Assembly (NCBI GenBank): GCA_934316545.1
Contig: CAKRDT010000021.1
Span: 1-37,783 of the forward strand
DNA from: an uncultured Agathobacter sp.
GTDB lineage: Bacteria > Bacillota > Clostridia > Lachnospirales > Lachnospiraceae
Direction: 5' to 3'
Length of the DNA: 37,783 bases
Shown: positions 1 to 37,783 of the stretch, piece by piece
Position numbering within the stretch: position 1 is the first letter of the stretch
Layout: each line of letters begins with the position of its first letter
The notes under the pieces: generated by a model
Told to the model about the DNA's origin: nothing
The model's database searches: none
What the model saw: only the letters and a program-made list of their open reading frames with translations
Made by a program: the position numbers and the translations under genes

Positions 1-110
1 CTAGTGTCAGCGTAGAAGCCCGCCACCGGGTCAGCCCAGCCGGAGCACGCCGCCACAGGAGTTTCGCAATCGCCTAAGACAGTAAAAAATTATAAAAGGA
101 TACAGAAACT

Positions 111-761
111 ATGATTAAAGCAGTAATTTTTGACATGGACGGAACTCTGATCGATACAGAGAAATACTATAAAGTGGCGTGGCGCTATGCGCTGGAACAT
201 TTCGGTTATCATCCGACGGATGCGCAGCTTTTGAACTTTCGTTCCCTTGGCCGACCGTTTTCTTCGGCTTATCTTAAAAGTGAGTTTGGGGACGAACTGG
301 AATATCAGAAGGTGCGTGAGGTACGACAAAAGAAATTCAATGAATTGGTGGAACAAGAGGGAATTCAGTTAAAGCCGGGGGCAAAGGAAATTCTGGAATT
401 TTTGCGAGAGCGGGGAATTGTGACGGCAGTTGCCACAAGCACAAATATTCAGCGGGCCAATGCGTATCTGCAACAGATTGGATTGTATGATCTGCTGGAT
501 CGGGTTATTTCGGCATCCATGGTGGAAACCGGAAAACCGGCACCGGAGATTTATGTACATACTTGCAAGGAGCTAGGATTGAATCCTGCAAATTGCATGG
601 CGGTGGAAGATTCGCCAAACGGAATACACAGTGCCTATGATGCCGGATGCAAGGTTGTAATGGTGCCGGATCAGGCGCCTGCGGATGAAAAAACAAGGAA
701 AATCCTATATGGTTATGAGGATTCTCTTTTTGGCTTAAAAAAATATTTTGCAAGTTTTTAA
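111..761 (+). CDS. HAD-superfamily hydrolase (beta-phosphoglucomutase/phosphatase-like)
   Basis: This 216-residue protein has the four HAD motifs in order. Motif I is DMDGT near residues 9-13, with the nucleophile and acid/base aspartates. Motif II is the ATST segment after the first Rossmann strand, motif III the lysine in GKPAPE, and motif IV VEDSPNG with the Mg-binding acids. The alpha-helical cap lies between motifs I and II, as in subclass I enzymes such as beta-phosphoglucomutase and small sugar-phosphate or nucleotide phosphatases. An AAAAGGA ribosome site lies just ahead of the ATG. It is probably a cytosolic phosphatase or mutase. Substrate cannot be assigned from sequence, and no sugar genes sit beside it. 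The next transcription unit has its own promoter. Confidence 0.85.
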   Translation: MIKAVIFDMDGTLIDTEKYYKVAWRYALEHFGYHPTDAQLLNFRSLGRPFSSAYLKSEFGDELEYQKVREVRQKKFNELVEQEGIQLKPGAKEILEFLRERGIVTAVATSTNIQRANAYLQQIGLYDLLDRVISASMVETGKPAPEIYVHTCKELGLNPANCMAVEDSPNGIHSAYDAGCKVVMVPDQAPADEKTRKILYGYEDSLFGLKKYFASF

Positions 762-769
762 AATAGTTC

Positions 770-798
770 TTGCATTTCGCTTTGCGGTATGGTAAAAC
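770..798 (+). promoter_or_regulatory. Promoter of the aspS-gat operon
   Basis: A TTGCAT box (770-775) and a TAAAAC box (793-798) are 17 bp apart, immediately upstream of the T-box leader. Spacing is ideal for a sigma-A promoter and the position fits the leader start. Confidence 0.6.
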
Positions 799-804
799 AG
801 AAAC

Positions 805-1090
805 AAATAAAAAACAAATGCGTTGAAGGAGACTCCAATTATCAGGCGTCGACAGGAATGCAGCGTCACCGACTGAGAGCGCTGCTTGAAAGAGATGATT
901 GTGGGAACACTACCGGAGCAGGCGGGTTGAACAGGTTCATAAAGGATCAAAAGTAGGTTCGTTCGTTCGCGCACGTTACGCGCAAGAGAGGGAAGATAAG
1001 TTATAACTTATTTTTCAATGCGGGTGGTACCGCGGGATTATTAGAATTTCGCCCCGGAGCAGTCAAATGCTCCGGGGTATTTTTGTTGGT
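805..1090 (+). promoter_or_regulatory. T-box leader with terminator, upstream of aspS
   Basis: The diagnostic T-box sequence GGGTGGTACCGCGG is at 1022-1035. It is followed by a strong intrinsic terminator: CCCCGGAGC at 1052-1060 pairs with GCTCCGGGG at 1069-1077, then a U-rich run. Uncharged tRNA pairing with the T-box would favour the antiterminator and read-through into aspS. Stem I covers about 815-945. A candidate specifier is AAC (906-908, followed by A), which would sense tRNA(Asn) and suit a non-discriminating AspRS plus amidotransferase. I read this codon by eye and without a folded model, so it is tentative. About 195 nt of further leader separates the terminator from the aspS start; I see nothing definite in it. 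Confidence 0.88.
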
Positions 1091-1284
1091 TCAATTTCAG
1101 AATGTCATTTTCACGCACGCAAGAGCATGATGGATGATTTCGGGGAAGTAAGAGACTTCCGGAAAGTATGGAACATCCGATGATTTTGGAGTGAAAGACA
1201 GAAAGCTGAAGTAACGGACAAAGTATTCATATCCCGTCCCGCACCAACAATCCCCGTTATTGGGAAGAGAAGGAGCGTACAACA

Positions 1285-2616
1285 ATGGAATATCTTACAG
1301 GAGTAACCAAGAAAGAAGCACTGGAAATCAGCGAGATCCTTGCCGGCGATTATGAGGGCAGGCAGATCAAGGTTCGCGGCGCCATCCACACAATCCGTGA
1401 TATGGGTGAGGTTGCGTTCATCGTTTTAAGAAAGCGTGAAGGACTGGTTCAGTGTGTCTATGAAGAAGGCAAATCCCAGTTCGCACTCAGCGATCTCAAG
1501 GAAGCCGACACCGTTGAGGTGGAGGGAACCTACAAGAGTGATGAGCGTGCACCGCATGGATTTGAACTTCGTCTCGATCAGGTCAAAGTCTTTTCTGAGC
1601 CGGCAGAGGCAATGCCGCTTCAGATCTCCAAGTATAAGTTGAATACTTCATTGGAAGCAAAACTGAATAACCGTGCCGTATCGCTGCGTAACATAAGAGA
1701 ACGTGCTGTGTTCCGCATTCAGGAGGGAATTACAAGAGGGTTCCGTGATTTTTTGTACAGTCAGGGATTTACAGAGATCCATACCCCGAAGCTTGGCGCA
1801 AAGAGTGCTGAGGGTGGCGCAAACTTATTTAAGTTAGAGTATTTCCACCGTCCGGCAATCCTGCAGCAGAGCCCGCAGTTCTACAAGCAGATGATGGTTG
1901 GTGTGTTTGACCGTGTGTTTGAGACCGCACCGGTGTTTCGAGCTGAGAAGCACAACACGAAGCGTCACTTAAATGAGTATACGAGTCTGGATTTTGAGAT
2001 GGGCTATATCGACGGATTCGAGGACATTATGGCGATGGAAACCGGATTTCTGCAGTACACGATGAAATTACTGGAAACCAGCTACGCGGAGGAACTGAAG
2101 ATTCTTGGAATCACGCTTCCGAAGGTGGACAAGATCCCGCGCGTTCGATTTGATGAGGCCAAAAAGCGTGTCGCAGAGAAATACAACAGACAGTTCCGTA
2201 ATCCGTTCGACTTAGAGCCGGAGGAGGAGTACCTGATCGGACAGTATTTCAAGGAAGAATACGACAGTGATTTCGTGTTCGTTACCCATTATCCGTCCAA
2301 GAAGCGTCCATTCTATGCGATGGACGATCCGGAGGATGAAACCTATACATTAAGCTTTGACCTCTTGTTCCACGGACTTGAGATCACGACCGGAGGCCAG
2401 CGAATCCATGATTACAACAAGCTGATGGAGAAGATCAACAAGCGTGGCATGGAGACCGAAGGTATGGAAAGCTATCTGTCTGCATTCAAGCACGGCATGC
2501 CGCCACACGGAGGTCTTGGAATCGGACTTGAGCGACTGACGATGCAGATCATCGGAGAAGAGAATGTCCGTGAGGCAACACTTTTCCCACGAGATCTCAG
2601 CAGACTTGAGCCTTAG
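1285..2616 (+). CDS. aspS: Aspartate--tRNA(Asn) ligase, archaeal-type (likely non-discriminating)
   Basis: This 443-residue class II synthetase has an N-terminal OB-fold anticodon-binding domain (about residues 15-110) and a catalytic core. Motif 2 is seen around FRAEKHNTKRHLNEYTSLD, and motif 3 at the C-terminus as GIGLERLTMQ. It lacks the bacterial GAD insertion and matches the short archaeal/eukaryal AspRS length. Such enzymes usually charge both tRNA(Asp) and tRNA(Asn) with Asp. The gatCAB genes directly downstream support this, because they would amidate Asp-tRNA(Asn) to Asn-tRNA(Asn). An AAGGAG site precedes the ATG. Expression is probably controlled by the upstream T-box. Annotation pipelines may call such proteins AsnRS-like, but the downstream amidotransferase favours AspRS. 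Confidence 0.9.
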   Translation: MEYLTGVTKKEALEISEILAGDYEGRQIKVRGAIHTIRDMGEVAFIVLRKREGLVQCVYEEGKSQFALSDLKEADTVEVEGTYKSDERAPHGFELRLDQVKVFSEPAEAMPLQISKYKLNTSLEAKLNNRAVSLRNIRERAVFRIQEGITRGFRDFLYSQGFTEIHTPKLGAKSAEGGANLFKLEYFHRPAILQQSPQFYKQMMVGVFDRVFETAPVFRAEKHNTKRHLNEYTSLDFEMGYIDGFEDIMAMETGFLQYTMKLLETSYAEELKILGITLPKVDKIPRVRFDEAKKRVAEKYNRQFRNPFDLEPEEEYLIGQYFKEEYDSDFVFVTHYPSKKRPFYAMDDPEDETYTLSFDLLFHGLEITTGGQRIHDYNKLMEKINKRGMETEGMESYLSAFKHGMPPHGGLGIGLERLTMQIIGEENVREATLFPRDLSRLEP

Positions 2617-2708
2617 GAATGGAAGAAAGCAGATGAAATCACCGGAGAAACAAAAACGTGATGGAAACCGGCTCACAGATATATTAGAAAAGAAATGGAG
2701 GAGACATC

Positions 2709-3626
2709 GTGAATCATATCGGAACGATCGAACTTGCAACGGAACGTCTGACACTGAGACGTTTTATGATAGAAGATGCAGAAAATATGTATTACAATTG
2801 GGCCTCGGAGGATGAGGTCACACGTTTCCTGACCTGGCCGACACATAAGTCGGTGGAGGACAGTGAGAGGGTGATTGATCAGTGGATCAAATCTTATGAA
2901 GATAAGAAAACTTACCAGTGGGCAATTGAACTCAATGACCTGGAGCAGCCGATCGGAAGCATCAGTGCTGTCAAAGTCGATGATGAGATTGATGCGGTGG
3001 AAGTTGGTTACTGCATCGGAACCAAATACTGGAACAAAGGGTATGCAACTGAGGCATTGGCAGAAGTGATTCGATTCTTTATGAACGAAGTTGGCGCGAG
3101 CCGCGTGTGCGCAAGACATGATGTGGCAAATCCGAATTCCGGGAAAGTGATGGCAGCCTGCGGCATGGATTACGAGGGAACGCTTCGTCATGCAGACAAA
3201 AACAACAGCGGAATCTGTGACGTGGCAATCTACGCAAAAGTCAAGAGTGCGGCAGTGCTTGAGGAAGAGGAAGCAGAAGAGGTAACAACCGGCGGTGCAA
3301 CCGTAACGAAGGTTGTCGGCGAGGACGGCATCGCAAGAAACGTGATCTCCGATGAGACGATGGAGTATGTCGGAATCCTTGCAAAGCTGGAATTAAGTCC
3401 GGAAGAATCCGAAGCTGCGAAGAAAGATATGGAAGATATGCTCGATTATATTGATCAGCTGAACGAACTTGACACAGCCGGAATCGAACCGATGTCGCAC
3501 GTATTTCCGGTCAACAACGTATTTCGTGAGGATGTTGTGACGAACGGAGACGGAAGCGCGGCAGCTCTTAAGAATGCGCCTGTAGTCAAGGACGGCGGAT
3601 TTAAGGTGCCGAAGACGATAGGATAA
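2709..3626 (+). CDS. gatC: GNAT acetyltransferase fused to GatC (amidotransferase subunit C)
   Basis: This is a single 305-residue reading frame with a GTG start and a strong GGAGGA site 6 nt upstream. Residues about 8-180 form a RimJ/RimL-like GNAT acetyltransferase, starting at [10 protein letters not shown] and including [18 protein letters not shown] for acetyl-CoA binding. An acidic linker rich in Glu (about 183-195) follows. From about residue 215 the protein is a normal Gat[21 protein letters not shown], then a helical segment and the extended tail that wraps between GatA and GatB. GatC is usually about 95 residues and free-standing. Its place between aspS and gatA fits the GatC role. 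The substrate of the acetyltransferase half is unknown. Confidence 0.88.
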
Positions 3627-3628
3627 TG

Positions 3629-3653
3629 TGTCAACTTTCGAAGAAAGTTGACA
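3629..3653. repeat. Perfect hairpin between gatC and gatA
   Basis: TGTCAACTTTC (3629-3639) and GAAAGTTGACA (3643-3653) form a perfect 11-bp stem with a GAA loop. No U-run follows, so it is unlikely to be a terminator. It may stabilise or process the operon mRNA, or be a small dispersed palindrome. Confidence 0.6.
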
Positions 3654-3719
3654 TGTAGCATCTGCCCTTCGCGTGAGCGAACTTGCATGGTGGATGTTCC
3701 CTAGAAGGAGGATCATAGA

Positions 3720-5216
3720 ATGAGTTTAATGAGTCTGACAGCTGTAGAGCTGGGAAAAAAGATTAAAAATAAAGAAGTTACCGTTGTTGAAGCTACCCGC
3801 GCCGCACTTGATGCGATTCGGGCAAAGGAAGAGAAAGTACACAGCTTTGTGACGGTTGATGAGGAGGGGGCCTTAAAACGCGCCGAAGAAGTGCAGAAAC
3901 GGATCGATGAGGGAAAATTGACCGGACCGCTTGCGGGTGTGCCGGTAGCGATCAAGGATAACATGTGTACGGAAGGGCTTCTTACCACTTGTTCATCCAA
4001 GATCCTGTACAACTTCAAGCCGACTTATACCGCAGAAGCGGTAAAACGCTTAGAGGATGCAGGTGCCGTCATCATCGGTAAGACAAATATGGATGAATTC
4101 GCGATGGGAAGTACGACCGAGACTTCCGCATATGGAGAGACCAAAAACCCGTGGAACGAGGCACATGTGCCGGGCGGTTCTTCCGGCGGATCGTGTGCAG
4201 CAGTAGCCGCTGAGGAATGCTCCTATGCGTTAGGTTCCGATACCGGCGGATCGATTCGTCAGCCGAGTTCGTTCTGTGGCGTGACCGGAATTAAGCCGAC
4301 TTACGGAACGGTATCCCGTTATGGACTGATCGCATACGGCTCTTCCCTCGATCAGATCGGACCGATTGCCAAAGATGTGACGGATTGTGCAACGATCCTT
4401 GAGGCGATCGCTTCGCATGACACCAAGGATTCCACATCGGTTGCCCGCGATGATCTCAAGTTCACCGAGGCACTTGTGGATGATGTCAAAGGCATGAAGA
4501 TTGGTATCCCGAAGGATTACATCGGCGAAGGCCTTGATCCGGAAGTCAAGGATGCAATCCTTTCCGCTGCAAAAGCGCTTGAAGCAAAAGGCGCGGTCGT
4601 GGAAGAATTCGACCTTGGCCTTGTGAAATATGCAATTCCTGCATATTATGTGATCGCGTGTGCAGAGGCAAGCTCCAATCTGGCACGTTTCGACGGTGTC
4701 AAATACGGTTACCGCACCAAAGAATATGACGGCCTTCACAATATGTATAAGAAATCACGTTCAGAGGGCTTCGGACCGGAAGTAAAGCGCAGAATCATGC
4801 TTGGTTCCTTTGTCTTAAGTTCCGGATATTATGATGCTTATTATCTGAAAGCGCTCCGCGTAAAGGCACTCATTAAGAAAGCCTTCGATGAGGCTTTTGC
4901 AAAATACGATGTCATCTTAGGACCGGCGGCTCCGACCACGGCGCCGAAGCTTGGCGAGAGCTTAAGCAACCCGATCCAGATGTATCTCGGCGATATTTAT
5001 ACGATCTCTGTAAACCTCGCAGGACTTCCGGGCATCTCCCTTCCATGCGGAACAGATTCCAATGGACTGCCGATCGGATTACAGTTGATCGGAGACTGTT
5101 TCAAAGAAAAGAATATTATCCGCGTGGCATACAGCTTCGAGCAGACAAAAGGCTATAAGCACAGTCCGCTGTCGGACAAAGCCGGTGAAATCAGTAAAAC
5201 CGGCGCAGCAAAGTAG
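3720..5216 (+). CDS. gatA: Asp-tRNA(Asn)/Glu-tRNA(Gln) amidotransferase subunit A
   Basis: This 498-residue protein has the amidase-signature core. The catalytic Lys lies in PVAIKDNM (about residues 76-83), and the glycine/serine-rich segment GGSSGGS and the SDTGGSIRQP motif hold the catalytic serines of the Ser-cisSer-Lys triad. It hydrolyses glutamine and channels the ammonia to GatB. Length is normal for GatA. A GGAGGATC site precedes the ATG. It follows gatC by 93 bp, which includes the hairpin, and precedes gatB by 15 bp, consistent with a gatCAB operon. Confidence 0.97.
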   Translation: MSLMSLTAVELGKKIKNKEVTVVEATRAALDAIRAKEEKVHSFVTVDEEGALKRAEEVQKRIDEGKLTGPLAGVPVAIKDNMCTEGLLTTCSSKILYNFKPTYTAEAVKRLEDAGAVIIGKTNMDEFAMGSTTETSAYGETKNPWNEAHVPGGSSGGSCAAVAAEECSYALGSDTGGSIRQPSSFCGVTGIKPTYGTVSRYGLIAYGSSLDQIGPIAKDVTDCATILEAIASHDTKDSTSVARDDLKFTEALVDDVKGMKIGIPKDYIGEGLDPEVKDAILSAAKALEAKGAVVEEFDLGLVKYAIPAYYVIACAEASSNLARFDGVKYGYRTKEYDGLHNMYKKSRSEGFGPEVKRRIMLGSFVLSSGYYDAYYLKALRVKALIKKAFDEAFAKYDVILGPAAPTTAPKLGESLSNPIQMYLGDIYTISVNLAGLPGISLPCGTDSNGLPIGLQLIGDCFKEKNIIRVAYSFEQTKGYKHSPLSDKAGEISKTGAAK

Positions 5217-5231
5217 GAAGGAGGAGAAGAG

Positions 5232-6662
5232 ATGAGTAAGAATTATGAAACTGTCATTGGACTGGAGGTCCATGTAGAATTAGCCACGAAAACGAAAATC
5301 TTCTGCTCCTGCTCAACCGCATTCGGCGGAGCACCGAACAGCCATACCTGCCCGGTTTGTACCGGCCAGCCGGGTTCCCTGCCGGTTTTAAACAAGCAGG
5401 TTGTTGAATATGCGGTGGCGGTAGGCCTTGCGACCAACTGCCAGATTACACAGTACAGCAAGTTTGACCGTAAGAATTATTTCTATCCGGATAACCCACA
5501 GAATTATCAGATTTCGCAGTTGTACCTTCCAATCTGCCGCAACGGCAGCGTGGAAATCGAGACTGCGTCCGGCAAAAAACAGGTGCGTATCCACGAGATC
5601 CACATGGAGGAAGATGCCGGAAAACTGGTGCATGACGAGTGGGAAGATGTCTCTATCGTAGACTTTAACCGTTCCGGTGTGCCGCTGATCGAGATCGTAT
5701 CCGAGCCGGATATGCGCTCTGCGGAGGAAGTGATCGCTTACCTTGAGAAGCTTCGTCAGACGATCCAGTATCTCGGGGCATCTGATTGTAAGTTAAACGA
5801 AGGTTCCATGCGTGCCGATGTCAACATCTCTGTCCGTGAGGTCGGTTCCCCGAAATTCGGAACACGTACCGAGATGAAGAACTTAAACTCATTTAAGGCG
5901 ATCACCCATGCCATCGAAGGCGAGCGTGAGCGTCAGATCGAACTTCTTGAGATGGGACGAAGCGTTGTGCAGGAAACCCGTCGTTGGGATGATAACAAAG
6001 AATCTTCTCATGCAATGCGTTCCAAGGAAGATGCACAGGATTACCGCTATTTCCCGGAGCCTGATCTCGTACCGCTTGTAATCTCCGACGAGTGGATTGC
6101 CAAGATTAAGGAACGCCAGCCGGAGCTTCGTGATCAGAAGCTTCTTAGATATAAGAAAGAATACGATATTCCGGACTACGATGCACAGATTATTACCGCA
6201 TCGAAACATATGGCGGATATCTTTGAGGCAACAACAAAGATCTGCGGAAAGCCGAAAAAAGTATCCAACTGGTTGATGGTTGAGACGATGCGCCTGTTAA
6301 AGGATCGTGAGATGGAGCCGGAAGATATCGGATTTTCCCCGGTCAATCTGGCAAGCCTGATCGAGCTGGTCGATGCCGGTACGATCAACAGCAGCGTCGC
6401 AAAGGATGTATTTGAAGTCATCTTTGATAAGGATATCGATCCGAAGCAGTATGTTGAAGAAAAGGGATTGAAGAGCATGAATGATGAGGGTGCGCTTCGC
6501 GCGACCATCGGGCAGATCATCGCTGACAATCCGCAGTCTGTAGAGGATTATCACAATGGCAAAGAGAAAGCGATCGGATTCCTTGTCGGACAGACGATGA
6601 AGGCGACCAAGGGCAAAGCCAACCCGGGTATGGTCAACAAACTTCTCAAAGAACTTTTATAG
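5232..6662 (+). CDS. gatB: Asp-tRNA(Asn)/Glu-tRNA(Gln) amidotransferase subunit B
   Basis: This 476-residue protein begins YETVIGLEVHVEL, the GatB signature. Cysteines in CSCSTAFGG and HTCPVCTG are expected to bind zinc. The central cradle domain contains RADVNISV and RTEMKNLNSF, and the C-terminal YqeY-like helical domain binds tRNA and ends KLLKELL. It phosphorylates the Asp or Glu on mischarged tRNA and amidates it with ammonia from GatA. Length is full. The start follows an AAGGAGG site. It is the last gene of the operon, and a terminator follows at 6718-6749. Confidence 0.97.
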   Translation: MSKNYETVIGLEVHVELATKTKIFCSCSTAFGGAPNSHTCPVCTGQPGSLPVLNKQVVEYAVAVGLATNCQITQYSKFDRKNYFYPDNPQNYQISQLYLPICRNGSVEIETASGKKQVRIHEIHMEEDAGKLVHDEWEDVSIVDFNRSGVPLIEIVSEPDMRSAEEVIAYLEKLRQTIQYLGASDCKLNEGSMRADVNISVREVGSPKFGTRTEMKNLNSFKAITHAIEGERERQIELLEMGRSVVQETRRWDDNKESSHAMRSKEDAQDYRYFPEPDLVPLVISDEWIAKIKERQPELRDQKLLRYKKEYDIPDYDAQIITASKHMADIFEATTKICGKPKKVSNWLMVETMRLLKDREMEPEDIGFSPVNLASLIELVDAGTINSSVAKDVFEVIFDKDIDPKQYVEEKGLKSMNDEGALRATIGQIIADNPQSVEDYHNGKEKAIGFLVGQTMKATKGKANPGMVNKLLKELL

Positions 6663-6717
6663 ACGGTTAAGACCACAAAAGGTTTTACAGATGCAAACGA
6701 TAGAGGATGAAATATTT

Positions 6718-6749
6718 AAGGACCATCTCAGTGTGAGGTGGTCCTTTTT
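6718..6749 (+). terminator. Intrinsic terminator after gatB
   Basis: AAGGACCATCTCA (6718-6730) pairs with TGAGGTGGTCCTT (6734-6746), with one wobble pair and a GTG loop, followed by TTT. It closes the aspS-gatCAB unit. Confidence 0.85.
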
Positions 6750-6802
6750 ATAACCATAATTTATTCCATTTGTAAAAGAAAAATGAAAACTTCGCAGTAA
6801 AC

Positions 6803-6831
6803 TTGTCATTGCGGGCGGCATCCGTTATACT
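6803..6831 (+). promoter_or_regulatory. Promoter of clpX
   Basis: TTGTCA (6803-6808) and TATACT (6826-6831) have a 17-bp spacer and sit 37 bp ahead of the clpX start codon. This is a near-consensus sigma-A promoter. Confidence 0.75.
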
Positions 6832-6867
6832 ATTAAGTTAAGATGGAAAGTGAAAAGGAGACGGATA

Positions 6868-8295
6868 ATGTCTGAAGATCAGAATAAAAATACAGTAGAT
6901 GATACAAATAAGAATAATGACTACGAGGACATCTGCTACATCTGCCGCAGACCGGAGAGTGTTGCGGGGAAGATGATCCATATTCAGCAGGGAATCTGCA
7001 TCTGTAATGATTGTATGCAGAAGACATTTGATACCATGAACAGCAGTGGGCTGAATATGGGTGGACTCAACATGAATGACCTGATGAACATGGGAAAGAT
7101 GCCAAATATCAGCATGATCAATCTGGCGGATCTGCAGGGAGGTATTCCACAGTCACAGAAGATCAAGAAAAAGAAACCGAAGGAAAAGAAAGAAGAGGCG
7201 GTACTTGATATCCATTCGATTCCGGCACCGCACAAGATCAAGGCAAGCCTTGATGAGTACGTGGTCGGACAGGAGCATGCCAAGAAAGTGATGTCGGTTG
7301 CCGTATACAACCATTATAAGCGCGTGATGTCTGATGATCAGGACGGCGTGGAAATCGAGAAGTCCAATATGCTTATGATCGGACCGACCGGTTCCGGTAA
7401 GACCTATCTGGTAAAGACTCTGGCGCGTCTTCTCGATGTGCCGCTTGCAATCACCGATGCGACTTCGCTGACGGAGGCCGGTTATATCGGTGACGATATC
7501 GAGAGCGTTGTCAGCAAGCTTCTGGCAGCGGCAGACAATGATGTGGAGCGCGCGGAACACGGTATCATCTTTATCGACGAGATTGATAAGATTGCCAAGA
7601 AGCGCAACACGAATCAGCGTGATGTCAGCGGCGAGTCGGTGCAGCAGGGAATGTTAAAGCTTCTTGAAGGCGCAGAGATTGAAGTTCCGGTAGGTGCAAG
7701 CAGCAAGAATGCGATGGTTCCGATGACAACGGTGGATACAAAGAATATTCTCTTTATCTGTGGAGGAGCGTTCCCGGAACTTGAGGAGATTATAAAGGAG
7801 CGTTTAAATAAAGAAGCTTCCATCGGATTCCGCGCGGATTTAAAGGACAAGTATGACGATGACGAGAACCTTCTTATGAAAGTAACCGTTGAGGATGTGA
7901 GAAAATTCGGTATGATTCCGGAGTTTCTGGGACGACTTCCGGTGCTGTTCTCGCTTGAGGCTTTGACCGAGGATATGCTGGTCAAGATTCTGCAGGAACC
8001 GAAGAATGCGATCATCAAGCAGTATCAGAAGCTGCTCGCGATGGATGAGGTGGATCTGGTATTTGATGAGGGGGCGCTTCGTGCAATCGCCAAGAAGGCG
8101 CAGGAGAAGAAAGTCGGAGCGCGTGCGCTTCGTGCGATCATTGAGGAGTTTATGCTGGATATCATGTATGAGATCCCGAAGGATGACAATATCGGGCGTG
8201 TGACGATCACGGAGGATTATGTGGAGAAGAAGGGCGGACCGCTCATTGAGATGCGTGGACTGGCTGTGATTCCGGAGCATACGACAGAAGGTTAA
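6868..8295 (+). CDS. clpX: ATP-dependent Clp protease ATP-binding subunit ClpX
   Basis: This AAA+ unfoldase feeds proteins to the ClpP peptidase. The ATG at 6868 is preferred over an in-frame GTG at 6850, because an AAAAGGAG site (6853-6860) lies 7 nt ahead of the ATG and inside the GTG extension. The N-terminal zinc finger uses CYICRRP and CICNDCMQ. A Met/Asn/Gly-rich linker and a lysine-rich stretch follow. The core has Walker A GPTGSGKTYL, Walker B IIFIDEIDK and sensor 2 near VGARALRAII. The linker between zinc finger and AAA domain is longer than in Bacillus ClpX, giving 475 residues. clpP is not nearby. Confidence 0.95.
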   Translation: MSEDQNKNTVDDTNKNNDYEDICYICRRPESVAGKMIHIQQGICICNDCMQKTFDTMNSSGLNMGGLNMNDLMNMGKMPNISMINLADLQGGIPQSQKIKKKKPKEKKEEAVLDIHSIPAPHKIKASLDEYVVGQEHAKKVMSVAVYNHYKRVMSDDQDGVEIEKSNMLMIGPTGSGKTYLVKTLARLLDVPLAITDATSLTEAGYIGDDIESVVSKLLAAADNDVERAEHGIIFIDEIDKIAKKRNTNQRDVSGESVQQGMLKLLEGAEIEVPVGASSKNAMVPMTTVDTKNILFICGGAFPELEEIIKERLNKEASIGFRADLKDKYDDDENLLMKVTVEDVRKFGMIPEFLGRLPVLFSLEALTEDMLVKILQEPKNAIIKQYQKLLAMDEVDLVFDEGALRAIAKKAQEKKVGARALRAIIEEFMLDIMYEIPKDDNIGRVTITEDYVEKKGGPLIEMRGLAVIPEHTTEG

Positions 8296-8327
8296 TCCTA
8301 TCTTAGAGATATATAGCATAGGCGATG

Positions 8328-8367
8328 CATCAGAGATGTACCGCAGGGGATACATCAGAGATGTACC
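8328..8367. repeat. Direct repeat upstream of the sbcD-like gene
   Basis: The 15-mer CATCAGAGATGTACC occurs at 8328-8342 and again at 8353-8367, a 25-bp period, ending just before the GGAGGAGG ribosome site. Each copy contains a short CATC/GATG dyad. It could be an operator or a local duplication. Confidence 0.55.
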
Positions 8368-8382
8368 ACGGAGGAGGATACT

Positions 8383-9471
8383 ATGAAAATAGTGCATTGC
8401 GCAGATCTGCATCTGGATTCGAAGATGACGGCGAATCTGACGAAGGAGCAGGCGAGGGAGCGCAAAAAGGAAATTTTACGAACCTTTACGAGAATGGTAG
8501 AGTATGCCGCAAAGAACGATGTGCGCGCAATCCTGATCGCGGGCGATCTCTTTGACACGAGAAATGTGTCTGCCATGGCGCGCAACACCGTGCGCGATAT
8601 GATCTGTACGCATCCGGAAATCGATTTCCTGTATGTAAGAGGCAACCATGACAGTGACAACTTTTTGTCCAAGATGGAGGAAATTCCCGAAAATCTTCTG
8701 CTTTTCGGGGAGGAGTGGACGGCATACCGTTACGGAAGCATTGTGATTTCGGGATTGGAGCTAGGGGCGCGCAATCAGGTGACGGCATATAATTCACTTG
8801 TGTTAAACCATGATGATTTCAATATTGTGGCACTGCACGGTCAGATCGGCAATTACAGAAGCAAGGAGCAGGCAGAAAGCATCAGCCTGAATGAGTTAAA
8901 GAATAAGAACATTGATTATCTGGCATTGGGACATGTACATGGGTTTGTACAGGATGTACTTGATAACCGTGGAATTTACTGTTATCCGGGCTGCCTGGAA
9001 GGCAGAGGGTTTGATGAGTGCGGAGAAAAAGGCTTTGTCCTTCTGGATATCGATGAGCAGCAGCATCGTGCGACCACAACCTTTGTGCCGATCGCAGCAA
9101 GAACCTTATATACTCTGGAGGTGGATGTCACCGGCGCTATGACGACGCAGGAAGTTGCAGGACGCATGGAGCAGGCGATTACAGAGACGTCTTATCCGTC
9201 CGGAAGCATGGTCAAATTTGTACTGACGGGAGATGTGGAAGTGGACAGCGAATTTAACTGTGAATATCTGCAGGATCTTTTTTCCGATTATTTCTATTTT
9301 GAGAAGGTGTATGATCACACACATCTTCGTGTGGACTACAGTGATTACGAGAAGGACGCTTCGCTCAAAGGCGAGTTTATACGGATGGTGCTAAGCTCCG
9401 ATCTGAGTGAGGATGAAAAGACGCAGGTGATCCGATGCGGAATTATGGCTTTGTCAGGGGAGGAGATCTAA
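8383..9471 (+). CDS. SbcD/YhaO-like metallophosphoesterase (DNA repair exonuclease)
   Basis: This 362-residue protein has the calcineurin-like phosphoesterase motifs in order: CADLHLDS, AGDLFDT, RGNHDS, ALHGQ and LGHVHG. These bind the two metal ions of the Mre11/SbcD nuclease family. About 130 C-terminal residues form the partner-binding region. It overlaps neither neighbour and is followed after 1 nt by the SbcC-like gene, so the two are translationally linked. The pair matches the YhaO/YhaN arrangement of Bacillus rather than classical SbcCD, because the partner is short and has membrane segments. Predicted role: processing of DNA ends or structures. A GGAGGAGG site precedes the ATG. Confidence 0.85.
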   Translation: MKIVHCADLHLDSKMTANLTKEQARERKKEILRTFTRMVEYAAKNDVRAILIAGDLFDTRNVSAMARNTVRDMICTHPEIDFLYVRGNHDSDNFLSKMEEIPENLLLFGEEWTAYRYGSIVISGLELGARNQVTAYNSLVLNHDDFNIVALHGQIGNYRSKEQAESISLNELKNKNIDYLALGHVHGFVQDVLDNRGIYCYPGCLEGRGFDECGEKGFVLLDIDEQQHRATTTFVPIAARTLYTLEVDVTGAMTTQEVAGRMEQAITETSYPSGSMVKFVLTGDVEVDSEFNCEYLQDLFSDYFYFEKVYDHTHLRVDYSDYEKDASLKGEFIRMVLSSDLSEDEKTQVIRCGIMALSGEEI

Positions 9472-9472
9472 G

Positions 9473-11869
9473 ATGAAATTATTATCTTGTCATATTGACA
9501 ATTTTGGTAAGCTGTCGGATCTGTCCATTGATTTTGCGGATGGAGTCAATCTCTTTCATGAGCCGAACGCATGGGGCAAGAGTACGCTCGCAGCGTTTCT
9601 TAGGGTAATGTTCTATGGGTTTGACTCAAAAAAGGAGTCCGGTTCTTTTGATAAGGAGCGGGTCGTATACCGTCCCTGGCAGGGAGGCACGTTCGGAGGC
9701 GAACTTGATTTTGCATACCAGGATAAGACCTACCGTATCAGTCGGACATTTGGTAAGACAGAGAAGACGGATGCGTATCATCTGTATGATCTGTCAACAA
9801 ATCTGGAATGCCATGATTTCTCTTCGGAGATCGGAAGCGAGATTTTTGGTCTGGACAGTGCTTCTTTTAAGCGAAGTGCATTTATCGCGCAGAATGACTG
9901 CGAGAGCGGTTCAACGGATGCAATTAATGCAAAACTCGGTAATCTTGCGGAGAATACCAACGATATCAACAATTTCGAAAGCGCAACCAAGAGGATTCAT
10001 GACCGCATGAACAAGCTTTCGCCGGACCGTGCGACCGGTTCCATGAAAAAGCGTAAGAATATGATCACTCTTTTGACGGAAGAACTCAGAAGTTATGAAG
10101 CGGCGGAATCCGCGGCGCAGGAATTATCGCAGAAGCTTGCGGACAAGCAGGCACAGAGAAAAGAACTGTCGGATATTCGCGGACAGTACGCCAAGGCGCT
10201 TCAGGTTGCAAGCGAGGAGAACCGCAGAGAAAACTTAAAACATAATTATCAGCTTCTTTGTGATGAAGTGGAACATGGGAAAGTAAGCGTTGCACAGTAT
10301 ACGGATGTGTTCCCGGAGCGTGTGCCGGAGGATGAAGAGTTTCAGCAGAAAAATCAAGATGTACAGATGATGGGCGTGCTTAAGACCACGCTGTATAATC
10401 TGGGACTTACGGATGAGGAAAAGGCACAATATGCCAAGCTTGCCGATATGTTTGAGGAAGGCTGTCCGGATGAGGCAAAGATCCGTGATATGGATCAGCA
10501 GCTTGAAAAACTTGCAAAGCTGCGTGAACAAAAAAGCCAGCTTGAGACAAAAATCTCTTATTTTGAGGCGATGGCGATGAAGCGGGAGGAACCGGTGACT
10601 CCGGTAAAAAAGAGAATTGGTATGATCGTACCGGCAATCTTACTGTTCCTTTCCGGCATTGCAGCAGCAGTGGCCGGATTTGCGGTGCCGGACTTTGCAA
10701 AGTATTTGATGCTGTTTATCGGAGCAGGAGCGTTTGCAGTTGTAATCGGAATCTTTTTACTTGCGATGCGCAAGGCATTGGCGGATCGGGATGTGCGGCG
10801 TGCGAAGGAACTTCGCCTGCAGTATCAGGAGGAAGAGCGCAAGCTGCGTGAACCGGTAGAAGAAATCCAAAAGACGATGGATGAGGCATCCGGGGAAGCG
10901 GAGCGTATTCAGCAGAGAACACAGAAATTTTTAGAAAACTATCATCTCGCTTATGAAATAAGAGATGCCCGCTCAAGCCTTTATGAATTAAAGAATCAGA
11001 TCCATGAGTATGAGCGGCTTAAGACGCGTGCAGCGAAAAGTGATGCGGCAAGAGAAGAGTTTGACCGTATCCGGGAATCGCTTCTTGCGTTTGGCAAATC
11101 GACCGGAGTGGACTTCGGTGAGGATATTGCGGCGGGATTGAGTCAATTGCAGATGAAGGCCGCTGAGTATCGCCTTGCGGTAAAGGCGTATGAGCAGGCG
11201 TGCCGGAAGAAAGCAGAGTTTGAGCAGGAGCATCCGATGGATGAAATTACTTCCATTGAGAAGTGCCCATATACACTCGATGAACTCAATGAGATGATCC
11301 GGGATGTGGATGACCGGATTGAGGATGTCCGTGATGCGATCGAGCAATATACCCATCAGCTGGAAGATATGCAGGAGCAGCTGGATGTCCGGGACGAAAA
11401 GCAGGAACAGCTTGAAATCTGTAACCGTGATCAGGAGCAGGAGGCACAGACTTATCACACGCTACAGCTGACGCAGGAATTCCTGCAGACGGCCAAGGAA
11501 CAGTTCTCGGCACGATACCTAGGTCCGATTGAAAATGGGTTTGGCAAGTATTATGAGCTTTTGACAGGGGATGCAAGCGGTAATTGGATGGTCAATGCCA
11601 ATATCGCGGTACAAATGAAGGAACAGGGAGAACTGCGTGAAACCAAGTGGCTGTCTGCAGGGTATCAGGATCTTCTTGGCGTATGTATGCGTCTGGCTTT
11701 GGTCGATGCGATGTATCCGGAGGAGAAGCCGTTCCTCGTGCTGGATGATCCGTTCGTTAATCTGGATGAAGAAAAGGTAAAGCATGGAAATGAACTGTTA
11801 CAGAAGATTTCCGGAGAGTATCAGATTCTGTATTTTACCTGTCATTCGAGCCGTATGTCCGGCAACTAA
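9473..11869 (+). CDS. SbcC/YhaN-like AAA ATPase with central membrane hairpin
   Basis: This 798-residue SMC/Rad50-type ATPase has an N-terminal Walker A in EPNAWGKSTLAAF. Long coiled coils follow (roughly residues 190-370 and 430-680), and the C-terminal signature region is WLSAGYQDLLG with Walker B FLVLDDPFVNLDEE. Two adjacent hydrophobic segments around residues 380-435 (IVPAILLFLSGIAAAVAGFA and the following LMLFIGAGAFAVVIGIFLLA) look like a membrane hairpin where Rad50 would have its zinc hook. This is typical of YhaN. It presumably acts with the preceding metallophosphoesterase at the membrane. No zinc hook CxxC is visible. Confidence 0.85.
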   Translation: MKLLSCHIDNFGKLSDLSIDFADGVNLFHEPNAWGKSTLAAFLRVMFYGFDSKKESGSFDKERVVYRPWQGGTFGGELDFAYQDKTYRISRTFGKTEKTDAYHLYDLSTNLECHDFSSEIGSEIFGLDSASFKRSAFIAQNDCESGSTDAINAKLGNLAENTNDINNFESATKRIHDRMNKLSPDRATGSMKKRKNMITLLTEELRSYEAAESAAQELSQKLADKQAQRKELSDIRGQYAKALQVASEENRRENLKHNYQLLCDEVEHGKVSVAQYTDVFPERVPEDEEFQQKNQDVQMMGVLKTTLYNLGLTDEEKAQYAKLADMFEEGCPDEAKIRDMDQQLEKLAKLREQKSQLETKISYFEAMAMKREEPVTPVKKRIGMIVPAILLFLSGIAAAVAGFAVPDFAKYLMLFIGAGAFAVVIGIFLLAMRKALADRDVRRAKELRLQYQEEERKLREPVEEIQKTMDEASGEAERIQQRTQKFLENYHLAYEIRDARSSLYELKNQIHEYERLKTRAAKSDAAREEFDRIRESLLAFGKSTGVDFGEDIAAGLSQLQMKAAEYRLAVKAYEQACRKKAEFEQEHPMDEITSIEKCPYTLDELNEMIRDVDDRIEDVRDAIEQYTHQLEDMQEQLDVRDEKQEQLEICNRDQEQEAQTYHTLQLTQEFLQTAKEQFSARYLGPIENGFGKYYELLTGDASGNWMVNANIAVQMKEQGELRETKWLSAGYQDLLGVCMRLALVDAMYPEEKPFLVLDDPFVNLDEEKVKHGNELLQKISGEYQILYFTCHSSRMSGN

Positions 11870-11980
11870 GCAGCCGGAAGACGTAGCCGAAGAGAAAGGT
11901 TCCATGTTCGCAAAAGGAAGACCGAAAGAGTCATGGATATTCGGGGAAAACCGGACATAGAATAGTGAAAAAGGGTTTCT

Positions 11981-13711
11981 ATGAACTGTGATGCCTTCAT
12001 TAAATCAAACGATACCTATGATGTGATCATTCCGCGGGAGTCGCTGGAGCGTTATCCTTCCGAACCCGTTTGCATTCAACACATCAGCAACAATCTGGAT
12101 ATTCATTATTATGAGCGGGGCAGTGTACCGCCGCTTAGCATACAAACATATACCTATACTGCAATCCCCAAATGTTTTGGTCTGCTCGATACAACTGCAC
12201 TTGAGGAGAGCGGTATACTGCAGTTGCAGAATCAGCCGGCCCTGTCTCTACGTGGACAGGGCATTCTTGTCGGATTCATCGACACCGGAATCACCTATAC
12301 CAATGCGTGCTTTAAAGACCGTGCAGGGACAACACGAATACTTGCCATATGGGATCAGACCGGGACACCGGATACGGATGGAAATTCAGGGACGGGAAAT
12401 ACGATGGCGCCGGAAGGCTTCGAGTACGGTGTGGAATACACCAAGAAGGACATCGATGCGGCACTTGTGGCGGATGATCCGTATACGATCGTTCCGCAGA
12501 GAGATGAGAACGGGCACGGAACTTTACTTGCAAGTATTGCTTGCGGGAGTGAGGATTCGGCAGCCAACTTTATCGGGGCAGCGCCGCTTTGTGATATCGC
12601 GATGGTAAAAGTCAAGGAGGCGAAGCAATATCTGCGGGATTTCTTCTATATTCCGAGAAGTACGCCTGTCTATCAGGAGAATGACATTATGGCAGCTGTC
12701 GCCTACCTGGAACAGAAAGCCAGACAGTTGCAGAAGCCGCTCGTTATCTGTCTTGGGATGGGAACAAACAATGGAAGTCATTCGGGCGGAAGCGAGCTGG
12801 AAGAATATCTGAATGCTGTGGGAACCTTGTACCGCCGTTGTGTAGTGATTGCATCCGGAAACGAAGCAAACGCAAAGCATCATTTTCATGGAAGGAGCAA
12901 TGCCACATTGGGGACATCCGGCAGCAGCGCGGGGAATGCGCTACAATCCAATCCGGTGGAGGTGGAAATCGATGTGGAGAACGATATGCCTGGGTTCTAT
13001 CTGGAATTATGGGCATCCGCACCGGAAGTATTTGCCGTGTCTGTGACTTCACCGTCGGGAAGACGGCTGCCACAGATTGCTACAAGAGTGGGGGCGCATC
13101 AGGAGTATTCTTTTGTGCTTGAGGGTACGAGAGTGGAGATTGACTATCGGTCGGTAGGGAGAACGAGGGGGGATCAGCTGGTGTTTGTCCGTTTCGACAA
13201 GGCTGCGAAAGGAATCTGGACACTGTCGGTATATCCGGACACTACGATTACCGGAAGCTTTCATGTGTGGCTTCCGATGAAAGGGATGCTGCCTTTCGAT
13301 GTTTTTTTTCTTCGACCGGATCCGGATATCACACTGACGAGTCCGTCGAGTGCACAGATCCCGATTACGGTGGGCGGCTATCAGGTGGCTGATAAGGGAA
13401 TTTATATGGATTCCGGCAGAGGTTTTACGGTGAACTCGGTGATGAAACCGGATTTTTGTGCTCCGGCCGTCCGTGTGCAGGGCGTAGGCACACGGGGAAA
13501 TTATGTGACTGCAAGCGGCACTTCCGTTGCAGCGGCGGTTACGGCAGGTGCGTGTGCACAATTCATGGAGTGGGGTGTTTTCCGACAGGATGCACTCGCA
13601 CTGAATTCCGTGGAAATCGGGAATGTGTTGATCCGCGGATGTGATCGGGAGCGGGACATGGTTTATCCGAATACGAAGTGGGGGGCTGATGATATAATAG
13701 TGTCAAGTTAG
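11981..13711 (+). CDS. S8 family serine protease, CspA/B/C-like subtilase
   Basis: This 576-residue subtilase has its catalytic residues in expected context: Asp in GFIDTGITY, His in NGHGTLLASI and Ser in ASGTSVAAAV, with the oxyanion Asn in ASGNEA. No signal peptide is seen. A jelly-roll-like insert between the Asn and Ser regions (about residues 320-460) is typical of the clostridial Csp germination proteases and their many Lachnospiraceae paralogues. All three catalytic residues are present, so it is probably active, unlike CspC pseudoproteases. Role here is uncertain: spore germination or general proteolysis. Its last codons run into the left inverted repeat of the insertion-like unit at 13699-13840, so the natural C-terminus may have been altered. 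Confidence 0.85.
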   Translation: MNCDAFIKSNDTYDVIIPRESLERYPSEPVCIQHISNNLDIHYYERGSVPPLSIQTYTYTAIPKCFGLLDTTALEESGILQLQNQPALSLRGQGILVGFIDTGITYTNACFKDRAGTTRILAIWDQTGTPDTDGNSGTGNTMAPEGFEYGVEYTKKDIDAALVADDPYTIVPQRDENGHGTLLASIACGSEDSAANFIGAAPLCDIAMVKVKEAKQYLRDFFYIPRSTPVYQENDIMAAVAYLEQKARQLQKPLVICLGMGTNNGSHSGGSELEEYLNAVGTLYRRCVVIASGNEANAKHHFHGRSNATLGTSGSSAGNALQSNPVEVEIDVENDMPGFYLELWASAPEVFAVSVTSPSGRRLPQIATRVGAHQEYSFVLEGTRVEIDYRSVGRTRGDQLVFVRFDKAAKGIWTLSVYPDTTITGSFHVWLPMKGMLPFDVFFLRPDPDITLTSPSSAQIPITVGGYQVADKGIYMDSGRGFTVNSVMKPDFCAPAVRVQGVGTRGNYVTASGTSVAAAVTAGACAQFMEWGVFRQDALALNSVEIGNVLIRGCDRERDMVYPNTKWGADDIIVSS

Positions 13712-13840
13712 TAAGGAACCAATAAATTCAAGGGTTTCCGCTGATTTAGTCCTAAGAAAAAATGCTGTGAGAACAGCGAAAAATGATTAGGATGAGCTCA
13801 TTTTTAATCTTGAAAATTGAAAACCGAGCAACTTGACACT
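13699..13840. mobile_element. MITE-like unit with inverted ends at the element's left boundary
   Basis: AGTGTCAAGTT (13699-13709) is repeated in perfect inverse at 13830-13840. Each end abuts TA outside GTGTC/GACAC, which looks like a TA target duplication. Inside are nested short hairpins (GCTGT/ACAGC; TCCTAA/TTAGGA) and no ORF. The unit is 142 bp. It could be a miniature element of IS630/Tc1 type, or part of the attachment site of the large element that starts here. Confidence 0.45.
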
Positions 13841-13999
13841 AAATTACCATCAATTATTCGGATGGTGTATGAAGTGTACCTTAAAAGAGGTGATAATTTA
13901 ATATTTGATATTTAGGTAGGACTAAATTAGCTCTTGTGTGGACAAGTTCCATAAAGCTGACTTGGTCCTACTTTTATATTGCAAAAAGGAGGATGCAGG
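13712..13999 (+). other. Gap of 288 bp: insertion-like unit and structured leader
   Basis: This stretch holds most of the inverted-repeat unit, a small ACCATC/GATGGT hairpin (13846-13866) and the leader hairpin at 13916-13971. I see no convincing gene. Confidence 0.5.
13916..13976 (+). terminator. Terminator-like leader hairpin before the first ICE gene
   Basis: GTAGGACTAAATTAGC (13916-13931) pairs with GCTGACTTGGTCCTAC (13956-13971), with two wobbles and one mismatch, followed by TTTTATAT. The apical part contains a nested CTTGT/ACAAG hairpin. It ends just before an AAGGAGG ribosome site, so it may act as an attenuator that limits read-through from the chromosome into the element. Confidence 0.6.
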
Positions 14000-14392
14000 A
14001 TGGCAATGACAAAGCGAGAGTTAATTCAGTTCATGGACGAACTGGTGGAGTTAGCCAGCGAGGAGAACAAGACAAGAGCAATCTTGGTAAAGGAAAAATT
14101 CATAAGTGATTTTGAAAAAAGTTACGAGTATGAAAAGGAGGTTCAGACAGAGGTTTCCTATCTGCCACCATATTATATAGCAGCTATGCCGGATGATGTG
14201 CAGGAAGAAATTAAGCAGAAAGTAATAGCGGCACTTACCGAGCATGGTGAGTGTACCCCGGAAAACTTTGAGAATGCCATGTGTTCCAAAATCTACGACT
14301 TGGAAGATCTGATTGATATTCGGGAGTATGTAGAGAGGATGGAGGAAGAACAGAGAAAGAGGCAGGAACAGTCAGGGAGGGGTGGCAGATGA
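14000..14392 (+). CDS. Hypothetical ICE accessory protein
   Basis: This 130-residue acidic, helical protein starts at the ATG at 14000, 7 nt after AAGGAGG. Upstream in-frame codons would include that ribosome site and are not used. It shows no catalytic motif or membrane segment. The C-terminus is a charged helix rich in Glu, Arg and Gln. I recognise it only as the sort of protein found at one end of Tn1549-like elements. Its stop overlaps the start of the next gene (ATGA), so the two are coupled. Confidence 0.75.
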   Translation: MAMTKRELIQFMDELVELASEENKTRAILVKEKFISDFEKSYEYEKEVQTEVSYLPPYYIAAMPDDVQEEIKQKVIAALTEHGECTPENFENAMCSKIYDLEDLIDIREYVERMEEEQRKRQEQSGRGGR

Positions 14393-14532
14393 TAGGAATA
14401 GGGATATTAACAGTACTTGTAGGGTTAGTGTTTTATGCACTGATCAGGTCGGCAGGAATGGCAGACCGTAAACTTGAGGAAATCCAGAGGCTTACCGCCG
14501 AGAGAGAGGCGGGTGGCGTGGATGGGAATTAA
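14389..14532 (+). CDS. Small single-pass membrane protein
   Basis: This 47-residue ORF begins at the ATG that overlaps the previous stop (ATGA, 14389-14392). Residues 2-20 (IGIGILTVLVGLVFYALIR) form a hydrophobic membrane helix, and the rest is a charged cytoplasmic tail ending AEREAGGVDGN. The overlap and conserved operon layout support translation, with GGGAGGGG as the ribosome site. Function unknown. Confidence 0.65.
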   Translation: MIGIGILTVLVGLVFYALIRSAGMADRKLEEIQRLTAEREAGGVDGN

Positions 14533-14845
14533 CGTCAGGGTACAGAAATCTCCAAAGCCTTTAGATGTTATTGAAGTACAGGCAAAGTTAGAAAGAGATT
14601 TGAGAAGCTGTATGCGGTGCAGATTCTTCTACGGAAACAACAGACAGTGTATAGCAAAGAAATGTGTAAAACAGGACGCACAGCCTAAAGCAGTGGAGCA
14701 GAAAAAAGAAGATGAATGTATCGGGTGTCCGTACAGACAGTCAGAAAGATACTGTTTTCCATGTATGAAAAAGCTGCTTGGAACAGAGGAAAAGGAGCAT
14801 GAGAAAGAAATTGTTTTTGAACAGGAGGAAAAGAAAGATGGATAG
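14522..14845 (+). CDS. Cysteine-rich zinc-ribbon-like protein
   Basis: The ATG at 14522 follows a GAGGCGGG sequence and overlaps the end of the previous gene by 11 nt. The 107-residue product has two cysteine clusters: CMRCRFFYGNNRQCIAKKC, then CIGCPYRQSERYCFPCMKK. These suggest one or two zinc-binding knuckles. The rest is charged. No family is recognised. It overlaps the next gene by 8 nt, forming a tight cluster of small ICE genes. Confidence 0.7.
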   Translation: MGINVRVQKSPKPLDVIEVQAKLERDLRSCMRCRFFYGNNRQCIAKKCVKQDAQPKAVEQKKEDECIGCPYRQSERYCFPCMKKLLGTEEKEHEKEIVFEQEEKKDG

Positions 14846-15416
14846 ACATATTGAAGTAATCGGAATCGACCACGGCTGGTCCGGCATGAAAACGGTCAGT
14901 CAGGTATTTACCACCGGAGTAAGTGTCAAAGAACAGCCGTACAGGATACTGTCACCTAAAGCATTAGCCTATTATGAGGGCTTGAAGGAAAAGGGGGAAA
15001 ATGTCTACATTGACTCTCTGACCTATGAGGAGTTTGGTGTGCTGACAGAGCTTGATATGCGAAAGCGGTTTTTGAGCCTTGATGAAAAGGAGCAGAGGGA
15101 GAAGCTTAACAAAGAGCAGGAAAATGAATTACAGTATGCACCGGAGGAGGAAGATACTAAAGAAACCGGAGAGGGAGCAAAGCCTTCCTGTTCCGGTGGG
15201 GTAGGCACATCCAAACGCAAGATTGCCGGAGAAGATACCATTATGAACCGTATGGCTCAGTGGCAGTATTCCAAAGAGCAGAAAGAGGAACTTCATAAGA
15301 TGATGGCTCTTGGCATGACAAAAGCGGAGATACTTGCAGTATTTTATCCAGAAACCGATGTTGCGAAAATGAGGGAAATCAGACGCACCTATCGTGCGCT
15401 TAAAACAAATAGCTAG
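14838..15416 (+). CDS. ParM-like N-terminus joined to an unrelated C-terminal region
   Basis: The start is fixed by an AGGAGGAAAAG site just upstream. The first residues, IEVIGIDHGWSGMKTVSQVF, match the opening phosphate-loop strand of the ParM/StbA actin-like proteins common in Tn1549-like elements, which are usually over 300 residues. After about residue 30 the ParM pattern stops. The remaining 160 residues (LSPKALAYYEGLKEKG..., an acidic linker, and a helical end with KAEILAVFYPETDVAKMREI) look like another ICE protein. Total length is 192. An in-frame deletion that fused two genes is the likely origin. ATPase activity is not expected, because the other actin motifs are absent. Confidence 0.6.
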   Translation: MDRHIEVIGIDHGWSGMKTVSQVFTTGVSVKEQPYRILSPKALAYYEGLKEKGENVYIDSLTYEEFGVLTELDMRKRFLSLDEKEQREKLNKEQENELQYAPEEEDTKETGEGAKPSCSGGVGTSKRKIAGEDTIMNRMAQWQYSKEQKEELHKMMALGMTKAEILAVFYPETDVAKMREIRRTYRALKTNS

Positions 15417-15473
15417 CCATTAGAGGAATTCCAAACTCAGAGCAATAATATTAAATGAAAAGGAGCTTATAAC

Positions 15474-15764
15474 ATGAAGAAATGGTTAGAAAGTAATAAA
15501 GTAGCTATGCTTACAGGGGCAGCAATACAAGATGATGAAACATTTAAGTCAGAGGGTGGCTTTATTCCCGAGAGAGACCAATATTATTTTCAGATGCAAC
15601 AAGGTGGCAATGTCTTTTTGGTTGGTTTTAAGGATTTACTGACATGTTTGAGATTGCTTGAAAAGATGGGGAAAATTCCTGAAATCGGCGATAAATGGTG
15701 GTTGCAGATGGCTACACTTTACGGAAATGATATCCTTATGGTAGAATTTAGGAAAACAGAATAA
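15474..15764 (+). CDS. Hypothetical protein
   Basis: This 96-residue protein follows an AAAAGGAGC ribosome site. It is soluble, with alternating aromatic and charged residues (QYYFQMQQGGNVFLVGFKDL, DKWWLQMATLYGND), consistent with a small alpha/beta fold. I recognise no family. It lies in a small operon-like pair with the next gene (23 bp gap). Confidence 0.65.
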   Translation: MKKWLESNKVAMLTGAAIQDDETFKSEGGFIPERDQYYFQMQQGGNVFLVGFKDLLTCLRLLEKMGKIPEIGDKWWLQMATLYGNDILMVEFRKTE

Positions 15765-15787
15765 AGTCGATCACAGGAGGCAATATC

Positions 15788-16687
15788 ATGAAAGAAATTA
15801 AATTTACCACTAACTATGAACCGGTTTTATCCTTTTCTGATAAGGATTTTAAAACAAAATATGAAGAGCGGGTTGGGAATAATCCAGGCTATATACAGGT
15901 AGTTAGTGGAGAGACAAAACACTTAGCGTTATGTCCGAGATGTAATAATCCCGTCGCTATTCTTGGTATTTACAAGAAAATCGATGTTGCTCCCCATGCA
16001 AGACATGCAAAAGGAATTAATATTCCTAATGTAGTTCAGTATGATGAATACAAGTTTCAGCATTGCCCTTATCACAAAAAAAGAGCTAATTATATAAAAG
16101 AATATGTTCCTGAGACAGAAGAACCACAAAGACAGGAATTATTTAAGATTGCTAAAGAGCATTATGATAAAGCTATCTATTTGTTGCAAGAGGAAACAGG
16201 TATTTATATAACTCTTACTATGGCTGAAACTCTCGCAGAAAACTATGTAGTCATGCGAGCGTATAATTATATTGATGCAACGATTTATAATATCCCGTGG
16301 TATTTAATCTACAGTTTCGCTGGTTTTCCGTTGTATCACATGATAATAAGGAAAAACACCACATTATACAGACATCTTACCCAGCTTGGATTGATTCTAA
16401 AAGATAGTAAAGTCAAAGGACATGTTTATTTAGAAAATAATGAAGGTTATTTGCTTACAGCCACGAATTACAGATATGTGGTAGATGAAAACGATAACCT
16501 TAACGAGTGGTTGGATTTTTCGATTATACGCCCAGATGCCACTGTGACAGATACTCTCTTATATGTTCCAGTAGATCGATTTTCCGTCAGCGTAGATTCG
16601 TATCATTTTGGTAATCTGATTAATTATCAAAATTGGAGCCCGCGGCAGAACGTGTTAGATATCGCTAAAAGATATATGAACCCGTGA
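15788..16687 (+). CDS. Hypothetical protein with a cysteine/histidine pair motif
   Basis: This 299-residue protein follows a CAGGAGG site. Near residue 50 it has LCPRCNNPVAILG, and later HCPYHKK, which together could bind one zinc ion. An intervening HARHAKG motif is conserved-looking. The centre is hydrophobic and helical (NIPWYLIYSFAGFPLYHMII), perhaps one membrane or buried helix. The last third is beta-rich. No known family comes to mind. The AT-rich composition resembles the cargo rather than the neighbouring ICE genes. Confidence 0.65.
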   Translation: MKEIKFTTNYEPVLSFSDKDFKTKYEERVGNNPGYIQVVSGETKHLALCPRCNNPVAILGIYKKIDVAPHARHAKGINIPNVVQYDEYKFQHCPYHKKRANYIKEYVPETEEPQRQELFKIAKEHYDKAIYLLQEETGIYITLTMAETLAENYVVMRAYNYIDATIYNIPWYLIYSFAGFPLYHMIIRKNTTLYRHLTQLGLILKDSKVKGHVYLENNEGYLLTATNYRYVVDENDNLNEWLDFSIIRPDATVTDTLLYVPVDRFSVSVDSYHFGNLINYQNWSPRQNVLDIAKRYMNP

Positions 16688-16784
16688 TATAATATGTGTG
16701 ACATTTTCCGTACTGTAGGGAAGGCAGGATGCTTACGAGTGGAATAATGGAAGTAGTATTAAATGAATATTTGATGAATGATAA

Positions 16785-16810
16785 AGCAGACCAATTTGGG
16801 CTGCTTTTTT
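16785..16810 (+). terminator. Intrinsic terminator
   Basis: AGCAGACC pairs with GGGCTGCT with one mismatch, followed by TTTTT. It would end transcription of the upstream small genes. Confidence 0.65.
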
Positions 16811-16871
16811 GTGCGTAAAAGGAGGTGATTCAAGGCATAACGCACCGGAGAAAGCCCGGTTTACTTTCATT

Positions 16872-16890
16872 ACGGGGAAGTCCCGTTTTT
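16872..16890 (+). terminator. Short terminator hairpin
   Basis: ACGGG (16872-16876) and CCCGT (16882-16886) flank a 5-nt loop and are followed by TTTT. Confidence 0.5.
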
Positions 16891-16907
16891 ATAGATAACA
16901 GATAACA

Positions 16908-16980
16908 AGACAGAAAGGGATGTGTACCATTCCATTCGGAGATTGAGCCGGATTGGAATGATATAGATTCCTTTCCGTCT
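16908..16980 (+). promoter_or_regulatory. Two-tier structured leader ahead of the virB4 remnant
   Basis: The outer stem pairs AGACAGAAAGGGA (16908-16920) with TCCTTTCCGTCT (16969-16980), with small irregularities. The inner stem pairs CATTCCATTCGG with CCGGATTGGAATG. It could be an RNA leader controlling conjugation genes, or a DNA hairpin such as an origin of transfer. I recognise no known class. Confidence 0.45.
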
Positions 16981-17026
16981 TAGTCTTCATAATTTCTGTC
17001 CAACACAGAAAAGGAGATTAAAAATT

Positions 17027-18152
17027 ATGCGTAAAAATGAAGTTGCAGTAGTAGAAAAGAAGGAAAAACCGCAAAAAGCTCATCAATGGAAACGGATTCG
17101 TGTTCGGTGTTCCGGGTTCCGGTAAGTCCTTCTTCTGCAAGATGGAAATGGGAAATGTCTTTTTGGGAACGGATGACGAGATTATCGTTATCGATCCGAT
17201 GAACGAGTATTTTGACATTGCCCATACCTACGGAGGAACGGTAGTCAATATGTCTACCTACACGGACAACTATGTGAATCCTCTGGATATGGATGTCTGG
17301 AGTCTTGATTTGAACGATAGCAAGGGCATGATCCGTGAGAAGGGAGAGTTTATGCTTGGTCTTTGCGAGCAGTGTATGGGTGAGAGCCTTAACTCCCGCC
17401 AGAAGTCCATTATTGACCGATGCGTGAGAAAGCTCTATATCGACATTGCCAGAAGCAGGGAGAAGTATGTGCCTGTCATGTCAGACTTTTATGAGATTTT
17501 AATGAACCAGCCAGAGGAGGAGGCAAAGGACATTGCACTTTCCTTAGAGCTTTTTGTCAATGGCTCTTTGAACATCTTTAATCATCAAACGAACGTTGAC
17601 GTTGATAACCGTTTCACCGTTTACGGTATCCGTGACTTGGGTACGGAGCTTAGTCCTATCACAATGCTCGTTATGATGGAGAGTATCCAGAACCGTATCA
17701 TTGCAAACGGAAAGCGTGGCGTGGCAACATGGCTGTATATTGATGAGTTCCATGTACTTCTCAATTCGGAGTATTCTGCGAAATATTTGCAGCAGCTCTG
17801 GAAAAAGGTTAGAAAGCAGGGCGGTCTTTGTACTGGCATCACGCAGAATGTCGTGGATCTTTTGCAGAACTACACAGCGACAACCATGCTTGCAAACTCC
17901 GAGTTTGTTGCCCTGTTAAAGCAGGCAAATACGGACAGCTCAAAAATGGCAGAGGTCATCGGTGTATCAGAAGCACAGCTCCGCTTCGTAACCAATACCC
18001 AGAGCAGTATGGGACTGATGAAGTGCGGAAATGTGGTAATTCCTTTTGACAACCAGATTGAAAAAGGAACAGACCTTTACAACCTCTACAACACAAATAT
18101 TCATGAAAAAATTGCCTTAGAGAAAAGCAAAAATGCGGTTGACATTGGCTGA
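17027..18152 (+). pseudogene. virB4-like conjugation ATPase, internally deleted and frameshifted
   Basis: A start codon with AAGGAG at 17027 opens a 32-codon frame (lysine-rich, ending at 17125). In a different frame the VirB4 ATPase core begins at about 17079: LINGNGFVFGVPGSGKSFFC, with the Walker A motif. It runs 350 residues to 18152, with Walker B TWLYIDEFHVLL and normal C-terminal motifs (TGITQNVVDLL, NSEFVALLKQ). Full VirB4/TraE proteins of these elements have several hundred residues before Walker A. Here that part is missing, and the join at about 17071-17085 is out of frame. The gene should not give a working type IV secretion motor. A short Walker-domain product from the GTG at 17100 cannot be ruled out. 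Confidence 0.75.
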
Positions 18153-18317
18153 TTCTCATGTTAGATTATAGGTAATGAAAAGCTTAAGTGCTTTTGCGGC
18201 GATAGAGAGGAGCTACCCGTCCCGGCTTTGCGGGCGATACAAATACAAAGTTAGTCTCTGCCTATGGAATTATCATAGGACTGCTCCCAGAATTGCAATT
18301 CAAAAAAGAAAAGTTAA

Positions 18318-18350
18318 GCCTGAGCCTAACAGCTCAGGCATTTTTCTTTT
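18318..18350 (+). terminator. Intrinsic terminator
   Basis: GCCTGAGC (18318-18325) and GCTCAGGC (18332-18339) form a perfect 8-bp stem with a 6-nt loop, followed by ATTTTTCTTTT. It separates the virB4 remnant from the PBECR4 gene and argues against any gene start upstream of it. Confidence 0.8.
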
Positions 18351-18399
18351 ATGGAAACTGGACGATTCCATTTCCAACGATGAGGATAAGGATGGTTTT

Positions 18400-19254
18400 A
18401 TGAAAGATACCCGCTTGTTGAAAATATTTAATGATACCAAAGATGTACTGTGCAAATATGATTATTATATTCATACTGCAAAACGAATACTGCATCTGAC
18501 AAATACGGAACTGAAAATACCGCATTTGATGGGGCTTCAATATGTTGGCAGACAGAATCAGTATGCCGGGGATTTTGGTGTATATGCAGTAAAGAAGGGC
18601 AGAATTACACTGGAGTCATTAGAAAAGCTCGTTAAGAAGTATTATAAAACAAAAGAAAAGCAGGATAGAATGTTAAAGCTGATACATTTGAAACTGGATT
18701 ATCTTTACCTTTTACCGGAAATGTTCTGCTCTTATTCAAAGTTGTATCTTTTTGATATTAACCATAATCCTGATTCGGAATTTGACAGCGACTATCTTTT
18801 AATTCACAGAATGGAAGATAAGGTACTCCATCTGGGGATAGTCAAAGCACAGGGGAAAGAAAAGGGATTGTGCCATTGTAATTCTTTTATTACAACGTAT
18901 GTTGCAGAAAGAGATTATGATATTCTGTATCGTGATCTGTCACATTCCTATGAAATTACTAAAATTGTCCGTGAGGATAAGATAACAAAACAGGCAGAGG
19001 TTATTTACCAGAGTGAACAGGCATCTCTTAGAGAAAAATCAGGTATCGAAAAAATGCTGTATGCAGTTGGAATAGAATCGGAAGAAAAGTTGGTAAGATA
19101 TATTATGAAGCTGAATGTAAAATTTGGAGAATATCATACGCTGAATATGCTTTCGGATACAGAACAGCTTATGAAGAAATGCCGTGACAAACGGGATGAG
19201 GCTCTGGTAAAGGATTTTATCAGTTTGTGGAGGAAATGTACAGATGGCATATAA
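18400..19254 (+). CDS. PBECR4-domain protein (putative RNase-like fold)
   Basis: The ATG at 18400 is preferred; an in-frame extension back to 18175 would read through the terminator. The 284-residue product has the segment LHLTNTELKIPHLMGLQYVG, which fits the PBECR4 domain (phage barnase/EndoU/colicin/RelE-like), frequent in clostridial ICEs. Central hydrophobic strands follow (KLDYLYLLPEMF; YSKLYLFDI; DSDYLLIHRM; LHLGIVKAQG), then a helical C-terminus. A nuclease role is only predicted for the family. It may be involved in element conflict or host RNA. It overlaps the next ORF by 11 nt. Confidence 0.65.
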   Translation: MKDTRLLKIFNDTKDVLCKYDYYIHTAKRILHLTNTELKIPHLMGLQYVGRQNQYAGDFGVYAVKKGRITLESLEKLVKKYYKTKEKQDRMLKLIHLKLDYLYLLPEMFCSYSKLYLFDINHNPDSEFDSDYLLIHRMEDKVLHLGIVKAQGKEKGLCHCNSFITTYVAERDYDILYRDLSHSYEITKIVREDKITKQAEVIYQSEQASLREKSGIEKMLYAVGIESEEKLVRYIMKLNVKFGEYHTLNMLSDTEQLMKKCRDKRDEALVKDFISLWRKCTDGI

Positions 19255-19477
19255 ACAGGAGCTTTGGGATGAGGCAAAAAGGAAATGCCGGCTCGGAGAA
19301 GAAGAAATCCGCATGGCAAAGGAAATGGGGCTTAACCCCCAAAGCCTGATAAGGAATATCCCAAATAAAAAGGAAATGTGGAAGGCTCCGGTAAAAGACT
19401 GGATTCATGATATGTACGAAAAAAGGCAGAGAAAATCGGAGCAGAAAGCAAAGCGGAAAAGAGAGAATAAACAGTAA
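19244..19477 (+). CDS. Small basic ICE protein
   Basis: This 77-residue protein overlaps the end of the PBECR4 gene. It is highly charged: YKQELWDEAKRKCRLGEEEI at the start and a Lys/Arg/Glu-rich tail. No membrane segment or known domain. It is probably translationally coupled to its neighbour. A strong terminator follows directly. Confidence 0.65.
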   Translation: MAYKQELWDEAKRKCRLGEEEIRMAKEMGLNPQSLIRNIPNKKEMWKAPVKDWIHDMYEKRQRKSEQKAKRKRENKQ

Positions 19478-19482
19478 ATCAC

Positions 19483-19517
19483 AGCATCTAAGCCATTGGT
19501 TTAGGTGCTATTTTTTT
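19483..19517 (+). terminator. Intrinsic terminator
   Basis: AGCATCTAA (19483-19491) pairs with TTAGGTGCT (19501-19509), with one wobble, followed by seven T residues. Confidence 0.85.
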
Positions 19518-19546
19518 GCTCTTTTTCAGGAAGAAGGTGAGGAAAA

Positions 19547-20303
19547 TTGAACATCAAAAAGGTGGATGACAAGCCGATGGTCATTCATACCAAAGAAAAG
19601 ACAAAGCTTCATGTAAAGACTGCCCTGGAGACAAAAATCAAGGCGGGAAATGTCCTGACCGTAGAGAGGACTCCGAAGTTTGCCGGGGCAGAGAGGGAAG
19701 CAAAGGCAGACAACATGGATAAAAGAATGTCTGCATTATCATGACATGATATCGGAGTATGGCTTTGATGAAGAAGAACAGGAACTGCTTGCAGAGCTGA
19801 TGAAGCCGGAAAATCTTGCGATGATGGGTTATACAGGCGGTGGCGGAGATCTCGGCGAGACATTAAGCCCGGAACAGTATCAGGCGATTGTGGATGCGGT
19901 TTCTGATGCAAATGGAAAAAAGGTCGTGGAATATGCCTTGTCAAAGGTAGGATACCCGTACAGTCAGGATTTGAGGGACAGCGGGACACACTTTGATTGC
20001 AGCTCCCTTGCCTATTATGCATGGCAGAATGCCGGGGTAAACATTATGTATGAAGGTGCAAATACCGCCGCGGCAGAGGGCAAGTTCTGCTATGACCATA
20101 ATTATCTGGTGAATTATGAAGAAATGCAGCCGGGGGATTTAATCTTTTACAGTTACAGTAAGAATGGAAGATTTTTCAACATTACCCATGTGGCAGTCTA
20201 TGTGGGTAACGGTATGGTGGTGGAAGTCGCCAACGAGCGGATTGGTGTTGTGTACCGACCTGTGCAGAGCTTATCCGGGAGTATGAGTATTGGGAATACC
20301 TGA
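19547..20303 (+). pseudogene. CD1108-type C40 peptidoglycan hydrolase, internally deleted
   Basis: A TTG start with GAAGGTGAGG opens 65 codons (IKKVDDKPMVIHTKEKTKLH...), the usual start of a large ICE cell-wall protein, and then stops at 19744. In another frame, from about 19735, the C-terminal part resumes: DMISEYGFDEEEQELLAELM, then an NlpC/P60 domain with catalytic Cys in FDCSSLAYYAW and His in ITHVAVYVGNG. In intact elements a long membrane-spanning middle region links the two. Here it is deleted and the frame is lost. The end is also joined to another gene remnant at about 20265-20275. A freestanding hydrolase fragment without export signal would not reach the wall. Confidence 0.65.
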
Positions 20304-20833
20304 AAGAGTATGGCGGAAGCGATCCTTTTTATGATGATGCGGGGAACATGAACCTGACACGCAACCACATCATTCATGCAAAGAAGCAGTTAGAGGAGTT
20401 GTATGGAGGGGACATGAGTAAATACCCGGAGATTTATTTTAGGGAGCTTCCTCCGGTTACGGAAAATGGGTATATGGCACAAGCCGACCAAATCCGTGAC
20501 CGGGCAGCGGAAGTGCTTGACACCTATCTTTCGGACGCAAATTTCCAATTCCTTTTATGCAACAGGGAAATGCTTGGAAAGAAGGAAGCAGAGCAAATCA
20601 GCATTGACAACGTACTCGGATATGCCGGCGGGCTTGCAGGAGCTTTAAAAGAAGATGACCTGATTACCATGCGCAGGCACACGAAAAACCCGGATGGATA
20701 CCGGGAGTCCTTCGCCCAGTGTGCAGAGCGCCTAAAACAGATATTAACTGAAAAGAGAAAAGATGCGTCAGGACAGATACAAAACGGTCAGATGACATTA
20801 TTCCAGATTGGACTTGAGACAGGGCAGAAATGA
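20265..20833 (+). pseudogene. C-terminal fragment of a large ICE protein (DUF3848/3849-like)
   Basis: The frame containing MNLTRNHIIHAKKQLEELYG (ATG at 20348) is open further upstream as LIREYEYWEYLKEYGGSDPF, which reads like the interior of a longer protein. There is no ribosome site before 20348. The 161 residues from that ATG are helical and soluble, ending MTLFQIGLETGQK. This resembles the tail of the large multi-domain proteins of Tn1549-like elements. It appears fused to the end of the C40 remnant by deletion. The exact family is a guess. Confidence 0.45.
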
Positions 20834-21534
20834 AAGTTACAGAGATTATTTTAGTATCGGGAAACTGGAAAGGGACAGAAACCAATTTCCTCATGACAGT
20901 AGCTGACTATCTGAAGTATGTGGATATGGATACTTTTGACAGCCGGAAAGATGTTGCAGATTCCATGATAGAACTTGGAAGGACTTTGGGAAAGGAAAAT
21001 GACTGGAGCGAACTGTATTTTGCAGGCAATAAATCGGTTGCTGCAAGATTCTGTGTGGATGACAGACAGCTTATGAAGTTTTTGAAGGGCTTTTATAACA
21101 GTACGGATCAGGAGACTGTATTTGATGAAAAACGATGCTCCGGGGAATGTCTGAATAAGCTGGCAGAGCTTGGTATGGATACCAGAGGAAAAGCTAGCAT
21201 TGACAGTCTTTCTTATACAAGGCTGGATACGGTCTTTGAACAGGGGCAGACACTCCGTAATTTCAACGGTCACGATTATCGTCATGGAAAAGCTGTCAGA
21301 AAAGAACCTGCTGTTAATGGACACCATGACAGGCAGCTTTGTGGTGGCACAGGGAACCGATTTATTTGCAAGGCATCCCCGTGGAGCAGAACCCACAGAG
21401 GAAAACAGAGTGATTGCGATTGAATGGGGCATGGACTGTATTGAAGCAGTACACCTTCTGCCATTGATTTTCACCATATCAGGCAACAGTACGGGACAGA
21501 AAGGAAAATAGAGGACATCTATCAGTACCGGGAG
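20830..21534 (+). pseudogene. Frameshifted ICE protein (DUF4316-like)
   Basis: The gene starts at 20830 (ATGA overlap with the previous stop) and reads MKVTEIILVSGNWKGTETNF... in frame until NFNGHDYR at about 21290. The sensible continuation, MEKLSEKNLLLMDTMTGSFV, lies in a second frame from 21290. A loss of two bases at CGT[GT]CATG would explain it. A second shift near 21425-21450 moves coding to a third frame (STPSAIDFHHIRQQYGTERK), past an in-frame TGA. The product is therefore broken in at least two places. Its C-terminal frame flows into the SpoVG-like gene. Confidence 0.55.
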
Positions 21535-22272
21535 ATGCTTCAGGACAGATTCTGTCTGTATTCTAACTTGGAAATGGATGAGCGTATGCAGTATTCAATC
21601 AAGTTAAACGCAGTAAACAACCCGGAGAAAAGTGTCAAGGCATTTGCCACTGTGACCTTTGGTGACTGTTTCAAGGTCACTAATATCGCTGTGGTGGAAG
21701 GAAAGGAAAACCAGCCTTTCGTCTCCATGCCTTCTTTTAAGACAAAGGAGAGAACGGAGCATAACGAGCCTGTCTATAAGGATGTGTGCAATCCGATTAC
21801 AAGCGAGTTCCGCAAGGAATTGTACGATGATATTCTTTCTCTTTATGGGGAAATGGAGCAGTCCGGCAAGCCAGAAGTCAGCAGGGTGGCAGAGAATGCC
21901 GGGGAGCCGGAGTTTCGTGTGGCAGTTACACCGTTTGAGAGGGAAGGCAGCAACATTCGTGGGCTTGCCCGCATCTACTTTGAGGACAGCTTTGTAGTAA
22001 GCAATGTCAGTATCATTCAGGGCAAGGAAAAGGAATTTGTGGCGATGCCTTCCTACATGGTAAAGCAGAACGGAAAAGAAGGAAAGAGCCAGTATCAGGA
22101 TGTATGCTTTCCTGTCACAAAGGAATTTCGTGAGAAGTTATATGATGCCCTCATGGACTGCTACAAGCAGGAAAAGGAAAAAGCCATGAATCAGGGCATG
22201 GAGCAGGCGGCAAGTCAAAGCTACGCAAGGGCAGAGAACAGACAGCCGGATAGGGAGCTGCCCTTTCGATAA
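21535..22272 (+). CDS. Tandem SpoVG-domain protein
   Basis: Two SpoVG-like domains lie side by side. The first is at about residues 18-105 (KAFATVTFGDCFKVTNIAVV ... VSMPSFKTKE ... PITSEFRKELYD). The second is at about 125-215 (RGLARIYFEDSFVVSNVSII ... VAMPSYMVKQ ... PVTKEFREKLYD). SpoVG is a site-specific nucleic-acid-binding protein, and ICE versions are common. The start is uncertain: neither the ATG at 21535 nor that at 21586 has a good ribosome site, and the frame is open upstream into the remnant before it. The second domain may be a duplication, since the two domains share the same motif order. Confidence 0.75.
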   Translation: MLQDRFCLYSNLEMDERMQYSIKLNAVNNPEKSVKAFATVTFGDCFKVTNIAVVEGKENQPFVSMPSFKTKERTEHNEPVYKDVCNPITSEFRKELYDDILSLYGEMEQSGKPEVSRVAENAGEPEFRVAVTPFEREGSNIRGLARIYFEDSFVVSNVSIIQGKEKEFVAMPSYMVKQNGKEGKSQYQDVCFPVTKEFREKLYDALMDCYKQEKEKAMNQGMEQAASQSYARAENRQPDRELPFR

Positions 22273-22342
22273 GAAAGAAGAATAAGAAGCAGGCAGAAGG
22301 GGTGTGCCGGTCATGCCCCTTTTTGCCGGAAAGGAAAACAAA

Positions 22343-23236
22343 ATGGATCAACAACAGAATATGGAACTGACAAAAGACCAGATTATACAGGAACTGATTG
22401 CCCTTTTAAACCAGAATCAGCAGAGGGAAGCGGCAAACAATGTGTTTGAAATGGCAGCCCTGATTGACGGTATGGAAAAGAGGCTGGAGTCCGTGACAGA
22501 GGAGCTTGTGACAGTCAAGGATCAGCTTTGTAAGATGGAAGAGCGAGAGGCGGAGAAAGGGCTGCAACAGTCACTTAAAAGGGCAGTAAATAAGCTGGAA
22601 CAGGATTGCAATGCCATGAAGGAAAAACTGTTTGAGGTCAAGGCAGAGATCAAGGCAAAGGCAGGGGAGATTGTAACAGCGGCAAAGCAGAAAGGAAAAG
22701 CTGCTCTAAATAAAGTGGCGGAGTTTCTTGGGGTTAAGAAGAAATTAGAAAATATCCGCCAGAACGTGCAGGAGTCCATTACAGATTTGGATAAGAGTAT
22801 TGAAAAGATTGACGCTTTCGGAACAGGCATGAGGGAAGCTGAACAGAAGATTGCCAACACGTTCCGTACATTTGCAGATAAACCGGAAAAGGAGTATGGG
22901 GAGAAGAAGTTCTCAAAGACAGAACTGTTAAAGAAACCTTTTCAGGCAAAGAGAAAGCTGCTGTCTGGTATCATAAACTTTGCGGATGCCGCCATAGAAA
23001 AGACGGAGCAGCTTGCTGCAGATGTGAAACAGTATCAGACAGATAAGGAAGAACGGGAGACGGCAGGTGTTAGCAATGTGGAGGCTGTAAATCCGGTTGA
23101 ACTTGCAGTAGTGACGGAGCCAGAGTTCCAGTATGGGGCAGAGATATTTGAAGCACATCAGCAGGAAACAACAAAAGCGATGACAACGGATAAAGTAACA
23201 AAGAATGTGCTTGTAAAAAACGGAAAAAGCCGATAG
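22343..23236 (+). CDS. DUF6674-like coiled-coil protein
   Basis: The ATG at 22343 follows AAGGAAA and starts MDQQQNMELTKDQIIQELIA. The 297-residue protein is mostly helical with heptad-like runs (residues about 45-175), lysine-rich, and lacks membrane segments or catalytic motifs. The N-terminal helical segment and layout match the DUF6674 family found next to SpoVG-like genes in these elements. It is the last backbone gene before the cargo and is followed by a strong terminator. Confidence 0.7.
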   Translation: MDQQQNMELTKDQIIQELIALLNQNQQREAANNVFEMAALIDGMEKRLESVTEELVTVKDQLCKMEEREAEKGLQQSLKRAVNKLEQDCNAMKEKLFEVKAEIKAKAGEIVTAAKQKGKAALNKVAEFLGVKKKLENIRQNVQESITDLDKSIEKIDAFGTGMREAEQKIANTFRTFADKPEKEYGEKKFSKTELLKKPFQAKRKLLSGIINFADAAIEKTEQLAADVKQYQTDKEERETAGVSNVEAVNPVELAVVTEPEFQYGAEIFEAHQQETTKAMTTDKVTKNVLVKNGKSR

Positions 23237-23243
23237 GAAAAAG

Positions 23244-23291
23244 TCCTCTTGAATTGAACTAAGGTTGTGATTCAGGGGGATTTTTTGTTTT
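23244..23291 (+). terminator. Intrinsic terminator closing the ICE backbone
   Basis: TCCTCTTGAAT (23244-23254) pairs with ATTCAGGGGGA (23270-23280), with two wobbles, followed by TTTTTTGTTTT. It isolates the RiPP operon from upstream transcription, so that operon depends on its own promoter. Confidence 0.85.
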
Positions 23292-23300
23292 GATGGTCCT

Positions 23301-23364
23301 TTTCTGCAAAAATGGGACACTTTCTGCAAAGCCACTTGTTTAAGATATTGAATGTGTCTACACT
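23301..23364 (+). promoter_or_regulatory. LytTR-type tandem site and promoter of the RiPP operon
   Basis: Two identical 9-mers TTTCTGCAA lie at 23301-23309 and 23321-23329, 20 bp apart. A weak -35 TTGTTT (23336-23341) and a -10 TACACT (23359-23364) follow with a 17-bp spacer. A weak -35 next to direct repeats is the layout of AgrA/LytTR-activated promoters. The same arrangement precedes the agr genes. Confidence 0.75.
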
Positions 23365-23382
23365 ACAAAGTAGGAGGTAAAA

Positions 23383-23463
23383 ATAAAATTAGGAAGATTA
23401 AAAAAGTTTTTAGTAGAGTTAAAAAATTTGATTGCTTCAAATAGGGTGATTAAAAATCCGTAA
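23383..23463 (+). CDS. Possible 26-residue amphipathic peptide with ATA start
   Basis: An AGGAGG site (23372-23377) is followed 5 nt later by ATA and 25 more codons: KLGRLKKFLVELKNLIASNR then VIKNP. The segment is a basic amphipathic helix, like small secreted peptides. The TSS-to-ribosome-site geometry equals that of agrB. There is no ATG, GTG or TTG at the right distance, so it is either a rare ATA start or a silenced gene. Confidence 0.3.
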   Translation: MKLGRLKKFLVELKNLIASNRVIKNP

Positions 23464-23532
23464 GGGTGTTTTTTCATTTTGTTGTATCAGCAATCATTGA
23501 AAAAAGCAAATATTTTAAAGGAGGCATATAAT

Positions 23533-24018
23533 ATGGCTATGGAAATTAATGAAATTCGTCCTGATTATCCTAGACAGTATCCAGTTGTAAACAAAACAGA
23601 AAAGAGCGAAAATGATACACCAGTCAATAAAATCCCGCAGGATGAGTATATAAGTAGTGAAAAGGCAGCAAACAAACCGAGCGGCTTGTATGGATTGGCA
23701 CAGGATGAAAACGGCAATCGTAAAATTGTTTATGATGATCCACATAAAAAGGAGCGTGCTACTTCTGATGGGGTAAAATCGGCAGATAGAGATGATAAGT
23801 CGGAAAAATGTACAACAAATACAGATTCTGTTGATAGAGAGATAGAGAAGCTGAAAGAGGAAAAAAAGCAAATACAACAGCAGATTCGTAGTGCTAATGT
23901 AGATGAAGAAAAGAAAAAAGAACTGGAGCGTAAGTTGGCACGAATTGAAAACGAGTTGTCTCAGAAAGATACTGATGCATACAGGCGCCAAAACGCAGTA
24001 ACAAATAATGCAGGTTAA
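23533..24018 (+). CDS. Coiled-coil hypothetical protein, first gene of the RiPP operon
   Basis: The ATG at 23533 follows AAAGGAGG by 7 nt. The 161-residue protein has a polar, disordered first half (NEIRPDYPRQYPVVNKTEKS...) with no signal peptide. The second half is a strong coiled coil (VDREIEKLKEEKKQIQQQIR ... KKKELERKLARIENELSQKD). The coiled part recalls FlxA-like proteins, but that is weak evidence. It lies between the LytTR-type promoter and the precursor gene, so it is probably co-expressed with the peptide. A role in maturation, immunity or cell-surface function is unknown. Confidence 0.65.
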   Translation: MAMEINEIRPDYPRQYPVVNKTEKSENDTPVNKIPQDEYISSEKAANKPSGLYGLAQDENGNRKIVYDDPHKKERATSDGVKSADRDDKSEKCTTNTDSVDREIEKLKEEKKQIQQQIRSANVDEEKKKELERKLARIENELSQKDTDAYRRQNAVTNNAG

Positions 24019-24109
24019 AATGGCTGAATGCTTATAAGTGGTCAATCTATACAATGAACGTTTGAGATTGGCGTTACTTATAAATATAGAAGGGAAGGAG
24101 GTATGCATC

Positions 24110-24247
24110 ATGAAAAAGCAGCTTAAGAAAAAGGTTACAGTCGCATCAAAGCAGCATGTAATGGCACACTGCTCATGCACATGTAGTTGCAGCTTGAACA
24201 ACAACTACAATGCATCTTGGGGAAAAGTAAATTATCATTATATTTAA
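24110..24247 (+). CDS. Cys-rich RiPP precursor peptide (CLI_3235-like)
   Basis: This 45-residue peptide begins at the ATG at 24110, 8 nt after AAGGAGG. A basic leader (KKQLKKKVTVASKQHVMA) precedes a compact core with alternating cysteines, HCSCTCSCS. The tail is rich in Asn and Tyr. Alternating Cys with spacing one, and the downstream set of radical SAM, TIGR04066-type and acyl-carrier-related genes, fit the CLI_3235 bacteriocin class. In that class the CcpM radical SAM enzyme is thought to modify the peptide, possibly at the cysteines. There is no double-glycine cleavage motif. The final product and target are unknown. Confidence 0.75.
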   Translation: MKKQLKKKVTVASKQHVMAHCSCTCSCSLNNNYNASWGKVNYHYI

Positions 24248-24301
24248 TAAGTGATGGCTTGTGAAAATATAGTGAACAATTTATTTTGTTGCCAAGTATG
24301 T

Positions 24302-24327
24302 GGGGGCTGATCATAAGGTCGGCTCCC
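24302..24327 (+). promoter_or_regulatory. Hairpin between precursor and maturation genes
   Basis: GGGGGCTGATC (24302-24312) pairs with GGTCGGCTCCC (24317-24327) through several G-U pairs, closing on ATAA. No long U-run follows, so it is likely a partial terminator or mRNA-stabilising stem that leaves more precursor than enzyme transcript. Confidence 0.5.
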
Positions 24328-24381
24328 TATTTACTAATATTTAATGTCATTGGAATTTTGTTAATTGAGGTGACGTGAATA

Positions 24382-25815
24382 ATGGATGAAATAAAGGTAG
24401 CATTTCTTGATGACGGATTAAACATGAGTTTGCTTTCTGAAATGGAAAAAGTGGATTTATATGCAGTAGAAGATGGCGAGGTAATATTATGCTCAAATAT
24501 AAATAGAGGCCATGAAATAACTCATGGAACAATATGTGTAAAAATTTTTAAGCAATATGTAAAAATAAAAGCCAACATTATTAGTATAGAAATACTTGAT
24601 TATAATAAGAGATGTAGCTCAGATAAGTTAGTAGTTGCATTGAACTGGATTGAGCAAATGGGTATCAAAATAGTGAATTTAAGCTTGGGTACATCTTTTT
24701 TTGGGGATGAAATGTGTTTAAAACGATGTGTTAATAAACTAGCTGATAGTGGTCACATAATTGTGGCGGCACAAAATAATAATTCGTTCATTACATATCC
24801 AGCAACTTTTACAAATGTAATAGGAGTTAGTGCTAGCCCTGAAAATCAAGATATTTTGCTAAATACAGAATATGTTTTTTCTGGAATTGATTTGTTGGGA
24901 AAATCGGAACATGAAATTGATATGCAGGGAAATAAAATTGTAACACAACACGCAAGTAGTTTTGCTACACCATACATAACAGCGATGGTTGCTAATTTAT
25001 ATAAGCCTGGGGACGATGTGCTAGATATGAAACACAAATTGTGTTCAACATTTTGCGATGGTTTTCTTGAATTAAAAAAGTATGACTGGTGTAATAAGGC
25101 TATTATTTTGCAATCACGAAATTGTAATTTTGAGAAAGACTACGTATGCTTTGAAGTGATTAAAAGATATTTTTTCGATGAAATCGAATTTAAAATGGAA
25201 GAAATTAAAATATTATATAAACAGAATATAATAAAAACTTTAATAATAATTGGAAATGGAGAGGACATTATTCATTTGTTCAAAGGCGAAAAAGTTAGGT
25301 TCCCTTACCTATTAATGATAAATACTAACAACGAAATTTTATTATCTAAAATGAACAATTTAGAGAGAACTCTTATCATAAAGGATCGGAATTTAAAAAA
25401 AATATTTTCAAATGAAAAAATAAAGAAAATAGATATACCTATAGTTGTTATATATTACAATGAGCAGAAAGAAAATGAAGCGATATGTAGAATATGTAAG
25501 GCTAAAGAAGATTTTGCTGATAACGGATATAATTGTAAAACATTTATAGATAAAAGTGTGGGGATTTTATATGGTTTTGAATATTGGACTGGTGAATTTG
25601 ATATTAGAGAATATATTGAGTTTTATATGATAGACTTGGTAGTTATACTGATAAATATGAATAAACAAAATGGATATATAGATGGTGATTTAAATTTGAG
25701 GTTTGGGCAGTCGGAAGTTTTTAGTGAAATAAATATGCTTTTCGATGTAGAAGACAAGGATATATATCAGTATACCGTAGAACAATTACAAGAGGAGAAC
25801 AATAAGTATGAATAA
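24382..25815 (+). CDS. S8 family serine protease of the RiPP cluster
   Basis: The first 200 residues form a minimal subtilase: catalytic Asp10 in AFLDDGLN, His48 in EITHGT, oxyanion Asn in AAQNNN (about 132) and Ser193 in QHASSFATP, where the usual GTS is AS-S. No signal peptide or prodomain is visible, so it should act in the cytosol. The C-terminal 270 residues are a separate AT-rich-coded domain with no family I recognise. The exporter in this cluster lacks a C39 peptidase domain, so this protease is a good candidate to remove the leader. It overlaps the next gene by 8 nt. An AGGTGACG site lies 10-15 nt before the ATG. Confidence 0.75.
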   Translation: MDEIKVAFLDDGLNMSLLSEMEKVDLYAVEDGEVILCSNINRGHEITHGTICVKIFKQYVKIKANIISIEILDYNKRCSSDKLVVALNWIEQMGIKIVNLSLGTSFFGDEMCLKRCVNKLADSGHIIVAAQNNNSFITYPATFTNVIGVSASPENQDILLNTEYVFSGIDLLGKSEHEIDMQGNKIVTQHASSFATPYITAMVANLYKPGDDVLDMKHKLCSTFCDGFLELKKYDWCNKAIILQSRNCNFEKDYVCFEVIKRYFFDEIEFKMEEIKILYKQNIIKTLIIIGNGEDIIHLFKGEKVRFPYLLMINTNNEILLSKMNNLERTLIIKDRNLKKIFSNEKIKKIDIPIVVIYYNEQKENEAICRICKAKEDFADNGYNCKTFIDKSVGILYGFEYWTGEFDIREYIEFYMIDLVVILINMNKQNGYIDGDLNLRFGQSEVFSEINMLFDVEDKDIYQYTVEQLQEENNKYE

Positions 25816-27265
25816 ACAAGTTAACCCTATCTATAAACTTTTTCAAACGAGTAATAATGATTTTTATATGTTTGATACGTATGCAAACAAAATAAAAAAG
25901 GTAAGTAGAAATTGCTATGAATATTTACGCAAAATAGAAGAAGGAAAGGCAGATTTTTTTCAAGAAGCAGCCACTATCGAGGATGAAGAATTTAAAAAAT
26001 TTTATGAAGAAAGTTTAGAACAAGGATTATTTGCAAAATATTGCATTGAAAAACTTCAGCATCCAATGACAGAACTTTTAGATGATATTTTGGATGTAAA
26101 TATAGAGAGTATAAATTTGCAAGTAACACAAAACTGCAATCTAAGGTGCGAATATTGTCCATATACTGGCAATTTTTATAACAACAGAAGACATACAAAT
26201 AAATCTATGAGCTTTGAATTGGTAAAAAGAGGTATTGACTTCCTTTATAATCATTCAATGAATTGTGAAGTTGTAAATGTTGCTTTTTATGGCGGAGAAC
26301 CTTTATTGGAATTTGAATTAATCAAAAAAAGTATAGAATATGCAAAAGAAATATTTGAAACAAAAAAAATAATATTTTCTTTGACAACAAATGCAGTATT
26401 ACTTACTGATGCAATGATGAGATTTTTTTGTGAGAATGATGTTCTGTTAACGGTTAGTTTAGACGGTCCTCAAAATATTCATGATAAATCTAGAATTTTC
26501 GCTAATGGAAAGGGTAGCTTTGAAATAGTATATAGAAATTTATGCTATTTTAAAGAAAACTATTTGGAGTATTTTAACCATAATGTTATGTTTAATGCTG
26601 TAAGCGCACAAGATCAAGGAGTAATAGAAATAGATAAATTTTTTACGGAGGATCCCCTCTTTGAAAAGTGTGAGGTAGCTACAACATTCTATAGTACAAA
26701 CTATGTAAGTAATGAACCACAATATAATAATGAAAATGATAACTTTGTACAGCATATGGAGTTTGAAAAATATAAATGCTTTTTATACATGATGAAAAGG
26801 ATAAAAAATTTCCCAACAAGGATGCAGATAAATAGTTTTGAAGAAATTAAAAAGACAGAAAAGCATCTAAAGGGATTTATGGGTATACCTAAAATATTTC
26901 ATCCTGCGGGTCCTTGTGTTCCAGGTAGAAAGAAATTGTTTATGAATGTGGATGGCAATTTTTATCCATGTGAGCGAATTGATGAGACTTCTCCTTGTTC
27001 AGTGATTGGGAATATTGATGAAGGATTATCATTAGAAAAATGCGAAAAACTTTTAAATATTGGGAAAATAACTGAAGAAAAGTGTAAGGGGTGCTGGGCG
27101 ATAGCTCATTGCAAATTTTGTTTTATTCAAGCAGATAGTGGTGGGGAACTTTGTCCAAAATGCAGATTGGAAAAATGTAGAAATTTACAAGATTCTATAA
27201 TAGATACATTTAGGGATATTTGCGTGTTAGAAAAGAATGGTTATCATTTTGAGGAGGACGTTTAA
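25808..27265 (+). CDS. ccpM: Radical SAM/SPASM peptide maturase, CcpM-like
   Basis: This 485-residue enzyme has the radical SAM CxxxCxxC cluster motif at Cys110, Cys114 and Cys117 (TQNCNLRCEYCPY). A GGEP motif follows (FYGGEPLLEF) for SAM binding. The C-terminal SPASM region has many cysteines: GPCVPGRKKLFMNVDGNFYPC, then EKCKGCWAIAHCKFCF and CPKCRLEKC. These would hold two auxiliary 4Fe-4S clusters. Residues 1-100 form a recognition-like domain that probably binds the leader peptide. Enzymes of this type install thioether or other carbon links on RiPPs; the reaction here is unproven. The start overlaps the protease gene, and an AGAGGAG site is upstream. Confidence 0.88.
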   Translation: MNKQVNPIYKLFQTSNNDFYMFDTYANKIKKVSRNCYEYLRKIEEGKADFFQEAATIEDEEFKKFYEESLEQGLFAKYCIEKLQHPMTELLDDILDVNIESINLQVTQNCNLRCEYCPYTGNFYNNRRHTNKSMSFELVKRGIDFLYNHSMNCEVVNVAFYGGEPLLEFELIKKSIEYAKEIFETKKIIFSLTTNAVLLTDAMMRFFCENDVLLTVSLDGPQNIHDKSRIFANGKGSFEIVYRNLCYFKENYLEYFNHNVMFNAVSAQDQGVIEIDKFFTEDPLFEKCEVATTFYSTNYVSNEPQYNNENDNFVQHMEFEKYKCFLYMMKRIKNFPTRMQINSFEEIKKTEKHLKGFMGIPKIFHPAGPCVPGRKKLFMNVDGNFYPCERIDETSPCSVIGNIDEGLSLEKCEKLLNIGKITEEKCKGCWAIAHCKFCFIQADSGGELCPKCRLEKCRNLQDSIIDTFRDICVLEKNGYHFEEDV

Positions 27266-28338
27266 TGAAAAATAATAGCGAAATAGCGATTGTTTATCCT
27301 ATGGGTAAAGAATTTGTGGAAATAATAAAATATAGAAACATGTTAGAAAATTATGAAAAATTAATTCCGGTGTCGTTTGTTGGACAAAGTCTAGAAAATA
27401 GAGATGTTGGAGAATTAGTAAAAGGAAGTCATATTGGCATAGAAATAACATCGGACTTTGAAAAGAAGATACTTGATGCAACAGAGATTATTTTTACAGA
27501 GTTTTCAGACATTGTATATAAGAAAATAATGTACTCAATAGAGAAGAAGAAAAATATTGTTTGTTTATGTGAGTTAGAACATGAAGTGGAAGAAAAAATT
27601 ATACAAAAATGCAAAGAAAACGGTCTTACATATAAGAATTATTGTAATCTAAGTGAAACTTATCCTGAATTAAAAGAAAATAGATTAAAACAAGTTTGTG
27701 CCCCGATATTATTGATTTGTGGATTATCAGAATATACAAATAAGTTTGAATTGCAGCTTAAAATAAGAAATGAGTTTATTAGGCGAGGATATTCTGTTTC
27801 TCAAGTTGGGAGCAGAAAGTACAGTAGTTTATTTGGAATGCATAATTTCCCGCAGTTTATGTTTGATGATATTCAGGATAGTGAAAAAATATACCTTTTC
27901 AATTCCTATGTAAAACAAATTGAAGATAAAGAAAAGCCGGATATAATTATCATTGGTGTACCAGGTGGAGTAATGCCATATGATGCAGATCATCCAAATG
28001 GTTTTGGCATTGCAAATTATTTGGTTTCTAATGCCTTAAATGTGGATTACGCACTGCTATCTTTGGCTTATAATGAATATGATGAGTCTTTTTGGAATTT
28101 TGTTATAAACTATATGAAATTTAGATACGAATATCCAGTTCAAAGTTTTCATTTGGCAAATATTTTTCATGATGTGTATGGAGATGAAAGAAATGATCGG
28201 GAGAGATTAATATATGTAAATCAAAAAAAGGTAGAAGAAAAGATTAAAACCTTTGCAAGAAAAGATATATTTAATTTAAACAATGAGGAAGCTTTTGCGA
28301 ATGAAATTAATGAGATAATAGATTATTTGTCTAATTAG
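27265..28338 (+). CDS. Peptide maturation system protein (TIGR04066-like)
   Basis: This 357-residue protein begins at the ATG that shares one base with the previous stop (TAATG). Its N-terminal half (IAIVYPMGKEFVEIIKYRNM) looks like a Rossmann-type domain. The second half has ILLICGLSEYTNKFELQLKI and the run DIIIIGVPGGVMPYDADHPN, suggesting a nucleotide-binding fold. No classical Walker A is present. The length, order and neighbours match TIGR04066, a family found only with CLI_3235-type precursors and CcpM. Biochemical role unknown. Confidence 0.75.
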   Translation: MKNNSEIAIVYPMGKEFVEIIKYRNMLENYEKLIPVSFVGQSLENRDVGELVKGSHIGIEITSDFEKKILDATEIIFTEFSDIVYKKIMYSIEKKKNIVCLCELEHEVEEKIIQKCKENGLTYKNYCNLSETYPELKENRLKQVCAPILLICGLSEYTNKFELQLKIRNEFIRRGYSVSQVGSRKYSSLFGMHNFPQFMFDDIQDSEKIYLFNSYVKQIEDKEKPDIIIIGVPGGVMPYDADHPNGFGIANYLVSNALNVDYALLSLAYNEYDESFWNFVINYMKFRYEYPVQSFHLANIFHDVYGDERNDRERLIYVNQKKVEEKIKTFARKDIFNLNNEEAFANEINEIIDYLSN

Positions 28339-28352
28339 AGGAGGTTTATCAG

Positions 28353-28601
28353 ATGGTTAATATAAAAAAGGATGTGTTAAATAAGTTAGATAAAAATTTT
28401 TCTATTCAATTAACAAAAGAATTATATGATACTAATTTTTTTAGCCCTAAAGTAGGTTTACTCGCAAGACATTTTATTGATTTAATATATGAAATTGAAG
28501 ATGAATTTAGTATTAAGTTCGATGAACAATCTTTGATAAATCCAGAGTTCTGCACACTAAATGGGTTTGTGAAAAAAATAGAAGAAAAGATAAACTGTTA
28601 A
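28353..28601 (+). CDS. Acyl-carrier-related protein of the RiPP cluster
   Basis: This 82-residue acidic helical protein follows a strong GAGGAGG site 14 nt after the previous gene. The helix II stretch (ARHFIDLIYEIEDEFSIKFD) aligns with acyl carrier proteins. The DSL phosphopantetheine site is absent: the expected Ser position is occupied by Ala/Arg. It matches the description of the peptide maturation acyl-carrier-related family (TIGR04069). Without the Ser it cannot carry phosphopantetheine, so it may act as a scaffold or recognition subunit for the maturase. Confidence 0.75.
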   Translation: MVNIKKDVLNKLDKNFSIQLTKELYDTNFFSPKVGLLARHFIDLIYEIEDEFSIKFDEQSLINPEFCTLNGFVKKIEEKINC

Positions 28602-28649
28602 GCGGAAAGTATTGTGAATATATTGTTAGGATAGTAGATGGAGGCAAAT

Positions 28650-30329
28650 ATGAATAATAGTGAAGCAGTTAAAAAATTGCTTGGACTTTTAAAAGGATAT
28701 AGTAAAACTATAGCAGTTATTATTGGTTGCCTCTTAATTTCTACTGGATTGAGTTTATGTATTCCCTTGCTTAACAGGAAAATCATGGATGAGGGCTTTA
28801 TTGGTGCAAATAAAGGTTTATTGATTGAATTGACACTGATACTAATGGCAATATATGGGATAAACTCAATTATTGATATTATTAAGGAAAAGAAAAGGAT
28901 AGAAATTTCTGCTAAGTTACAATATTTTCTTTCAGAGCAGTCTTTTGCTCATTTAATGAAAATGAAAATGAGCTATTTTAATAATACAAATTATGCTGAA
29001 TTATTAAATAACATCAATACGGATATTAGTAAAATGGTTATGATTTCAGACGAAAGTATTTTTTTTGTTGTTACACAGATGTTTAATATGATAGGCGGAT
29101 TGATAGGTCTTTTCATAATAGACTATAGAATGTCCATACTTGTAATCATATTTATTCCAATTAAATGTATTGTTATGAAGTATTTTGCAAAAAAGCAAAA
29201 GTCTATTATGGAAGATTTTATAAGACGTAATCAAGAGTATGCAAAATGGTTTGGTGATACCGTTGGGGGAATTAAAGAGGTTAAGTTATTTAATATTTTT
29301 GATAAAAAGCACAATGAGTTTTTAATTAGGCAGAAAGGAATTATAGATAAGCAGAAGCAAATGAATATGCTTAGTCAGTGGAATATCATTACTGATTCAA
29401 TAATGGTTCAGTTATTATCTACGGTATTATATATTGTAGGTGGAAGTTTGGTGTTTGACTTACAATTATCTGTTGGGAGTGTTTTTGCATTTATTACATA
29501 TAGTTCTTATGTAACAGGACCAATATCAGCAATTTTAAATATCGGATATTTGCTTTCGGGTATAATACCATCTACAAAAAGATATTATGAATTTATGGAT
29601 TTACAAGAGGAAACAGAAAGTGGAAAACATATAGAACCAATTTTTGGAGAATTGAGATTACAAAATGTCTCTTTTTCCTATGAGGTAGGCAAGCCTGTAC
29701 TTAGAGATATCAATCTAACATTTCCAAAGGGAAGCAAAACGGCATTGATGGGCAGGAATGGTTCTGGAAAAACAACAATTATTAATCTGCTTACAAGAGT
29801 GTATAATCCGGTAAGTGGTTATATATTGTTGAATGAGACGGATATTTCAGAAATATCATTACATAAGTATAGAAACATGGTATCTGTCGTAAGCCAACAG
29901 ATTTATCTTTTTAATGATACAATCAGAAATAATATATGTCTCTATCAGAATGTTAGCGATGAAGTAATACGTGCTGCTTGCAATGAGAGTGGTTTGGAAG
30001 ATTTTTTAAAAGAAGTGTCTTTAGATTATGTGGTAGGACAAAATGGTGCAATGCTCTCAGGCGGACAGAAACAAAAGATTGCCCTTGTTAGGGCGTTAGT
30101 GCATGACAAGCCTATTATAATCTTTGACGAGGTTACTTCTAATACGGATTCTTATTCGGAATATCAGATTAATAACTTATTACATACAAGGCTAAAAAAT
30201 AAGACAGTAATTATTATTACACATAAAAGAGAGATACTTAGTGAGGTGGATCGAATTATCATGTTAAGAGATGGTATCGTAGTTAAAAATGAAAACTATG
30301 ATGAGTTAATAGGTAATAGTGATGAGTGA
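28650..30329 (+). CDS. ABC exporter (fused membrane and ATPase domains)
   Basis: The ATG at 28650 is chosen because GGAGG (28640-28644) lies 5 nt upstream; an ATG at 28638 overlaps that site. The 559-residue half-transporter has six membrane helices (residues about 15-310). Its nucleotide-binding domain has Walker A GRNGSGKTT, the signature LSGGQKQK, Walker B PIIIFDEVTS and a switch His in ITHKRE. There is no C39 peptidase domain at the N-terminus. It is the likely exporter of the modified peptide, working as a homodimer, and may also give self-protection. It ends the operon. Confidence 0.88.
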   Translation: MNNSEAVKKLLGLLKGYSKTIAVIIGCLLISTGLSLCIPLLNRKIMDEGFIGANKGLLIELTLILMAIYGINSIIDIIKEKKRIEISAKLQYFLSEQSFAHLMKMKMSYFNNTNYAELLNNINTDISKMVMISDESIFFVVTQMFNMIGGLIGLFIIDYRMSILVIIFIPIKCIVMKYFAKKQKSIMEDFIRRNQEYAKWFGDTVGGIKEVKLFNIFDKKHNEFLIRQKGIIDKQKQMNMLSQWNIITDSIMVQLLSTVLYIVGGSLVFDLQLSVGSVFAFITYSSYVTGPISAILNIGYLLSGIIPSTKRYYEFMDLQEETESGKHIEPIFGELRLQNVSFSYEVGKPVLRDINLTFPKGSKTALMGRNGSGKTTIINLLTRVYNPVSGYILLNETDISEISLHKYRNMVSVVSQQIYLFNDTIRNNICLYQNVSDEVIRAACNESGLEDFLKEVSLDYVVGQNGAMLSGGQKQKIALVRALVHDKPIIIFDEVTSNTDSYSEYQINNLLHTRLKNKTVIIITHKREILSEVDRIIMLRDGIVVKNENYDELIGNSDE

Positions 30330-30365
30330 TGAAATATCTTGGATAATTAATATGTTATTTTTCGC

Positions 30366-30400
30366 AAACAATATTTATGTGTAAAAATATTTGTTTTTTT
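30366..30400 (+). terminator. AT-rich terminator after the ABC exporter
   Basis: AAACAATATTT pairs with the later AATATTTGTTT with one bulge, followed by TTTTT. It would end the RiPP operon. Confidence 0.6.
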
Positions 30401-30630
30401 ACTTCATAAATTATTTATCTAAAAACAGTAATTTGCAAATTCGAGAAAAATAGAATGAAAAACATTATTAATAAAGCAGACGGTTATGTAGCAGTATATG
30501 CCGAATGGTATGATGAAATTGTGTAGGATATGAGCGAACTATGCAGTCTACAACTCTTATTTTTATCTAGATGGGGTACTAGATTTTTCAGCAATGTTTA
30601 ATCTTAACACATTTAGTTGTTCAATATTAA

Positions 30631-30664
30631 TTAAAGGGAACAGATTATAATCTGTTCCCTTTAA
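30631..30664. repeat. Perfect 34-bp palindrome
   Basis: TTAAAGGGAACAGATTA is followed directly by its exact reverse complement. There is no long U-run on either side. It may be a bidirectional terminator or a protein-binding or recombination site. Confidence 0.7.
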
Positions 30665-30787
30665 TAGTTGGTTGTAAATTCCCAGTAAATTATAGTATTG
30701 CTGACCGATTTCTGCAATAAAAATTACATAAAGTAGACTAAAACCAGTCCCTTTTCGATAGCTCTATTGAATACAATACTTTAAAAA

Positions 30788-30803
30788 GAACCGAAACGGG
30801 TTC
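30788..30803. promoter_or_regulatory. Candidate operator of the XRE regulator
   Basis: GAACC-N6-GGTTC (30788-30803) ends 17 bp before the XRE start codon. Its right part, AAACGGGTTC, recurs at 31954-31963 in front of the divergent RpoA-CTD-like gene, which suggests a shared binding site. Confidence 0.5.
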
Positions 30804-30820
30804 AGAAGTGTGGTGATGAT

Positions 30821-31054
30821 ATGGAGCAGAAAATAAAGCAGGATGATATATTTATCGGGCAGAACATCAGGCGTATCAGAAAAGAAAAAGGTATGCGGCA
30901 GACTGAAATGGTAGCATTGATGCAGTTAGAGAATGTCCCATTGACAAGGGAGGCGTTAGTGAAAATAGAAAGAGGAATACAGCACATACAGGCATCACAG
31001 CTTAGAGCAATCAGAAATGTATTGGGGACAACGTATGATGAATTGCTGAAATAA
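30821..31054 (+). CDS. XRE-family helix-turn-helix regulator
   Basis: This 77-residue protein is essentially one Cro/C1-type DNA-binding domain: IGQNIRRIRKEKGMRQTEMV, then LTREALVKIERGIQHIQASQ and the closing LGTTYDELLK. Such small regulators control ICE or cargo promoters. The GAACC/GGTTC dyad just before its start suggests autoregulation. It is convergent with the RpoA-CTD-like gene that follows on the other strand. Confidence 0.85.
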   Translation: MEQKIKQDDIFIGQNIRRIRKEKGMRQTEMVALMQLENVPLTREALVKIERGIQHIQASQLRAIRNVLGTTYDELLK

Positions 31055-31103
31055 AAAAGACAGATTGGTGTAATCTGCCATTTTACTATCATATTTTACA
31101 TAT

Positions 31104-31862
31104 CTATCCGAATGATAACAATTCTTTTATTGCTGCTGTAAATGAATTTGAAGAAGAAACGATTTCTTTAAGCGTACATTCATTACAGTCCGGTATTTGT
31201 GAAAGCATACTGATATTATGCTTTTTCCATAAGTAAGCAGCATTTTTCCCCGGAAGAATCTCAAAAATGAATTTATCCTGCCAATCGTTCAATACAAGCC
31301 CATTTTCTTTCAGAATAAAATAGGTCTGCATGGTAAGGATGTAATCTTTCTGGCATATAAGGTATAAGTCATTCGCCGTCATATGTTTAAAGTCATCTAT
31401 GCATGATATGTTGTTGCGGAACAGCAGGGGGTATATTTTAGAGGGAAACTGATATTTACTAAAATACTCTTTGATAGACAGCATAGATCGTATTTCAATA
31501 TTGTATTCCTGACAGATTTGTTCCAATTCTAAAATGGTTTTTTCTCCTAAGTTCCGAAAATGCAGAATATCTTCTTTGGAATAGGAGGAAAGCTGCGAAA
31601 GGTACATAACACCGTTTCGTATCAGGGCATTCTGCAATCGCTTCGACATGGGGACATCATAAATTGATATTTCATCACTTGGCGGCAGCAGATAGCCTAA
31701 AGCGTTCAATTCATCAATCAGGGGTTCAATATTATGATTTTTTGGAAATTTATTTATAAGAGTAATATAGTTTTGTCCTGCAAGTTCCGAAACCATTGTC
31801 AAACCTATGCTTTTTAAGGCAGATTTAGAGTCGGCAGAAATGTTTAAGTCTTGAATTTTCAT
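31104..31862 (-). CDS. RNA polymerase alpha C-terminal-domain-like protein
   Basis: The start is the ATG at 31862 (reverse strand), after AAGGAG; the longer open frame back to 32228 crosses its own promoter region and the agr promoter, and has an unlikely composition. The 252-residue product has an alpha-CTD/helix-hairpin-helix segment: VPMSKRLQNALIRNGVMYLS then LHFRNLGEKTILELEQI. Other parts (residues 1-60, 140-252) look like further degenerate repeats of that fold. Alpha-CTD binds UP elements and activators. A stand-alone version without the alpha N-terminal domain cannot enter core polymerase normally and may act as a transcription factor. It is divergent from the agr operon. Confidence 0.75.
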   Translation of the reverse strand: MKIQDLNISADSKSALKSIGLTMVSELAGQNYITLINKFPKNHNIEPLIDELNALGYLLPPSDEISIYDVPMSKRLQNALIRNGVMYLSQLSSYSKEDILHFRNLGEKTILELEQICQEYNIEIRSMLSIKEYFSKYQFPSKIYPLLFRNNISCIDDFKHMTANDLYLICQKDYILTMQTYFILKENGLVLNDWQDKFIFEILPGKNAAYLWKKHNISMLSQIPDCNECTLKEIVSSSNSFTAAIKELLSFG

Positions 31863-31911
31863 GTCTATATCATACTCCTTTATTCTTAGAGGTTGAAATG
31901 GAAACAAACCT

Positions 31912-31963
31912 AGTATATCACTTTTTTTGAAAAAATAAAACAAGAATGGACTAAAACGGGTTC
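31912..31963 (-). promoter_or_regulatory. Promoter region of the RpoA-CTD-like gene with shared operator half
   Basis: On the reverse strand a TATACT -10 box (31912-31917) has only a weak -35 (TTTTAT, 17 bp upstream). The AAACGGGTTC sequence (31954-31963) lies a little further upstream, the usual place for an activator site. The same 10-mer is in the XRE operator. Confidence 0.4.
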
Positions 31964-32005
31964 TAATTTGACAATCTTGATTGTTCCATTTTGTGTTTGT
32001 GTCAA

Positions 32006-32068
32006 TTTCTGCATAATATGGTCGATTTCTGCAATTTAGTTGACTAATGCGCTGAAGAAAAATAAAAT
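32006..32068 (+). promoter_or_regulatory. LytTR-type tandem site and promoter of the agr operon
   Basis: TTTCTGCAT (32006-32014) and TTTCTGCAA (32026-32034) are 20 bp apart. -35 TTGACT (32040-32045) and -10 TAAAAT (32063-32068) have a 17-bp spacer. It would give basal plus activated expression of the response regulator and kinase: positive autoregulation. Confidence 0.75.
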
Positions 32069-32230
32069 AATAAGGGGATTTATGAATTTTTTGTATATCA
32101 TCTTTCCTTACTTTGAATGTGGGAAAAGGGTTAAGGAATTTAGTAAGACGTGTCGAAATACAACACAGTGGAGTGTAAAATATCAGGGACAAATTGCTAT
32201 CAAATAGCAGGAAAGGAGGAGACAACACAG

Positions 32231-32956
32231 ATGCTCAAAATTGCAATATGTGATGATGAAAGTCTTTTTACAGAAGAACTAAGAGAATTGCTCTCCGGCT
32301 ATATGATGGAAAAAGGTCTTGTTTTTGAAATAGATACATATAGTTCCGGGGAGGCACTGATAGAATTAGGAATTGAGGTAGTGCGGTATAATATTGTGTT
32401 TTTAGATATCAATATGGATGAAGTCGATGGTATCAAGACGGCTGAGATGATCAGAAAAGCAAGCCGGGAAGTATTTATCGTATTTGTGACCGCATATGTG
32501 GATTATTCGCTGGAAGGATACCGATTAGATGTTGTAAGGTATTTGTTAAAGGGTAATGCAAATTTTCAGAGCAAAGTTAATGAATGTATGGATGCCATTA
32601 TTGATAAGATGAATTATTCCGTAGCGAAAAGGGAATTCGACTTTAAGGAGGGCGGAAAAGAAATATCGCTGGAAAGATTATTGTATATTGAGAGCAAGTT
32701 GCATTTACTTGAGTTTCATGTTATGGAGGACACAGAAAAAGTTTATACCATGTATGAGACGTTAAATGTGTTGGACGATATGCTTTCAGAAAATGGTTTT
32801 ATCAGGACACACCAGAGTTATCTTGTAAATTCAAAACATATCAAGAATGTTGTACGTTGTAAAGTGATATTGACAAATAGGGTTGAGTTACCTATACCGA
32901 AAGCAAGATATACAGAAGTTAAGAAAAAGTTTATAGCGTTCCGAGGAGAAGTGTAG
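32231..32956 (+). CDS. AgrA-like LytTR response regulator
   Basis: The ATG at 32231 follows AAAGGAGG. The 241-residue protein has an N-terminal receiver domain: acidic pocket Asp8/Asp9, phosphoacceptor Asp59 in VFLDINMDEVDG, and the conserved Thr and Lys in FVTAY and LLKGN. The C-terminal LytTR DNA-binding domain (about residues 135-238) has ERLLYIESKLHLLEFHV, FIRTHQSYLVNSKHI and LPIPKARYTEVKKKF. LytTR proteins bind tandem 9-bp direct repeats, as found in four promoters of this window. It is followed without a gap by the kinase gene, its obvious partner. Confidence 0.92.
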   Translation: MLKIAICDDESLFTEELRELLSGYMMEKGLVFEIDTYSSGEALIELGIEVVRYNIVFLDINMDEVDGIKTAEMIRKASREVFIVFVTAYVDYSLEGYRLDVVRYLLKGNANFQSKVNECMDAIIDKMNYSVAKREFDFKEGGKEISLERLLYIESKLHLLEFHVMEDTEKVYTMYETLNVLDDMLSENGFIRTHQSYLVNSKHIKNVVRCKVILTNRVELPIPKARYTEVKKKFIAFRGEV

Positions 32957-34255
32957 ATGTTTGAGTTAATGCAGAGCGTATTGTTGATATTTATTGAAAT
33001 AATGTGTTGCAAGATTTTTTATGAAACATTTGGGAAAGTGCGGTATAAAGGATGGATTAATGTAATACAGTTTATATTATTACTTGGTAGCGTATGTTTA
33101 CTTGCATTTGGCTTTTCAGAAAATTTTGTAATAAGGCAGATTGCTAATATTTTAACTCTTTCAGCATTTATGCTTTGGCATGTTAAAATTAGCTTGAAGA
33201 AATCTTTTGCTTTAGCTGTGTTATTTGATGCATTCCTGCTGGCAATGGACTATTTGGTGTATTTGATTATTGACTGGTTAGCTTTGGACAGTAATTTATC
33301 AGAGCAACTGTATGGAAGTGGAGCTGTTCTGGCATATCTTCTGGTAAAAGTAATATTGTTTTTCTTTATTCTTGTCATAAGAAAACAGTTTGGAAAAAAG
33401 TCAATAGAAATGATGTTAGATACAGAATGGTTGAGATTACTTTTTTTCCCTGTCTTTACTATAGCCGTTATTTATGCAATGTTATCTGTTTTTGAACATG
33501 TACAGACAGTAGAGCAGGCAAATTTGCTTGCTGTTATTGCATTTGGAATGGTGGGAATGAATATTGTTGTATTCTATCTAATTAACGATATTGTAGAAAG
33601 GGAAATGAAATTGCATGAAAACAAGGTTTTTCAAATTCAGGCGAAAAATCAGTTGGAAATGTATAAGTCTATCTCTGAAAATTTTGATAATCAAAAAAGA
33701 AAGACTCATGAATACAAAAATCAGATTTCATGTATCGAATCCTTACTGGAAAAAAAGCAATATTCCAAGTTAGAGGAATATGTAAAAAAGATCTACGGTT
33801 CTATGAATAATGAACCGGATGCTATTAACACCAATAATGTAATTGTAAATGCCATACTTAATACAAAGTATCATGAAGCAGAAGAAAAAGGGATTGTTTT
33901 CGTATTCCGGGTAAATGATCTTTCAGAGCTGAAAATGAAAGATGAGGATGTGGTAACTATCCTTTCTAATCTTTTGAATAATGCGATTGAAGCATGTGAA
34001 CTGTGTGAAAATAATAAGGTAATTAAGTTCAAATTTATTCAAGAAGATGATATGATAATCATTGCCGTTAAAAATACGTTTAATTATGATGTTATATATG
34101 AGAATGGAGAGATAAAATCTACAAAAACATCAAGTGTGGATGAACATGGTGTAGGAATTAAAAACATAATAAAAACTATTGAGAAGTATGCTGGTTCATA
34201 TGTAATTGAAGATAAGAACAAAGAATTTTTCTTTTCTATTATTATTCCTGCATGA
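32957..34255 (+). CDS. AgrC-like GHKL sensor histidine kinase
   Basis: The ATG at 32957 follows the regulator stop directly. The 432-residue protein has six to seven N-terminal membrane helices (residues about 5-215), the peptide-sensing domain of AgrC-type kinases. A dimerisation coiled coil follows, with the phosphorylated His at about residue 251 in QKRKTHEYKNQ. The GHKL ATP-binding domain has N box SNLLNNAIEAC, then the G box GVGIKNI. It would be activated by the cyclic peptide from AgrD and phosphorylate the adjacent LytTR regulator. Confidence 0.92.
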   Translation: MFELMQSVLLIFIEIMCCKIFYETFGKVRYKGWINVIQFILLLGSVCLLAFGFSENFVIRQIANILTLSAFMLWHVKISLKKSFALAVLFDAFLLAMDYLVYLIIDWLALDSNLSEQLYGSGAVLAYLLVKVILFFFILVIRKQFGKKSIEMMLDTEWLRLLFFPVFTIAVIYAMLSVFEHVQTVEQANLLAVIAFGMVGMNIVVFYLINDIVEREMKLHENKVFQIQAKNQLEMYKSISENFDNQKRKTHEYKNQISCIESLLEKKQYSKLEEYVKKIYGSMNNEPDAINTNNVIVNAILNTKYHEAEEKGIVFVFRVNDLSELKMKDEDVVTILSNLLNNAIEACELCENNKVIKFKFIQEDDMIIIAVKNTFNYDVIYENGEIKSTKTSSVDEHGVGIKNIIKTIEKYAGSYVIEDKNKEFFFSIIIPA

Positions 34256-34298
34256 ATTTAATGTCAAAATGGGTGTCTCTAAAGCTAGCTTGTGCCGT

Positions 34299-34361
34299 TT
34301 CCTGCAAAAAATATCCGTTTTCTGCAAAGTGCCTTGATTTTTTCTATATTCCCTTCATACT
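34299..34361 (+). promoter_or_regulatory. LytTR-type tandem site and promoter of agrBD
   Basis: TTCCTGCAA (34299-34307) and TTTCTGCAA (34319-34327) are 20 bp apart, each preceded by CCG. -35 TTGATT (34334-34339) starts 12 bp after the second CTGCAA, as in the RiPP promoter, and CATACT (34356-34361) is the -10. The predicted transcript starts just ahead of the agrB ribosome site, giving a very short leader. Confidence 0.72.
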
Positions 34362-34383
34362 GAATAACTAAGGAGGCATATTT

Positions 34384-34968
34384 ATGATAGAGAAGATGGC
34401 GTTAAGGATTGTCAATCAAATGGAGGAGCAGAAGATAATAAGCAAATCGAATTGTGAATATTACGAATATGCATTAGTAGGTATGGTTGAACAAGCTATA
34501 ACTGTTGGAACTATGCTACTTTTAGGATTATTATTTAGGCAATTCCTGCATACCGTCTGTTTTATGGTTTTCTTTCTTTCATTAAGAAAACGGACAGGGG
34601 GATTCCATGCGAATAAGTTTTGGCAGTGTTATCTAGGGACGGTCATATTTTATATTGCGATTATGCAGATTGTACCCATATTTTGCAGGAAACCGACTAT
34701 TATGTATGGGTTACTATTTCTTGCAATGCTTTTAATTTGCATAATGGGGACAATAAACCACCCTAATATGGATATGAGCAAAAGTGAATTACGGGAGTCT
34801 AAGAAAGCAGCAAGGCTGCAGATTTTAATGGAGGTAATGATAATTGCTGCCTTAATTTATTTGAAAGCTGATTTTATGTATATTGGCTATATGTCAGCGG
34901 CTATCATATTATGTGCGTTTCTGATGTGCTTAGCAAGAATAATAAAACAGGAGGTAAGGATACAATGA
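34384..34968 (+). CDS. agrB: AgrB-like autoinducer-processing membrane protease
   Basis: This 194-residue integral membrane protein has about five to six hydrophobic helices. The AgrB catalytic pair is present: His75 in RKRTGGFHANKF and Cys82, seven residues later, the same spacing as in Staphylococcus AgrB (His77/Cys84). AgrB cuts the C-terminal tail of AgrD and forms the thiolactone ring. AAGGAGG precedes the ATG by 7 nt. It overlaps agrD by 4 nt (ATGA), so enzyme and substrate are translationally coupled. Its own LytTR-type promoter allows positive feedback. Confidence 0.93.
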   Translation: MIEKMALRIVNQMEEQKIISKSNCEYYEYALVGMVEQAITVGTMLLLGLLFRQFLHTVCFMVFFLSLRKRTGGFHANKFWQCYLGTVIFYIAIMQIVPIFCRKPTIMYGLLFLAMLLICIMGTINHPNMDMSKSELRESKKAARLQILMEVMIIAALIYLKADFMYIGYMSAAIILCAFLMCLARIIKQEVRIQ

Positions 34969-35114
34969 AAAAAAACGAAAAAGCAGGAAACAAGGTATTG
35001 AAGGTAGTAGAGAGAATCGTCCGCAATGAAGCTGAAAAAGTTATGGACGGATATCCTCCTATTTGCATGGGAATTGGTTATCAGCCGAAGAGACCGAAGC
35101 GGAAAGAGGATTAA
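34965..35114 (+). CDS. agrD: AgrD-like cyclic thiolactone autoinducer precursor
   Basis: This 49-residue peptide follows AGGAGG and overlaps agrB. The N-terminal helix (EKAGNKVLKVVERIVRNEAE) is amphipathic and would bind the membrane. The core is around GYPPICMGIG and the charged tail is YQPKRPKRKED. The tail pattern xxPKxP matches the DEPKNP tail of staphylococcal AgrD, where cleavage precedes it. By analogy the ring is Cys34 to Gly38 (CMGIG), five residues, with an exocyclic N-terminus such as YPPI. The N-terminal cut is not predictable. It should be secreted and sensed by the adjacent AgrC-like kinase. Confidence 0.88.
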   Translation: MKKNEKAGNKVLKVVERIVRNEAEKVMDGYPPICMGIGYQPKRPKRKED

Positions 35115-35174
35115 GATTTAATAGTAATGTGGCAATAGTGATAAACGAAAGCTTGTGTTGAACAAGAAAATTAA

Positions 35175-35227
35175 GCATAAAAAAGCCTTTCAGAACGTTA
35201 TATTGTATCCGAAAGGCTTTTTTATGC
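35175..35227 (+). terminator. Bidirectional terminator after agrD
   Basis: GCATAAAAAAGCCTTTC (35175-35191) is the exact reverse complement of 35211-35227, a 17-bp stem with A- and T-runs on its two sides. It ends the agr transcript. Confidence 0.88.
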
Positions 35228-35230
35228 CGT

Positions 35231-35293
35231 TTTCTGCAAAAATGGTCCACTTTCTGCAAGGGTGATTGACCTTTAACTTTGTTTTGCTATTAT
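35231..35293 (+). promoter_or_regulatory. LytTR-type tandem site and promoter of the secreted-protein genes
   Basis: TTTCTGCAA occurs at 35231-35239 and 35251-35259, 20 bp apart. The inner sequence AAATGGTCCAC resembles that of the RiPP promoter. -35 TTGACC (35266-35271) starts 12 bp after the second CTGCAA, and an extended -10 TGCTATTAT ends at 35293. Confidence 0.75.
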
Positions 35294-35490
35294 GGACGTG
35301 TAAGCATTTATTGGATGCACATAGATATGCAATCATGCAAATTATAAGTATATATTTTGACGAAGAGGTGTGAAAATTAATAAATTTTTATATAACAGTA
35401 ATTATGCATGAATGTGTGTTCTGTAGTTAACCTGATGTGGAAACATAAGGGGGAAGTAATCAATTTAATTTTAGGAAGGTGGTAATTAAA

Positions 35491-36404
35491 ATGAAAAAAA
35501 GCTAAAAAATTTTGTAGGGTTAGTGGCAGTAATTGCACTATGTTTTGGTCTGGTAAATATTAATGCAATAGATGCACAAGCGGCTACATCTATTACAGGT
35601 AATAATACAAGAACAACAGCTTACAACTATGGCAGTTGGTCATCGATTAATTCTAACTATGCAACTATTATTTTAGAGAGTGGACAAATAGAGTCTTGGC
35701 TGGAATTTACATTAAGTCCAGGAGAGCACATTTATTTAAGGGCATCATATGATGAAGAATATGCAGGCGAGTGGTTTGAAATACAGAATGGAGTGGGGAT
35801 TACACAAGGCGTACCTCAAATGACACCGGAAGATGTTTATAATGCGGATAGTGTTACGCCGGATATATATCTGGACTGTGATAATGACTCAACTTCCACG
35901 AGAAATTATTATTTGGTTTTGCATAGAGGTAGCGTGGACATAAACAGAAGTATCTATTTTTCGTTGTCAGCTTATAACAGAATAAAGACATCATCAGTAG
36001 ATGTTCCGATTTCAGGAACGGCATCTAATCCAGGGAATAGCAGTATTAGCTTGTCGGGCGTTGATTCATCTATCATATCAGTGAATTTAACCAATGATAC
36101 GAAAATTCCTGATAACGCTATCGTTACAAGTATTTCATCTTCTGGGACCCAGTCCCCTAGCCAAGGAAATGTGCATCATATGATTATGCCTGCAAGTAAC
36201 GGTATTTGGTATACTTCAACGGTTTCAAGTGCAAGTAGTGGTCACTATAATATTGATATTGATGATGGAATACCTGTGAAGCAAAGATGGAGTTTCAAAT
36301 ATAATGCTCTTGCTACAGCTAAGTCAACAATGAGAAATGTTAAGCTGAAGATAGGGTTTCAGTATGATTTGCACGATACTGATTATGAGACTTATATAAG
36401 GTAG
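35491..36404 (+). pseudogene. Secreted beta-rich protein with frameshift in its signal peptide
   Basis: AGGAAGGTGG is followed by ATG (35491) and seven A residues, then GCTAA, so the ATG frame stops after 4 codons. With eight A residues it would read MKKKLKNFVGLVAVIALCFG and continue to INAIDAQAA, a textbook signal peptide, and then 270 more residues. Without the extra base the only in-frame start is GTG at 35523, which lacks the positive N-terminus. The mature part is rich in Ser, Thr, Asn and Tyr, with repeated beta-like segments and no lipobox, sortase or enzyme motif. The two domains (about 30-160 and 175-295) are unassigned. The frameshift may be real, a slippage switch, or a sequencing error. 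Confidence 0.65.
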
Positions 36405-36413
36405 GGTTATGGT

Positions 36414-37451
36414 ATGGTTATAGTAAGTAATTCTGACTATTATAGCAAAATACCAGTGGGCAGGGAGTTTATTAACCTGCCCATTGCATCTAGTGCTGAT
36501 ACGACTGTAGGTTATCAATACGATGGATTTACAGCGGAAGACCGTTTGGTACAAAAAGTTTTACAGGAACATTACGATAAAGTGTATAAAGAAAATTTGA
36601 CGCATTCCGATCCGATGGCATATGTTAGATCAAAATATTGTGATGTGACTTCCCCAAACTTTTGCTCACATATGACAGCAGAACAACGTTCCATAGCTTA
36701 CCGAACAGAGAAAAGAATGTTGCAAACAGGAGGAAAACCGATAGGCGGGTTTGCCCGGTATGATTATGCTTTAAAGGATTACAAAGATTTATATACGGGT
36801 GGTTCAAGAAGTACGGGATACAGCCGTAATACGGATAAGGAAAAGCAGCATGCCAGAAGTGTTATAAACCAGCAGATTTTAAATCTGTTTTCCAATCATG
36901 GGGTATATTTATCAAAACAAGTGGATTTAAAATTTTCAGTTGATCCATATACATATCAATTAAAGGTGTCAGGAAATACCGATAAAGATACGTTATCACT
37001 GATAGAAAAATTACTGAATGAAGGAGATAATGCGAAAAATATATGGACACATACGTGGATTTGTATGCATGATGCAGATAATGAAGTTGTTAATTTGCAA
37101 GCAAATATGATAAAGGCAAATCAATATTCTTTATGGCATGAGGTGTATAATACAACTAGATATGATGTACGTAATGCGACATACAAGAATGGTACTTTTA
37201 TTGCAGAGGATGGCACAGATTTACTTGCATTGTTTAAGGAAAAAGCTAAGAACAGCGCAGGGTATGAGCTTTATTCTAATAGGTGGCTAGAATATGCTAA
37301 GGATGGATGGAATAAAGAAAATGATTTAGTGTTGACAATAGGTTTTGATAGTGGCGGATTGTATGATATAGGACAGGAAAAAGGATATGGAACAACACAG
37401 GATATGTGGATTAAAGGTATTAGTCAAAGTATGTTTGAGGCTAAAGTGTAA
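36414..37451 (+). CDS. DUF4885-like protein
   Basis: This 345-residue protein lies 9 bp after the secreted-protein gene, in the same direction. It has no signal peptide and no membrane segment. Features that match the DUF4885 family are the conserved YCDVTSPNFCSHMTAEQRSI, the central KFSVDPYTYQLKVSGNTDKD and the end DLVLTIGFDSGGLYDIGQEK. The family is found in Firmicutes, with no known function. The ATG at 36414 has only a weak ribosome site, so it may be coupled to the upstream gene. It would share the LytTR-type promoter and hence be a quorum-controlled gene. Confidence 0.75.
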   Translation: MVIVSNSDYYSKIPVGREFINLPIASSADTTVGYQYDGFTAEDRLVQKVLQEHYDKVYKENLTHSDPMAYVRSKYCDVTSPNFCSHMTAEQRSIAYRTEKRMLQTGGKPIGGFARYDYALKDYKDLYTGGSRSTGYSRNTDKEKQHARSVINQQILNLFSNHGVYLSKQVDLKFSVDPYTYQLKVSGNTDKDTLSLIEKLLNEGDNAKNIWTHTWICMHDADNEVVNLQANMIKANQYSLWHEVYNTTRYDVRNATYKNGTFIAEDGTDLLALFKEKAKNSAGYELYSNRWLEYAKDGWNKENDLVLTIGFDSGGLYDIGQEKGYGTTQDMWIKGISQSMFEAKV

Positions 37452-37520
37452 GTAAAAAGAAAGCGCTAATAAAATTAATACTGGCTTAGTGCTCGTTTCA
37501 GAGTGTTGTAATATTACCTA

Positions 37521-37556
37521 AAATGGAGCTACATAGCAATTTTTGTGGCTCCATTT
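37521..37556 (+). terminator. Terminator-like stem after the DUF4885 gene
   Basis: AAATGGAGCTAC (37521-37532) pairs with GTGGCTCCATTT (37545-37556), with one wobble, and A/T-rich flanks. It would end the last operon. Confidence 0.6.
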
Positions 37557-37708
37557 CTAAGAATGTATGACAATTATTTGATACAAGCGCTTTAGATGGC
37601 GTTAAAAGAGAACGCATAGAAAGTATGGATGAAAATATTAACTCAATCTTGTCATGTGTATTCTTATGACTTTACCTTATTTCCATAAAATATATTTATT
37701 TGATTATT

Positions 37709-37753
37709 GGCTCTATGTCAAGTGTTGGGGTGTGATTCTTTGAATCACGCCCC
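37709..37753. mobile_element. Possible ISL3-type insertion sequence end
   Basis: GGCTCTATGTCAAGTG at 37709 begins after AT-rich sequence and resembles inverted-repeat ends of ISL3-family elements. It is followed by a hairpin GGGGTGTGATTC/GAATCACGCCCC. The transposase would lie outside the window. This is from memory only. Confidence 0.25.
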
Positions 37754-37783
37754 ATTACTGGATTTGGAGCTATTTTTATATTT

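Follow-up and report, generated by a model that had tools for sequence, protein, structure and literature searches.

The window analysed here, a stretch of 37,783 nucleotides from an uncultured Agathobacter sp., carries a RiPP operon and an agr-like circuit on the remains of an ICE, and the question is whether the circuit governs the peptide or the two only travel together.

RiPP operon, agr circuit and ICE remnant

The RiPP operon comprises these genes:

23533..24018, + strand: first gene of the operon, a charged protein of 161 aa (RBS and ATG)
24110..24247, + strand: RiPP precursor of 45 aa with the core CSCTCSCS (sequence; counterpart in G349)
24382..25815, + strand: S8 subtilase-like protease, catalytic motifs present (PF00082, motifs)
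25808..27265, + strand: CcpM-like radical SAM/SPASM maturase (TIGR04068, 472.7 bits; CxxxCxxC and SPASM-type Cys)
27265..28338, + strand: TIGR04066 peptide maturation system protein (311 bits, cut-off 200)
28353..28601, + strand: acyl-carrier-related protein (TIGR04069)
28638..30329, + strand: ABC exporter (profile match, motifs)

A first-pass annotation had described a complete CLI_3235/CcpM-type cluster at 24110-30329. The genes are indeed present as full-length frames, whereas the class assignment held only in part. TIGR04068 was the best model for the maturase, yet the score stayed under the curated cut-off of 500 bits, which 17 of the 24 matches in the family exceed. For TIGR04069, the window copy reached 40.9 bits and the L048 copy 54.2, both under the cut-off of 70, and the window precursor had no match to the CLI_3235 precursor model TIGR04065, whose cut-off of 26 is passed by the L045 precursor (31). 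Because two cut-offs were missed and the precursor had no hit, we call the cluster CcpM-like and regard it as a divergent branch rather than a filed member. The 161-aa protein had no Pfam match at E 0.001, the S8 protease is probably the leader peptidase, and the acyl-carrier-related protein seems, in an alignment of three sequences, to be without the usual attachment serine. All 12 checked active-site motif patterns (CcpM, S8, ABC, AgrB, kinase, and regulator) were found.

The closest RiPP relative is G349 (CcpM 72%), in which the cluster lies directly 3' of agrD. The RiPP genes are under purifying selection relative to G349; this is compatible with the earlier suggestion that selection holds the cargo, but is silent on the time since the ICE decayed.

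The agr genes and their neighbours follow the operon:

30821..31054, + strand: HTH protein of 77 aa, belonging to the agr module in many islands
31104..31862, - strand: stand-alone protein resembling the RNA polymerase alpha-CTD, adjacent to the agr genes (PF03118, two stretches)
32231..32956, + strand: AgrA-like response regulator with a LytTR domain (PF00072, PF04397; RBS and ATG)
32957..34255, + strand: AgrC-like histidine kinase (GHKL domain PF14501; HEYKN motif)
34384..34968, + strand: AgrB (PF04647, E 2.3e-34; His-x6-Cys)
34965..35114, + strand: AgrD precursor, ...PPICMGIG-YQPKRP... (TIGR04223, 27.4 bits, cut-off 19; alignment)
35493..36404, + strand: exported-protein gene (start out of frame relative to G001)
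36414..37451, + strand: DUF4885 protein, downstream of the exported-protein gene and perhaps in the same unit

The complete agr-like circuit claimed beside the RiPP genes was recovered at 32231-35114, in full-length frames, 1.9 kb from the cluster. It combines an AgrB with catalytic His and Cys, an AgrD-type precursor, a GHKL kinase, and a LytTR regulator, with paired direct-repeat predicted operators at its own promoters (32006, 34299). The alpha-CTD-like protein was matched in 16 of 28 regulator loci.

Upstream of the operon lies what is left of the conjugative element:

13895..23236, + strand: ICE remnant made of G001-element blocks that deletions have brought together (collinear blast blocks, tblastn against G001 C44)

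Compared with G001, the nearest genome, whose conjugation proteins were assigned by Pfam, only the C-terminal residues 571-734 of 734 remain of the VirD4-like protein and 451-811 of 811 of the VirB4-like protein. The TraG P-loop was found in the window, the G001 relaxase (PF03432) had no match there, and the complete relaxase and type IV secretion genes that define an ICE were not present. The conjugation genes are thus broken, as previously noted, with deletion junctions that rest on one assembly.

A shared predicted operator and the regulator family found with it

The same tandem pair, TTTCTGCAA-N11-TTTCTGCAA with a repeat period of 20 bp, was found at four places. The first-pass annotation had noted the pair in RiPP and agr promoters; the fourth site, at 35231, lies beyond the stretch that the first-pass annotation covered.

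23301..23329, + strand: operator pair of the RiPP operon (45.8 bits, matrix built without the window)
23336..23364, + strand: predicted RiPP operon promoter TTGTTT-N17-TACACT, at about the consensus distance 3' of the operator
32006..32034, + strand: agrA-like operator pair, followed by TTGACT-N17-TAAAAT (pattern, matrix, sequence)
34299..34327, + strand: agrB operator pair, one mismatch (pattern and matrix)
35231..35259, + strand: exported-protein operator pair, followed by TTGACC-N16-TATTAT (pattern, matrix, sequence)

With up to three mismatches allowed, the pair pattern matched the window seven times against 0.85 expected, and none of 100 shuffles reached seven. Four of the seven matches have at most one mismatch; two of these four operators, including that of agrB, carry one. 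A weight matrix from other islands returned exactly these four sites (42.7-56.6 bits), whereas the best score over 100 simulated windows was 6.4 bits; since the window's own pattern had served to pick its training sites, the matrix is a test of spacer and flanks more than of the repeats. In the consensus of 89 sites, -35 and -10 boxes stand at a fixed distance downstream of the pair, which spans about -69 to -41 relative to the predicted start sites.

Genome-wide scatter of the pair at unrelated promoters, a possibility raised by the first-pass annotation, was examined in G001 and not found. Among 40 matches at up to two mismatches, five on C44 and one on C154 scored 30.3-45.4 bits (28 listed bases), in the range of the training sites (median 41.3, minimum 22.2). 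The remaining 34 scored at most 11.4 bits and were treated as chance.

The operator was present in 24 of the 28 islands having this regulator (60-100% identical); the other four had none at up to one mismatch, nor did three more distant regulator matches have operators. In G349, inspection by eye showed no more than a degenerate pair, located before agrB. Of the 13 family genomes that encode the regulator, 10 contain exact operators, against 9 of the 384 that do not (p 1e-12), and a reversed control pattern matched 1 of 397 genomes. Exact matches were used for this association because, with one mismatch allowed, the 29-base version matches in at least 106 of the 397. Searches for the regulator gave no match in IMG/VR or, at E 1e-30, in PLSDB plasmids.

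CcpM was found in 5 of 13 regulator genomes against 12 of 384 others (p 8e-5). In 12 of 17 CcpM genomes, CcpM genes occur without this regulator, so this class of RiPP is not tied to it. Nine of the 24 CcpM matches lie within 15 kb of an agrB (0.6 expected), and CcpM-type genes are found in 11 of the 28 islands, repeatedly downstream of the operator. The order operator, precursor, CcpM recurs in G034, G172, L024, and two clusters each of G304 and G296, at distances of 126 bp to 1.4 kb; no operator lies near the middle CcpM cluster of G304. RiPP-agr linkage occurs in differing gene orders, for which we claim no count of independent events, as the CcpM tree is poorly resolved and the linkage and regulator-island sets are partly the same genomes.

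Three named strains carry the island together with a CcpM gene. Petralouisia muris NM01_1-7b (L041) has full-length circuit frames and operators, whereas the kinase match is split in the other two: in Eubacterium plexicaudatum ASF492 (L038) at a frame change near residue 81, and in Lachnospiraceae bacterium A4 (L035) into pieces about 1.5 kb apart. In L038, the regulator's operator is 2.2 kb from its gene. A signal peptide was called in 25 of 87 first genes behind operators by a home-made rule, agr genes counted too. The survey provides an operator code, legible in sequence alone, by which regulon members of a quorum-sensing family across Lachnospiraceae can be found.

Proposed control of the RiPP operon and competing explanations

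Comparison between genomes strongly supports common control of RiPP and agr genes, since the operator co-occurs with the regulator family, CcpM RiPP genes recur beside it, and in two clusters of relatives it starts 126 and 153 bp upstream of the precursor. We consider it likely that the adjacent agr/LytTR quorum circuit acts directly on the RiPP operon. AgrB would process AgrD into a cyclic peptide, probably built around Cys-Met-Gly-Ile-Gly, which the AgrC-like kinase would sense, phosphorylating the LytTR response regulator. The phosphorylated regulator would bind the TTTCTGCAA pairs and activate agrA and agrB as positive feedback. Through the pairs at 23301 and 35231 it would likewise switch on the RiPP operon and the exported-protein gene. 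Read as one transcript, the operon would supply a 45-aa Cys-rich precursor for the CcpM-like enzyme to modify, the S8 protease to cut, and the ABC transporter to export. Production of the peptide would then be confined to high cell density, as the first-pass annotation suggested. This would predict when this RiPP class is made, and RiPPs of this kind might not be expressed in screens at low density.

Several hairpins were predicted in this region:

23238..23286, + strand: terminator-like hairpin just 5' of the RiPP operator (-22.5 kcal/mol, z -5.8, T-rich end)
23455..23474: weak leader hairpin with a T run (-6.2 kcal/mol, z -1.5)
24032..24083, + strand: possible RNA hairpin before the precursor (z -2.6)
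24302..24327, + strand: attenuator-like hairpin in the gap between precursor and maturation genes (conserved in G349)
30630..30665, + strand: terminator-like hairpin 3' of the RiPP operon, with a weak T tail
35175..35227, + strand: terminator-like hairpin before the fourth operator (-26.7 kcal/mol, z -9.0)

The region of the pre-precursor hairpin is similar in G349 by alignment, with a z of -1.7 and a partly different fold. The RiPP operator starts 809 bp upstream of the precursor, with the 161-aa gene and the weak leader hairpin in between, and for this reason we only infer read-through into the precursor. The same 0.8 kb and T run would suit an arrangement in which the operator drives the 161-aa gene alone, and the precursor and maturation genes use their own quorum-independent promoter; sequences resembling sigma-70 promoters can be picked out within the operon, as is usual for AT-rich DNA, with 79 counted over 23200-35600 where 68.7 would be expected. 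We hold this to be unlikely, as G034 and one G304 cluster have the operator immediately before the precursor and the similar region of G349 lies behind agrD with no evident promoter. A terminator scan listed none on the + strand of 23364-24110, which argues weakly in the same direction, since the scan also missed the large-loop hairpin at 23238; a stricter script found none in 23365-24110 and also missed the hairpins at 23238, 30630, and 35175, so that its negative result carries little weight.

The pairs could also be bound by the alpha-CTD-like or HTH protein, both often encoded beside the regulator, or act as repressor sites through which quorum shuts the RiPP off. We regard this as very unlikely. 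LytTR sites typically show 9-mers spaced by two helical turns, operators are present in L033 and L039 (about 20 kb each) where neither protein was detected, and a pair upstream of the -35 box fits activation. AgrA does repress bsaA elsewhere, but paired direct repeats are the AgrA pattern, both according to the accessible text of PMC4227749. That the RiPP and agr genes are mere co-passengers of one mobile element would agree with their common location on an ICE and with a G001 agr module without the RiPP; a common operator far beyond chance that tracks the regulator across 397 genomes, and a linkage that recurs in different gene orders, make it highly improbable.

The mature RiPP is probably a bacteriocin. 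A signal or developmental peptide seems rather unlikely: SCIFF ranthipeptides, which are radical-SAM RiPPs, are reported to participate in quorum sensing, but AgrD already provides a separate signal, and SacP23, with a similar gene set, is reported in the accessible part of PMC10731318 to be active against Staphylococcus aureus.

Exchangeable cargo and relation to known systems

The wider pattern, which goes beyond the first-pass annotation, is that the RiPP is one of several exchangeable cargoes: the G001 agr module is 99.8% identical and has a different cargo in the RiPP slot. In eight islands, homology to the window backbone ends at the 3' edge of the operator (23328-23331), with different cargo beyond.

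30702..30717, + strand: right-hand edge of the cargo block (comparison with G001)

A lone TTTCTGCAA is located at 30709, inside this edge. Breakpoints fell within 30 bp of an operator in 80 of 674 cases (11.9%, against 1.7% for random positions), whereas against intergenic positions 67 of 353 were near an operator with 33.6 expected. The intergenic background weakens the enrichment, and the cargo-swap claim therefore rests on the eight aligned cases. The RiPP operon is most likely one of several exchangeable cargo operons on a decayed ICE, with the circuit as a portable controller and operons headed by terminator and operator exchanged between islands.

Hairpins resembling that at 23238 precede other cargo operons. 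The L041 leader has a strong one (z -5.8); L024 and L036 gave z 0.7 and -1.4 on stretches that were too short, and hairpins on longer ones. By operator class, terminators accompanied 38 of 67 'other', 0 of 11 agrB, and 1 of 5 RR sites, an illustrative count with no shuffled control and with crude sorting that filed several regulator-promoter sites, including window 32006, under 'other'.

We tentatively propose, at somewhat less than even confidence, that the terminator-operator unit is a modular cassette head and that Lachnospiraceae islands swap cargo by recombination at such repeated heads. The cargo would be RiPP clusters, signal-peptide proteins, and DUF6033-like proteins. Any captured operon would come immediately under the island's quorum circuit, giving a quorum-controlled cargo array of integron-like logic without a dedicated integrase, and the window RiPP would have been acquired by such capture. 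The RiPP promoter is similar to that of agrB in the G349 island, and this resemblance suggests an origin from an agrBD-RiPP operon. The proposal suggests a way for mobile islands to place incoming cargo under density control with no need for a newly evolved promoter.

Literature searched largely without subscription journals, and partly in extract, yielded no description of an agr-controlled CcpM RiPP or of this operator. The parts of the system have known counterparts. The CLI_3235/CcpM-type SacP23 cluster of Paenibacillus polymyxa shares a Cys-rich precursor, TIGR04068 maturase, TIGR04066, TIGR04069, subtilase, and ABC transporter with the window, but its gene order differs according to the table, the accessible main text does not use the word 'quorum' (PMC10731318), and the window precursor is without a match to the CLI_3235 model. 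The Listeria agr system likewise has AgrB/D/C/A parts and a LytTR regulator. Staphylococcus agr, as far as PMC4227749 is accessible, shares these parts, with paired direct repeats upstream of promoters. The window differs from both in its TTTCTGCAA repeat at a 20-bp period, the order A-C-B-D with a separate agrB operator, the linked alpha-CTD-like and HTH proteins, and cargo on a mobile island. The streptococcal RaS-RiPPs are also radical-SAM RiPPs under peptide quorum sensing, there by Rgg and a short hydrophobic peptide (accessible parts of PMC8092268 and PMC13361665), whereas the window has a membrane kinase, LytTR, and a presumed cyclic peptide, with several other cargoes in relatives. In Clostridium acetobutylicum, a LanM-like gene lies downstream of agr and is controlled by it, as proposed here; in the accessible account (PMC10301443), however, its protein is without conserved catalytic residues, other lanthipeptide machinery is missing, and it acts in granulose formation.

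Operator, regulator and agr circuit

We searched the window for the tandem repeat pair, the predicted LytTR regulator site, using the pattern TTTCTGCA-N12-TTTCTGCA with up to three mismatches. The search resulted in seven matches against 0.85 expected, a count reached in none of 100 shuffles. Four of them had at most one mismatch and are referred to as operators:

23301, preceding the RiPP operon
32006, preceding the agrA-like gene
34299, preceding agrB
35231, preceding an exported-protein gene

A weight matrix was built from 82 sites in L024-L050, stretches of other genomes ("islands") found with the window's AgrA-like regulator, leaving out the window and its nearest genome, G001. These four operators alone scored above 8 bits in the window (42.7-56.6, against a top score of 6.4 in 100 simulated windows), although the training sites were chosen with the same pattern and the matrix is thus not an independent test of the repeats themselves. 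The promoter consensus, from 89 non-redundant sites out of 100 in the window and 28 islands, leans to TTG at +35 to +37 (T in 87, T in 64 and G in 55 of the 89) and to TATAAT at +57 to +62, with the hexamers 16 bp apart. The -35 box lies 6 bp past the end of the second repeat, a placement that would suit an activator. Hairpins precede 23301 (-22.5 kcal/mol, z -5.8) and 35231 (-26.7 kcal/mol, z -9.0), and folding was not above background in the regions preceding 34299 and 32006 (z 1.4 and 0.0).

The operator accompanies the regulator. One genome scan provided 28 regulator loci (L023-L050, 60-100% identity), and 24 harbor at least one operator with at most one mismatch; none was found at this level in L027, L042, L043 and L049, nor was an operator found at three more distant regulator matches (L051-L053). 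Among 397 family genomes, 13 of which passed the regulator threshold (E 1e-70 or better), the exact pair occurred in 19: 10 of the 13 regulator genomes versus 9 of the 384 others (Fisher p 1e-12). The reversed pattern, as a control, occurred in 1 of 397. The first-pass annotation had proposed quorum control of the RiPP and named genome-wide pairs at unrelated promoters as evidence against it. Such a spread was not seen in G001, where 40 matches had at most two mismatches and operator-like scores were restricted to five matches on contig C44 and a single one on C154 (3.8 kb).

The circuit itself, at 32231-35114, codes for a LytTR response regulator, a GHKL kinase, AgrB and AgrD, with the FLD, HEYKN and His-x6-Cys motifs present in the first three and an AgrD score of 27.4 bits (cut-off 19). 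The module is nearly identical in G001 (99.8% identity over window positions 30702-37708). PP-x-C-x-G-[IF]-x-[HY]-QPKRP is kept in an AgrD alignment of the window and five relatives, and the predicted signal ring, placed on the basis of Listeria AgrD, would be C-M-G-I-G.

Divergent from agrA, 31104-31862 (minus strand) codes for a stand-alone protein that has two stretches resembling the RNA polymerase alpha-CTD. It was matched at 16 of the 28 regulator loci, some of which carry a second copy with its own minus-strand operator (L024 4737), and it might help to recruit polymerase at operator promoters. Right at its beginning, the exported-protein gene after the 35231 operator (35493-36404) is out of frame relative to the copy in G001, which is intact; decay, slippage or sequencing error would explain the difference. 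On the minus strand, two islands bear a second agr-like set (L026 15470-17960; L028 16882-19374), divergent at 22-27% identity for AgrB, kinase and regulator. The kinase match is split in E. plexicaudatum ASF492 (L038 7788-10966), where the agrA operator lies 2.2 kb from its gene, and in Lachnospiraceae A4 (L035 5889-8659), so that neither isolate may have an intact circuit.

ICE remnant and exchangeable cargo

The left third of the window looks like ordinary chromosome, with Pfam hits in presumed class II tRNA synthetase (D/K/N type), GatCAB, ClpX-like and SbcCD-like genes. The frame at 2709-3623 joins a GNAT acetyltransferase domain to a complete GatC domain, an unusual fusion. The element starts at 13895 and is a shortened copy of the ICE on G001 C44, with which sequence comparison gave these collinear blocks at 93-99.8% identity:

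13895-14922
14921-17067
17066-19738
19737-20270
20264-21603
21585-23329
30702-37708

About 22.9, 3.6, 1.3 and 10.3 kb of C44 DNA are absent between the window blocks. In G001 these stretches encode a relaxase (PF03432), a 2565-aa protein without a Pfam match in the 937 residues tested, and the conserved PF02534 domain of the coupling protein, of which residues 571-734 of 734 are all that is left in the window. The VirB4-like protein lost its first half, residues 451-811 of 811 being retained with the P-loop domain. The claim that the ICE is broken was borne out: the element is a remnant. A PBECR4 family gene (18175-19251) is full-length within it, with 98.9% identity to G001, and the adjoining genes are cut.

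Homology to G001 stops with the final base of the second repeat (23329) and restarts at 30702; in the interval from its first operator to its agr module, G001 has other cargo, a 222-aa protein and an exported protein of 201-207 aa. This left edge (23328-23331) recurred against the eight islands sharing 388 bp or more of the backbone upstream (L026, G001, L036, L031, L024, L045, L041 and L047). Their cargo past the edge differs from that of the window, and some have cargo types in common. The shared unit consists of a terminator and then the operator, and pieces of it occur two to four times within L041 (Petralouisia muris NM01_1-7b), L047, L028, L036, L024 and L046. Operator-headed first genes include those for signal-peptide proteins, DUF6033 proteins (3 of 33 scanned), a B12-binding radical SAM protein, an ACP-related protein, a CcpM-type precursor and an alpha-CTD-like protein. 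By this layout, the RiPP appears as one of the exchangeable cargoes of an island under quorum control, which adds to the first-pass view.

The B12-binding protein (L024:818-2416) has the RiPP enzyme ApyD as its best NCBIfam match (118 bits, well short of the cut-off of 750) and is perhaps a further RiPP class in the same regulon. Operator-headed genes without an evident signal peptide were found at L029:5321-6058, L041:14238-14915 and in L031 behind 20222; N-terminal starts of such proteins are, for example, MEINGVNSYINSY, MAIAGVNDYTNTY and MAMDISNAYSSY.

RiPP operon and CcpM relatives

The sequence features of the operon start are:

23336-23364, predicted promoter TTGTTT-N17-TACACT after the 23301 operator
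23455-23474, weak leader hairpin and T run (-6.2 kcal/mol, z -1.5)
24110-24247, 45-aa precursor, core CSCTCSCS
24302-24327, attenuator-like hairpin 3' of the precursor

An S8 protease, a CcpM-like radical SAM enzyme, TIGR04066, an ACP-related protein and an ABC exporter follow, all in full-length frames, and CcpM, S8 and ABC have the expected motifs. A protein search with the precursor resulted in seven clusters at 80-100% identity, two identical over its length. CcpM and the ACP-related protein scored below the family-model cut-offs and the precursor family model had no match to the window's precursor; the operon is therefore a divergent branch.

Its closest relative found is in genome G349 (CcpM 72%, TIGR04066 68%, ACP 65% and ABC 74% identity), with core CSCPCSCS and the RiPP genes directly 3' of agrD; the S8 protease had no match within the 31 kb examined there. 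Nei-Gojobori proportions for the four genes were 0.14-0.21 nonsynonymous and 0.60-0.70 synonymous, hence long-term purifying selection between the window and G349. The usual phosphopantetheine-attachment serine seems missing from the ACP-related protein (28353-28601) and its G349 counterpart.

The plus-strand terminator scan listed none from 23364 to the precursor, and besides the attenuator-like hairpin it gave one at 30630-30665. Read-through from the operator promoter into the precursor is likely, short of certain because of the weak leader hairpin. The attenuator-like hairpin is kept in G349, and a weaker hairpin lies ahead of the precursor in both, which suggests a single transcript with extra precursor mRNA.

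CcpM matches (E 1e-80 or better) numbered 24 in 17 of the 397 genomes, in 5 of 13 regulator genomes versus 12 of 384 others (p 8e-5), and nine of the 24, one partial, have agrB within 15 kb on the same contig, where 0.6 were expected. Over the stretches retrieved, CcpM at 35-39% identity was present in 11 of the 28 islands (L024, L029, L031, L035, L038, L040, L041, L044, L045, L046 and L047; a 26% match in L025 was left out), some of them from genomes also counted as G296, G034 and G304, so that the counts are not independent. With at most two mismatches, operators lay within 1.5-kb CcpM flanks at 4 of 9 loci in regulator genomes, versus 0 of 15 in family genomes without the regulator and 0 of 2 in G002 and G054, outside the regulator search. 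Measured between starts, an operator lies 126 bp ahead of the precursor in G034 and 153 bp ahead in one G304 cluster. In a second G304 cluster, G172, L024 and two G296 clusters the interval is 1.0-1.4 kb, and in L024 and the G296 clusters one gene lies between, likewise in the window. The middle G304 cluster has no operator nearby. A partial CcpM match (G296 C6 53777-57800) lies 3 kb from a different agrB.

The matrix scan of G349 gave no site above 10 bits. By eye, a degenerate pair, accompanied by -35 and -10 boxes, stands before agrB and behind a hairpin, so the RiPP there is probably part of the agrBD transcript. Promoter and RBS spacing of the window's RiPP operon (23330-23400) resemble the G349 agrB promoter, hinting at capture from an agrBD-RiPP operon.

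Relation to known systems

In streptococci, radical-SAM RiPPs are reportedly under quorum control by Rgg/SHP (PMC8092268, PMC13361665). Four sources describe an antibacterial peptide from a gene set of similar kind, SacP23 (PMC10731318), AgrA binding to paired direct repeats close to promoters (PMC4227749), horizontally transferred cyclic-lactone-autoinducer clusters with one autoinducer-RRE hybrid in gut bacteria (PMC12806405), and the genome of a Lachnospiraceae member carrying autoinducers and a thiopeptide, for which protection by a quorum-induced bacteriocin was proposed (PMC11352710). In our literature search, neither this operator nor CcpM RiPPs under agr control were found described.
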